Shown here: positions 1 through 41,178 of the stretch, in pieces
Position numbering within the stretch: the first letter of the stretch is position 1
Layout of the letters: every line of letters begins with the position of its first letter
NCBI GenBank assembly: GCA_022848865.1
Contig: JAJISE010000015.1
Span: 1-41,178 of the forward strand
Source of the DNA: Candidatus Thermoplasmatota archaeon
Lineage (GTDB): Archaea; Thermoplasmatota; Thermoplasmata; RBG-16-68-12; JAGMCJ01
Direction: 5' to 3'
Length of the DNA stretch: 41,178 nucleotides
Program-made: the position numbers and the translations under genes
Notes under the pieces: model-generated
Database searches by the model: none
What the model was told of the DNA's origin: nothing
What the model saw: the letters and a program-made list of their open reading frames with translations, nothing else

Positions 1-692
1 ATGGGGATGACGGCGAGAGCGAGGAAGAGGATCCATTCCTCTCGGGCATATGGATAGAGCGGTGTCGCGAAAGCGAGACATCCCAGCAGCAGGAACACGG
101 TCGCGGCCAGGTAGACGACGAAGGCGTACGGCAGGATCGGGATCTTCTTTCTGATACTCCTCCCGCTGAGAAGATACGCCGCCAGGGCGGCCATCCCCAT
201 CAGGGCGAGGATGTCCCCGATGAGGCTCTCCGTCGTGAGGGCCGCGTCACTGACGCCGATCAGCACCATCCCGAAGAGGGCGACCGCTATGCCCACCGCC
301 GCGGTGCGTTCGGTCCTCTCGCCCAGCCAACGGTGGGAGATGATGGCGATGGGTATGGGGTGTGTGCTCACGAGTATCACCGAGTTCGCGACGGACGTGT
401 ACTTCAGAGAGGATATCCAGAACCCGAAGTGGAAGGCGAGCGCGAGCCCCACGAGGGTCAGTGTGAGCACCTCCTTCCTGGAAAGTCGGATGAGATCCCT
501 TCCCTGGAACACAAGCGTCGGGACCAGGAGTATCAGAGTCGCGAACGCGAGCCTGTAGAAGGCTATCACGAGAGAGGGCGCGTCGCTCCATTTGATGAAG
601 ATGGATGCGAAGGACACGGAGACTATCGCGATGGGAATGGCCGTCCGAGGATTCATCTTCGGAGACACGAACCACCATGTGAGCGCTCGCAT
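1..692 (-). CDS. DMT superfamily (EamA) transporter, 3' end cut by window edge
   Basis: The minus strand is open from an ATG at 692 down to base 1. About 230 codons are visible and the C-terminus lies outside the window. The product is very hydrophobic, with regularly spaced helices and the EamA features of a short N-terminal helix followed by a conserved FIKWSDAPSLVIAFYRL region. EamA/DMT proteins are 10-helix inner-membrane carriers of metabolites or drugs; the substrate cannot be read here. The start is supported by a GGAGGA Shine-Dalgarno 8 nt upstream and by an AT-rich promoter block shared with the divergent acetyltransferase gene. A second, intact EamA gene lies at 32.7 kb. Confidence 0.85.
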   Translation of the reverse strand, partial: MRALTWWFVSPKMNPRTAIPIAIVSVSFASIFIKWSDAPSLVIAFYRLAFATLILLVPTLVFQGRDLIRLSRKEVLTLTLVGLALAFHFGFWISSLKYTSVANSVILVSTHPIPIAIISHRWLGERTERTAAVGIAVALFGMVLIGVSDAALTTESLIGDILALMGMAALAAYLLSGRSIRKKIPILPYAFVVYLAATVFLLLGCLAFATPLYPYAREEWILFLALAVIP

Positions 693-740
693 TTTATTGT
701 TCCTCCGAGGCCCTCTGATCCGTTGGGAGGGGCACTGGGA

Positions 741-751
741 AAGCTTTTTTC
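741..751. promoter_or_regulatory. Shared AT-rich promoter element of a divergent gene pair
   Basis: The block AAGCTTTTTTC lies about 27-30 nt upstream of the ATG at 775 on the plus strand. Read on the minus strand it lies about 50 nt upstream of the EamA start. This is the expected place for an archaeal TATA-like box, so the plus-strand gene is probably leaderless. Inferred from position and composition only. Confidence 0.45.
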
Positions 752-774
752 GGTGGAGAACAATCCCCCCGACG

Positions 775-1275
775 ATGGCAATCATAGAGGAACTCGCCGA
801 TGAGGATGTGGAGGAGGCTGCGGAGGCGACGAGAGACTGCATGCGGGACGCCTGGGAGCGTTGGGAGAAGGACTACTATCCCAGGGAGGCGATGGAGTCC
901 GATCTGGCCCGCCACAGCGCTGAGGAATACAGGAAACACATGGGGCTCCCGGACGCGTTCACCCTCGTCGCCAAAGAGGAGGGGAGGATCGCGGGCGTCT
1001 GCAGCGGACACGTGGTCGGCAAGAGCGGCGTGGCGAGCCTCGGCTGGATGGGTGTCACGCCGGAGTCCAGGAAGCAAGGCCTCGGGAACCAGTTGCTCGA
1101 AGCGGTCGAGGCGTATGTCATGGACAGAGGCTGCCACAAGATCTCCTTGGTGATCCTTCCCTGCCTGACGGACGCCGTAAGGCTTCTCTTCAGGCGAGGA
1201 TGGGTCCCGGAGTGCAATCTGACCCGCCATTGGTGGAAGGTGGATGTCATGGTCGTCAGCAAGTGGTTCGACTAG
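775..1275 (+). CDS. GNAT family N-acetyltransferase
   Basis: The 166-residue product has the GNAT fold signature. A beta strand (GVASLGWMGV) is followed by the acetyl-CoA pyrophosphate-binding loop RKQGLGNQLL (the R/Q-x-x-G-x-G/A motif) near residues 99-108. Such enzymes move an acetyl group from acetyl-CoA to an amine on a small molecule or protein. I chose the ATG at 775 over the upstream in-frame ATG because homologous sequence begins there and a TATA-like block sits about 27 nt before it. The next gene, also a GNAT, starts 13 nt after the stop, so the two are probably co-transcribed. They differ clearly in sequence and are not a recent duplication. Substrate unknown. Confidence 0.85.
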   Translation: MAIIEELADEDVEEAAEATRDCMRDAWERWEKDYYPREAMESDLARHSAEEYRKHMGLPDAFTLVAKEEGRIAGVCSGHVVGKSGVASLGWMGVTPESRKQGLGNQLLEAVEAYVMDRGCHKISLVILPCLTDAVRLLFRRGWVPECNLTRHWWKVDVMVVSKWFD

Positions 1276-1288
1276 GGGGTGCGTGGCG

Positions 1289-1717
1289 ATGGAGATGAAG
1301 GAACTGACAATCGAGGACTACGATGCGATGATCGAGCTCTGGCGGGAATCCGGCATCTCCCACAGGCCCGAGGGAAGGGACAGCAGCGAGGAGATGGAGA
1401 GGCAGATGGGGCTCTTACCGGAGCTCTTCCTGGGAGCGTTCGAGGGTCCGGTCCTCGTGGGCGTCGTCATCGGGACCGATGACACCCGCAAGGGTTGGGT
1501 GAACAGGCTCGCGGTCCATCCAGACCATGGGAGAAAAGGCATAGGCACCGCACTGCTCCGCGAGATGGAGGAGCGCCTGCGGCTTCGGGGAAACAGAATC
1601 ATAGGCGTCCTCATAGAGACGCCGAACGAGGCGTCGGAGAGGTTCTTCGAGAAGATGGGATACGAACCCTACGGCTCGATAGCGTACCTCAGCAAGAGGG
1701 ACAGCGATGAGGTCTGA
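1289..1717 (+). CDS. GNAT family N-acetyltransferase (RimI-like)
   Basis: The 142-residue product is a compact GNAT enzyme. The acetyl-CoA-binding motif A is seen as NRLAVHPDHGRKGIGTALL around residues 69-87, including R-K-G-I-G-T. It is followed by a typical C-terminal ASERFFEKMGYEP segment, the FYxxxGF-like motif. RimI-type members acetylate protein N-termini, but other GNATs of this size act on small molecules, so the substrate is open. The start at 1289 is preceded by an AGGGGGTG ribosome-binding sequence. The gene follows the first GNAT closely and probably shares its transcript. Confidence 0.85.
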   Translation: MEMKELTIEDYDAMIELWRESGISHRPEGRDSSEEMERQMGLLPELFLGAFEGPVLVGVVIGTDDTRKGWVNRLAVHPDHGRKGIGTALLREMEERLRLRGNRIIGVLIETPNEASERFFEKMGYEPYGSIAYLSKRDSDEV

Positions 1718-1741
1718 TACGCCCGAATCTCAGAAAGAAAT

Positions 1742-2209
1742 ATGAACGATGTGAGTTTTCCTGTTGCGGGATCGAACATGGAATCGCAAGACGAAGAGAT
1801 AAAGGGCGTCCTGCTGACGATGAGGAAGGAGAACCGGGACTACGACGTCGTTCTCACGGACAAGAGAGTGGTCGTGTTGTACATCGGCGAAACGCTGGAC
1901 CCCGTGTCGAGCCTGTTCCATGACGTCACGTGGTCAGGAGGCGACCCCCAGGCCGCGAGCCAGTGGAGGACCTTCTATCAGGGGAAGGACCTGGAGGAAA
2001 TGCTCAAGGGACACCAGTGGAACTACGCTGTCCCCTTTGAGGACATCAAGACCGTCACTCTGACGAGACACCCTCAGGGCGGGGGCGAGATCCTTTTCGA
2101 TACCGCCAAGGGCTGGGTCCATTTCATCTTCGCATACTCTCCCGAGCTTGACAAGGCGAGGATGCTGATGCCGCAGGTATTCGGTGACAAGGTCGTCATC
2201 AGGGCATAG
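1742..2209 (+). CDS. Conserved-looking soluble protein of unknown function
   Basis: This is a 155-residue soluble protein without signal peptide or membrane helix. I do not recognise the family. Alternating strands such as YDVVLTDKRVVVLYIGE near the N-terminus and a late GEILFDTAKGWVHFIFAYSPE segment resemble the strand pattern of bacterial PH-like domains, which is only a fold guess. The N-terminus is uncertain. An ATG at 1778 (MESQDEEI) would remove 12 residues that look unlike the rest, and an AAATATG box at 1739-1745 could be its promoter rather than the start of the gene. The coding frame is clean and uninterrupted. Confidence 0.7.
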   Translation: MNDVSFPVAGSNMESQDEEIKGVLLTMRKENRDYDVVLTDKRVVVLYIGETLDPVSSLFHDVTWSGGDPQAASQWRTFYQGKDLEEMLKGHQWNYAVPFEDIKTVTLTRHPQGGGEILFDTAKGWVHFIFAYSPELDKARMLMPQVFGDKVVIRA

Positions 2210-2274
2210 AGCACGAGCCGTCGAAGGCCGCACGGCTCACTGATTCGTTCACTTTCCTCGATAAGGGCTCAGCA

Positions 2275-2308
2275 ACATTTAAGTCATCGGAATGCCTATA
2301 GTATATTA
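2275..2308 (+). promoter_or_regulatory. Promoter region with two TATA-like boxes
   Basis: Two AT-rich archaeal TATA-like elements precede the small membrane protein gene: CATTTAAGTC near 2275-2284 and TATAGTATATTAG at 2296-2308. Either would start transcription 80-110 nt before the GTG at 2418, giving a leader that carries the strong Shine-Dalgarno. Assigned by motif and position. Confidence 0.4.
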
Positions 2309-2401
2309 GACTGAGTGCGACTGCACTCTTCCGATAGGGGACGAGGATGTACGAAATATTCGCATCAGGCCTCAGCTGGCATAATACAGTTGCTTCAGAG
2401 G

Positions 2402-2410
2402 AAAGGAGGT
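2402..2410 (+). promoter_or_regulatory. Strong Shine-Dalgarno fixing a GTG start
   Basis: AAAGGAGGT lies 7 nt before the GTG at 2418 and is an almost perfect anti-16S complement. It decides the start of the 72-residue gene downstream. Confidence 0.7.
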
Positions 2411-2417
2411 CGGTCCC

Positions 2418-2636
2418 GTGAGGGCGGAGGTTGTCGTTCTCCTCGCTGCGGCGGGCGTTCTCCTCGTCATCGGTGTTTTTGGATATATGATCACGGAAAC
2501 GGAGATCGTGGCAGGCGATCCCCCGGACGTACATATGATACAGCCCTATCTCCCAGCAGGGATGACATCTCTGGCACTTGGCCTGATAGTCCTGGTTGTG
2601 GCTGTCGTCGCCGCGGTCGCCATGAGATCGAGGTAG
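2418..2636 (+). CDS. Small two-helix membrane protein
   Basis: The product has 72 residues. Two hydrophobic segments, residues about 4-24 and 48-68, flank an extracytoplasmic or loop region rich in Asp, Glu and Pro (TETEIVAGDPPDV). No family is recognised. The GTG start is backed by the strong Shine-Dalgarno immediately upstream, and the protein ends in a basic MRSR tail, which by the positive-inside rule places the C-terminus in the cytoplasm. It sits alone between an unknown soluble protein and the stress-protein/transporter pair. Confidence 0.7.
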   Translation: MRAEVVVLLAAAGVLLVIGVFGYMITETEIVAGDPPDVHMIQPYLPAGMTSLALGLIVLVVAVVAAVAMRSR

Positions 2637-2723
2637 CGGTCCCTCGTTCTGACCCGATTCTTGAACCCACGGGCAGACGTTTATGTAGTCCTTCTTGAAT
2701 GAGCATAGAGCCGAGACGATCTG

Positions 2724-3536
2724 ATGTTCAAGAGGGTAATGATCATCGCTGACAACTACAAGCTCATCGATTCCCTGCTCAGGTATACCCCTATTCTCTT
2801 CCCCGATGCGGAGTACCACGTCGTGAGCATCGTGGACTACAGCTATGACATTATGTCTGCAACCTCGTTCGTGGACGACTCGCTGGAGCGAAGCGCGGTG
2901 AGCGCCCTCTTCCATTGCGTTGACAATCTGAAGGCGATGGGCATACAGGCAAAGAAGGGATTCTACAAGGGCAACTTCGAGGCCATCGTGGAGAACTACG
3001 TCAGGCGGGAGAGGATCGACCTGGTCGCCACGGAGACTCCCATGGAAATGGACCAGAAGCGGACCCACGTATGCTGGCACGTGGAGAAGATATTCAGGAC
3101 GCCCATCAAGAACGTCCTCATCCTCGACAGAATGCCGGAGCTCCGTCGCCCCAAGAGGATCTTCATCGTTGTGGGGGACTCGCCGAAGTCGTGGCTGGCG
3201 GCTGAGCGGGGCCTGCTGCTCTGCAAGGAGTTCGGGGCAACGTGCGGGATGAGCTATGCGGGAAAGAAGGTGAGAAGGTCGGTCTACGAGGGTTTCTCCA
3301 GGCTCGCGGAAGAGAACGAGGTCGATTTCGAGATCAAGGAGTTCGAATGGAGCATGAAGGAGGAGATACCGAAGTTCCTCGAGGAATTCGACTTCCTTGT
3401 GATGAGCCGGGGAGGGTACAGGCTGAGGGACCAGCTCAGGATGGTCGTGAGAACATTGCCCCTGTCGAAAGGCGAGATAAACATACTCTTCTACGCCCCG
3501 ATCCCCGTGCTACTGGTAGAAGGAGGAAGGGGGTAG
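2724..3536 (+). CDS. Tandem universal stress protein (UspA-like) domain protein
   Basis: The 270-residue product looks like two UspA/Rossmann-type domains in tandem. The first begins MFKRVMIIADNYKLIDSLL and the second begins near residue 143 with PKRIFIVVGDSPKSWLAAERGLLLC. The first half has the pattern of a beta strand, a helix and a late DLVATET strand seen in USP domains. The usual G-2x-G-9x-G(S/T) ATP-binding loop is not evident, so nucleotide binding is doubtful. The stop lies 3 nt before the start of an ArsB/SLC13-type transporter, and such pairs usually mean that the USP regulates or serves the transporter. A TTTATGTA box near 2680-2687 is a plausible promoter. Confidence 0.7.
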   Translation: MFKRVMIIADNYKLIDSLLRYTPILFPDAEYHVVSIVDYSYDIMSATSFVDDSLERSAVSALFHCVDNLKAMGIQAKKGFYKGNFEAIVENYVRRERIDLVATETPMEMDQKRTHVCWHVEKIFRTPIKNVLILDRMPELRRPKRIFIVVGDSPKSWLAAERGLLLCKEFGATCGMSYAGKKVRRSVYEGFSRLAEENEVDFEIKEFEWSMKEEIPKFLEEFDFLVMSRGGYRLRDQLRMVVRTLPLSKGEINILFYAPIPVLLVEGGRG

Positions 3537-3539
3537 ACG

Positions 3540-4877
3540 ATGGTCGAGGCTTGGATCCAGGCAATCACTGTCGTCATTTTCGTCGGCACGTTGGTCCTGA
3601 TGATCATGGAGAAGTTGCACAGGACAACGGTCGCGCTATTGGGTGCCGCTGCGATGATTGTCGCCCACCTCCTCTTTGGCTATTTCCAACCTAGCGATGG
3701 TCTGTACACACCCGACCTGGGCTTCATTGCGATAGACTTCAACACTCTCGGTCTCCTGTTCGGGATGATGGTCATTGTCGGCGTGATCGCTGAGACAGGG
3801 TTCTTCGAATTCGTGGCCATCAGAATGACGAAGACAGTCTCGGGCAACTATTGGGGGCTCATGCTGATGCTCGGAATCGTCAGCGCCGTCGCTTCGGCGT
3901 TTCTCGACAACGTGAGCACCGTTCTTCTGCTGATACCCATCACGATAGCGATTGCGAAGAGGCTCGAGTTGAACCCTATCCCCATTATTATGGTTGAGAT
4001 ACTTGCATCCAACGTTGGAGGGGCGGCTACACTCGTCGGAGACCCGCCGAACATCATGATCGGCAGTGCCGCGGACATATCGTTCATGAGCTTCATCATT
4101 CATGTCACGCCAATCGTGATAATCACCATGCTTGTGGCCATCCCCCTATTCAAGCGGATGTTCAGGGAGGAGATCAAGCAAACCCCGAGCAATCTCGAAG
4201 AGATTCTCAAGGTGAATGAATGGGATGAGATTAAGAACATGAAACTTCTCAAGAAGTCTCTCATCGTGATGGGAATCGTCATCATATTCTTCGGGATTCA
4301 CCACATACTCCACGTACCGGCCTCTGTCATTGCGATTCTAGGTGCTGTAGCATTGCTCGTCTGGGGAAGGATACATCCCGAGGATGCGCTGAGGCACGTC
4401 CACTGGTCTACGCTTATCTTCTTCGCAGCCCTTTTCGTTTTCGTAGGAGGATTGGTTCAAGTCGGGGTGATGGATATTGTTGGAGATGCTCTTGTCGGCC
4501 TTACAGGAGGCAATCTACTTGTGGCATTGGTGTTCATCATATGGTTCTCCGCGATGACTTCTGCCACCCTGAGCAACATCCCCGCGACCGCCACGATGAT
4601 TCCGATCATCTTCGCTATGGAGCCATATTTCAACCTGGATGGATTCTTCATCAATCCAATGTGGTGGGCGCTGTCGATTGGTGCGTGTTTCGGGGGAAAT
4701 GGTCTGTTGGTTGGCTCACCGGCAAATCTTATTGCCGTGGGGATTTCCGAGAAGTTCGGGTTTCAGATAACCTTTCGATACTTCATGCGCAAGGCCTTCC
4801 CGTTCATGATTCTCACGTTGATTGTGGGAACCGGACTGTTGCTACTGACCGTGGCAATCCAGCTTTCCCTGATGTAG
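3540..4877 (+). CDS. ArsB/NhaD/SLC13-type ion transporter
   Basis: The 445-residue product has about 11-12 membrane helices spread along its length. It carries the ion-transporter superfamily hallmarks FLDNVSTVLLLIP in the first half, NVGGAATLVGDPPNIMIG around residues 160-177, and a second-half equivalent, SATLSNIPATATMIP and GNGLLVGSPANLIAVGI. These paired half-sites line the substrate and cation path in ArsB, NhaD and SLC13 carriers. The substrate could be arsenite, Na+/H+ or a dicarboxylate; sequence alone does not decide. An AGGAGGAAGGGGG ribosome-binding sequence overlaps the end of the upstream stress-protein gene, so the two are translationally coupled. Confidence 0.88.
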   Translation: MVEAWIQAITVVIFVGTLVLMIMEKLHRTTVALLGAAAMIVAHLLFGYFQPSDGLYTPDLGFIAIDFNTLGLLFGMMVIVGVIAETGFFEFVAIRMTKTVSGNYWGLMLMLGIVSAVASAFLDNVSTVLLLIPITIAIAKRLELNPIPIIMVEILASNVGGAATLVGDPPNIMIGSAADISFMSFIIHVTPIVIITMLVAIPLFKRMFREEIKQTPSNLEEILKVNEWDEIKNMKLLKKSLIVMGIVIIFFGIHHILHVPASVIAILGAVALLVWGRIHPEDALRHVHWSTLIFFAALFVFVGGLVQVGVMDIVGDALVGLTGGNLLVALVFIIWFSAMTSATLSNIPATATMIPIIFAMEPYFNLDGFFINPMWWALSIGACFGGNGLLVGSPANLIAVGISEKFGFQITFRYFMRKAFPFMILTLIVGTGLLLLTVAIQLSLM

Positions 4878-4950
4878 CCCAGGACTACGATGAACCGTCC
4901 ACCTCCCATTCCGTGACCGGGGCCGTTCTCGCTCAATCGGAGCATGTGAG

Positions 4951-5697
4951 GTGGATCTAGAGCTCGGAACCGCCGTTCGGAGGCGAAAAAGGGAAAAGCA
5001 CATTCGCATATTCATTCCCGTGAAGGATTTCCAGGAGAAGCTCGAAGTCACGAAGTTGACGCTCAGATGGGCGATCAGCGAGTTCGAGAGAGTGGCCCTT
5101 GCCTGCAGCTTCGGGAAGGACAGCGTCACCGTTCTCAGTCTGGCCCGCGAGATCGACCCACAGATCAAGGTCTTCATGATCAGAACCGGATACGGCTTCG
5201 AAGAGACGGAGAAGTTCAAGAACAGGCTGAAGGAAGAGTGGGACCTCAACCTGGAAGAGATATCCCCGTCCGTGAGCAAGGACGAGCTGGAGGCAGAGCA
5301 CGGCGAGGACCTCTATTCGCGCGACCCGAAGCTGTGTTGCGAGGTCCTGAAAGTGGAACCCACGATAAGATACCTGAATAACCTGGACGCGTGGATAACA
5401 GGTCTCAGAAGTGATGAGACGGAATTCAGAACAAACCTCAGGAGGGTCGAGGAATACGAAGGGATGCCTACGAAGGTCAATCCGATCGTTGACTGGACAA
5501 ACGATGAGGTGTGGCGATTCATCAAGGACAATGGGATTCCCTACAACCCGCTGTACGATGAGGGTTACGCGAGCCTGGGATGCAAGCCGTGCACTCTTGC
5601 CGGAACGTGGGGGCGGTACGAGAGGGCAGGCAGGTGGCACGGGAAGGAGAAGAAGGAGTGTGGGATGCACCTCATGGACTCCTCCGACAGTGAATGA
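4951..5697 (+). CDS. cysH: Phosphoadenylyl/adenylyl-sulfate reductase family protein (CysH-like)
   Basis: The 248-residue product is a PP-loop ATP-pyrophosphatase-fold protein with the loop CSFGKDSV at residues 52-59. It has the paired cysteines of iron-sulfur APS reductases (C129-C130 and C211-x-x-C214) and a C-terminal ECGMH with C237, which matches the catalytic ECG(I/L)H of APS/PAPS reductases. The family reduces activated sulfate to sulfite using thioredoxin. The [4Fe-4S] cysteine set argues for APS rather than PAPS as substrate. The GTG start at 4951 is weakly supported, and an in-frame GTG at 5020 is an alternative. No ATP sulfurylase or sulfite reductase is nearby, so the pathway cannot be completed from this window. 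Confidence 0.85.
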   Translation: MDLELGTAVRRRKREKHIRIFIPVKDFQEKLEVTKLTLRWAISEFERVALACSFGKDSVTVLSLAREIDPQIKVFMIRTGYGFEETEKFKNRLKEEWDLNLEEISPSVSKDELEAEHGEDLYSRDPKLCCEVLKVEPTIRYLNNLDAWITGLRSDETEFRTNLRRVEEYEGMPTKVNPIVDWTNDEVWRFIKDNGIPYNPLYDEGYASLGCKPCTLAGTWGRYERAGRWHGKEKKECGMHLMDSSDSE

Positions 5698-5724
5698 CGT
5701 GGACTGGGATCCATTCTGGAATTG

Positions 5725-5748
5725 CCTGGATAGGTTTTCCTATTCCGG
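5725..5748. terminator. Stem-loop between convergent genes
   Basis: CCTGGATAGG and CCTATTCCGG form a 10-position stem with one mismatch and one G-U pair around a TTTT loop. It lies 28 nt after the cysH-like stop and before the 3' end of the opposing cytochrome gene. No T-run follows, so it may stabilise the mRNA end rather than terminate transcription. Confidence 0.4.
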
Positions 5749-5837
5749 ATGTCTCATTGCCACCGATTATCGGGAGCGCACTTCGGGCGAAGCCCAGGCT
5801 ATATGGTTGTGACTGATACAGTTCCCGGAAGGTTGGC

Positions 5838-7613
5838 CTATTCCTCTGGTGACTCAGGAGCCTCAGGTTCGAACTCTTCCCCGGCTGGGCCGCTTCCTCT
5901 CCTGGCCATAACGGCGGCCAGCAGTGCGACGATCGTTAGGACGACAAGCGCGACTATGACTATCCAGGACCACATTGGCATCTCGCCTTCAATGGCTGCA
6001 GGCGATGCGGATGCTGAGGTCATTCCAGTCGGAATCTCATTCCCGTCGAAGTCAACGGCTGTGACCACGAAGTAGTGCTTGCCGTCGAGTCCTGCCACCT
6101 CGTATGTGGTCGTCGTCTTGTCAAAGACGGTGCCAACAGGTGCCAGGCCACTCACATTGGTGATGTCGTCAGTGCTTGCGTAGATGTTGTAGTAGGCGAA
6201 ATCCGCCGCAGTGCTTGCAGTCCAGCTCAGTTCCACTCTGTCGTCCTTCGCTGTCGCCGTCAATCCGGTCACAACGTTGGGAGCGTTCAGGACCTCGATG
6301 ACCTGCAGCGAGAACTCGTCAGCGGCCTCAAGCAGCTCTAGCGCGTAGTAGTAGTTGTGCACACCGTGGCTCTTATCCTCTTCCACGAGGTGCAGATTGA
6401 ACGAAGCGTTGTCAAGCAGATTCTGAGCTATGGTCAGCGTGTGATCGCTCGCGGTTCCTGCAGTCAACACAGCTTCGAGTGCCGTTTCCGCATCTGCAAC
6501 ACTATCCTCAACATCGCTGATCAGTGAGGTCACGTCTGCCTGCCATGCGTCTATCTCAGCCTGTGCGGTCGCGTTGTCTATGAGCTCAGGCGGGATTCCT
6601 CCTGTCTGATGGCAATCCCAGCAGGCCTGCGGGGTGGGCTCGAAGTAGTGTCCCTGGAGTGCAGGAGTCACGCCGCGTGGCGTGTTGTACATGTGACAAC
6701 TCGTGCATTCCACTGTGCCCATGAAGGGAGCTCCCATTTCGGAGCCTGTAATCCCCTCCCTCATCTCACTCTGTGAATGATGTGGTGAGCTGGGTGATGT
6801 CGCCCCTCCTGAGGTATGGCAAGTTGTACATACGTCCTCGGGGGATTGCCTCAGCTGATAATCGTTAGCTGTTGCGCTGTGTGTATCGTGACAATCGGCA
6901 CAAGTTATGCCTCGCCACTCATCTTTTGGTATGTCGACCGCGGTCCCGTAGGTCGCAGCCGGATCCCACTGAGATGGGGACTTGCACTCCGCACAGTATG
7001 TGTTCAAACCACCTGGATCGGTCTGTGCTCTGTTGTCCCACGGTGCATGAGCGGAGGCGTTCCATCCCATCACTGTGTCATCACCGAACTGACCGTCTCC
7101 GCCGTGGCATCCTGCCTCGTCGGTACCAGCGCATGATCCGGCGTACGGGTCCCGGTCAGTATTGATCGTGCTTGCGGCGTTAGTGGGAATGTCGGGACCT
7201 GGATGGTCACCGCCCGGTCCATGACAGACCTCGCACTGGATTCCCAGCAACGGCAGGTTGTATGAATCGTTCCATGGTAGGCCTGGATCGTAGCCACCGA
7301 TGGACGTTTCATTGTAGCCGACAACGTGACAGGGCAAACAAGACCCCCCTGCGTACGTGAATTTGTTTGTGGGGGTGCCCTGATAGCTCCAGTTGTTAGC
7401 GAAATCCGTGCCGTGCAACGTCGTATGCCAGTCTTCGACCTGGGTGTCATGACAACCTTCGCAGTACGCAACTCCCTTGTAGTTGGCGGGGTTTCTGGTG
7501 CCCTGGTCAGACGTGTCTACGGTCTCTCTGCTACTGTCGATCTGTGAGAACACTAGCAGAAGACCTACTGTTATTGCGATTCCGGCTATCAGAAACAGTA
7601 TCTTTCTGTTCAT
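5838..7613 (-). CDS. Membrane-anchored multiheme c-type cytochrome with NrfA/ONR-like CXXCK site
   Basis: The 591-residue exported protein starts with a signal-like helix (residues 4-22). Seven CXXCH heme sites begin near C51, C92, C127, C238, C262, C303 and C331. There is one CAECKSP site at C207-K211 and a possible CX7CH site at C161-H170. Three CXXCH, then CXXCK, then four CXXCH is the order of octaheme nitrite reductases, and CXXCK-SP, GITCADCH and CTSCHM resemble NrfA. The NrfA catalytic tyrosine context after the second CXXCH following the CXXCK site (CTTCH here) is not seen, so the activity is uncertain. A helical domain with SHGVHNYYY (residues about 350-440), a fibronectin type III domain (about 445-535) and a C-terminal helix with an acidic tail follow. 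Confidence 0.88.
   Translation of the reverse strand: MNRKILFLIAGIAITVGLLLVFSQIDSSRETVDTSDQGTRNPANYKGVAYCEGCHDTQVEDWHTTLHGTDFANNWSYQGTPTNKFTYAGGSCLPCHVVGYNETSIGGYDPGLPWNDSYNLPLLGIQCEVCHGPGGDHPGPDIPTNAASTINTDRDPYAGSCAGTDEAGCHGGDGQFGDDTVMGWNASAHAPWDNRAQTDPGGLNTYCAECKSPSQWDPAATYGTAVDIPKDEWRGITCADCHDTHSATANDYQLRQSPEDVCTTCHTSGGATSPSSPHHSQSEMREGITGSEMGAPFMGTVECTSCHMYNTPRGVTPALQGHYFEPTPQACWDCHQTGGIPPELIDNATAQAEIDAWQADVTSLISDVEDSVADAETALEAVLTAGTASDHTLTIAQNLLDNASFNLHLVEEDKSHGVHNYYYALELLEAADEFSLQVIEVLNAPNVVTGLTATAKDDRVELSWTASTAADFAYYNIYASTDDITNVSGLAPVGTVFDKTTTTYEVAGLDGKHYFVVTAVDFDGNEIPTGMTSASASPAAIEGEMPMWSWIVIVALVVLTIVALLAAVMARRGSGPAGEEFEPEAPESPEE
6975..6995 (-). other. CXXCK heme-binding motif (putative catalytic heme)
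   Basis: The codons for C-A-E-C-K-S-P, residues 207-213 of the cytochrome, lie here. A lysine in place of the usual histidine is the proximal ligand of the active-site heme in NrfA and octaheme nitrite reductases. This is the only such site in the protein. Confidence 0.8.
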
Positions 7614-7635
7614 GAGGATCCTTCTCGCGGCGAGT

Positions 7636-7653
7636 TGGTTTCAATTGAAACCA
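7636..7653. promoter_or_regulatory. 18-bp perfect palindrome, likely operator
   Basis: TGGTTTCAATTGAAACCA is a perfect 18-bp inverted repeat in the divergent region between the two cytochrome genes. It starts about where transcription from the minus-strand TATA box at 7675-7686 would begin, 23 nt upstream of the cytochrome ATG. That is the classic place for an archaeal repressor to block elongation or RNA polymerase loading. The cognate regulator is not known. Confidence 0.6.
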
Positions 7654-7674
7654 TTGCCACGGGAACGGAGTCAG

Positions 7675-7686
7675 CATATTTAAGAA
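7675..7686 (-). promoter_or_regulatory. TATA-like box of the CXXCK cytochrome gene
   Basis: Read on the minus strand the block contains CTTAAATATG, a good archaeal TATA match. It lies about 65-70 nt before the ATG at 7613, with the 18-bp palindrome between box and start codon. Confidence 0.5.
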
Positions 7687-7880
7687 TATCGACATGAATA
7701 GTTGGGTTTCGTCAAGCGCGGACGTTCGCTCTAATAACTGGCTGAATTGACCCCTCACCCACTTTCACCGATAATCGCAACTTCAAGTCGAGATAACATC
7801 CATAACACTGTGATTTTTGCCTATACATGACAACACAATGGGCTTTCTAGGCAGGTTTCCTCTTCTACATCTAAGACGAA

Positions 7881-7889
7881 CATAAACGC
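7881..7889 (+). promoter_or_regulatory. TATA-like box of the second cytochrome gene
   Basis: CATAAACGC lies about 26 nt before the ATG at 7911. The spacing suits a leaderless transcript beginning at or just before that ATG, and is too short for the alternative ATG at 7896. Confidence 0.35.
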
Positions 7890-7910
7890 TACCGAATGGA
7901 GAGAGAAGCC

Positions 7911-9825
7911 ATGACGAGAAGAGAGATTGCGGTTGCGATAGGTTTGTTTGCAGCCCTTGTGACCCTGATGGCTCTGATCCACATTGAGACGTCAGCATCT
8001 GCTGATGGAGTCAGAAGCACGCGCGGCGAAGCGGACAACTCATATATGGACACGGCGACGTACATCGGTTTGGACCAGTGCGCCCTTTGCCACAACAGTT
8101 CCGCCTACGCCTTCAAATACGACACCTGGCAGGGCTCTCTGCACAGTAAGTCGCTGCAGGACCCTAGCACCGAGACAATCATCCCAACGATTTGGACTGG
8201 AGCCCTGAACCTGACCGAGGACGGCGTCTGGGGCAATATCACGCTGCACGAGGTCCGATACTTACCACGTTGACCTGGGAAGCGGCCATAACTACACGGT
8301 CTGGAAGGTCATGGGGGTCGAATGGAGGCAGCGCTACGTTACGGAAATCGGCAACAGCAGGTATACCCTCCCGCTCCAATGGAACGTTGTGACGGCGGAA
8401 TGGGTGCCTTACGACTTGGGCAACTGGTTCGATACGCCCGGCATTCCGAAGACGCCTGCCTATGAACATTCGTGGGACAGGCAGTGCGCAGGCTGCCATA
8501 CGACCGGTACGACGATTGCGTACGTCGGTGCGGAGTGGGTGGCGAATTACTCGGAGACGGCTGTTGGATGCGTGGCGTGCCACGGACCTAGTGGCGATCA
8601 CTCCGAGGATCCCGATTTCATATGGAGGTCAGCCGACTCCCGAATCTGCGGACAATGTCACGGCAGAGGTGCCAGCATGGCCACCGAGGGTGGCATGTCG
8701 ATCGTATGGCCTTGGGGTGCTGACGGCAAGTACCACCCGGGAGACGACATCACAGACTACCTCGACAGGGTTGACCCTATCAACGATCCTGACGCATTCT
8801 GGCCAAACAACATGTCCAGAATACACCTTCAACAGTACATCGATTGAGCGGGTTCGGCCCATGCGAACGCCCTGACAACTATAACGACGCTGCCGTTCGG
8901 AGAGGACGCGTGCCTGGAGTGTCACTCCGCGGACTACTGGCTCGCCGAGAAGCATGGAGGCCCCCTGCCGACAAAGGAAACTGCCCTGTGGAGTATCGAA
9001 TGCGCGAGATGCCACAACCCTCATGGGAATCCAGCAAACGACAAGATGCTCTGGAAGTCTGAAGACGAGACCTGCGAGCAGTGCCACAATTCAGAGAATG
9101 CGGGTCCGGGCGACACGCCGCATCATCCGAACACTGAACTAATCGAGGGCAATATCAACGTCACGGGGCTGGACGGCAGCCCTTGGATGAACGGAGACGT
9201 CGGGTGCACTGACTGCCACATGGTTCTGGTTGCCACAAGCGCAGTTCTGGGCGATATACCGACCCATACCTTCGGCTTCGCTAATCCACAGGAGACCATC
9301 GACCACGGCATGCCCAACGGGTGCACGTCTTACTGTCATGACGGAGTGAGCGGTTCCCCGAAGACGGAACAGAAAGCAGTGAACCTAATCGACGAATGGA
9401 TGGCGAACTACACCGCCAGAGAGGCGGATGTCGATACCGTGATAGAGCAGGCCAGGAACGCGCTGATTGCTGCGGAGGGTCTGGGCTTCAATGAGGAAGA
9501 AATAGCCGGGGCACAAGCCGCGTTTGACGATGCCAACTTCTCGTACGAGTACGTTCTGTCAGACCGTTCCGGGGGAGTGCACAACAATCCTTTCCAGATG
9601 GCCATCCTCGACTACGCTGAGGCGACCGCTCAAAGCGTGATTGACGACCTGACGCCAGTCACGACCGATGGAGAAGAAGCCCCGCTGGACATGATGTGGA
9701 TCTACCTTGCCCTAGCGGTGATAATCATCGTTGTGGCCATCATCGCGGTAGTGGCAGCCTCGAGGCGAAGAGGAGCACCTCCTGAAGAGCCTTACGAGGA
9801 AGAGGAGCCGCCAACAATCGAGTAA
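7911..9825 (+). pseudogene. Multiheme c-type cytochrome broken by one frameshift and one in-frame TGA
   Basis: Three segments together encode one exported cytochrome of about 638 residues. The first (from ATG 7911) runs to a frameshift at 8255-8256; dropping one C there joins LHEV to DTYHVDLG and continues the protein. The second runs to an in-frame TGA at 8845-8847, after which the same frame continues as AGSAHAN. Heme sites across all segments are CALCH, CAGCH, CVACH, CGQCH, CLECH, CARCH, CEQCH, CTDCH and a CTSYCH variant. A helical GVHN domain and a C-terminal anchor helix with a Pro/Glu tail end the protein. The rest of the sequence is well preserved, so recent decay or sequencing error are both possible. 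Confidence 0.8.
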
Positions 9826-9941
9826 CCAGCAATCATGCCTCTCGGACTTCGATGAAGGATAGTGCAAACTATCCTCTCTTCTTCTTTTTTTCACTGTGAC
9901 ACAGCTGTGGCCCTGTCGACGCGCATATTGGGTAAGAGTTA
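9673..9941. repeat. Duplicated segment, copy 1 (C-terminal anchor + terminator + promoter remnant)
   Basis: This block matches 11395-11658. The 153 nt of coding sequence for the C-terminal anchor differ at only two positions by eye. The similarity runs on through the stop codon, a hairpin-T-tract terminator and a GTCGACGCGC stretch up to a GGTAAGAGTTA element. Here the promoter-like end reads GAGTTACGAG and has lost the TATA seen in copy 2. Confidence 0.85.
9857..9891 (+). terminator. Hairpin plus T-tract terminator after the second cytochrome
   Basis: GGATAGT and ACTATCC form a perfect 7-bp stem around a GCAA loop, followed by a pyrimidine tract ending in seven Ts. It lies 31 nt after the stop at 9825. 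Confidence 0.75.
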
Positions 9942-10026
9942 CGAGACTAGGGAATTATGGAAGGCGATTGTGTGTCATCATCGGGAACCTGCGATTTCAT
10001 GGAATAGCCCGATTACCACAACAAGA

Positions 10027-10039
10027 GATTTATAATACC
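10027..10039 (+). promoter_or_regulatory. TATA-like box of the Ig-repeat surface protein
   Basis: GATTTATAATACC is a strong archaeal TATA box about 55 nt before the ATG at 10090. The expected leader of about 30 nt carries a GGAGGAG ribosome-binding site at 10078-10084. Confidence 0.6.
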
Positions 10040-10089
10040 ATGAGAATACACAACCGAAGGGATGGGAAGATGCCTTCGGAGGAGATTGA

Positions 10090-11547
10090 ATGAGATCTAT
10101 GGAATTATTCCGTAAGCATAGTGGGCCATTTGCGTGCGTACTGGTCCTTTTCGCCGCGCTTCTCTGCACCGTGATGTTGGGCACCACGATAGTGATTGCT
10201 CAAGACACCGAAGCTCCCGAAATCGACCACACACCGGTGACCGAAGGATGGGTAGGCGTGGAGATACTGATCTCCGCCACCGTGACTGACAACGTGGAAC
10301 TGGACGAAGTCTGGCTGAACTACACAAATGTGACTGGCATTGGATTCAATGAGACAATGACCCCCGATGGGGACATATACAATTACACCATACCAGCGCA
10401 GTCTCCTGCGGGCACCGTAGACTACTTCATCTGGGTAAACGACACAGAGGATAACCAGAACCTAACAGCCACGAGCACGATCACCGTCTCGGTGGACGAT
10501 GTGCCTCCCGAAATCGACCACACACCGGTGACCGAAGGATGGGTAGGCGTGGAGATACTGATCTCCGCCACCGTGACTGACAACGTGGAACTGGACGAAG
10601 TCTGGCTGAACTACACAAATGTGACTGGCATTGGATTCAATGTCTCAATGACCGAGGATGGAGACGCATATACCTACAGCATGCCAGCGCAGACCTCCAC
10701 GGGAACTGCAGACTACTTCATCTGGGTAAACGACACAGAGGATAACCAGAACCTAACAGCCACAAGCACAATCACCGTCTCGGTGGACTCCGATGCTCCC
10801 GAAATAGATCATACGCCGGTGACTACCGCCAATGCTGGCGTGACATTCAACATCTCCGCCACCGTAACTGACAACGCTGCCGTCGATGAGGTTCACTTTG
10901 ACTACACGGACGTTGGTGGCGCTCATCACAACGAGACAATGATACTGGTGACGGGAGACACATACAACTACACGATACCAGCGCAGTCTTCTGCAGGTAC
11001 ATTGGAATACTTCATCTGGGCAAACGACACGAGCGATAACCAGAATCTGACTGGGAGCTATACTATTGATATTCAAGCCGCGGACACTACTGACCCGACG
11101 ATAACTCACACGCCCGTGGAGAGTGCCACAGCCGACAAAGAGGTGTCGATCGAAGCCACGATCACGGACAATGTTGGCGTAGAGAGTGCAACCCTCTACT
11201 ACAGGAAGCAGGGTGATGCAACCTACACGAGCGCCACTATGAGTGTGTCCGGTGACACCTATACAGCTACGATACCGGCCTCGGCGGTGACAACCGACGG
11301 AGTGGAATACTACATCTCTGCTACGGACGGCGTGAACGTGGCCACTTCGCCAGCAACAAATCCAACAACGTCGCCTCACGAGATTGAAGTCACGGAAGAA
11401 GCCCCGCTGGACATGATGTGGATCTACCTTGCCCTAGCGGTGATAATCATCGTTGTGATCATCATCGCGGTAGTGGCAGCCTCGAGGCGAAGAGGAGCAC
11501 CTCCTGAAGAGCCTTACGAGGAAGAGGAGCCGCCAACAATCGAGTAA
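10090..11547 (+). CDS. Surface protein with four Ig-like repeats and C-terminal anchor
   Basis: The 485-residue exported protein has a signal peptide (hydrophobic residues about 14-37, ending VIAQD). Four Ig/cadherin-like repeats of about 95-97 residues follow, each opening with a D/P-E-I-D-H-T-P-V type motif and ending with an EDNQNLTATST-like strand. Many N-x-S/T sequons suggest N-glycosylation outside the cell. One C-terminal helix (LDMMWIYLALAVIIIVV) and a basic then Pro/Glu-rich cytoplasmic tail anchor it. The tail is almost identical to that of the upstream cytochrome because of a segmental duplication. Role: probably cell-surface structure or adhesion, possibly a partner of the cytochromes; inferred from context. 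Confidence 0.85.
   Translation: MRSMELFRKHSGPFACVLVLFAALLCTVMLGTTIVIAQDTEAPEIDHTPVTEGWVGVEILISATVTDNVELDEVWLNYTNVTGIGFNETMTPDGDIYNYTIPAQSPAGTVDYFIWVNDTEDNQNLTATSTITVSVDDVPPEIDHTPVTEGWVGVEILISATVTDNVELDEVWLNYTNVTGIGFNVSMTEDGDAYTYSMPAQTSTGTADYFIWVNDTEDNQNLTATSTITVSVDSDAPEIDHTPVTTANAGVTFNISATVTDNAAVDEVHFDYTDVGGAHHNETMILVTGDTYNYTIPAQSSAGTLEYFIWANDTSDNQNLTGSYTIDIQAADTTDPTITHTPVESATADKEVSIEATITDNVGVESATLYYRKQGDATYTSATMSVSGDTYTATIPASAVTTDGVEYYISATDGVNVATSPATNPTTSPHEIEVTEEAPLDMMWIYLALAVIIIVVIIIAVVAASRRRGAPPEEPYEEEEPPTIE
10216..10351 (+). repeat. Internal repeat unit 1 of the Ig-like protein
   Basis: These 136 nt look identical to 10507-10642, at an offset of 291 nt (97 codons). The lack of synonymous change shows recent tandem duplication or gene conversion of one Ig-like repeat. 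Confidence 0.85.
10507..10642 (+). repeat. Internal repeat unit 2 of the Ig-like protein
   Basis: Second copy of the 136-nt block at 10216-10351. Repeats 3 and 4 of the same protein are much more divergent. Confidence 0.85.
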
Positions 11548-11658
11548 CCAGCAACAATGCCTCTCGGAATAAGGGATAGTTTGGGCTATCCCGTCTTTTC
11601 CTTTTTTTCACTCTGACACAGCCGTGGCCCTGTCGACGCGCAACTTGGGTAAGAGTTA
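11395..11658. repeat. Duplicated segment, copy 2 (C-terminal anchor + terminator + promoter)
   Basis: Partner of 9673-9941. In this copy the terminator hairpin has changed on both arms but still pairs, and the end continues into a TATA-bearing GAGTTATATCG promoter for the thrombospondin-repeat gene. Confidence 0.85.
11573..11609 (+). terminator. Hairpin plus T-tract terminator after the Ig-repeat protein
   Basis: GGGATAG and CTATCCC form a 7-bp stem with a TTTGGG loop, followed by a pyrimidine tract with seven Ts. It is homologous to the terminator at 9857-9891, but the stem has shifted with pairing preserved. Confidence 0.75.
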
Positions 11659-11664
11659 TATCGT
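11654..11664 (+). promoter_or_regulatory. TATA-like box of the thrombospondin-repeat gene
   Basis: AGTTATATCGT lies 27-36 nt upstream of the ATG at 11690, so the transcript should have almost no leader. It supports this ATG over an in-frame ATG at 11624 that would lie upstream of the promoter. Confidence 0.55.
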
Positions 11665-11689
11665 ATCTGGGCAATTTACTCTCGATATC

Positions 11690-12820
11690 ATGAGAACCAC
11701 GACCGCGATAGTCATCGGTGCCATTCTCCTGGCCTCCGCGGTGCTCATATTCGTCCCGCCAAGCACAGCGGACAGTTGGGCCCCAGAGATCACGAACGTA
11801 ATTCGGAGCCAGAAGTACCCGATGGAGGGGGAGGTCGTGGCATTCAACGCGACCGTGATCGACTCCGACGTCATCTGGTTGGTCGAACTGTATATATGCT
11901 TCGAGGGTACCTGCAATCCTGAGACCATGAGCGATCCGGACGGGGACTCTGTCTATGGAACCGAATACACGATGCCATCTGGTTGCGACTACGGTGACTA
12001 TCAGATATCGGCATCAGACGAGTTCTTCCATAACAACGCGAGCGCCCTGGAGTACTTCCCAATCGTCCACTGGATCAATCTGACCGCCAACGCCACTACG
12101 AGCTATCCCGTGATCGACGATCCATTCTGGGTGAACGGAACTGCAGTGTACGACGGCAACGACAGCGCACCGGCCGAGCAATCACCTGTGAAACTCGAGA
12201 TCCTTGAAACAGCGGAGGAGTGGACAACATACGTGGACAGCAACGGGAACTACTCGTTCGCCCTCGCCGCGCCGAGCGTTCATGGCTCGTACAACCTGAA
12301 CATCACAGTGACGAATCGCACCATGGCAGCGAACGTCACCCTTCCGTTGGATGTCGCGGACATCGACACCGATGGGGACGGCACTCCGAACTACCTTGAC
12401 GAAGATGATGATGACGACGGTCTGACGGACCTAGAGGAGGCGGCCCTGGGAACGAGTCCGATAGATCCGGACACGGATGATGACGACTACAATGACAACG
12501 ATGATGCGTTCCCGCTGAACAACACCGAGTGGAACGACAACGACGAGGACGGGATAGGAGACAACTCTGATGACGATGACGACAACGACGGTCTGACGGA
12601 CGCGGAGGAGGCCGATAAGGGCACTGACCCGACGCTGGCGGACACGGATGGAGACGGTGTCGACGACAAGGAAGATTATGACCCGCTCGACCCCAGCGTT
12701 TGGGATTCGCCTGCGGAATCCTTGGACCCAATGATATGGGTCGTTCTGGCCATAGTCATCATAATAGTCGTCGTGATAGTCGCTGTGACGCTATCGAGCC
12801 GTAGAGCTCCTCCAGAATGA
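11690..12820 (+). CDS. Surface protein with thrombospondin type 3 calcium-binding repeats
   Basis: The 376-residue exported protein has an N-terminal signal helix (residues 4-22). A beta-rich, sequon-rich region to about residue 220 is followed by Asp-rich thrombospondin type 3 repeats (for example [20 protein letters not shown] and [17 protein letters not shown]). A C-terminal anchor helix ([19 protein letters not shown]) ends in [10 protein letters not shown]3 repeats bind many Ca2+ ions and stiffen as they do so. Two cysteines in the first half (ICFEGTC) and one more in SGCDYG may form a disulfide. The anchor resembles those of the neighbouring cytochromes and the Ig protein. Probable cell-envelope component; exact role unknown. 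Confidence 0.85.
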
Positions 12821-12837
12821 TCGCTCACACCGTGCGG

Positions 12838-15567
12838 TCAGAGGACTATCCAGGTGTCCACTGATGTCGAGTGCATCCAGTAGCCGTATCCAGTGACCAT
12901 CAAGTCTGAGCCTGCAGGTGATATGTCCCGCAGGAGATGTGGCGTGGCGGCAGGGTCAAAGGCCTCGGCCTCCGACACATCTGTCACAGACATCACGTTC
13001 TGTATGGTGTAAACGGTGCTGAAGGACGGGAATCCGATAAGGTTCCATCCTTTCTTCAGATCGATATTGGTGGATGTCGGAACCAGACCGGCAACCACGA
13101 AGTCGTCCGGTACTGGCGTGTACAGCCAGAATCCCATGGTCCGATCGATGGTCCCCAGGTCATTGATGTTCTGTCCTGCGTCGTGGCTCTTCCAATGGTC
13201 GGCCTGATCGGCCGCATCGTAGTAGACAGCTCTTCCCGAGGCGACCGTCTGCAGGACCGTTCCCGCAGAAGTGTCCATCGGGGCAAGTGGGAAGGAGACA
13301 AGATTCCATCCGGCCGAAAGGGGCCTGACGAACTTGCCAGCGACTTCTGAGGACTGTGTAACTTCCTCGCCATCATCTGCCCAGACATGGAAGAAGTACG
13401 TGTTCGGGTCACCGTCGCCACATCCCATGCATGCCCAGGAATATGTCGCCGCTCCGGTTGCCGGCTCGCTGCCGACATAGCTCTGAGGGCCACCCAGAGT
13501 TGGTGATGTGTAGATGTCGTACTCCACGACATCGTTGAAGCCTCCGCCATCATCGGCGGAACCAACCCACTCCAGTGTCACGTCCGAAGAACCGCCACTG
13601 AGGTACGCTCCCGTGAGCAGAGGTGGCTCTGGCGGGAAATTGGGTGTTCCGATTCTGAAGAGTCCAGTCTCGTCACAGGACTGCTGGCCGTTCGAGTCTC
13701 GGGCACACACCCTGACCTTGCAGTCGCTTGACGAGACCGCAGGAACAGACCAGTAGTGGGCTTCATCGTTAACATTTCCTGAAGCGACAGGGTTCCACGT
13801 GAATCCGGAATCGGTGCTGTATTCGATATCGACTCCGTCCACTGCGATCTCGACGTCGTGAGCGGACCACTCAATCGTGTACTCGGTCTCACGGATGACG
13901 AGGCTCCCAGCGGTAGGCCGTGTGACCTGTACTAATGGCGGCGCAACTCCATCCAGCCAGTAGACGGTGTTCTCCATCACGGCTTCGGCGTTCGCGTCTG
14001 AGGGATATGTGTCGGTCCCTTCGAAGTAGTCAAATGAGATGTAAACCACCCTCGAGTCCGCATCGTGTGTCGCTCGCAGGCCGGCAGTGTTAGTGGTTCC
14101 AGTATAGACCAGGATCTGATCGGCACCCATGCCTGGAGAGATGCGACTAGGAGAAGAGTCGAATACGTCGAGAGCGGCTAACCCGTTGGTTATCGGATCG
14201 GCCAGAATCCCGTCCGCAGTGGTCTGAGGAACACTGTCCGAGACGAAACTCGCATGAAGATTGGTCAGCATCCAACTGCTCCAGCCTCCGCCTTGGGCAT
14301 CCTGACCGATGTCCTCACCGGTGATGAACAGGCTTCCTCCTGCTCCGAGGTACAGCTCCAGATTGGTCCTGTCAGTCAGGGAGAGAGTGGTCGTTGCCTC
14401 ACCTGTGTACCACACTAGGGCGCCGTACTTCACCATGTCACCCATGCTCGGCATTGTCCTGAGGTTCTGATTGCCGTTGTCGCCGATTTCGAGTGTATCC
14501 CATAGGTCGTATGGGATTCCCTTCTTCGCCATTACATCCTCGAATCTCTCGAACCCCTCGTCCATCGTGTCCGTATTGTCTCCATTGACCAGCAAGACAG
14601 TGGGCTCGACGAAGTCGAGTGTCTCAGCCTGGAGCACAGGCCCGTTGAAGAAGTCCTTATCATAAGCGACATGATACCACATGTTCCTGTTGTCGGTCTG
14701 AACGAATACAGCCACTCCGAGGTTCCTCTTATCGGCTGTCACGTGGCTATCGGGTTCTGTGCCGTTCCAGGGACCGACCTGGAAGGTCTTGTAGTAATCA
14801 ACCGAGTCCCCCATGTTGAAACCCGGAGGGAGGGACTCCTCGTTCAGGACTTTTCGCACTATCCTGTCGTACACCCTCTTGTGTCCTGCCGCGTTCTCAA
14901 CCGTATTGCCATCCCTGTGGTAGTTGTGGTTCTGATAGACCATGAACCTGACCTTGAGGTTGGATTCGGTAATCGGATCGGTCGCCGTAATCCGAGCTTT
15001 CACGTAGCCCGTGTTTCCCGTGATGTTCCCTGACAGTTCTATGGTGAGGTTGCTCATCTCGGAGGGCATCAGCTCATCCTCAATCAATCCTCTGTCGTTG
15101 TTGTAGTTACCGTACCTGGAGCCCGCGCCGCCGATATCCCAAAGCTCGGCTCCGTTCGGTGAGGGATCAGTGCTGTCACCCGTGTATGGACCTCCGCCAT
15201 CGATTATCACGGTCGGGAAGTAGTAGCCGCCACCGGCATAGAAACCCGGACGAGTTGCAGTGTCCGTCACGAAGAACTCGTCGGAGCCTGATGTGTGGTA
15301 GACCAGAACGACAAGGTTCTCGTGTCCGAACTCGCGTTCCAGCCTCTTGATCGTGTGTCCCTGGGAAACGCAGGGAGGACACCAGTCTGCCGTGAACTTC
15401 TCCAGCAGAACCTTCCTGGGCGTCGATCCGCCTCTGCTTCCTATCGCCGTTTCGGTAGTCTCCTCCGAACCAGACGATTCTGAGACATAGCTGAACCCGG
15501 CGAATGCCGAGCTGACAAATACCGCGGTCAGAATCATTGCCCACATATACGTGAATCGTGTCTTCAT
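12838..15567 (-). CDS. Large secreted protein with N-terminal WCPPC thioredoxin-like domain
   Basis: The 909-residue protein has a signal peptide (residues about 8-26). A thioredoxin-like domain of Omp28/TlpA type follows, with FTADWCPPC at about residues 58-66. Next come a middle region with a GPWNGTEPDSH stretch, and a ThuA/GATase-like segment (VEPTVLLVNGDNTD to SGLFITGED-type motifs, about 320-540). Ig/fibronectin-like domains and two GWNLVSFPL / GWNLIGFP modules close the C-terminus. There is no C-terminal membrane anchor, so it is probably released or bound to partners. WCPPC is typical of thioredoxins that reduce apocytochrome cysteines (ResA/CcmG), which fits the cytochromes nearby, but Omp28-type proteins share similar sites. 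A GGAGGAGG Shine-Dalgarno supports the start. Confidence 0.8.
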   Translation of the reverse strand: MKTRFTYMWAMILTAVFVSSAFAGFSYVSESSGSEETTETAIGSRGGSTPRKVLLEKFTADWCPPCVSQGHTIKRLEREFGHENLVVLVYHTSGSDEFFVTDTATRPGFYAGGGYYFPTVIIDGGGPYTGDSTDPSPNGAELWDIGGAGSRYGNYNNDRGLIEDELMPSEMSNLTIELSGNITGNTGYVKARITATDPITESNLKVRFMVYQNHNYHRDGNTVENAAGHKRVYDRIVRKVLNEESLPPGFNMGDSVDYYKTFQVGPWNGTEPDSHVTADKRNLGVAVFVQTDNRNMWYHVAYDKDFFNGPVLQAETLDFVEPTVLLVNGDNTDTMDEGFERFEDVMAKKGIPYDLWDTLEIGDNGNQNLRTMPSMGDMVKYGALVWYTGEATTTLSLTDRTNLELYLGAGGSLFITGEDIGQDAQGGGWSSWMLTNLHASFVSDSVPQTTADGILADPITNGLAALDVFDSSPSRISPGMGADQILVYTGTTNTAGLRATHDADSRVVYISFDYFEGTDTYPSDANAEAVMENTVYWLDGVAPPLVQVTRPTAGSLVIRETEYTIEWSAHDVEIAVDGVDIEYSTDSGFTWNPVASGNVNDEAHYWSVPAVSSSDCKVRVCARDSNGQQSCDETGLFRIGTPNFPPEPPLLTGAYLSGGSSDVTLEWVGSADDGGGFNDVVEYDIYTSPTLGGPQSYVGSEPATGAATYSWACMGCGDGDPNTYFFHVWADDGEEVTQSSEVAGKFVRPLSAGWNLVSFPLAPMDTSAGTVLQTVASGRAVYYDAADQADHWKSHDAGQNINDLGTIDRTMGFWLYTPVPDDFVVAGLVPTSTNIDLKKGWNLIGFPSFSTVYTIQNVMSVTDVSEAEAFDPAATPHLLRDISPAGSDLMVTGYGYWMHSTSVDTWIVL

Positions 15568-15573
15568 TTCTGC

Positions 15574-15630
15574 CTCCTCCTAGATGGCTGAACTGAACCC
15601 TAATGGCAATATGAGGGCTATTCTATATCA
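15574..15630 (-). promoter_or_regulatory. Promoter and Shine-Dalgarno of the WCPPC protein gene
   Basis: On the minus strand a TGATATAGAA TATA-like box (15621-15630) is followed, after an expected leader of about 30 nt, by GGAGGAGG (15574-15581) just before the ATG at 15567. Confidence 0.5.
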
Positions 15631-15719
15631 ACGTTATGACCGTTTCAGGCATCCACCACGCTCCATACCCCGCAACATCCTTATCTACGGGCTCTGCAAT
15701 CACAGGAGAGGTTGTAATC

Positions 15720-16244
15720 ATGGCGACAGAAGAGAAAAGCAGCGAATCCACACTCCTCGACGCTCTCAGGATAGCTATGCAGCTGGAGGAGTACGGGTAC
15801 AGCTTCTACAAGGAAGTGCAGGGGTTCGTCGAAAGCGACAAGGGAATAGCTCTCCTCGAGTACCTCGCGAGCCAAGAGGTCGATCACATCAAGTGGCTGC
15901 AGGTGGAGCATGATAAGCTCGAAAAGGACATCAAAGAGGGCCGGAGAAGCGACGAGAGACTGAACATCGATCTCCCGGACCCTCGGATTGTGTTTTCGAA
16001 GAAGGACGAGATAACGCAGAAGATGGACTCGATAGAGGCGACGAAGTTCGCGCTGGACATAGAGAGAAGGTCCATCGAGTTCTACTCCGATTGCGGTCAG
16101 CTGACGAGCGTGGAGACCGCGAAGGAGCTCTTCGAGAAGCTCAGTCGCTTCGAGGAGTCGCACGCGAAGCTGCTCCAGGAGAACCTCAGCTACCTCGAGA
16201 CTGAGGGTGACTGGTACGGCTACACACCGATACTCGAGGGCTAG
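15720..16244 (+). CDS. Rubrerythrin-like ferritin-fold diiron protein
   Basis: The 174-residue, mostly helical protein has two EExxxFY / ExxH pairs. These are E23-E24 with E53-x-x-H56 (EVDH) and E115/E120 with E145-x-x-H148 (EESH), the carboxylate-histidine ligand pattern of ferritin-like diiron sites. Family members reduce peroxide or handle iron in anaerobes. No C-terminal rubredoxin domain is present, so it is a short erythrin-type form. The ATG at 15720 is preceded by AGGAGAGGT at 15703-15711. An upstream ATG at 15636 would add 28 residues that do not look like the family. Confidence 0.85.
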   Translation: MATEEKSSESTLLDALRIAMQLEEYGYSFYKEVQGFVESDKGIALLEYLASQEVDHIKWLQVEHDKLEKDIKEGRRSDERLNIDLPDPRIVFSKKDEITQKMDSIEATKFALDIERRSIEFYSDCGQLTSVETAKELFEKLSRFEESHAKLLQENLSYLETEGDWYGYTPILEG

Positions 16245-16299
16245 TTGCTCGACGGAACGGCCTTCGGGAACGCACGATCCCCGCACAAGTGGTGATGAG

Positions 16300-16575
16300 A
16301 TGAGACCCAGGAAAGTCAAGATCAGGATAACGAGGATCCTCGAGGGCGGTGAATGTCCAGGAGGTCACACCGTGGGCGAGGAGTTCGTCTACCCAGATGA
16401 CAGAGGCAAGATATGCGCCAGCGCGATGAACACTATGTTCCCCGCGGTCCGGGTGCTGCAATTCGGCGGCTCCTTCCCGTGGGAAGAGGATCCAGACGTG
16501 GCCGTCCTCTGCTGTCCGGACGCCAAGAACCCGGTCGTCTTCGAGCTTAAGAGAGAGAATCGGACCGGTGACTAG
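16300..16575 (+). CDS. TIGR04076-like small protein
   Basis: The 91-residue soluble protein has a basic beta strand at the start (KVKIRITRI), a GGECPGGHTVGEEF motif at residues 16-29 and a later LCCPDAKNPVVFEL motif. The two cysteine motifs separated by about 50 residues match the TIGR04076 family of unknown function, often found in anaerobes. The start at 16300 is preceded by GGTGATGAG. It follows the rubrerythrin-like gene by 55 nt. Its stop overlaps the stop of the convergent regulator gene by 4 nt. Function unknown. Confidence 0.65.
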   Translation: MRPRKVKIRITRILEGGECPGGHTVGEEFVYPDDRGKICASAMNTMFPAVRVLQFGGSFPWEEDPDVAVLCCPDAKNPVVFELKRENRTGD

Positions 16576-17675
16576 AAGTCCACGTCCAGATCCAGGAGCT
16601 GCTTGACGAACGGGCCGAAGACCAGGTCCTTTATCGTGATCATCCGCTTGATGCTGTACAGCCGGATCAGGGGCATGTCCGCGATCATCTCGTTCTCCTT
16701 CAGGTATCGGATCAGGGCGGAGTTCTCGACCTTGAAGTCCTCGTATGTCTTGTAGATCGAGAGAGTGAAGTTCTCGAACCTCTTGGCGGCCAGGAACATC
16801 ACGGAGTCGGTGTCGATATAGCTCATGTCGATGGTCCCGCTGTTAAAGGGCGTCCTCGGACTGTACTTCGTGTGGCCCAGGCAGAGTATCTCGAACCCGA
16901 GCTTGTTCAGGTTCGGGATGGTGATCGTGCTGATCAGTCCCCTCTTCTCCAGCCTCCTGCGGATGTTGGATATGGTGTGCTTGGACAGGCCCGTCTTCTC
17001 GGCAATGGTCCCGTCCCTTGCATCGGGATAGCTCACGAGAGCGTAGAACACCATCTTCTCTCTCGTCTTCAGAGTGGCGGGGTCGCCCTTCACGAACTCC
17101 TCCCTGCTCTCCGCATCTTCATCGTCTATGCCGAAGTCCCTGGCCAGTAGTCTCGAGTAGTCGAAGAACCTGACTATGTCGCTCGTCTCCAGAGGGAAGA
17201 CCATCTGCGTCGGGAATGTCGCTTCCAGCAATCCGAGCTCCGCGAACAGCTGCGTCCTGATGTCGCTGATCTTCTCGATGTTCGTGTAGTTCTTGGAAAA
17301 GCTCAGCGAGAACCCATAGTTCGTCTCACCGACGGAATAGAAGAGCTCGTCATAGATCTCGATCCTCTCCCTCGCTCTCTCGACCCTGGCCTCCGCAGAG
17401 ACCGCCGGGTTGAACTCCGCATACGTCACGCCGAGCATCTCACAACCGAGGTTCTGGAGATAAGGGATCCTCTTTCTCGAGAAGTATCCCTCCTTCGCCA
17501 GCCGGTGCTTTATCGTGGTCACCGTGGAGTGCTTCATCCCGAGGATGTCGCTGAGCTCTCGGTCCTTCATGTCCGTGTAACGAACGAGGCCGTGCAGCAC
17601 CCGCTTCTCGTTATCTGAGAGATGACCTCTTCTCACGGACCGCAGAAGGGGGCGAATCGACAAAAAGGTTTTCAT
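16572..17675 (-). CDS. Transcriptional regulator with two winged-helix domains
   Basis: The 367-residue protein is a duplication. One winged helix-turn-helix near residues 19-75 (LSDNEKRVLHGLVRY..ELSDILGMKHSTVTTIKHRL) and a second near 205-262 (LKTREKMVFYALVSY..TIAEKTGLSKHTISNIRRRL) are each followed by a similar alpha/beta effector region (NLGCEMLGVTYAEF and NKLGFEILCLGHTKY). The fold resembles Lrp/MarR-type archaeal regulators, with two DNA-binding heads in one chain. It is divergently placed to the kor-hdr cluster, with 289 nt between them, making it a candidate local regulator of that cluster or of itself. The effector is unknown. Confidence 0.8.
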   Translation of the reverse strand: MKTFLSIRPLLRSVRRGHLSDNEKRVLHGLVRYTDMKDRELSDILGMKHSTVTTIKHRLAKEGYFSRKRIPYLQNLGCEMLGVTYAEFNPAVSAEARVERARERIEIYDELFYSVGETNYGFSLSFSKNYTNIEKISDIRTQLFAELGLLEATFPTQMVFPLETSDIVRFFDYSRLLARDFGIDDEDAESREEFVKGDPATLKTREKMVFYALVSYPDARDGTIAEKTGLSKHTISNIRRRLEKRGLISTITIPNLNKLGFEILCLGHTKYSPRTPFNSGTIDMSYIDTDSVMFLAAKRFENFTLSIYKTYEDFKVENSALIRYLKENEMIADMPLIRLYSIKRMITIKDLVFGPFVKQLLDLDVDF

Positions 17676-17731
17676 GGGACTTCCCGATATCCTCCATCCG
17701 AATTGCGTATTTCGTCATTTGGGAAGGTTCG

Positions 17732-17744
17732 ATAATCCGATTAT
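17732..17744. promoter_or_regulatory. Inverted repeat ATAATC-C-GATTAT, candidate operator
   Basis: A perfect 6-bp inverted repeat with a 1-nt centre lies in the divergent region between the double winged-helix regulator and the kor operon. It is 57 nt upstream of the regulator start and about 50 nt upstream of the kor TATA box. This is a natural candidate binding site for a dimeric winged-helix regulator. Confidence 0.4.
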
Positions 17745-17792
17745 TCCCATGTATCGAGGATAGAAGCGCGTCCCCGCAATCCACCAAATAAG

Positions 17793-17801
17793 GCTTATAT
17801 A
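17793..17801 (+). promoter_or_regulatory. TATA box of the kor-hdr operon
   Basis: CTTATATAT is a near-consensus archaeal TATA box in an otherwise less AT-rich stretch. It predicts a start near 17825 and a leader of about 140 nt before the TTG at 17965. Confidence 0.6.
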
Positions 17802-17824
17802 TCCCTTGAAATGTAATTCCGTCT

Positions 17825-17840
17825 GCCTCGATATTGAGGC
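17825..17840 (+). ncRNA. Leader hairpin at the predicted 5' end of the kor-hdr transcript
   Basis: GCCTC and GAGGC can pair around a GATATT loop, right at the predicted transcription start. It may protect the mRNA 5' end or act in regulation. No known riboswitch was recognised in the rest of the leader. Confidence 0.25.
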
Positions 17841-17964
17841 GAGGTCCCCCCATGGATGTCCGTTCCAAGACTCAGTTAACCTTCGGTTTTCTTGAGGGAA
17901 CAGGCAGTGGGGCATTCTGGCATTGCGCACGCAGAGGACCTTACGTTTTCGGAGGTTGTTGTCC

Positions 17965-18228
17965 TTGAAGTACTGGCGCAGACCGCTTGACAAAGACGAG
18001 ATCAAGACACCGAAGGGGCACATATACGTGATCCCGGACAGGTGCAAGGGATGTGGATTCTGCATAGAGTTCTGTCCGAAGGGCGTCCTCGAAGAGTCCA
18101 AGGAGATCAACAAGAAGGGGTATCATCTGCCCAAGATCGCGGATGGCAAGGAGGATGACTGCATGAACTGCAATTTTTGCATGCTCATCTGCCCTGAGTT
18201 CGCGATATACACGGAGGAAGGGAAATGA
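17965..18228 (+). CDS. korD: 2-oxoacid:ferredoxin oxidoreductase, delta (ferredoxin) subunit
   Basis: The 87-residue two-cluster ferredoxin has C27-x-x-C30-x-x-C33-x-x-x-C37-P and C66-x-x-C69-x-x-C72-x-x-x-C76-P, two complete [4Fe-4S] motifs. It is the electron-exit subunit of the four-subunit enzyme encoded with the next three genes. I prefer the TTG at 17965 because GGAGGT at 17951-17956 is correctly spaced from it; a TTG at 17923 would add 14 basic residues. The stop overlaps the next start (ATGA). First gene of the kor-hdr operon. Confidence 0.88.
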   Translation: MKYWRRPLDKDEIKTPKGHIYVIPDRCKGCGFCIEFCPKGVLEESKEINKKGYHLPKIADGKEDDCMNCNFCMLICPEFAIYTEEGK

Positions 18229-19361
18229 AAGCAGTGCTCACGGGAAGCCATTTCATGCTGGGCGATATCGCGTGTGCGGAAGGTGCTCTGGCGGCTGGCT
18301 GCAATTTCTTCGGAGGATATCCGATCACACCCGCGACCGAGACCGCCGAAAGGATGGCCCTGCGCCTCCCGCAAGTTGGCGGACACTACATCCAGATGGA
18401 GGACGAGATAGCAAGCCTCGCGGCTGTTCTGGGTGCCTCGTGTGCGGGTGCGAAAGCGATGACGGCGACGTCCGGTCCCGGATTCAGTCTGATGCAGGAG
18501 AACATCGGGCTCGGGATAGTGACGGAGACCCCGTGCGTGATCGTCAATGTCCAGAGGGGAGGACCATCAACGGGACTGCCCACCCTGGCGGGACAGGCCG
18601 ACATGATGCAGGCGAAGTGGGGCTCCCACGGAGACTACGAGGCGATCGCCTATGTTCCCAACTCGTGCCAGGAGATGTTCGACTTCACGATCAAGGCCTT
18701 CAACACGGCAGAGAAGTACCGCCAGCCTGTGTTCGTCATGGCGGACGAGATAATCGGCCACATGACCGAGAGGGTCGTGATCCCTGGACCGAAGAAGATA
18801 AAGCTCGTATCTCGAAAGAGGCCAAAAGGCAAGAAGAACTACCTTCCATTCAAACCGGACAAGGACCTCATCCCGCCGATGGCACTTGCGGGAGAGGGCT
18901 ATGGCATACACATCACCGGGCTCACCCACGATGCCCGCGGGTATCCCGTGATCGATGAGGAGACCCAGCACGAGATGGTCACCCGCCTGATCGAGAAGAT
19001 CAGAAGGCACGCACCCAAGATATGGGAGTTCGAGGAAGTCGAGACGGAGGATGCGGATATCGTCGTCGTTTCCTACGGTGCGGCATCCAGATCGGCTGGG
19101 AGGGCGGTCAACATCGCGAGGAAGGAAGGGATAAAGGCCGGCCTCATGCGCCTGATCACCGCCTGGCCGTTTCCCGAGAAGCGGATAAAGGAGCTTGCGG
19201 AGAGTGCGAAGGCGTTCGTGGTCCCGGAGATAAACATGGGACAAATCTCCCGAGAGGTTGAGAGGTTCGCCTCCGGAAGGGTCCTCAGCGTTACTCACGC
19301 GGGCGGAGGAATGCTATCACCGGAAGCGGTTCTACAGAAGATCAAGGAGGTGGCGAAGTGA
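18225..19361 (+). CDS. korA: 2-oxoacid:ferredoxin oxidoreductase, alpha subunit
   Basis: The 378-residue subunit has the pyrimidine-binding-type N-terminal domain (GGYPITPATETAERMA near residues 27-42 and GPGFSLMQENIGL near 85-97). The C-terminal transketolase-like domain ends VPEINMGQISREVERF. With the beta subunit it binds thiamine diphosphate and oxidatively decarboxylates a 2-oxoacid to an acyl-CoA. Sequence style and subunit order (D-A-B-C) fit 2-oxoglutarate oxidoreductase, but branched-chain or other 2-oxoacids remain possible. It overlaps korD by 4 nt and korB by 4 nt, so translation is coupled. Confidence 0.92.
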   Translation: MKAVLTGSHFMLGDIACAEGALAAGCNFFGGYPITPATETAERMALRLPQVGGHYIQMEDEIASLAAVLGASCAGAKAMTATSGPGFSLMQENIGLGIVTETPCVIVNVQRGGPSTGLPTLAGQADMMQAKWGSHGDYEAIAYVPNSCQEMFDFTIKAFNTAEKYRQPVFVMADEIIGHMTERVVIPGPKKIKLVSRKRPKGKKNYLPFKPDKDLIPPMALAGEGYGIHITGLTHDARGYPVIDEETQHEMVTRLIEKIRRHAPKIWEFEEVETEDADIVVVSYGAASRSAGRAVNIARKEGIKAGLMRLITAWPFPEKRIKELAESAKAFVVPEINMGQISREVERFASGRVLSVTHAGGGMLSPEAVLQKIKEVAK

Positions 19362-20230
19362 GTGCAAAAGGAGCAGGGAACGAGGGCAAGATCGAGACCG
19401 TTGAGGGGCACCCGCTGGATCACATCCTGAGACAGGACCGGCTCCCCCATATATGGTGTCCAGGCTGCGGGCTCGGGTCCGCGATGACCTGCTTTGCCCA
19501 GGCGATCGAGAGGGTTGACATTCCTCTCAAGAAGCAGGTGCTGTTGTCCGGAATCGGATGCACTGGAAGGATAGCGGGGTACGTCAATGTCGATTCCTAC
19601 CACACGACCCACGGGAGGGCGATACCGTTCGCAACGGGGCTCAAGATCGCCAATCCGGAGCTCTGTGTGACCGTCTTCAGCGGGGACGGCGACCTCTTCG
19701 CCATAGGCGGGAACCACTTCCTGCACGCGGCGAGGAGAAATGTCGACATCAACGTCATCTGCGTCAACAACTTCAACTACGGGATGACCGGCGGTCAGCA
19801 GGGACCGACGACGCCGGTGGAAGCGAAGACCACGACGACCCGCTACGGGAGCTTCGAGCATCCCTTCAATCTTCCATATCTGGCGGCTGCGATCGGCGCC
19901 GTCTATGTGTCCCGATGGACGACCCTGCACTGTCGTCATCTCGAGAAGTCCATGGAGAAGGCCCTCCAGAAGAAGGGCTTCACGTTCATAGAGATCGTAT
20001 CCCCGTGCCCCACCGGCTTTGGCAGGCCGAACAAGCTCGGGGAAGGACTTGAGGAGCTGAGGTACTACAGAGAGAAATCCGTGATAAAGAACGACGCCTC
20101 CTGGGATGAGATGGACCTCCACATGCGCGGGGAGGAGCCCATAGTGGTGGGCGATTTCCTGGACACGGAGAAACCGACCTACCTCGAGCTGGAGGAACAG
20201 ATGCTCAGAAAAAGGGGGTTCATGAAGTGA
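19358..20230 (+). CDS. korB: 2-oxoacid:ferredoxin oxidoreductase, beta (thiamine diphosphate) subunit
   Basis: The 290-residue subunit has WCPGCGLGSAM near residue 32 and a GIGCTGR motif, cysteine positions used for the [4Fe-4S] cluster. It carries the thiamine diphosphate/Mg motif GDGDLFAIGGNHF near 109-121, followed by NNFNYGMTGGQQGPT. The YGMTGGQ stretch is characteristic of the 2-oxoglutarate/2-oxoacid branch. It starts with GTG overlapping the korA stop (GTGA), with AAGGAGGTG 5 nt upstream. It forms the catalytic core with KorA. Confidence 0.93.
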   Translation: MSAKGAGNEGKIETVEGHPLDHILRQDRLPHIWCPGCGLGSAMTCFAQAIERVDIPLKKQVLLSGIGCTGRIAGYVNVDSYHTTHGRAIPFATGLKIANPELCVTVFSGDGDLFAIGGNHFLHAARRNVDINVICVNNFNYGMTGGQQGPTTPVEAKTTTTRYGSFEHPFNLPYLAAAIGAVYVSRWTTLHCRHLEKSMEKALQKKGFTFIEIVSPCPTGFGRPNKLGEGLEELRYYREKSVIKNDASWDEMDLHMRGEEPIVVGDFLDTEKPTYLELEEQMLRKRGFMK

Positions 20231-20775
20231 GCCGAAAGGAGGTTCGTATGGGTGGCTTCGGCGGCCAGGGAATAATCCTAGCGGGCTTCATTCTGGGGAA
20301 GGCGGTCGCGATCTATGAGAAGAAGGAGGCCGTCCAGACGCAGTCCTACGGTCCAGAGGCCCGAGGCGGGTCCTGCCTCGCGGATGTCATCATCAGCGAC
20401 GAGGACATCAACTACCCGATGGGGACGGTCCCCGACATCCTCGTCCTGATGTCACAGGAAGCTTTCAATGAGAACCATGACAAGATAGCCGACGATGCCA
20501 TCTTGATCGTGGACGAGGACCTCGTGGATGCGTCGGCGTTCAGGAAGAAGAACAAGGTCTTCAAGGCTCCCGCGACGAGGATCGCGGAAGAACTGGGGAA
20601 GAAGATCGTAGCCAACATCGTGATGCTCGGGTTCCTGGCAGCCGTGGGGGATGTGGTCAGCCACGATGCCATGAAGAAAGCCATACTCGACTCTGTCCCG
20701 AAGGGGACGGAAGACCTCAACCTCGAAGCCTTTGAGAAGGGATACGAACACGGCAAGAATTCGGTGGCGAACTAG
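20227..20775 (+). CDS. korC: 2-oxoacid:ferredoxin oxidoreductase, gamma subunit
   Basis: The 182-residue subunit has the gamma-domain signature GGFGGQGIILAGFILGKA near residues 9-26 and SYGPEARGGSCLADVIIS near 41-58. This domain binds the CoA-side of the reaction in fused pyruvate oxidoreductases. It starts with GTG overlapping the korB stop. The stop codon directly abuts the TTG start of the giant HdrA gene, so the oxidoreductase and the Hdr proteins belong to one transcription unit. This is the key context argument for their functional link. Confidence 0.92.
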   Translation: MSRKEVRMGGFGGQGIILAGFILGKAVAIYEKKEAVQTQSYGPEARGGSCLADVIISDEDINYPMGTVPDILVLMSQEAFNENHDKIADDAILIVDEDLVDASAFRKKNKVFKAPATRIAEELGKKIVANIVMLGFLAAVGDVVSHDAMKKAILDSVPKGTEDLNLEAFEKGYEHGKNSVAN

Positions 20776-23766
20776 TTGGACAAGGGCGTCCTGGTGATAG
20801 GAGGAGGAATAGCCGGCATTCAGAGCGCGCTCGACACGGCAGATGCCGGTCGCAAGGCGGTCATTCTCGAAAGCTCTCCCTTCATCGGGGGTCGCATGGC
20901 CCAGCTGGACAAGACCTTCCCGACGAACGACTGCTCCATGTGCATACTGTCTCCCAAGCTCGTTGAGGCGGGGAGGCATCCGAACATAGAGCTCGTCACG
21001 AATGCGGACCTGATCGCACTGGAGGGAGAGAAGGGCAACTTCACGGCGACTATACGCAAGAAGCCCAGATACGTGGACGAGGAGAAGTGCGTCGCCTGCG
21101 GCATCTGTGCGGAGAAGTGTCCCGTCAAGCTTCCGAGCGAGTACGACGCTTCCACTTCCGAGAGGAAGGCGATATACCGAGCGTATCCTCAGTCCGTTCC
21201 GTCCACTTACGTCATAGACAAGGACAACTGCATATACTTCAAGACCGGCAAGTGCAGGGCCTGCGAGAAGTTCTGCGAGGCCAAGGCCATCGATTTCGAT
21301 CAGAGCGAGGAGGAGGTCAGGATAGACGTCGCCTCCGTCATAATCGCATCCGGAGCGGACGTGTTCGATCCCTCCGAAATACACGAGTACGGCTACGGCG
21401 TGCTTCCGAACGTCATCACGAGCCTCGAGTTCGAGAGGCTTCTCAGCGCATCAGGGCCGACGCAGGGGAAGGTCGTGAGACCGTCCGACGGGAAGGAACC
21501 TGAGAACATCGCGTTCATACAGTGCGTCGGCTCCCGGTCCACGGTGTACGGAGGAGAGTACTGCTCCTCCGTGTGCTGCATGTATGCGCTCAAGGAAGCT
21601 ATCGTTGCGAAGGAGCACTCCGATTCCATAGACATCCAGATCTTCTCGATCGACTTCAGGGCGTTCGGGAAGCAGTTCGAGGACTACCGCATCAGGGCCG
21701 AGGAGGAGCACGGCATAAGGATCTGGAGAGGGAACAGAGTCTCTGCACTGGAACCTGCCCTTCCCGGGGACGGAGTCCTCGTCGTGTACATCGACGGCGA
21801 CGAGATCGAGCTGAAGGAGTTCGACCTTGTTGTGCTATCTGTTGGTCTGAGACCCCCAGAAGGGGCGGAAGAGCTCAGCAAGATCACCGGCGTTGAACTC
21901 AACGAGTACGGATTCTACAAGACCCCTCCGAATGAGAGCTTCCAGACGACGAGACCCGGCGTCTACGTCGTTGGGACTATCTCTGAGCCAAAGGACATTC
22001 CGGACACGGTCTGTCAATCATCTGCCGCATCATTGATCGCTCCCGTGTTCGAAGAAGTCGAAGTTGCCGATGACGAGACGGGAGAAGAGGTTCTGGCGGA
22101 AGAGGAGGAGCCCAGGACTGGCGTCTTCATCTGCCACTGCGGCATCAACATCGGCGGTGTCGTCGATGTCCCCTCCGTCGTCGAGCACGTGAGGACGCTT
22201 CCGAACGTCGCCTACGCCGAGGACAACCTGTATACCTGCTCCGTCACGACACAGGAGAAGATCAAGGAGGCCATCAAGGAGCACGACCTGAATCGAATAG
22301 TGGTCGCTTCCTGCTCGCCCCGTTCGTACGAGAAGCTCTTCCAGGAGACGATAAGGGAGGCTGGATTGAATCCATATCTCTTCGAGATGGCGAACATACG
22401 CGAACACTGTTCCTGGGTTCACTCCAAGGAGCCCGAGAGGGCTACCGAGAAGGCGAAAGGGCTCGTCGCGGCCGCAGTCGCGAAGGCGAGGCTGCTGGAA
22501 CCCCTGCACAAGGTGTCCGTTCCAGTTAACAAGACCGCCCTCGTCATCGGAGGCGGATTGAGCGGGATGACAGCCGCATTGTCATTGGCGGAGCACGGGA
22601 TAGGAGCGCACCTCGTGGAGAAGACGAAGGAGCTTGGCGGGAATCTGAGACGAGTTGCACACACGCTAGATGGCGAGGACCCGCAGGAGCTCCTCAAGGG
22701 CATGATACGGGAAGTGAGGGATAATGACAGCATTACGCTTCATATGGGAACGGAAGTTGAGTCCGTCGACGGATTCATAGGCAACTTCCACACCACGCTG
22801 GCGAACGGGGACGAGTTCGACCACGGCGTCGTGATCGTCGCCACAGGCGCTGTGGAGTACAAGCCCACGGAATATCTGTACGGGAAGAGCGATCGCGTCA
22901 TGACTCAGCTCGAGCTCGAGGAGAAGATGTCGCACAAGGACTTCAAGCCCGAGAGCATGGTCATGATACAGTGCGTCGGCTCTCGTGACTCAGAGTACCA
23001 GAACTGCAGTCGCATCTGCTGTTCCACGTCAATCAAGAACGCGTTGCGGGTGAAGGAGAAGCACCCCGACATCAACGTGTACGTCCTGTACAAAGACATA
23101 CGGACGTACGGGTTCAAGGAGAAGTACTACCGAGAGGCTTCAAGGAAGGGAGTCGTGTTCATAAGGTACGACGACGAGAACCCTCCCGAGGTCACGAAGA
23201 AGAAGGGGAAGCCACGAGTCGTCGTCAAGGATGCAACGTTGGGAGAGGACGTCTTCCTGGAGCCGGATTACCTTGTGCTCAGCGCGGGGATACGCCCGAA
23301 TCCAGACAACGAGAACCTCTCCGAGACGCTCAAGGTCCCGCTGAGCGGGGACGGGTTCTTCCTGGAAGCCCACATGAAGCTCAGACCGCTCGAGTTCTCG
23401 ACGGACGGGGTCTACCTGTGCGGGTTCGCGCACTCCGCCAAACCTTCGGAGGAGAGCATAGCCCAGAGCAGAGGCGTTGCCGCGAAGGTCCTGGGCCTGT
23501 TCTCCAAGGACAGGATAGAGGTCGAACCCCTGATCGCCTACGTGAACGAATCGCAGTGCAGATGGTGTGGCAGGTGCGCTGATGTCTGCGTCTTCGGTGC
23601 GATCGATATCGTGGAGTCCGAGGGCGTCAAGTACGCCAAGATAAACGATGTTCTCTGCAAGGGTTGCGGTGCGTGCGTCGTGGCCTGCCCGACGGGCGCG
23701 ATGGACGTGCACGGGTTCACGAGCGGGCAGCTTGACAAGATCATAGAATGTCTGGAGTGGGAATAG
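20776..23766 (+). CDS. hdrA: Tandem-fused double HdrA flavoprotein
   Basis: The 996-residue protein joins two HdrA modules. Module 1 (about 1-440) starts directly at the FAD-binding GGGIAG (9-14). It has CSMC (53-56) in the GGRMAQLDKTFPT region and an inserted ferredoxin (C105/C108/C111/C115 and C152/C160/C163/C167), and lacks the N-terminal HdrA domain. Module 2 starts with that domain (FICHCGINIGG, about 450) and has a second FAD site (GGGLSG, about 592) of the ELGGNLR type without ferredoxin insertion. It ends with two [4Fe-4S] motifs (CRWCGRCADVC, CKGCGACVVAC). HdrA is the flavin-based bifurcating subunit of Hdr complexes. The TTG start immediately follows the korC stop. Confidence 0.9.
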   Translation: MDKGVLVIGGGIAGIQSALDTADAGRKAVILESSPFIGGRMAQLDKTFPTNDCSMCILSPKLVEAGRHPNIELVTNADLIALEGEKGNFTATIRKKPRYVDEEKCVACGICAEKCPVKLPSEYDASTSERKAIYRAYPQSVPSTYVIDKDNCIYFKTGKCRACEKFCEAKAIDFDQSEEEVRIDVASVIIASGADVFDPSEIHEYGYGVLPNVITSLEFERLLSASGPTQGKVVRPSDGKEPENIAFIQCVGSRSTVYGGEYCSSVCCMYALKEAIVAKEHSDSIDIQIFSIDFRAFGKQFEDYRIRAEEEHGIRIWRGNRVSALEPALPGDGVLVVYIDGDEIELKEFDLVVLSVGLRPPEGAEELSKITGVELNEYGFYKTPPNESFQTTRPGVYVVGTISEPKDIPDTVCQSSAASLIAPVFEEVEVADDETGEEVLAEEEEPRTGVFICHCGINIGGVVDVPSVVEHVRTLPNVAYAEDNLYTCSVTTQEKIKEAIKEHDLNRIVVASCSPRSYEKLFQETIREAGLNPYLFEMANIREHCSWVHSKEPERATEKAKGLVAAAVAKARLLEPLHKVSVPVNKTALVIGGGLSGMTAALSLAEHGIGAHLVEKTKELGGNLRRVAHTLDGEDPQELLKGMIREVRDNDSITLHMGTEVESVDGFIGNFHTTLANGDEFDHGVVIVATGAVEYKPTEYLYGKSDRVMTQLELEEKMSHKDFKPESMVMIQCVGSRDSEYQNCSRICCSTSIKNALRVKEKHPDINVYVLYKDIRTYGFKEKYYREASRKGVVFIRYDDENPPEVTKKKGKPRVVVKDATLGEDVFLEPDYLVLSAGIRPNPDNENLSETLKVPLSGDGFFLEAHMKLRPLEFSTDGVYLCGFAHSAKPSEESIAQSRGVAAKVLGLFSKDRIEVEPLIAYVNESQCRWCGRCADVCVFGAIDIVESEGVKYAKINDVLCKGCGACVVACPTGAMDVHGFTSGQLDKIIECLEWE

Positions 23767-24186
23767 ATGAAGGCCCCGTTCGAACCGAAGATCCTCGCGT
23801 TCTGCTGCAACTGGTGCGCCTACTCCGGAGCCGACCTAGCGGGAACATCCAGACTGCAGTACCCGCCCAATGTCAAGATAGTGCGGGTGATGTGTTCGGG
23901 TCGCGTCGACCCCGGTCACATACTCCGGGCCTTCGAGACTGGCGTCGACGGCATCCTCGTCGCGGGCTGTCACCCGGGCGACTGCCACTACATATCGGGG
24001 AACGAGAGGGCGGAGGAAAGAATCGAGACCGCCAAGGCGGTGGCGGAGATCATCGGCATCGGCGAGGACCGCATACGACTGGAGTGGATATCAGCGTCGG
24101 AGGGCTTGAGATTCGCCGAGGTCATCGAGGACTTCATCAAGGAGATCAGAGTCAAAGGGCCCAGCCCGGCGGGAGGCGACGCGTGA
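23767..24186 (+). CDS. mvhD: MvhD-like [2Fe-2S] electron-transfer subunit
   Basis: The 139-residue protein has the MvhD signature CCNWCAYSGADLAG (C13/C14/C17), RVMCSGRVD near residue 44 and GCHPGDCHY near 67-75. MvhD/FlpD carries a [2Fe-2S] cluster and links HdrA to a hydrogenase or formate dehydrogenase in methanogens. Here neither partner enzyme is encoded nearby, so the electron source must be another protein, plausibly ferredoxin or the Kor enzyme (inference). The ATG abuts the upstream stop, and the stop overlaps the next start (TGATG). Confidence 0.9.
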   Translation: MKAPFEPKILAFCCNWCAYSGADLAGTSRLQYPPNVKIVRVMCSGRVDPGHILRAFETGVDGILVAGCHPGDCHYISGNERAEERIETAKAVAEIIGIGEDRIRLEWISASEGLRFAEVIEDFIKEIRVKGPSPAGGDA

Positions 24187-25298
24187 TGGAACTCGATGAG
24201 GCGGTGAGGGACACGAACGTCCAGATGTGCTATTCCTGCGGGAAGTGCACTCTCGCCTGTCCCCTTACTCACGACGATCACATCTACTCCCCGCGAAGGA
24301 TTGTGGAGACGATTCTCGCGCACGGAGAGGAAGGAATCAGTCCCGCCGAGATGTGGGAATGCCTCACGTGCAACGCCTGCTCCACGTACTGTCCGTCCGA
24401 TGTGAAATTTCCCGCCTTCGTGAGGGAGATCAGAGGCGAACTCGTGAAGGACGGTTCGTACGGTGAGTGCTCCCATGCGGGGATCCTTCATTCGTTGATG
24501 AGACTGATGGCAGGAGGCCAGGTGAAGCAGAAGAGGCTGGAATGGCTGGATGACTCGCTGGAGACGAGTCCGAGGAGCAATGTCCTCCTGTTCGTCGGCT
24601 GTGCGCCGTACTACGATGCCGTTCTTAGTGAGCACGGGAGCCATACTGAGACCACGAAGAGCGCCGTCAAGCTTCTCAACAGCATTGGCATCAAGCCGCG
24701 TCTCCTCAAGGACGAGGTGTGCTGCGGGCACGACATGCTCTGGACAGGGGAGACGGAGACGTTCGAGGACCTGGAAAGAATCAACACCGAGAGGATCAAC
24801 AAGTCGAAGGTGAAGAAGATCATCTTCACGTGCCCGGAGTGCTATGACACCTTCAAGGAGAACTACAAGGACCTGAGAGAGGACATCGAGCTGCACCACC
24901 TTGCTCAGTTCCTGGGCGATAGGATCGATGACCTCGAATTCAAGGAGAACGGCAAGAAGGTGACGTTCCAGGACTCGTGCAGACTGGGAAGGTTCCAGGG
25001 CATCTACGAGCCGCCGAGAGACCTCCTGCTCGCCGTTCCCGGCCTGGAACTCGTCGAGATGGAGGACAACAGGAAGAAATCGGTGTGCTGCGGGACCTCC
25101 TGCTGGATGAACTGCGACCAGGAATCCAAGAGAATACAGGTGGAGCGCCTGGAGGAGGCCTCGACGATCGCCGACATGATGATCACCGCTTGCCCCAAGT
25201 GCCTCATCCATTACAGATGCGCGATGGATGGGCAGAGCAAGCTCGACACAGACGTGAAGGACCTATTCGTGATGTTAGCTGAATCACTGGAGCCGTGA
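24186..25298 (+). CDS. HdrC-HdrB fusion (HdrD-like heterodisulfide reductase subunit)
   Basis: The 370-residue fusion has an N-terminal HdrC-like domain with two [4Fe-4S] motifs (C15/C18/C21/C25 and C59/C62/C65/C69). An HdrB-like part with two complete CCG domains follows: a single Cys near 139, CCG near 179 and CPEC near 215, then DSC near 264, CCGTSC near 300 and CPKC near 336. CCG cysteines bind the noncubane clusters that cleave the heterodisulfide. The order HdrC then HdrB is that of HdrD. The disulfide substrate in this organism is unknown. The ATG at 24186 overlaps the mvhD stop; a GTG at 24183 is an alternative. Confidence 0.9.
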   Translation: MELDEAVRDTNVQMCYSCGKCTLACPLTHDDHIYSPRRIVETILAHGEEGISPAEMWECLTCNACSTYCPSDVKFPAFVREIRGELVKDGSYGECSHAGILHSLMRLMAGGQVKQKRLEWLDDSLETSPRSNVLLFVGCAPYYDAVLSEHGSHTETTKSAVKLLNSIGIKPRLLKDEVCCGHDMLWTGETETFEDLERINTERINKSKVKKIIFTCPECYDTFKENYKDLREDIELHHLAQFLGDRIDDLEFKENGKKVTFQDSCRLGRFQGIYEPPRDLLLAVPGLELVEMEDNRKKSVCCGTSCWMNCDQESKRIQVERLEEASTIADMMITACPKCLIHYRCAMDGQSKLDTDVKDLFVMLAESLEP

Positions 25299-25302
25299 CG
25301 GG

Positions 25303-27705
25303 ATGGATGAAGAGGAAGAGATCAGGATTGGAGTGTACGTGTGCCACTGCGGGCTCAACATCGGAGCGACCGTTGACTGCGAAGAGGTCGCCGAGCACGC
25401 GAAGACCCTGGATGATGTGGTCTACACCGAGCACCAGATGTACACGTGCTCAGAGCCAGGACAGCAACAGATCAGGGACGACATAAAGGAGCACAGGCTC
25501 AACAGGGTCGTCGTTGCGTCATGCTCTCCCAAACTGCACGAGGAGACGTTCAGGAACGCGTGCGAAGAGGCGGGACTGAACAAGTACCTCCTCGAGATGG
25601 CGAACATCAGGGAGCACTGCAGCTGGGTCCATCTTCACGAGAAAGAGGGTGCGACGGACAAGGCGAAGGACCTCGTTGCGATGGCCGTCGCGAAGGCTCG
25701 CCTCCTGAGACCCCAGATAGAGAAGAAGGTCCCCGTGAAGAAGTCCGCGATGGTCATCGGCGGCGGAGTTGCGGGCATTCAGGCGGCCCTCGACCTCGGG
25801 GATTGCGGATACAAGGTCTACCTTGTGGAGAAGGAGGCCAGCATCGGCGGGAGGATGGCGCAGATAGACAAGACGTTCCCCACGATGGACTGCTCGATCT
25901 GCATACTGGCCCCGAAGATGTCAGAGGTCGGCCGGCATCCGAACGTGGAGGTGCTGACCAACGCGACCGTGAGACACATCGACGGCTACATCGGAAACTT
26001 CAGCGTCCTGATCTCGCAGAAGACCAGATACGTCACGGACGAGTGCACGGTGTGCGACGACTGCACCGACGTCTGTCCGGTCACAACACCGAATGAGTTC
26101 GATCTGGGCCTGACGACGAGAAAGGCGATCTACATACCATTCCCGCAGGCCATTCCGTCGAGCTTCATCGTCGATATGGACCTCTGCCTCAACGAGGCCA
26201 ATGTCAGGGCCTGCAACAAGTGCATCGAAGCCTGCGACAAGGAGTGCATAGACTTCGACATGGACCCGGAGAAGGAGATCCAGATCGAGGTCGGAACAAT
26301 CATAGTCGCAACTGGGATGAAAACCTTCGATCCCAGAGACCTGGAGGAGTATGGATACGGGAGATACACCGATGTCCTCACGACGCTGGAGTTCGAGAGG
26401 CTCATCAACGCGTCGGGACCCACGGAGGGTCACCTCATCCGACCCAGCGATGGAGAACAGCCGAAGAACGTGGCGTTCATTCAGTGCGTTGGATCGAGGA
26501 CCGAGGACAGGGGAAATCCTTACTGCAGTAACATCTGCTGCATGGAGACTATAAAGGACGCCCTTCTCATCAAGGAACACTGGCCCGAGATCGAGATAAC
26601 CGTGTTCTACATGGACATCAGAGCCTTTGGAAAAGGGTTCGAGGACCTATACAAGCGGGCCAGACAGGAGGGCGTCCGCTTCATTCGCGGTCTGCCCTTC
26701 GACATCAAGAAGAATCCGGATGGCACACTGAGGGTGAGAGGGGAGAACACAACGCTCCAGGAGATCTACGACTCCGACTTCGGGGTGGTCATCCTCTCAA
26801 TAGGCCTCGAGCCGCAGGACGACAGGGAGGACGTCCAGAGGCTGCTCAACATCTCGACTGACTCGAACGGGTTCTTCCTGGAGGCGCATCCCAAGCTCAA
26901 GCCCATCGACACGTCGACCGGAGGCGTCTTCCTCGCTGGAACCGCGGAGGCCCCCAAGGACATCAAGGAGAGCGTCACCCAGGCCTCGGCGGCAGCGGCA
27001 AGGGCCAACAGGCTCATGATACGCGGAGAGGTCACCGTCGAGGCCCTGACGCCCATAGTAGATGCCGAGCTGTGCACGGGCTGCGGGGCTTGTGAGAAGG
27101 TCTGTCCCTACGGCGCGATCACCGCTGACAAGGAGGCGAAGCTCGCTACCGTGGTTGAGGCGGCCTGCGCAGGGTGCGGAACCTGCGGGGCAGAATGCCC
27201 GACCGGAGCCATTACGATGAGGCACTTCACCGACGACCAGATCATGGCGCAGGTCGACCACGCGCTCGAGCGGGACCCGCAGGACAAGGTCCTGGTCTTC
27301 GCCTGCAACTGGTGTTCCTACGCCGGAGCGGACCTGGCGGGGGTGTCCAGAATGCAGTACCCGACGTCCTCGCGGGTGATCCGAACGATGTGCTCGGGCC
27401 GCGTCGCGGAGAAGTTCGTCATGCGGGCGTTCGAGAAGGGTGCGGCCGCTGTGCTGGTCTCCGGGTGTCATCTTCAGGACTGCCACTACATCAGCGCGAA
27501 CCAGCAGACCGTCAAGAGAGTGAAGCGGTGGAAGAAGAAGCTGGAGAGGAAGGGAGTGGACCCGGACAGGCTCCAGCTGGAATGGATATCTGCCGCGGAG
27601 GCCGACAGGTTCGCGTCGAAGATGAAAGAGATGGACGAGATCGTCTCTCAAGTGACCAAGAAGGACATCAGCAAGACGAAGAAGGCGCTGAAGGCGAAGG
27701 CCTAG
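25303..27705 (+). CDS. HdrA with C-terminal MvhD domain (QmoB-like architecture)
   Basis: The 800-residue protein has a full HdrA: the N-terminal domain with VCHCGLNIGA (C14/C16), FAD site GGGVAG (about 152) with GGRMAQIDKTFPT and CSIC, and an inserted ferredoxin with CTVCDDCTDVCP. The C-terminal [4Fe-4S] pair is CTGCGACEKVC and CAGCGTCGAEC (about 590-632). An MvhD domain (ACNWCSYAGAD about 667, GCHLQDCHY) and a Lys-rich tail end the chain. HdrA-MvhD fusion is the layout of QmoB in sulfate reducers, though similar fusions occur in methanogens and other archaea. It starts 4 nt after the HdrCB stop and is the last gene of the run. Confidence 0.9.
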   Translation: MDEEEEIRIGVYVCHCGLNIGATVDCEEVAEHAKTLDDVVYTEHQMYTCSEPGQQQIRDDIKEHRLNRVVVASCSPKLHEETFRNACEEAGLNKYLLEMANIREHCSWVHLHEKEGATDKAKDLVAMAVAKARLLRPQIEKKVPVKKSAMVIGGGVAGIQAALDLGDCGYKVYLVEKEASIGGRMAQIDKTFPTMDCSICILAPKMSEVGRHPNVEVLTNATVRHIDGYIGNFSVLISQKTRYVTDECTVCDDCTDVCPVTTPNEFDLGLTTRKAIYIPFPQAIPSSFIVDMDLCLNEANVRACNKCIEACDKECIDFDMDPEKEIQIEVGTIIVATGMKTFDPRDLEEYGYGRYTDVLTTLEFERLINASGPTEGHLIRPSDGEQPKNVAFIQCVGSRTEDRGNPYCSNICCMETIKDALLIKEHWPEIEITVFYMDIRAFGKGFEDLYKRARQEGVRFIRGLPFDIKKNPDGTLRVRGENTTLQEIYDSDFGVVILSIGLEPQDDREDVQRLLNISTDSNGFFLEAHPKLKPIDTSTGGVFLAGTAEAPKDIKESVTQASAAAARANRLMIRGEVTVEALTPIVDAELCTGCGACEKVCPYGAITADKEAKLATVVEAACAGCGTCGAECPTGAITMRHFTDDQIMAQVDHALERDPQDKVLVFACNWCSYAGADLAGVSRMQYPTSSRVIRTMCSGRVAEKFVMRAFEKGAAAVLVSGCHLQDCHYISANQQTVKRVKRWKKKLERKGVDPDRLQLEWISAAEADRFASKMKEMDEIVSQVTKKDISKTKKALKAKA

Positions 27706-27755
27706 TCGATTTCATGCGACCACGTCCTCAGGTCATGAGCTCGGACCTGTGATGA

Positions 27756-27941
27756 CTAACGAGAATGCTCCTCTTCTTCCATGAACGGAAGGAAGATGAT
27801 CAGAGACGACCCCATCCACACCAGGGCTCCCATGACCAGGAGAATCCCGCCGAAATCGAAGACCGCCCCGAGCAGGATCAGGAGCAACGGGAGTATCACG
27901 GAGACGAAGAGAAGTATGAGCTTGGCCCTGAATGGTTCCAT
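27756..27941 (-). CDS. Small two-helix membrane protein downstream of rpe
   Basis: This is a 61-residue protein with two hydrophobic helices (about 6-28 and 33-53) and an acidic C-terminus (EEEEHSR). I do not recognise a family. A strong AAGGAGGATT Shine-Dalgarno (27944-27953) precedes the ATG. It begins 28 nt after the rpe stop on the same strand and is probably co-transcribed with rpe. Convergent to the end of the kor-hdr cluster, with about 50 nt between them. Confidence 0.7.
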   Translation of the reverse strand: MEPFRAKLILLFVSVILPLLLILLGAVFDFGGILLVMGALVWMGSSLIIFLPFMEEEEHSR

Positions 27942-27969
27942 CTAATCCTCCTTCAATTACCGCTAGACC

Positions 27970-28632
27970 TTAATAACTTTCTGATTCCGCCGCCTTCCGC
28001 AGGGCCGCGATCCTCTCGGCCACGTTCCCGCCGTAGATCGCTGAACCCGCCACGAGGACGTTTGCACCAGCCTCGACGACGGACCTCGCGGTCGTGGGGT
28101 CAATCCCGCCGTCGACCTGCAGGTCGATTCCGGTTCCCAGTTCCTCGATCTTCCCGCGCGCATCTCTGATCTTCTGCACGACCTCGGGCATGAACTTCTG
28201 CCCGCTGAACCCGGGGTGAACCGTCATCACGAGGAGAAGGTCCAGTTTCTCGAGATAGGGTCCCGCCTCGGAGAGTGGGGTTCCCGGGTTGAGAGACAGT
28301 CCCGCTTTGTTCCCTCCCGCCCGGATCTCGTCCAGGACCGCATCCGTGTCCTTGTCCGATTCCACATGGATCGTGATGAGGTCGGAACCGGCGGCAATGA
28401 AATCCTGAATGAGCGTCTGCGGTCTCTGAACCATCAGATGGCAGTCGAACTCGAGGGTCGTGCATTTCCTTATTCGCTTGACCACGGGAGGTCCTATTGT
28501 GAGGTTCGGCACGAAGACACCATCCATGACATCTATGTGTATCATGTCGGCTCCGCCTTTCTCGGCAGCGACTACTTCCTCCCCGAGTTTGCAGAAATCC
28601 GCGGACAGAATGGAAGGTGCTATCTTGACCAC
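27970..28632 (-). CDS. rpe: Ribulose-phosphate 3-epimerase
   Basis: The 220-residue TIM-barrel enzyme interconverts ribulose 5-phosphate and xylulose 5-phosphate. Family motifs are clear: APSILSADF at the start, HIDVMDGVFVPNLTIGP near residues 32-48 with metal-binding His and catalytic Asp, FDCHLMV with a metal His, VHPGFSGQKF near 139-148, and QVDGGI near 172-177. The GTG start at 28632 is about 26 nt from a TATA box, which suggests a leaderless transcript. It is divergent from the transketolase/transaldolase operon, and together these genes cover most of the non-oxidative pentose phosphate pathway. Confidence 0.95.
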   Translation of the reverse strand: MVKIAPSILSADFCKLGEEVVAAEKGGADMIHIDVMDGVFVPNLTIGPPVVKRIRKCTTLEFDCHLMVQRPQTLIQDFIAAGSDLITIHVESDKDTDAVLDEIRAGGNKAGLSLNPGTPLSEAGPYLEKLDLLLVMTVHPGFSGQKFMPEVVQKIRDARGKIEELGTGIDLQVDGGIDPTTARSVVEAGANVLVAGSAIYGGNVAERIAALRKAAESESY

Positions 28633-28651
28633 GTTCCGCTGAATGCCCAGA

Positions 28652-28664
28652 GGTTATTAAAGGC
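28652..28664 (-). promoter_or_regulatory. TATA box of rpe
   Basis: On the minus strand GCCTTTAATAACC is centred about 26 nt upstream of the GTG start at 28632, consistent with a leaderless rpe transcript. Confidence 0.55.
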
Positions 28665-28710
28665 TTTTGAGGTCGCGGTCTCGAGAGTGCGGATTTCCCT
28701 TAACACGAAA

Positions 28711-28720
28711 TCTTATTACG
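28711..28720 (+). promoter_or_regulatory. TATA-like box of the transketolase operon
   Basis: TCTTATTACG is about 45-50 nt upstream of the tktN ATG. A short leader would carry the GGTGGGGAGGT ribosome-binding site at 28746-28756. Confidence 0.4.
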
Positions 28721-28762
28721 CTTGAGCTTGTTACCCACTCGACTAGGTGGGGAGGTCCTGTT

Positions 28763-29599
28763 ATGCCCAAGCACAGTCGAGAACTGATAGGTAAACTGGA
28801 GTATGAAGCTCTCAAGATCCGCCGACACCTCATACGGATGATCTATCAGGCGGGGTCGGGACATCCCGGGGGCTCGCTCTCCGCCACAGATGTGATCACC
28901 GCCTTGTACTTCCACGTGCTGAACGTGGACCCCAAGGACCCATCTTGGGTGGACAGGGACAGGTTCGTCCTGAGCAAGGGTCATGCGTGTCCCGCCTGGT
29001 ATGCGGCTCTTGCGGAAACGGGCTTCTTCCCCATCGAGGAACTGGACACATTGAGGAAGATCGGGAGCAGGCTTCAGGGGCATCCGGACATGAGGAAGAC
29101 CCCTGGCGTCGAGGCTTCCACGGGATCGGAAGGCCAAGGCCTCTCCAACGGAATAGGAATGGCCCTCGCGGCCAAGCTCGACAGACGGAGCTACCGCATT
29201 TATGTGATGGTCGGGGACGGCGAGAACGATTGCGGTCAGACATGGGAAGCGGCCATGTCGGCGTCCTTCTACAAGCTTGACAACCTCTGTGCCATAGTGG
29301 ACAGGAACCTGATGCAACTTGACGGCCCAACGAAGCACATAATGTCCCTCGAGCCACTTGCGGACAAGTGGAAGGCTTTCGGATGGAAGGTCCTCGAGAT
29401 CGACGGGCACGACTTCACGGAGATCCTGAAAGCCTTCGACAAGGCTGAGAGCGTGAAAGGCAAACCCACTGTGATCATAGCAAGGACGCTGAAGGGAAAG
29501 GGCGTCAGCTTCATGGAGGGAGCGGTCGGGTTCCATGGAAAGGCACCCAACGAGGAGGAGTACGAGCAGGCGATGACCGAGCTCGGGGGCGAACCATGA
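28763..29599 (+). CDS. tktN: Transketolase, N-terminal subunit
   Basis: The 278-residue split-transketolase subunit carries the thiamine diphosphate pyrophosphate-binding half. Motifs are GSGHPGGSLSATD near residues 31-43, SKGHACPAWYA, and GDGENDCGQTWEAAM near 151-165 with the following NLCAIVDRN. The usual DGE-x-x-EGxxWEA motif has Cys in place of the conserved Glu, which is unusual. Transketolase moves two-carbon ketol units between sugar phosphates. The start at 28763 is chosen for its GGGGAGGT site. The stop overlaps the start of the C-terminal subunit by 4 nt. Confidence 0.93.
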   Translation: MPKHSRELIGKLEYEALKIRRHLIRMIYQAGSGHPGGSLSATDVITALYFHVLNVDPKDPSWVDRDRFVLSKGHACPAWYAALAETGFFPIEELDTLRKIGSRLQGHPDMRKTPGVEASTGSEGQGLSNGIGMALAAKLDRRSYRIYVMVGDGENDCGQTWEAAMSASFYKLDNLCAIVDRNLMQLDGPTKHIMSLEPLADKWKAFGWKVLEIDGHDFTEILKAFDKAESVKGKPTVIIARTLKGKGVSFMEGAVGFHGKAPNEEEYEQAMTELGGEP

Positions 29600-30558
29600 A
29601 CTACGGGGCCTGGAAGAAGGAGAGCCAGAGGGACTTCTGGGCGAAGGCCCTTCTTGAGCTCGGAAGGGAGAGAAAGGACATAGTCGTTCTGAGCGCCGAC
29701 CTCTCCACGTCCGTCAAGACCTCCGTGTTCGCAGAGGAGTTCCCGGAGAGACACTTCAACGTCGGGATCGCAGAGCAGAACATGATGAGCATCGCCGCGG
29801 GTTTTGCGGCCTCGGGGAAGACCGTCTTCGCGAGCACCTTCGCGGCCTTCGGGACGGGGAGGGTGTACGACCAGATCAGGCAGTCGATAGCGTATCCAGA
29901 GATGAACGTGAAGATAGTCGCGACGCACGCGGGAATAACGGTCGGCGGCGACGGAGCCACGCACCAGATCGTGGAGGACATCGCCCTCATGCGAGCTCTC
30001 CCGAACATGACGGTGGTCGTGCCCGCTGACGCACCCGAGACGTATCTGGCAATAAGGGCGGTCGCCGACTATGTTGGCCCCGTATACCTCCGGATGGGAC
30101 GCGCGGATGTCCCCACGATCGCGTCCATTCAGGACGACTTCGAGCTCGGCAAGGCAACAGTCCTCCGGGACGGTGACGATGTCACGCTCATCGGAACGGG
30201 CGTGATGGTGTCAAGGTGCTTGGTCGCGGCCGACGAGCTGACGAAGGAGGGGATCGATGCCAGGGTCCTGAACATGAGCACGATCAAGCCGCTTGACAGG
30301 GAGGCCCTGATCAAGGCAGCAAGGGACACTGGAGCTGTCGTCACGGCGGAGGAGCACAGCGTCACCGTGGGAATGGGAGCCGCTGTTGCGATGGACCTGG
30401 CCGAGAACGCGCATGTCCCCATGAAGCGCGTCGGGATACCCGACGTGTTCGGAGAGTCCGGGGACTCGGACGAGCTGATGGAGAAGTACGGGTTGACGGC
30501 CGAGAACATAATCGAGGCGACGCACGACGTCATGAGAAGGAAGGGTGGAGCCCTATGA
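29596..30558 (+). CDS. tktC: Transketolase, C-terminal subunit
   Basis: The 320-residue subunit contains the pyrimidine-binding and C-terminal domains of transketolase. [15 protein letters not shown] near residues 56-70 carries the catalytic glutamate. The downstream [18 protein letters not shown] and [12 protein letters not shown] motifs are typical. With TktN it forms the active heterotetramer seen in many archaea and some bacteria. ATGA overlaps couple it to tktN upstream and to the transaldolase gene downstream. Confidence 0.94.
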
Positions 30559-31199
30559 AGATATTCTTGGACACCGCGAATGTTGAGCACATCAGGGAGG
30601 CGAACAGCTGGGGAGTCGTGGATGGTGTCACTACCAATCCCACGCTCATCGCGAGAGAGGGTCGGAACTTCGAGGAGGTCGTCAGAGAGATCTGCGAGAT
30701 CGTTGACGGACCCATCAGCGCTGAGGTCGTGAGCGAGGACGCAGAGGGCATGGTCAAAGAGGCCAGGGAGCTCTCCAAGATCCATAAGAACGTTGTGATA
30801 AAAATCCCCATGACGCCCGAGGGCTTGAAGGCAACGAGGGTGCTGAAGGATGAGGATATCAAGACGAACGTCACTCTGGTCTTCTCCTCGAACCAGGTCC
30901 TGCTCGCCGCGAAGGCGGGAGCCACTTATGTGAGCCCGTTCATCGGAAGGCTCGACGATCAGGGACAAGTCGGCATGGAAGTGATAAGGGAGACCGTGAC
31001 GATACTCGAGACCTACGACTTCGACACGCAGGTGATCGTTGCGAGCGTCAGGCATCCGATCCACGTCCTCGAATCCGCCCTGGCGGGAGCCCACATAGCC
31101 ACCGTTCCGTTCGACGTGCTCAAGAAGATGGCGAGGCATTCCCTGACCGACGTCGGGATAAGGAAGTTCTTGGAAGACTATAAGAAGATACCGAAGTGA
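30555..31199 (+). CDS. tal: Transaldolase (short TalB/FSA-like type)
   Basis: The 214-residue small-type transaldolase has [13 protein letters not shown] at the start, [13 protein letters not shown] near residues 24-36, and [14 protein letters not shown] near 78-91 with the Schiff-base lysine. [11 protein letters not shown] and a late [23 protein letters not shown] segment are also typical. It transfers dihydroxyacetone units between sugar phosphates. The fructose-6-phosphate aldolase subfamily is similar, but the pathway context favours transaldolase. It is coupled to tktC by an ATGA overlap. With rpe and the transketolase pair it completes the non-oxidative pentose phosphate branch. Confidence 0.92.
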
Positions 31200-31225
31200 C
31201 CGCCGCCACCAGGTTGGCTGCGGAC

Positions 31226-31238
31226 AAACCTTAATATT
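31226..31238 (+). promoter_or_regulatory. tRNA-Asp promoter
   Basis: AAACCTTAATATT is a good TATA element with a purine-rich upstream part. It is centred about 29 nt before the first base of the tRNA. Confidence 0.6.
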
Positions 31239-31261
31239 CGGAAAGTGAATCTCATAGGAAA

Positions 31262-31334
31262 GCCCCGATGGTGTAGCGGCCTATCATCCGAGCCTGTCGA
31301 GCTCGGGACACGGATTCAAATTCCGTTCGGGGCG
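31262..31334 (+). tRNA. tRNA-Asp (GTC)
   Basis: The 73-nt cloverleaf has an acceptor stem of GCCCCGA with TCGGGGC and discriminator G73. The anticodon stem is CGAGC/GCTCG around the loop CTGTCGA, giving anticodon GTC. The T stem is ACGGA/TCCGT around TTCAAAT. The 3' CCA is not encoded, as is common in archaea. The tRNA ends 1 nt before the stop codon of the convergent hisS gene. Confidence 0.95.
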
Positions 31335-32606
31335 CTAATCCCGGAGCGTGGTGGAGATCTCCTCCGCCAGCTTCTCCGTTTTGACCTCCTTCTGATCCCC
31401 GGACTGCATGTCCCGCACCGATACTGAGTCTCTGGACCACTCGTCCTCTCCCACGAGGATGGCGATCCTGGCTTTCGTGACATTGGCGTAGTCGAGGTTC
31501 TTGGAGGGGCCTCTCTCGTTGAGGTCCATGTCACAGGACAGGCCTCCCTCTCTGAGTTCCCGCAGAATCCCTAAGGCGTTGTCCCGCATCGTTTCCCCTA
31601 TGGGAACGACGAAGACGTCGAGCTTCGGCAAGGGAAGCTGGATTCCCTGCTCCTCGAGGACCAAGAGAACCCTGTCGAACCCGATGGCGAAACCTGTAGC
31701 GAAGATCTCTCCGCCTCCGATCGCATCGCCAAACGAATAGGACCCCCCGCCACAGATCTGCTTCTCAGCACCGAGGTCGGGCGAGTCGATCTCGAAGACC
31801 ATCCCCGTGTAGTAGTCGAGACCCCTTATCACGCTCAGGTCCAGATCGAAGTCCTCCATCCCATACTTCCTCAGCCTCTGTGCAAGAACGCGAAGGTACT
31901 CGATCTGGTCCTTGACCTCCTCGGATGACACCAGTCCTTCGGCCTCAGCGAGTATCTCATCCCCGCCTCGGAGGCCAATCAACTTCTCGCAGGGCTCGTA
32001 CAGGTCCGCCCTTCCCAGCGAATCCAGCGTCGCCCGAAGGCCTTCGAGGTCCCTCTTGTCCAGGAGCTGCAGACACCTGGTCTGTTCCTCGCGGGGGATG
32101 TCGAGCACGCCTCTGAGGATGCCGATGTTGCCCAGACGCACCGCGATCCGCTTCATTCCCGTTGAGGACAGGCACCTGACGGCGAGAGAGACTATCTCGG
32201 CGTCCCCGTACAGGGGCTTCGAGCCTATCAGCTCCGCCCCGAAGTGATAGAACTCCCTGTACCGCCCCTTCTGCGGCTCTTCGTACCGGAAGCAGTTCGC
32301 CATGTAGTACCATTTCAGCGGCTTGGGGGCGTTCCGCATCTCGCTCACGAAGTACCGGAACACCGAGGCGGTGACTTCCGGTCTCAGGGCGATCTCCCTC
32401 CCCGCCTTGTCCTTGAAGGCGTACATGTCCTTGACGACCTCTGGCCCGGAACGCGCGGTGAACAGCTCGGTGCGCTCGAACGTCGGCGTGCGTATCTCCC
32501 CGAACCCGTACTGCCTGCAGACATCCCGGAACAGGTGTTCGACATAGTTGCGTCTATCCATTGTCTCGACGGAGAAGTCCCTCGTGCCTTTGGGGCGCGG
32601 AATCAT
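31335..32606 (-). CDS. hisS: Histidyl-tRNA synthetase
   Basis: The 423-residue class II synthetase charges tRNA-His. Motif 1 region PRPKGTRDF opens the protein. Motif 2 is seen as CFRYEEPQKGRYREFYHFGAE near residues 105-125, the histidine-binding GLDYYTGMVFE near 257-267, and motif 3 as TGFAIGFDRVLLVLE near 290-304. A C-terminal anticodon-binding domain starts with LDVFVVPIG. I place the start at 32606 because a CCTTTAAGTC box lies about 28 nt upstream and would make the gene leaderless; an ATG at 32645 lies upstream of that box. The stop abuts the opposing tRNA-Asp gene. Confidence 0.95.
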   Translation of the reverse strand: MIPRPKGTRDFSVETMDRRNYVEHLFRDVCRQYGFGEIRTPTFERTELFTARSGPEVVKDMYAFKDKAGREIALRPEVTASVFRYFVSEMRNAPKPLKWYYMANCFRYEEPQKGRYREFYHFGAELIGSKPLYGDAEIVSLAVRCLSSTGMKRIAVRLGNIGILRGVLDIPREEQTRCLQLLDKRDLEGLRATLDSLGRADLYEPCEKLIGLRGGDEILAEAEGLVSSEEVKDQIEYLRVLAQRLRKYGMEDFDLDLSVIRGLDYYTGMVFEIDSPDLGAEKQICGGGSYSFGDAIGGGEIFATGFAIGFDRVLLVLEEQGIQLPLPKLDVFVVPIGETMRDNALGILRELREGGLSCDMDLNERGPSKNLDYANVTKARIAILVGEDEWSRDSVSVRDMQSGDQKEVKTEKLAEEISTTLRD

Positions 32607-32628
32607 TGCGCGCCGATTGAGTCGGGCT

Positions 32629-32638
32629 GACTTAAAGG
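32629..32638 (-). promoter_or_regulatory. TATA box of hisS
   Basis: CCTTTAAGTC read on the minus strand, about 23-32 nt upstream of the ATG at 32606, fits a leaderless archaeal promoter and decides the start. Confidence 0.6.
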
Positions 32639-32683
32639 TTTTCACGAAAAAGGTAATAGCGGAAACTGACCTTTGCAGGGGAA

Positions 32684-33553
32684 ATGGAGTCTAAACGGGG
32701 CTTTCATCTGCTCATTGTGGCCTCCGCCCTGATGTGGGGGTCCTCGTTCCCTCTCATCAAAGTGACGCTAGACTACGTGAACCCCTACTTCTTGACGGCT
32801 GTGCGGATGCTCATCGCGGGCGCAATCGGGCTCGTCTTCGTCATGGCGTTCTCGCGAATGGCCATCTTCAAAGTGAAGGCCATCTGGATTCTGGCGGGTC
32901 TCAATGCCCTGGGATACAGCCTCCAGCACATCGGGATGCAGTACACGCTGGCTTCCGAGTCCGCCCTCCTCATCAACGTCAACGTGATATTCGTCGCCAT
33001 TCTCGCCGCTTACATCCTGGGAGAGAAGATCACGGTCTGGAAGGCCTTGGCTCTGGCCCTCGGCGTCGGCGGGATCCTGATACTCACATCCAAAGGCGAC
33101 CTGTCCTTCTTCGCGTCAGAGGAACTGCTGGGTCAGAGCATCTTGGTCGCCTCGGGCTTCTCATGGGCGGTGTTCATAGTCCTCATGAAGAGGCTCCTGG
33201 ACACGCACGAGATCGCGGACGTTTCGATGGCAGTCGTCGCCGAGACCGCTCTCATTCTCTCTCCGCTCGTGGCGTTCTATCCATCCACGGGGATAGCTCT
33301 GGAGGGCTGGGCGGGCATCCTCTACCTGGGCGTCGTTTGCACAGCATTGGCACTCTTCGTCTACCTCGTCGGGCTCAGAAGGGTCGGGGCGACAACATCC
33401 TCCATCCTCCTCACGGCCGAGGTCCTGTTCGCCATAATCCTGTCCGTTCTGTTCCTGAGCGAACAGATCACGGCACCGCTGCTTCTGGGCGGACTGCTGG
33501 TGCTGCTCGCCATGATCTTAATCTCATGGAACAGGGAGACTACTCCACGGTAA
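32684..33553 (+). CDS. DMT superfamily (EamA) transporter
   Basis: The 289-residue protein has ten predicted membrane helices in two EamA halves. The first half has ALMWGSSFPLIKV near residues 16-28 and the second begins near residue 155 with ASGFSWAVFIVLMKRLL. The FLSEQITAPLLLGGLLVLL segment near the C-terminus is typical. A drug/metabolite exporter or importer; the substrate is not readable. The gene is divergent to hisS. Its 3' end overlaps the convergent glmS gene by 14 nt (33540-33553). A more distant paralogue lies at the left edge of the window. Confidence 0.9.
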   Translation: MESKRGFHLLIVASALMWGSSFPLIKVTLDYVNPYFLTAVRMLIAGAIGLVFVMAFSRMAIFKVKAIWILAGLNALGYSLQHIGMQYTLASESALLINVNVIFVAILAAYILGEKITVWKALALALGVGGILILTSKGDLSFFASEELLGQSILVASGFSWAVFIVLMKRLLDTHEIADVSMAVVAETALILSPLVAFYPSTGIALEGWAGILYLGVVCTALALFVYLVGLRRVGATTSSILLTAEVLFAIILSVLFLSEQITAPLLLGGLLVLLAMILISWNRETTPR

Positions 33554-35330
33554 CGCTCTTTGCGAGATGCCTGGGTTTGTCTATCGAGCATCCCCTCTCC
33601 TTGGCAGTGTAGTACGCAAGGAGCTGCAGGACGACGGTCACCGGTATCGGCGTGAAAATAGCGGGGACGTCTGGAACGTAGAGGACGTCGTCGACATACT
33701 TCTCTATGTCCCTATCCCCCTCCGAGGCTATCGCGATCACCGGCGAGCTCCTCGCGCTGACCTCCTTGATGTTGCTGAGCATCTTCTCGTACGTGTGGTC
33801 CTTGATGGCAACGGCGACTATCGGCGTCTCCTCTCCCACCAACGCGAGCGGGCCGTGCTTCAGCTCACCGGCTGGATAGCCCTCCGCGTGGATATAGGAG
33901 ATCTCCTTCATCTTGAGAGCGCCCTCGAGTGCGATCGGGTAGTTCACGTTTCTGCCCAGGAAGAACATGTCCCTGGCCTTGTGGTACTTCTTGGCGATCT
34001 TCTGAATCGCCTTGTGCTCGTCAAGCACGCCCTGGACCGCCCGGGGCATCAGGCGGAGCTCTTCCTTCATCTTCCTGGACTCGTCGAAGCTCAGCGTTCT
34101 CCTCGCGAGCCCGAGTTGAATGGAGAGTATGTAGAGGGAGACCAGCTGCGTCAGGAACGTCTTCGAGGCGGCCACTCCGATCTCCAGTCCTGCGCGCGTG
34201 TAGATGACGTCGTCGGCCTCCCTGGTGATCGAGCTGCCCACGTAGTTCGTGATCGCCAGGCTCCTCCGTCCGCGCCTTCTGGCCTCTCTCGCCGCGCCGA
34301 GAGTATCGGTGGTCTCACCGCTCTGGCTGATCAGCAGGACGAGGGGTCTGCCAAAGGCCGCCGTGGAGTATCTGTACTCGGAAGCGAGCTGTGCCTCCGT
34401 CGGGACCTTCGCTATGTCCTCGAGTATGTACTTGCCCGCCAGTGCGGCGTGGTAGGAGGTCCCGCAGGCCACGATCTTTATCGAGGGGAACGCATCCCGG
34501 CCGAAGCGGCTGACATCGAAGTCGGCAACGCGCCCGAGAAGCGTGTTGTGGACGGCCTGAGGCTGCTCGAATATCTCCTTGAGCATGAAATGTTCGTACC
34601 CGCCGCGCTCGGCGTCCTCAACGGTCCACTTGATCCTTTCAGAACGACGCGTGACCTCCTTTCCTTCGAAGGTCGTGATCTCGACGGACTCGGGGGTCAG
34701 GACGGCCATCTCGTTGTCGTGCAGCGCTACCACCCTGTCCGTCTCCTTGAGGAGAGCGGATATGTCGGACGCCGCGAAGTTCTCGCCCTCTCCGATCCCC
34801 AGGACGAGCGGGCTCTCCTTCCTGGCAACGACGATCTTGCCCTTCTCCTTTGAATGAACTGCGGCGAAGGCAAAGGAACCCTTCAGCATGGGAATGACCT
34901 TCCTGAAGGTGGATTCCAAATCCCCAGTGTAGTTCTCCTCCAGCAGGTGGACGAACGTCTCCGTATCTGTCTCGGATTTGAATTTGTGCCCCTTCTTGAT
35001 AAGGGACTCCTTCAGCTCGAGGTAGTTCTCGATGATGCCGTTGTGGATGATGGCGATCTCGCCCTTGCAGTCGACGAACGGATGGGCGTTGACCTTGGTC
35101 GGCTTGCCGTGAGTTGCCCACCTCGTGTGCGCGATGCCGTAGACACCGGAGATGTTGGGCATCGATCCCCTGAGGTTGTCTATCTCGCCCTTGTCCTTGT
35201 GTATCCTCAGCTTCTTGCCCACGATGGCCACGCCGGCAGAGTCGTATCCCCTGTACTCCAGCCTCTTGAGAGAATCCAAGAGCAAAGGGGCGGCCTTTCT
35301 AGACCCTGTGTAGCCAACTATACCGCACAT
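33540..35330 (-). CDS. glmS: Glutamine--fructose-6-phosphate aminotransferase (isomerizing)
   Basis: The 596-residue two-domain enzyme makes glucosamine 6-phosphate from fructose 6-phosphate and glutamine. The N-terminal class II glutaminase domain starts MCGIVGYTG with catalytic Cys2 and contains RWATHGKPTKVNAHPF. Two SIS sugar-isomerase domains follow, with CGTSYHAALAGKY and SQSGETTDTLGA near residues 290-350. The C-terminal tail KPRHLAKSVTVE matches the family. It starts 2 nt after the stop of the GlmU-like gene, so the two form an operon for UDP-GlcNAc synthesis, probably feeding envelope glycans or N-glycosylation. Confidence 0.95.
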   Translation of the reverse strand: MCGIVGYTGSRKAAPLLLDSLKRLEYRGYDSAGVAIVGKKLRIHKDKGEIDNLRGSMPNISGVYGIAHTRWATHGKPTKVNAHPFVDCKGEIAIIHNGIIENYLELKESLIKKGHKFKSETDTETFVHLLEENYTGDLESTFRKVIPMLKGSFAFAAVHSKEKGKIVVARKESPLVLGIGEGENFAASDISALLKETDRVVALHDNEMAVLTPESVEITTFEGKEVTRRSERIKWTVEDAERGGYEHFMLKEIFEQPQAVHNTLLGRVADFDVSRFGRDAFPSIKIVACGTSYHAALAGKYILEDIAKVPTEAQLASEYRYSTAAFGRPLVLLISQSGETTDTLGAAREARRRGRRSLAITNYVGSSITREADDVIYTRAGLEIGVAASKTFLTQLVSLYILSIQLGLARRTLSFDESRKMKEELRLMPRAVQGVLDEHKAIQKIAKKYHKARDMFFLGRNVNYPIALEGALKMKEISYIHAEGYPAGELKHGPLALVGEETPIVAVAIKDHTYEKMLSNIKEVSARSSPVIAIASEGDRDIEKYVDDVLYVPDVPAIFTPIPVTVVLQLLAYYTAKERGCSIDKPRHLAKSVTVE

Positions 35331-35332
35331 AC

Positions 35333-36523
35333 CTACACCACGAGGCTCTTGTCTGGAATGGTCCCTCTGAGGACCCTCATCGCGCTGACTCTGGACTTCG
35401 CCCCCACGATCGATCCGGGGGAGGCGACGACGCCGTCCTCGCAGAAGACATCCTCCCCGAGGAAGGACCCGATGTCACCGACCTTGTGGAAGTCGCCCTC
35501 GACACTCATGGTCGCCGTCGACGAGCTCGAGGAGAACCGCGACCTCAGGAAGGCCCCTTCGCCTATGACGCAGTGCGAGAGGTGGGAGCCTGGCCCGATC
35601 GTGGCGTCGGACATGATGACGCTCTCCTCCACGACGGAGTTCGCGGAGACCCTGACATTGTCCCCGATGCTCGTCGAGGGGTAAATGACCGTTCCGGGGC
35701 CTATCTCGCAGCCCCTCCCGATCACGACTGGACCCTGAATGTAGCTTCCCGACCTGAGCAGGGACTCCTCGCCGATGAGGACTGGCCCCTTGATCGTGAC
35801 GTTCTTCTCGACCTTGCCGGACTTCTCTTCCCCGATGTCCCTCAGGACGGTCTCATTGACTCTCAGTATGTCCCACGGGTACACGGCGTCTATCCATTTC
35901 CCGCTCGTGTGAACCGCGAGGACGTCGTCACTGCTTGACAGGTCTCTGACCACGGATGTGAGATCGTGAACGCCCTTCCTGGAGTGCGACCTGATCCTGG
36001 TGAACACATCACTGGACATGCGATAGATGCCCGTGCTTATGAGATTACCAACCATCTCCTCCGGCTTCTCCATGATGTCCGCGACCTTCCCTGAGCGTAT
36101 CTGGACAACGCCGTACTTCGAGGGTATCTCGCTCTCCGTGATGAGCGCGCACGGAGACTCGTCCGCCGAGAGAAGGTCCTTGACGACGTTGGGATCTATC
36201 ACGTTGTCTCCCGGAAGGACCACGAAATCGCCCTTCACCATCTTGCTGGCGGCCAACAGAGCATGGGCGGTTCCCAGCTGCTTCTTCTGAACCGCATAGT
36301 CGATGCGGGCCCCGTAGTCGCGTCCGTCCTCGAAGTGGGTCATTATCCTCTCTTTCTTGTATCCCACGACCATGATGATGTCGTTTATTCCATTGGCGAC
36401 CAGGGACCTCACGACGTACTCCAGGATCGGCCTGTTCGCCACAGGGATCATGACCTTCGGCTTCGAATATGTGAACGGCCAAAGCCTGCTTCCCTCTCCA
36501 GCGGCCAGAATGACAGCTTTCAT
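35333..36523 (-). CDS. glmU: GlmU-like sugar-1-phosphate nucleotidyltransferase/acetyltransferase
   Basis: The 396-residue protein has an N-terminal nucleotidyltransferase domain with LAAGEGSRLWPFTYSKPKVM at residues 6-25 and a VLPGDN metal site. A left-handed beta-helix of hexapeptide repeats follows from about residue 235 (GPVLIG, GPVVIGRGCEIGPGTVIYP). This is the layout of archaeal bifunctional GlmU, which acetylates glucosamine 1-phosphate and attaches UMP to give UDP-GlcNAc. A glucose-1-phosphate thymidylyltransferase-like role is the main alternative, but the downstream glmS gene favours GlmU. A GAGTTAAATCG promoter lies about 34 nt upstream. Confidence 0.85.
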   Translation of the reverse strand: MKAVILAAGEGSRLWPFTYSKPKVMIPVANRPILEYVVRSLVANGINDIIMVVGYKKERIMTHFEDGRDYGARIDYAVQKKQLGTAHALLAASKMVKGDFVVLPGDNVIDPNVVKDLLSADESPCALITESEIPSKYGVVQIRSGKVADIMEKPEEMVGNLISTGIYRMSSDVFTRIRSHSRKGVHDLTSVVRDLSSSDDVLAVHTSGKWIDAVYPWDILRVNETVLRDIGEEKSGKVEKNVTIKGPVLIGEESLLRSGSYIQGPVVIGRGCEIGPGTVIYPSTSIGDNVRVSANSVVEESVIMSDATIGPGSHLSHCVIGEGAFLRSRFSSSSSTATMSVEGDFHKVGDIGSFLGEDVFCEDGVVASPGSIVGAKSRVSAMRVLRGTIPDKSLVV

Positions 36524-36551
36524 TGTACCACTCGCATAAGAAACCCAGGAT

Positions 36552-36562
36552 CGATTTAACTC
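36552..36562 (-). promoter_or_regulatory. TATA-like box of the glmU-glmS operon
   Basis: GAGTTAAATCG on the minus strand lies about 30-40 nt before the ATG at 36523. Confidence 0.45.
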
Positions 36563-36600
36563 TTTTGTCCATTTTCTCAGACACAGCTGAGAAGGCTACG

Positions 36601-36638
36601 GGTCCAGAGCCTTTTGAGAGAGGCAAGACGGAGGCCAA
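36601..36638 (-). repeat. 40-bp dispersed repeat, copy 1
   Basis: In minus orientation this reads as a pyrimidine-rich CCTCCGTCTTGCCTC block followed by AGGCTCTGG. It begins directly after the stop codon of a small membrane protein gene. Related copies lie at 37385-37420 and 37675-37715. A short GCCT/AGGC hairpin can form inside it. Confidence 0.7.
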
Positions 36639-36806
36639 TCAGTACTCCCCTAGTCCCCTGACGACCAATATGATACCCATGACAAAGGATATGAGGAAAT
36701 CAATCCAACCGAAACATGGACTGTATACGCCAAGGAGAGTCAAGAATAGAACGATGATGGACGCGACAATGAAGAAGATTCCCACCAGAGTACTTCCTGT
36801 TCGCAC
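36639..36806 (-). CDS. Very small two-helix membrane protein
   Basis: The 55-residue frame from a GTG at 36806 has two hydrophobic helices (VGIFFIVASIIVLFLTLLGV and IDFLISFVMGIILVV) and ends GLGEY. GAGAGGGATT lies just upstream of the GTG, and the codon before the GTG is a stop, which limits the choice of start. No family is recognised. The stop is followed at once by copy 1 of the 40-bp repeat, just as the neighbouring small gene is followed by copy 2. Confidence 0.5.
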   Translation of the reverse strand: MRTGSTLVGIFFIVASIIVLFLTLLGVYSPCFGWIDFLISFVMGIILVVRGLGEY

Positions 36807-36929
36807 TCAATCCCTCTCAGCCGAATGAGTAATCCACCCGCCCATATGAAATCGTTTCGGGGAAACACTTAACCTCACGTCAGCGATTCTCGTACCGACC
36901 GGAGGGATACGATCGTAAGGGTTCCCTGG

Positions 36930-37331
36930 ATGGACAGAGACGCCAAGATCAGGATGTATGCCAAGATGATGGCTCGGTTAGTCTTGATCTTCGGAGTGGT
37001 GACCGTGGTCATCTTCACCCCCTTCATATTGTACCTTCACTGGAGCCCCATCGCGATGATTGCCCTGGTCACAACCATACTCGGGATCATTCTGTCCGGC
37101 TACGCACATATCAAGTCCCCTGATTTGCCTGCATTGAACTTCAGAATATGGATTGCCGGAACACTCCTGATAGTCGTTGGCATGAGTGTCGCCGACCTGG
37201 ACATCCGTGGAATCTCCTGGAGGGGTCTTGGTGGGCTTGCCCTTGAATGGGTGGTCTTCGGCTCTGCGATAGTTCTCAATGTCATTGCCGTGCGGAAGGA
37301 AAGCTCACCAGATGCAATCGCTTCGAAGTAA
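36930..37331 (+). CDS. Small four-helix membrane protein
   Basis: The 133-residue protein has four predicted membrane helices (about 16-38, 42-60, 73-90 and 103-121), a charged N-terminus (MDRDAKIRMYAK) and a hydrophilic C-terminus. I do not recognise a family. A CACTTAACC box near 36865 could be the promoter, and AAGGG lies about 12 nt before the ATG. It sits within a group of small membrane-protein genes on both strands and has no repeat copy of its own. Confidence 0.65.
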   Translation: MDRDAKIRMYAKMMARLVLIFGVVTVVIFTPFILYLHWSPIAMIALVTTILGIILSGYAHIKSPDLPALNFRIWIAGTLLIVVGMSVADLDIRGISWRGLGGLALEWVVFGSAIVLNVIAVRKESSPDAIASK

Positions 37332-37384
37332 AGACATACTCCTTCCTCTCAGGACTGTCGCATTCCCCTGTGCACTGCGACCAT

Positions 37385-37420
37385 TTCCTCAGAGCCTTTC
37401 AGATAGAGGCAAGATGGTAG
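37385..37420 (-). repeat. 40-bp dispersed repeat, copy 2
   Basis: Same element as 36601-36638. In minus orientation it begins directly after the stop codon of the small membrane protein at 37421-37630. Confidence 0.7.
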
Positions 37421-37630
37421 CTACAGTTTCAGTTTCGTGAAGTCTCTAAGTGTAATGAGTGAAGGATAGACAAGAAACGGTATGGCAAGCATGCCTATCA
37501 GAATAATCGCATCAGCGAGGATGGTCCTCTCATGAGGAGAGTGGATCGCCCCAACGATGAGGACTACTAGGTCAGCCAACAGCAAGCCACAACCAACACC
37601 GAACATGAGCATATGGAACTTAACACTCAC
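37421..37630 (-). CDS. Small two-helix membrane protein
   Basis: The 69-residue protein has two long hydrophobic helices (about 8-31 and 38-57) and a basic C-terminus. I prefer the GTG at 37630 because GAGGGATCGA immediately precedes it, just as GAGAGGGATTGA precedes the GTG of the small gene at 36639-36806. A GTG at 37642 would add four residues. The stop is followed directly by copy 2 of the 40-bp repeat. Family and function unknown. Confidence 0.6.
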   Translation of the reverse strand: MSVKFHMLMFGVGCGLLLADLVVLIVGAIHSPHERTILADAIILIGMLAIPFLVYPSLITLRDFTKLKL

Positions 37631-37674
37631 TCGATCCCTCACAGAGAGTCCATGACTTACACTCAGAAAAGCGT

Positions 37675-37715
37675 TTCCTCAGAGCCTTTGAGATAGAGGG
37701 AAGACGGAGGCTAAT
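37675..37715 (-). repeat. 40-bp dispersed repeat, copy 3
   Basis: The copy closest to the consensus of the three. It lies about 65 nt downstream of the collagen-like gene, with no clear reading frame between. It may mark the 3' end of that transcript or of a lost small gene. Confidence 0.7.
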
Positions 37716-37780
37716 CTCGTGATCCAATTGATGTTGAATACTATTTGACCCGTGGTCTCCTCCGCGGGGGCCTCATGCGG

Positions 37781-38563
37781 CTATCGGTACCGGACGTAAG
37801 GGAGGCCGAACACGTTGGACAGATGGGCGACCTTGAGATTGCCGTTAGAGTTGTCGTGGTAGCTGATCAGGCCGAGGCCGTCAACGCCGATCGTGATGGA
37901 CGTGAACAGGCCCACAACGCCCGCGACGTCGAGCGCGGTGAGGGTGGCGGCCGTGCAGGCGACGTCCGAGCAGTGGGCGACCTTGAGGTCCTCGTTCATC
38001 CAGTCGTAGTAGCTGACCAGGCCGAGGCCGTCGACGCCGATCGTTATGGACGTGTGCCAGCCCACGCTACCCGCGGTGTCGAGGTTTGTGCGGGAGAATA
38101 CGGCACGTCCCACCCCGATCCCGGGCGGGCCCTGAATACCCTGCGGTCCTTGCGGGCCAGGATCACCCTGAGGACCCTGGGCACCCGTGTTGCCTTGAGG
38201 CCCCTGCAGTCCCGTGCAGTCCAGCACATCCACGGCCAAGTCGCCGTTGATGTCCTCTGCCGGGATATCTCCCGTTCCGTTCCCGTTGAGGTCCCAGCAG
38301 GCGATACCATCCGCGCCATCAACTCCGTTCGTGCCATCTGGTCCCTGCAGGCCAACACTTCCCTGTGGACCCTGCGGTCCCTGTTCACCCTCCTGTCCTG
38401 GTGCTCCAACGGTTCCCGCGGGTCCCGGAAATGCCACCATCCCGATCAGGGCCAAGGCGAGCGCGATGACCGCGATCACGAGACCCGGTTTCGAAACGTC
38501 GGTCCTTGGGGCTGGAATCGGCTCAGGAACTTGCTCACTGCTAATACTATGTGGTTCACTCAT
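37781..38563 (-). CDS. Membrane-anchored collagen-like surface protein
   Basis: The 260-residue protein has a short cytoplasmic segment, one membrane helix (GLVIAVIALALALIGMVAF, about 28-46) and a collagen-like Gly-x-y tract. Inserted in the tract is a CWDLNGNGTGDIPAEDINGD block that looks like a paired dockerin/EF-hand calcium site closed by cysteines. A second Gly-x-y tract follows, then a C-terminal pair of about 40-residue repeats (HTSITIGVDGLGLVSYYD and FTSITIGVDGLGLISYHD) of beta-propeller type. Likely an extracellular stalk with a binding tip. The start at 38563 is chosen because GGAGGATG lies 7 nt upstream. A mosaic of this kind is often acquired by transfer. Confidence 0.8.
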   Translation of the reverse strand: MSEPHSISSEQVPEPIPAPRTDVSKPGLVIAVIALALALIGMVAFPGPAGTVGAPGQEGEQGPQGPQGSVGLQGPDGTNGVDGADGIACWDLNGNGTGDIPAEDINGDLAVDVLDCTGLQGPQGNTGAQGPQGDPGPQGPQGIQGPPGIGVGRAVFSRTNLDTAGSVGWHTSITIGVDGLGLVSYYDWMNEDLKVAHCSDVACTAATLTALDVAGVVGLFTSITIGVDGLGLISYHDNSNGNLKVAHLSNVFGLPYVRYR

Positions 38564-38570
38564 GAGAGAA

Positions 38571-38610
38571 CATCCTCCAATGGTCAACATTAATTCGTCG
38601 AATAAAAGGA
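38571..38610 (-). promoter_or_regulatory. Promoter and ribosome-binding site of the collagen-like gene
   Basis: On the minus strand TCCTTTTATT (38601-38610) is a TATA-like box and GGAGGATG (38571-38578) is the Shine-Dalgarno 7 nt before the ATG at 38563. Confidence 0.5.
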
Positions 38611-38659
38611 TTGGGGCGAAATGAGCCCATGCGCAGGAAATCGACGATAGCGCCCAGAA

Positions 38660-39454
38660 TCAGTCCAGGGATATGACCTCGAACGCGATCTTGTCCTCGG
38701 AGTTCGCGTTCCTCTCCATGATGTGAGAGATGGCCTCGTTGCAGTTCTCCTCCGTGCAGAGATAGAGGACGCTGAGGCCCTTTTCGACCGCCTCAATCGA
38801 GGCCTGAAGGGGTGCGAACTCTATGTCGGGCTCAAGTCCAGCTCGACCAGCGAGGGCCCTTCCCGAGGCGCCGGACACGGCTATGAGGTCAGGGTTCTCC
38901 CCGCTCATCAGATGCTTCAACTTGGAGAGGTTCGCTCCTCTGCTGCCCTTCTTCTCGAGCCCGGGTATCTTCCCGAAGACCAGCTTCCCTGGATTCAAAC
39001 CCATTATGCCATCAAGCTCAGAGATCGCGATGTCCTGGCCCTTCTTCGAGCCGAAGAGAGCGCGGCCGGTGGACGAAGAGCTCCTTCCGGGATAGGCCTT
39101 CAGGTAGCCGTTCTCCATAATCAGCCCGACCTTCTGGCCCTTCCTGATGTCGGAGGCGGCGATTGCCCAGCACACGTCGATTATGGCCAGGTCCTTGGCG
39201 GAGGACTCGATGAACCTCCTCAGCTCGGAGAACCTGTCGTGAAGGAACTGAACGCCCTCCTTCGTGGGCTTGTACACCCCTCCGACATTGTGCACGAGGC
39301 CCTCGGTGGTCATCGTCTTCAGATAGTCCGATATCCCCTGAACGGTCATCCCGAACCTCTCGGCGAGTGTCTTCAGCTTCGAGTGTTCCCGCTTGACCAG
39401 TTCCAGGAGGATGAGCAGCTTCGTCGTCTCCCTGAGGTCCCTCAGCAACGTCAA
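38660..39454 (-). CDS. Winged-helix transcriptional regulator with C-terminal sensor domain
   Basis: The 264-residue protein has an N-terminal winged helix-turn-helix (TTKLLILLELVKREHSKLK..LAERFGMTVQGISDYLKTM, about 10-60). A long alpha/beta domain follows with GQKVGLIMENGYLKAYPG and a DLIAVSGASGRALAGRAGLEPDIEFAP segment, which looks like a ligand-binding domain. It begins with a TTG immediately after the TGA of the FecE-like ATPase gene, with GGGGGTGAT as ribosome-binding site, so it is translationally coupled to the importer and may sense the metal or cofactor it brings in (inference). Confidence 0.75.
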   Translation of the reverse strand: MTLLRDLRETTKLLILLELVKREHSKLKTLAERFGMTVQGISDYLKTMTTEGLVHNVGGVYKPTKEGVQFLHDRFSELRRFIESSAKDLAIIDVCWAIAASDIRKGQKVGLIMENGYLKAYPGRSSSSTGRALFGSKKGQDIAISELDGIMGLNPGKLVFGKIPGLEKKGSRGANLSKLKHLMSGENPDLIAVSGASGRALAGRAGLEPDIEFAPLQASIEAVEKGLSVLYLCTEENCNEAISHIMERNANSEDKIAFEVISLD

Positions 39455-40261
39455 TCAATCACCCCCGCCGCTGCCTCTCTTGGCTCTCCTTGCAGTGGGC
39501 ACTATCATCACCAGACCCGTGGAAGGGCTTCTTTCGATCGCGACCTTCACGCCGTACACCTTCTCGATGTTCTCGTTCGTCAGCACGTCCAACGTCCCGC
39601 CGACCTCTTCTACCTTTCCCTTGTCGAGAAGGACGACGTTCTCGCAGTACCTGACGGCCATGTTCAGGTCATGGAATATCGCGACAACGATGAGGTTCCT
39701 CTCCCCCGCAAGTCTCTCGATCATGTCCATGATCTGCAGCTGATAGCCCAGGTCCAAATGAGAGGTCGGCTCATCCAGAAGCAGCACTCTCGGATCCTGG
39801 GCGAGCGCTCTAGCTATGACCACCCTCTGCTGCTCGCCGCCGCTGAGCTCGGAGAACATCCTCGACCGAAGGTGCCAGCAGTCGGTCGACAGCATCGCTC
39901 CCTTGATAACCGCCAGATCCTCCTCGGACTCCATCTGAAGACGTCCGATGTACGGTGTCCTCCCCATGGCGACAATCTCGTACGCCGTGAACGCGAACCC
40001 GGGGCGGGTGGTCTGCGGAACGACGCCCACCTTGCTCGCCACATCGCGGAAGCTCATCGTCGACAACATGTCAGCATCCAGCCACACGACTCCGCCGATG
40101 GGTTCCAGGACCCTGCTGATGCATCTGATGAGGGTCGTCTTTCCGCACCCGTTCGGACCGACGACACCGAACAGCGTTCCCGAGGGCACGTCGAACGTGA
40201 CGTCCTTCAGGACCTCCGTGCTGTCATAGCTGCATGAGACGCCGTCGATTCTAAGAAGCAT
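39455..40261 (-). CDS. FecE/BtuD-like ABC transporter ATP-binding protein
   Basis: The 268-residue ATPase has all ABC motifs: Walker A GPNGCGKTT near residues 36-44, a Q-loop in GVVPQTTRPGFAF, signature LSGGEQQRVVIARAL near 138-152, Walker B VLLLDEPTSHLD near 158-169, and the H-loop in AIFHDLNMA. It belongs to the group that drives import of ferric chelates, haem or cobalamin. The ATG at 40261 overlaps the end of the permease gene by 11 nt. The C-terminal SGGGD tail ends at a TGA directly followed by the TTG of the regulator gene. Confidence 0.9.
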   Translation of the reverse strand: MLLRIDGVSCSYDSTEVLKDVTFDVPSGTLFGVVGPNGCGKTTLIRCISRVLEPIGGVVWLDADMLSTMSFRDVASKVGVVPQTTRPGFAFTAYEIVAMGRTPYIGRLQMESEEDLAVIKGAMLSTDCWHLRSRMFSELSGGEQQRVVIARALAQDPRVLLLDEPTSHLDLGYQLQIMDMIERLAGERNLIVVAIFHDLNMAVRYCENVVLLDKGKVEEVGGTLDVLTNENIEKVYGVKVAIERSPSTGLVMIVPTARRAKRGSGGGD

Positions 40262-41178
40262 AAGCAAACCCTGTCTTCCTCGAGCGGAGAAGATATATGA
40301 AGAACGGAGCTCCGCAGAAGGCGGTTATTATCCCTATGGGGATTTCCTGTCCCCCCGCCACGGTCCTCGCTAGGACATCCATCCAGATGAGGAATATTCC
40401 CCCCGCGAAAGCGCTCGCGGGGATGAGGATGCGATTATCGGGACCGAGCGTCATTCTGACTATGTGGGGGATTATGAGACCCACGAAGCCGACTATTCCC
40501 ACGAAGGCGACCGCGATCGCCGCGAGGATCGATGCGGTCACAAGGACTATTATCTTGACCGTGTCGGCGTCCACTCCGAGCTGTTTCGCTGTCTCCTCGC
40601 CCATCAGCATCACGTTCATGTCCCTGGCGAACAGGAAGACGACGAGCCCTCCCATCGCCAGCACGAACGTCGTTATGAGGACCTCATCGAACGTGGTCAG
40701 GGCGAAGCTGCCCATTATCCAGGAGATTATCAGGTCCCTGTCCTTTCCTGCGGCGTAGAGCATGTAGAAGCTCACGGCGGAGAGGAAGGACGCGATCGCG
40801 ACGCCCGCGAGCAGGAGCGTGTCCGTCTTGATCCTGCCCCTGACCTGCGCTATTCCGTACACGGCCGCGACCGTGATGAGAGCACCGGAGAAGGCAAGGA
40901 TCGGCGTGGAGAGGAGGGAGGTAAGCCCCCAGATGAGACCCAAGGACACGCCGACGGCCGCGCCGGAGGACACGCCCAGGATGTATGGCTCCGCAAGAGG
41001 GTTCCTGAATAGGCACTGCATGACCGCGCCTGAGATGGAGAGGGCCGCTCCGACCGCACAGGCGAGCAGGATCCTCGGCAGCCTCAGGTTGACCAATATG
41101 CTGGAAAGTGGTCCCTCCGCAAGAATGGAATCGAAGAAGTCCGCCCAGGAATATCTGATGGGCGTCCCCACTCCGATG
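40251..41178 (-). CDS. FecCD/BtuC-like ABC permease, 5' end cut by window edge
   Basis: The frame is open to the right edge, so the N-terminus lies outside. About 309 codons are visible. The typical FecCD features are seen: LRLPRILLACAVGAALSISG, MQCLFRNPLAEPYILGVSSG, and GFVGLIIPHIVRMTLGPDNR near the C-terminus. Members have about ten membrane helices and import iron chelates, haem or vitamin B12 with a binding protein, which is not in the window. The first helix expected in this family is missing from the visible part, which supports truncation by the edge rather than a GTG start at 41171. Confidence 0.88.
   Translation of the reverse strand, partial: IGVGTPIRYSWADFFDSILAEGPLSSILVNLRLPRILLACAVGAALSISGAVMQCLFRNPLAEPYILGVSSGAAVGVSLGLIWGLTSLLSTPILAFSGALITVAAVYGIAQVRGRIKTDTLLLAGVAIASFLSAVSFYMLYAAGKDRDLIISWIMGSFALTTFDEVLITTFVLAMGGLVVFLFARDMNVMLMGEETAKQLGVDADTVKIIVLVTASILAAIAVAFVGIVGFVGLIIPHIVRMTLGPDNRILIPASAFAGGIFLIWMDVLARTVAGGQEIPIGIITAFCGAPFFIYLLRSRKTGFAYAS

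Follow-up and report, generated by a model that had tools for sequence, protein, structure and literature searches.

A predicted nonahaem cytochrome of the OcwA branch with a lysine motif at the catalytic haem position in a Thermoplasmatota archaeon

We propose that P0001, a multihaem cytochrome of a Candidatus Thermoplasmatota archaeon, is an OcwA-type terminal reductase, anchored at the cell surface by its tail and equipped with a single NrfA-like lysine pocket, a reading towards which we lean with some caution. The protein may be a new variant of terminal reductase in which lysine replaces histidine at the catalytic haem, and we infer its surface exposure, the direction of its electron flow and the type of acceptor that it serves. 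Its gene lies in the window, by which we mean the whole stretch of 41,178 nucleotides that was analysed (contig JAJISE010000015.1, assembly GCA_022848865.1), and has an orthologue in a sister genome that is 90% identical. The preliminary description of this DNA had placed a catalytic-type lysine haem here in an octahaem protein resembling octahaem nitrite reductase (ONR) and NrfA. The lysine haem is real and well placed; the branch and the haem count need correction. The features of P0001 are collected in Table 1.

Table 1. Coordinates of P0001 and its features within the window
Feature	Residues	Positions	Strand	Basis
Nonahaem cytochrome gene P0001, 591 aa		5838..7613	(-)	ORF and translation
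Hydrophobic signal/anchor segment, N-terminal	~1-25	7539..7613	(-)	hydropathy; helix 2-26 in model
Haem 1, CEGCH	51-55	7449..7463	(-)	alignment
Haem 2, CLPCH; counterpart in OcwA is the second open haem	92-96	7326..7340	(-)	alignment; PMC6703420
Haem 3, CEVCH	127-131	7221..7235	(-)	alignment
Haem 4, CAGTDEAGCH (CX7CH)	161-170	7104..7133	(-)	conserved columns in alignment
Haem 5, CAECKSP (CXXCK); Lys211 at 6981-6983	207-213	6975..6995	(-)	translation, alignments
Haem 6, CADCH	238-242	6888..6902	(-)	alignment
Haem 7, CTTCH, no Tyr after	262-266	6816..6830	(-)	alignment
Putative distal pocket of haem 5, His278-His279	278-279	6777..6782	(-)	alignment to OcwA HH380/381 and E. coli NrfA
Haem 8, CTSCH	303-307	6693..6707	(-)	alignment
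Haem 9, CWDCH	331-335	6609..6623	(-)	alignment
Three-helix bundle typical of the NrfA superfamily	~347-443	6285..6575	(-)	confident model helices; Pfam Cytochrom_C552 300-443
FN3-like domain	~446-540	5994..6278	(-)	model strands; Foldseek matches to many FN3 structures
Predicted C-terminal transmembrane helix, then short acidic tail	~545-571 (helix)	5901..5981	(-)	model; hydropathy

The canonical motifs of P0001 follow the order three CXXCH, one CXXCK and four CXXCH, and the CAECKSP, GITCADCH and CTSCHM sequences to which the preliminary description drew attention are all present. Its octahaem count had overlooked a ninth site. Between haem 3 and the CXXCK motif lies C161-X7-C169-H170, in the columns that hold haem 4 in all relatives, where the motif is CXXCH or CX3CH; in an alignment of 27 homologues the two cysteines and the histidine of these columns are invariant while the spacing varies by member as CX2CH, CX3CH, CX6CH or CX7CH. 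Because this conserved CX7CH site adds to the eight canonical motifs, P0001 is best read as a nonahaem cytochrome. One orthologue, L052 (5989-7398), is without CXXCH at haem 2, where CGDSMLPCH would amount to a CX6CH site.

Placement within the superfamily points consistently to OcwA and OmhA. A search with the single sequence returned as top matches 6qvm (OmhA, 5.6e-16) and 6i5b (OcwA, 1.3e-13). When a profile of the archaeal family and three bacterial relatives was searched against the PDB, OcwA was matched over nearly the whole haem domain at 1.1e-88 and OmhA came second at 6e-60, followed by MccA and NrfA at ~1e-24 and ONR at ~1e-22; this whole further group, at about 1e-25 to 1e-14, was covered in part, and no profile match spans NrfA or ONR end to end. 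Pfam assigned Cytochrom_C552 (the NrfA family) to residues 300-443 only and Cytochrome_C554 to residues 51-132, with no match of P0001 to PF13447, the multihaem model of the type of HAO, an enzyme marked by a P460 haem that is cross-linked to Tyr. As the full-length AlphaFold model, built with 27 sequences, had low confidence in the haem region (a mean pLDDT of 65), the haem domain was modelled alone with 53 sequences, giving a pLDDT of 78 and a pTM of 0.76. Foldseek with this model, which contains no haems and is of lower confidence in the haem 4-5 region, found OcwA and OmhA best (1.3e-10; TM 0.57 and 0.53, respectively), with NrfA, ONR and MccA next at TM ~0.4. Because RMSD values are large (8.7 A full-length to OcwA), the fold comparison backs the OcwA branch and not atomic detail. 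The match to ONR and NrfA proposed earlier thus stands for the superfamily and for the position of the catalytic haem, and the branch is instead that of OcwA/OmhA, best in both sequence and fold; membership in the octahaem ONR group was rejected because P0001 has a ninth haem site and matches OcwA. For residues 34-139 there is also a resemblance, at 5e-19, to NF041198, a model of UshA-like (seleno)proteins, and the multihaem selenoprotein MccSep is among the matches of the family profile; together these suggest that P0001 has a four-haem module in common with them. Cytochrome c554 of Nitrosomonas, with four haems only, matches the module of haems 1-4.

OcwA of the bacterium Thermincola potens (PDB 6i5b) is a nonahaem cell-surface terminal reductase of electrodes and metals, for which slow reduction of nitrite and hydroxylamine is also reported (PMC6703420), at about 1 per minute. 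P0001 shares with it nine sites in like order, the distal His pair of haem 5 and the three-helix bundle, but differs in having CXXCK rather than CXXCH at haem 5, CX7CH at haem 4, no His-His pocket at haem 2 and a shorter loop between haems 1 and 2. Relative to OcwA it also adds an FN3-like domain and a membrane tail, so that the FN3 fusion and the predicted tail anchor of the preliminary description are both retained. OmhA of Carboxydothermus ferrireducens (PDB 6qvm), an undecahaem S-layer cytochrome, has eleven haems where P0001 has nine, and its N-terminal part is longer. With NrfA, P0001 has in common CXXCK at the catalytic haem, the pocket His and the C-terminal helices, whereas NrfA has five haems and a pocket Arg and Tyr, neither of which is found alongside the nine sites of P0001. 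The ONR of Thioalkalivibrio shares the order of canonical motifs, but P0001 has a ninth site and lacks the ONR Tyr, a residue that in ONR belongs to a pocket with a Tyr-Cys cross-link and a calcium site. Superfamily fold and profile matches connect P0001 to the sulfite reductase MccA, whose catalytic haem is the equivalent of OcwA haem 2 (PMC6703420), where the pocket is lost in P0001; MccA carries a wide CXnCH at the haem 2 position, whereas in P0001 haem 2 is CLPCH and the wide motif is at haem 4.

The preliminary description would have been overturned had the lysine haem proved to lie away from the ONR/NrfA active site; comparison places it at that position by way of OcwA haem 5. In the single-sequence search, the family profile and the homologue alignment alike, K211 aligns with the His of OcwA haem 5 (CLKCH). 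Haems 5-9 of OcwA superpose on the NrfA haem core, which puts haem 5, five-coordinate and with the distal pair HH380/381, at the NrfA active site (PMC6703420). The family profile also matches the Lys211 column to CWNCK of D. vulgaris NrfA, although this segment of the alignment, taken alone, is weak. On the distal side, H278/H279 align with OcwA HH380/381 (residues 351/352 when counted in the PDB chain), and hhalign sets H279 opposite the pocket His of E. coli NrfA in an alignment that covers the pocket His to the helices only, without CXXCK. This distal His-His pair is retained in all six members of the P0001 clade. Haem 2, which in OcwA is the other open haem and has HH281/282 (PMC6703420), fares differently: that pair aligns to a region where many relatives have HHPxYxEW or a similar sequence and P0001 has GDGQFGDDTVMGW, and the His-His pair is absent from 6/6 members of the clade. 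Neither of the remaining NrfA pocket residues has a counterpart, as the Tyr was not found after haem 7 in the 27-homologue alignment and no conserved Arg precedes CXXCK among the orthologues. The missing Tyr after CTTCH and the short spacing there had been correctly recognised, and point to the OcwA branch. Haem 5 is probably five-coordinate, ligated by Lys211 and open on its distal face.

Departures from histidine are concentrated at this haem. Among 60 homologues and OcwA, 52 sequences have His as the proximal residue of haem 5, five have Lys, three have Arg and one has a gap; Lys or Arg thus occupies haem 5 in 8/60 sequences, haem 1 in 2/61 (CNSCRH in L044, 7806-10067; CNGCKH in L045, 8525-10663) and none of the seven other haems, which always have His. 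L044 and L045, orthologues 35-38% identical, retain CXXCK, and the orthologues L052 and L053 (2-1654) have CXXCR in the Lys211 column; since the motif is kept at such divergence, with CXXCR in the latter two, CXXCK at haem 5 is beyond chance. L042 (9637-11796) likewise has CXXCR at the haem 5 position. Lys and Arg at haem 5 are confined to two well-supported, separate clades, one being that of P0001, with four Lys and two Arg members, and the other including the neighbouring paralogue type, where the sister genome has His, genome G090 Lys and genome G159 Arg. A single origin in one clade was rejected (p-AU 0.00065), so at least two ligand changes are needed, in an unrooted tree where gain and loss look alike. 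Haem 5 has His in the OcwA-like paralogues that stand in arrays in relatives of the window genome (L038, L039, L040, L034 and L036), where small cytochromes with 12 haems are also present.

In the window and the sister genome alike, the P0001 gene lies opposite a second, divergent cytochrome on one side; on the other, cysH-like and CitMHS-type transporter genes are oriented tail-to-tail with it. The divergent OcwA-like cytochrome of the window (7896-9825) is broken by a frameshift around 8255 and by a stop codon in frame at 8845, and is either a pseudogene or an assembly error; its sister-genome counterpart is a single 649-aa ORF (L037, 9610-11559). A near-identical C-terminal membrane tail, APLDMMWIYLALAVIIIVV...EEPPTIE, ends both this cytochrome (9046-9825) and the Ig-like repeat protein encoded by the gene that follows (10090-11547). 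A 16-bp perfect palindrome, GGTTTCAATTGAAACC (7637-7652), precedes the P0001 start by about 24 bases and is a possible operator, which occurs once in the genome even when one mismatch is allowed and which the sister genome carries at the equivalent place with one mismatch. Orthologues in L044, L045, L052 and L053 have CcmF or CcmABCE genes nearby, the three of them with enough flank have GlcD-type FAD dehydrogenases, those in L044 and L045 have GlcF-type subunits as well (the L044 neighbours being identified by similarity to scanned L045 genes), and those in L052 and L053 are flanked by multihaem cytochromes. These ccm and GlcD/GlcF neighbours in three other lineages fit a respiratory role. 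The window genome has a GlcD/GlcF pair elsewhere than at the cytochrome locus, and a search of it for a dedicated CXXCK lyase gave one CcmF-like and one CcmC-like gene only. Some bacteria, E. coli included, need dedicated lyases for CXXCK, and S. oneidensis apparently does without (PMC12285233). We infer that haem is attached at CXXCK and, in relatives, at CXXCR. In the papers found, with subscription papers outside the search, no OcwA-type cytochrome with CXXCK is described, nor is any multihaem cytochrome reported to have haem attached at CXXCR.

In the mechanism that we propose, the hydrophobic N-terminus would export P0001 and the C-terminal helix would anchor it to the membrane, with the FN3-like domain as a spacer between. 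A membrane donor would reduce the nine-haem chain, and electrons would pass along c554-like haems 1-4 and NrfA-like haems 5-9 to exit at the exposed, Lys211-ligated haem 5 beside His278/His279, where a small or shuttle-type extracellular acceptor would be reduced. The second open pocket, which lies over haem 2 in OcwA, would have been dropped. Alternatively, P0001 could be a pure electron-transfer cytochrome that serves partners or minerals, with Lys or Arg at haem 5 tuning the redox potential or marking lost catalysis, a reading that we regard as possible if somewhat unlikely. It would account for the absence of the pocket Arg and Tyr, which nitrite chemistry needs, for the interchange of Lys and Arg inside each clade and for the many His-type paralogues and 12-haem cytochromes of related genomes, but it sits poorly with a distal His-His pair kept by every clade member and with a ligand change that falls mainly on the haem that is catalytic in relatives.

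The preliminary description had suggested a variant nitrite, hydroxylamine or sulfite reductase. That P0001 is a true ammonia-forming nitrite or hydroxylamine reductase, an archaeal variant of ONR or NrfA, we think very unlikely. CXXCK at the right haem, the conserved pocket His and the superfamily fold speak for this reading, whereas the nine haems, the missing Tyr and conserved Arg and a position on the OcwA branch speak against it, as does the supply of nitrite: no nitrate reductase was seen in the window genome, the sole PF00384 match being a formate-dehydrogenase-like molybdoenzyme. A Prismane-family match there was rejected as a hydroxylamine reductase, being a CO dehydrogenase. The convergent PAPS/APS-reductase-like (cysH-like) gene at 4951-5697, which adjoins P0001 in the window and the sister genome, raises the further idea of a sulfite reductase partnered with it, and a search of the window genome for the sirohaem domain NIR_SIR found none. 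Such a link through the neighbour is weak, and the idea itself is scarcely credible: the two genes converge, CysH should be cytoplasmic and the cytochrome is expected to lie outside the cell, no cysH-like neighbour was seen beside orthologues elsewhere, PF01747 ATP sulfurylase was not found in the window genome (the CysD/CysN type was outside the search) and OcwA does not reduce sulfite (PMC6703420). As the genome is 96% complete, all of these gene absences are tentative.

A surface terminal reductase with a lysine pocket remains the reading that we prefer. OcwA ties surface electron transfer to the nitrite-reductase superfamily, yet has His at its catalytic haem. A wider proposition, which we consider unlikely to hold in full, is that the ligand of a catalytic-type haem has switched between His and a basic residue (Lys or Arg) at least twice, and that CXXCR haems exist, work in extracellular reductases and are attached by ordinary archaeal Ccm; the arginine orthologues are its most surprising part and also its least certain. 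With His, Lys and Arg all represented at one ligand among close relatives, the role of the NrfA lysine could be tested directly. The same natural set would also allow tests of how archaeal Ccm handles CXXCK and CXXCR, and of whether uncultured Thermoplasmata respire extracellular acceptors.

Follow-up and report, generated by a model that had tools for sequence, protein, structure and literature searches.

The window, a 41,178-nucleotide stretch from a Candidatus Thermoplasmatota archaeon, contains eight co-directional genes at positions 17965 to 27705 of the forward strand, in the order KorD, KorA, KorB, KorC, double HdrA, MvhD, HdrC-HdrB fusion, and HdrA-MvhD fusion. The intergenic gaps were −4, −4, −4, 0, 0, −1, and +4 nt, and the proposal of the first-pass annotation that these genes form one unit was therefore retained. 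All named domains were confirmed by Pfam and NCBIfam. A gene for a TrmB-like winged-helix regulator (16572 to 17675, reverse strand; Pfam TrmB, E = 8.5e-12) is divergent from kor and has the same position beside the cluster in four further congeneric genomes (loci L179 to L182); it is a possible regulator of the unit. Promoter and terminator scans gave nothing above shuffled sequences, and in the Rfam scan no family reached its gathering score.

All four subunits of a 2-oxoacid:ferredoxin oxidoreductase (Kor/OGOR) were present, with the TPP motif and Fe-S cysteines. KorD (17965 to 18228) is the 2x[4Fe-4S] ferredoxin subunit, with two CxxCxxCxxxC motifs and the N-terminal tail MKYWRRPLD. Its TTG start is backed by relatives beginning MKxWRKPLD, and its top NCBIfam match was the OGOR delta model, at a score under the cut-off. 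KorA (18225 to 19361), the 2-oxoacid:acceptor oxidoreductase alpha subunit, has POR_N and PFOR_II domains and matched NF006412 with 570 bits (cut-off, 411). KorB (19358 to 20230) is the TPP-binding beta subunit (TPP_enzyme_C, E = 2e-32), with the GDG...N motif and cysteines, and its closest solved chain was 8ys5_C, an OGOR beta subunit. KorC (20227 to 20775), the gamma subunit, matched NF006323 with 251 bits (cut-off, 235). Within the Kor motif GIGCTGR, Arg occupies the position of Lys49 in 5b48, and Arg is also found in solved OGORs; OGOR-specific models scored under their cut-offs. 2-oxoglutarate is taken, tentatively, as the probable substrate.

The double (type II) HdrA (20776 to 23766) starts with TTG immediately after the KorC stop and was assigned from domain matches, three segments aligning to 5odc_A, and a motif audit. 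Its first half holds an FAD domain, a Cys197-type pair, and an inserted ferredoxin, while the second holds an N-terminal Fe-S domain, an FAD domain, and a C-terminal ferredoxin; the Cys pair 53/56 occurs only in half 1 and the N-terminal CHCG, at 453, only in half 2. MvhD (23767 to 24186) has six cysteines and matched both the MvhD part of HdrA2 (E = 3.2e-53) and VhuD (E = 2.1e-40) in NCBIfam. In the HdrD-like HdrC-HdrB fusion (24186 to 25298; CCG, E = 1.5e-26), two [4Fe-4S] motifs are present and both CCG cysteine sets are complete, with CxxC after each. The HdrA-MvhD fusion (type Ia/HdrA2; 25303 to 27705) matched the HdrA2 model NF040770 with 1236 bits (cut-off, 1100) and contains the FAD domain, Cys197, inserted and C-terminal ferredoxins, and E356/K409, the same set being split across the halves of the double HdrA. 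Bifurcation residues of the E356/K409 type are thus retained in all three HdrA modules. The count of three HdrA modules and two MvhD domains, presented in the first-pass annotation as more than a standard complex holds, was correct but is not exceptional, as both the double HdrA and HdrA-MvhD are published types (PMC12054007, PMC9012536, PMC5296606).

Because the genome carries HdrA paralogues, an assembly chimera at the KorC-HdrA junction was considered. A copy on contig C6 shares 90% nucleotide identity across 925 nt, and the longest exact matches between the window HdrA and genome paralogues were 77 to 79 nt. The junction was nevertheless found ungapped in three congeneric genomes at 90 to 97% nucleotide identity, and a second contig from one of them matches at 95% from HdrA residue 66 onward, reaching into the HdrA-MvhD gene. 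The agreeing contigs rule out a chimera, and the gene arrangement is therefore real.

The adjacency also proved to be widespread in the class, so that the lack of conservation raised in the first-pass annotation as counting against a new complex was not borne out. When the 30 best KorC loci of 400 class genomes were compared, 20, spread over many families, had HdrA as the next gene downstream of KorC, as did 16/30 KorB loci from 100 relatives. On the KorB tree, linkage labels were clustered, with 6 changes compared to 13.5 in shuffles. An assembly artefact, or a chance or inherited neighbourhood with no functional link, would find some encouragement in the identical runs, up to 79 nt long, that genome paralogues share with the window HdrA, but with an identical junction in congeneric genomes, synteny kept across many families, and this clustering, it is already largely refuted and we consider it very improbable. 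In contrast, Hdr was not nearby at any of the genome's four other Kor/Por/Ior loci, and of 80 named double-HdrA loci just one had Kor in its vicinity.

A single origin of the Kor-Hdr link was rejected, since the KorB tree was incompatible with a single clade of all linked KorB; the link was therefore either gained or lost several times. The double HdrA and HdrCB of the genus appear to be paralogue swaps, and a long shared history with Kor is thus not common to all Hdr parts. The HdrA most consistently co-inherited with Kor in the window's clade is HdrA-MvhD, which sits in a clade of exclusively kor-linked HdrA-MvhD proteins (SH-aLRT, 99). The N-terminal WR(K/R)PL tail of KorD was found in families whose Kor is tied to this clade and was absent from the unlinked KorD proteins seen.

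These patterns bear on whether the two enzymes might be coupled only through their pathway, with co-transcribed Kor making reduced ferredoxin that Hdr consumes via the soluble carrier, by confurcation or ferredoxin:disulfide reduction as in HdrA2B2C2, and no physical complex. In Methanosarcina acetivorans, HdrA2B2C2 needs no dedicated donor enzyme to catalyse disulfide reduction that depends on ferredoxin and F420H2 (PMC5296606), and the window HdrA-MvhD scored above the HdrA2 model cut-off. On the other hand, free ferredoxin does not account readily for the absence of Hdr beside the other 2-oxoacid oxidoreductases of the genome, for the conserved position of HdrA right after KorC, or for a KorD tail restricted to the linked clade. 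Such coupling could explain the adjacency and counts against a dedicated Kor-Hdr unit, although we regard it as unlikely.

Presence and absence of partner enzymes in the organism's own genome were assessed by family searches. The first-pass annotation had called the cluster hydrogenase-free, which held locally, with no hydrogenase or formate dehydrogenase gene among the scanned open reading frames of the window, but not genome-wide: contig C51 encodes MvhAG and contig C4 the alpha subunit of a formate dehydrogenase. Each of the two lies inside an Hdr/MvhD cluster of its own, MvhAG being accompanied there by separate MvhD and HdrA genes. It counts against the Kor-Hdr unit that its mid-potential partner is outside the cluster and that the genome's hydrogenase and formate dehydrogenase have MvhD copies of their own. 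Neither CofD nor FrhB families were found in the genome, making F420 unlikely as the mid-potential partner, and CoM-S-S-CoB is an unlikely acceptor because mcrA (MCR alpha) was not found in this 95.8% complete Thermoplasmata genome.

With no mid-potential enzyme in the cluster and an F420 route disfavoured by the missing CofD and FrhB families, Kor could simply pass electrons through HdrA to HdrCB as a nonbifurcating 2-oxoacid:disulfide (or other acceptor) oxidoreductase serving as a fermentation sink. This is quite improbable, as the cluster keeps its bifurcation residues and both MvhD domains, relatives hold MvhGA within the same operon, and approximately 0.4 V would be wasted. Several relatives in fact encode Kor and MvhG(A) hydrogenase genes within one operon, and their operons combine Kor, MvhGA, HdrAA-MvhD, and HdrC-HdrB; replacement of MvhAG by Kor as a general rule is thereby ruled out. 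Since the 2-oxoacid couple is, moreover, already at ferredoxin potential, Kor is no simple stand-in for MvhAG or formate dehydrogenase.

With moderate confidence, we interpret the eight genes as encoding a soluble Kor-Hdr electron-transfer unit with Kor at the low-potential, HdrCB at the high-potential, and MvhD at the mid-potential position. KorABC would oxidize or form a 2-oxoacid, probably 2-oxoglutarate, and low-potential electrons would be exchanged via KorD with a flavoprotein core of HdrA-MvhD and double HdrA, presumably in a physical complex. This exchange would thus place Kor where ferredoxin or Fwd/Fmd sits in methanogen Hdr supercomplexes. The partner of HdrCB may be a disulfide or another acceptor, and that of MvhD the C51-encoded hydrogenase or the C4-encoded formate dehydrogenase. 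The unit could operate either way. In the confurcating direction, electrons from the 2-oxoacid and a dithiol would yield H2 or formate; in the bifurcating direction, H2 or formate would drive disulfide reduction and reductive 2-oxoacid synthesis. Related operons also encode SdhB-SdhA, a pair resembling fumarate reductase/succinate dehydrogenase, and some of them MvhGA together with Kor; one relative's operon, for example, comprises Kor-HdrA-MvhD-HdrCB-SdhBA, whereas in another genome the unit is reduced to korDABC with hdrA-mvhD. Kor is therefore read as an added module, most likely at the low-potential end, and not as a replacement for hydrogenase.

The unit would belong among the flavin-based electron-bifurcating or -confurcating complexes built on Hdr. 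It shares homologous HdrA, HdrC, HdrB, and MvhD, with the same Fe-S/FAD motifs, with methanogen HdrABC-MvhADG (5odc) and the Fdh/Fwd supercomplexes (7bkb, 9sw6), and would likewise be soluble with modular partners. Unlike HdrABC-MvhADG, the cluster has Kor and lacks MvhAG or FdhAB, combines a double HdrA with HdrA-MvhD, has HdrC and HdrB fused, and occurs in an organism in which mcrA was not found. It resembles M. acetivorans HdrA2B2C2 (PMC5296606) in its HdrA-MvhD fusion and in needing no hydrogenase but differs in being tied to Kor, with F420 unlikely and CoM-S-S-CoB not expected. As in ANME type II clusters (PMC9012536, PMC12054007), two HdrA halves are fused with complementary Cys197 and N-terminal cluster, although the half order is reversed relative to the type II description in PMC9012536, the Cys197 half being first. 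Similar to MetFV-HdrABC-MvhD of Moorella (PMC9012536, PMC12054007), the partner enzyme is replaced, here by Kor. The Culexarchaeia Ehe-type cluster (PMC9723716) likewise combines Hdr subunits with further modules, SdhA among them, but its base is a membrane hydrogenase with CdhA and GcvH, not Kor.

More tentatively, the related operons raise the possibility of a Thermoplasmata Kor-Hdr(-fumarate reductase) machine, with 2-oxoglutarate synthase/oxidoreductase at the low end, fumarate or disulfide reduction at the high end, and a mid-potential partner of H2, formate, or NADH, all within a single Hdr-based complex. Flavin-based bifurcation would then couple the energetics of two adjacent steps in the reductive or oxidative TCA cycle, and the window cluster would represent an SdhBA-less branch using HdrCB. 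The SdhBA-containing operons of relatives offer a specific, testable prediction of the coupled reactions.

The electron partners of known Hdr-based bifurcating complexes are H2, formate, F420, NADH, and methylene-tetrahydrofolate or formylmethanofuran enzymes, and no report of a described Kor-Hdr complex was found in the open-access literature. If a 2-oxoacid enzyme is a fixed partner, amino-acid and TCA-cycle carbon would be tied directly to bifurcation. The data suggest that this uncultured archaeon and many relatives possess an undescribed route linking energy conservation to central carbon metabolism, which, if true, would let a large uncultured archaeal group power 2-oxoglutarate synthesis or shed fermentation electrons.

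Eight genes, all in a single direction, occupied positions 17965-27705 of the window, which is one entire contig (C15) of a 2.03-Mb genome that is 95.8% complete. By Pfam and NCBIfam matches, they encode KorD, KorA, KorB, KorC, a double HdrA (20776-23766; 996 residues), MvhD, an HdrC-HdrB fusion, and an HdrA-MvhD fusion (800 residues), separated by gaps of -4, -4, -4, 0, 0, -1, and +4 nt. The domain matches and gap measurements agreed with the gene content and coordinates reported in the first-pass annotation. Elsewhere in the window, multihaem cytochrome c genes were present at 5838-7613 (-) and 9046-9825 (+) (Cytochrom_C552, C554, paired CXXCH), and an ORF of 909 residues without a Pfam match at 12838-15567 (-).

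Because the genome holds paralogous HdrA genes, a misjoin between KorC and HdrA was conceivable. An HdrA paralogue on contig C6 was 90% identical over 925 nt, with the longest exact matches between the window and the paralogue contigs being 77-79 nt. Misassembly was ruled out by matching junctions in three congeneric genomes, where KorC was followed by the same HdrA start (95, 97, and 90% nt identity in ungapped alignment). In one of these genomes, a second contig, 95% identical, runs from residue 66 of HdrA to within the HdrA-MvhD gene. Since the congeneric genomes agree at the junction, the arrangement is a trait of the genus.

The kor-hdr adjacency, which the first-pass annotation had proposed to look for in other genomes, was kept in relatives: HdrA lay directly downstream of KorC at 16/30 of the best KorB loci (100 relatives) and at 20/30 of the best KorC loci (400 class genomes), these being counts of the best-scoring loci and not class frequencies. 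The 400-genome set contributed families f1, f2, f3, f9, f17, f19, f20, f21, f25, and f26, and the KorB set added f6, f10, and f18. As an internal control, the four other Kor/Por/Ior loci of the same genome had no Hdr neighbour within the 14-16 kb fetched. As an outside control, kor genes occurred in the flanks of only 1 of 80 named double-HdrA loci, from an uncultured Desulfobacterium; in this bacterial parallel (L098), korDABC is divergent from an HdrCB-HdrAA-FdhA region. On the KorB tree, the hdr-linked label required 6 changes, compared with 13.5 when labels were shuffled, and placement of all hdr-linked KorB in one clade was rejected. The association was therefore either gained repeatedly or lost repeatedly.

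The operons of relatives form a modular series. KorDABC-HdrAA (double HdrA)-MvhD-HdrCB-HdrA-MvhD was found in f1, f2, and f20 (in the f20 sequence retrieved, the visible Kor genes were incomplete or in altered order), whereas f3 has KorDABC-HdrA-MvhD alone. Family f6 has KorDABC, a fused HdrAA-MvhD, HdrCB, and two proteins resembling EtfA and EtfB, whose genes, identified by eye from sequence, directly follow (L174, 13497-15304; L188, 6832-8600). KorDABC-HdrA-MvhD-HdrC-HdrB-SdhB-SdhA, or a permutation of it, occurred in f9 and f18, and f26 has a KorD-KorA fusion, KorB, KorC, HdrA, MvhD, HdrC, HdrB, SdhB, and SdhA. In f12, HdrAA-MvhD-MvhG-MvhA-HdrC-HdrB-SdhB-SdhA-KorDABC forms one run, with divergent fumarase genes beside it in two genomes. 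SdhBA-KorDABC-HdrAA-MvhD was found in f17, f21, and f25, with NuoF/NuoG-like genes further along in some; such genes close a Kor-Hdr operon in L175 (15877-20000, where a putative CooS-like gene also begins) and L177. The SdhA-like proteins matched PF00890 and were closest to TfrA (thiol:fumarate reductase), scoring under that model's cut-off; in the window's order, generic relatives were found and this form was not. About 20 Thermoplasmata genomes (L196, L229, L277, and similar loci) encode a separate SdhA-like form, ∼550 residues long and extended by 90 residues at the N terminus, near SdhB, HdrC, HdrB, and often Kor. In G051, G069, G091, and G098, some HdrA matches continue across an in-frame TGA, which may reflect gene junctions or selenocysteine.

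The first-pass annotation had described the cluster as free of hydrogenase and formate dehydrogenase, which held for the cluster but not for the genome. Contig C51 carries MvhG and MvhA (VhuG/VhuA-like) with their own MvhD, double HdrA, HdrA, and HdrCB genes. On C4, HdrA, MvhD, HdrCB, HdrA, and MvhD genes precede the gene for a formate dehydrogenase alpha subunit, which scored 906 bits against TIGR01591 (cut-off, 666). Separate hydrogenase-linked (L036) and formate dehydrogenase-linked (L190) clusters thus stand beside the Kor-linked one, and the C4 cluster was 71% identical (nt) to the window's MvhD-HdrCB-HdrA stretch. MCR alpha, CofD, and the FrhB/FdhB C-terminal family were not found in the genome (95.8% complete).

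Residues matching E356 and K409, markers of bifurcation (PMC12054007), were kept in both double-HdrA halves and in HdrA-MvhD. In the second half, the N-terminal domain and the C-terminal ferredoxin are present, whereas Cys197 and the inserted ferredoxin are missing. By the terms of PMC12054007, the double HdrA is type II and HdrA-MvhD type Ia. Both CCG sets were complete in the window's HdrCB; of the two CxxC pairs belonging to CCG domains, kor-linked HdrCB of f2 and f20 shows just one.

The window's HdrA-MvhD fell in a clade of exclusively kor-linked HdrA-MvhD from f1, f2, f3, and f20 (30 rows; SH-aLRT, 99). The double HdrA grouped with copies from hydrogenase-type superclusters, not with other kor-linked double HdrAs, and the nearest HdrCB was that of the genome's own formate dehydrogenase cluster; these two components appear to have been swapped inside the genus. 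KorD of f1, f2, f3, and f20 carries an N-terminal tail, M-K/R-x-W-R-K/R-P-L-D or close variants, seen in hdr-linked Kor only (window 17965-18000; L140, L141, L143, L199, and L207). Neither the unlinked f12 KorD nor KorD of SdhBA-type clusters has it. From its conservation, the tail is a candidate docking peptide.

The textbook potential of the 2-oxoglutarate/succinyl-CoA couple is ∼-0.52 V. As this is ferredoxin potential, Kor would gain nothing as a mid-potential donor. Kor would instead fit the low-potential end, the position of Fwd/Fmd in the solved methanogen supercomplexes 7bkb and 9sw6 (layout from PMC12054007 and general knowledge), a placement favoured by the presence of Kor and MvhGA in a single operon of relatives. 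If electrons from a 2-oxoacid and a dithiol were confurcated to H2, the reaction would reach equilibrium near 1.4 mbar H2. Bifurcation of H2 electrons, to fumarate on one side and to reductive Kor on the other, would stay exergonic down to ∼1e-5 bar. Both figures derive from assumed standard potentials and show feasibility only.

The Hdr partners given in the reviews and surveys consulted are H2, formate, F420H2, NAD(P)H, and MetFV; Kor is not described there. No description of a Kor-Hdr complex was found in the open-access literature, and one may have appeared elsewhere. Domain, gap, and synteny evidence bore out the cluster itself, and the proposal of a new flavin-based electron-transfer complex was supported in part and sharpened: judged from sequence, the unit would best be classed with the Hdr-based flavin electron-transfer complexes, with the 2-oxoacid enzyme as its conserved partner.
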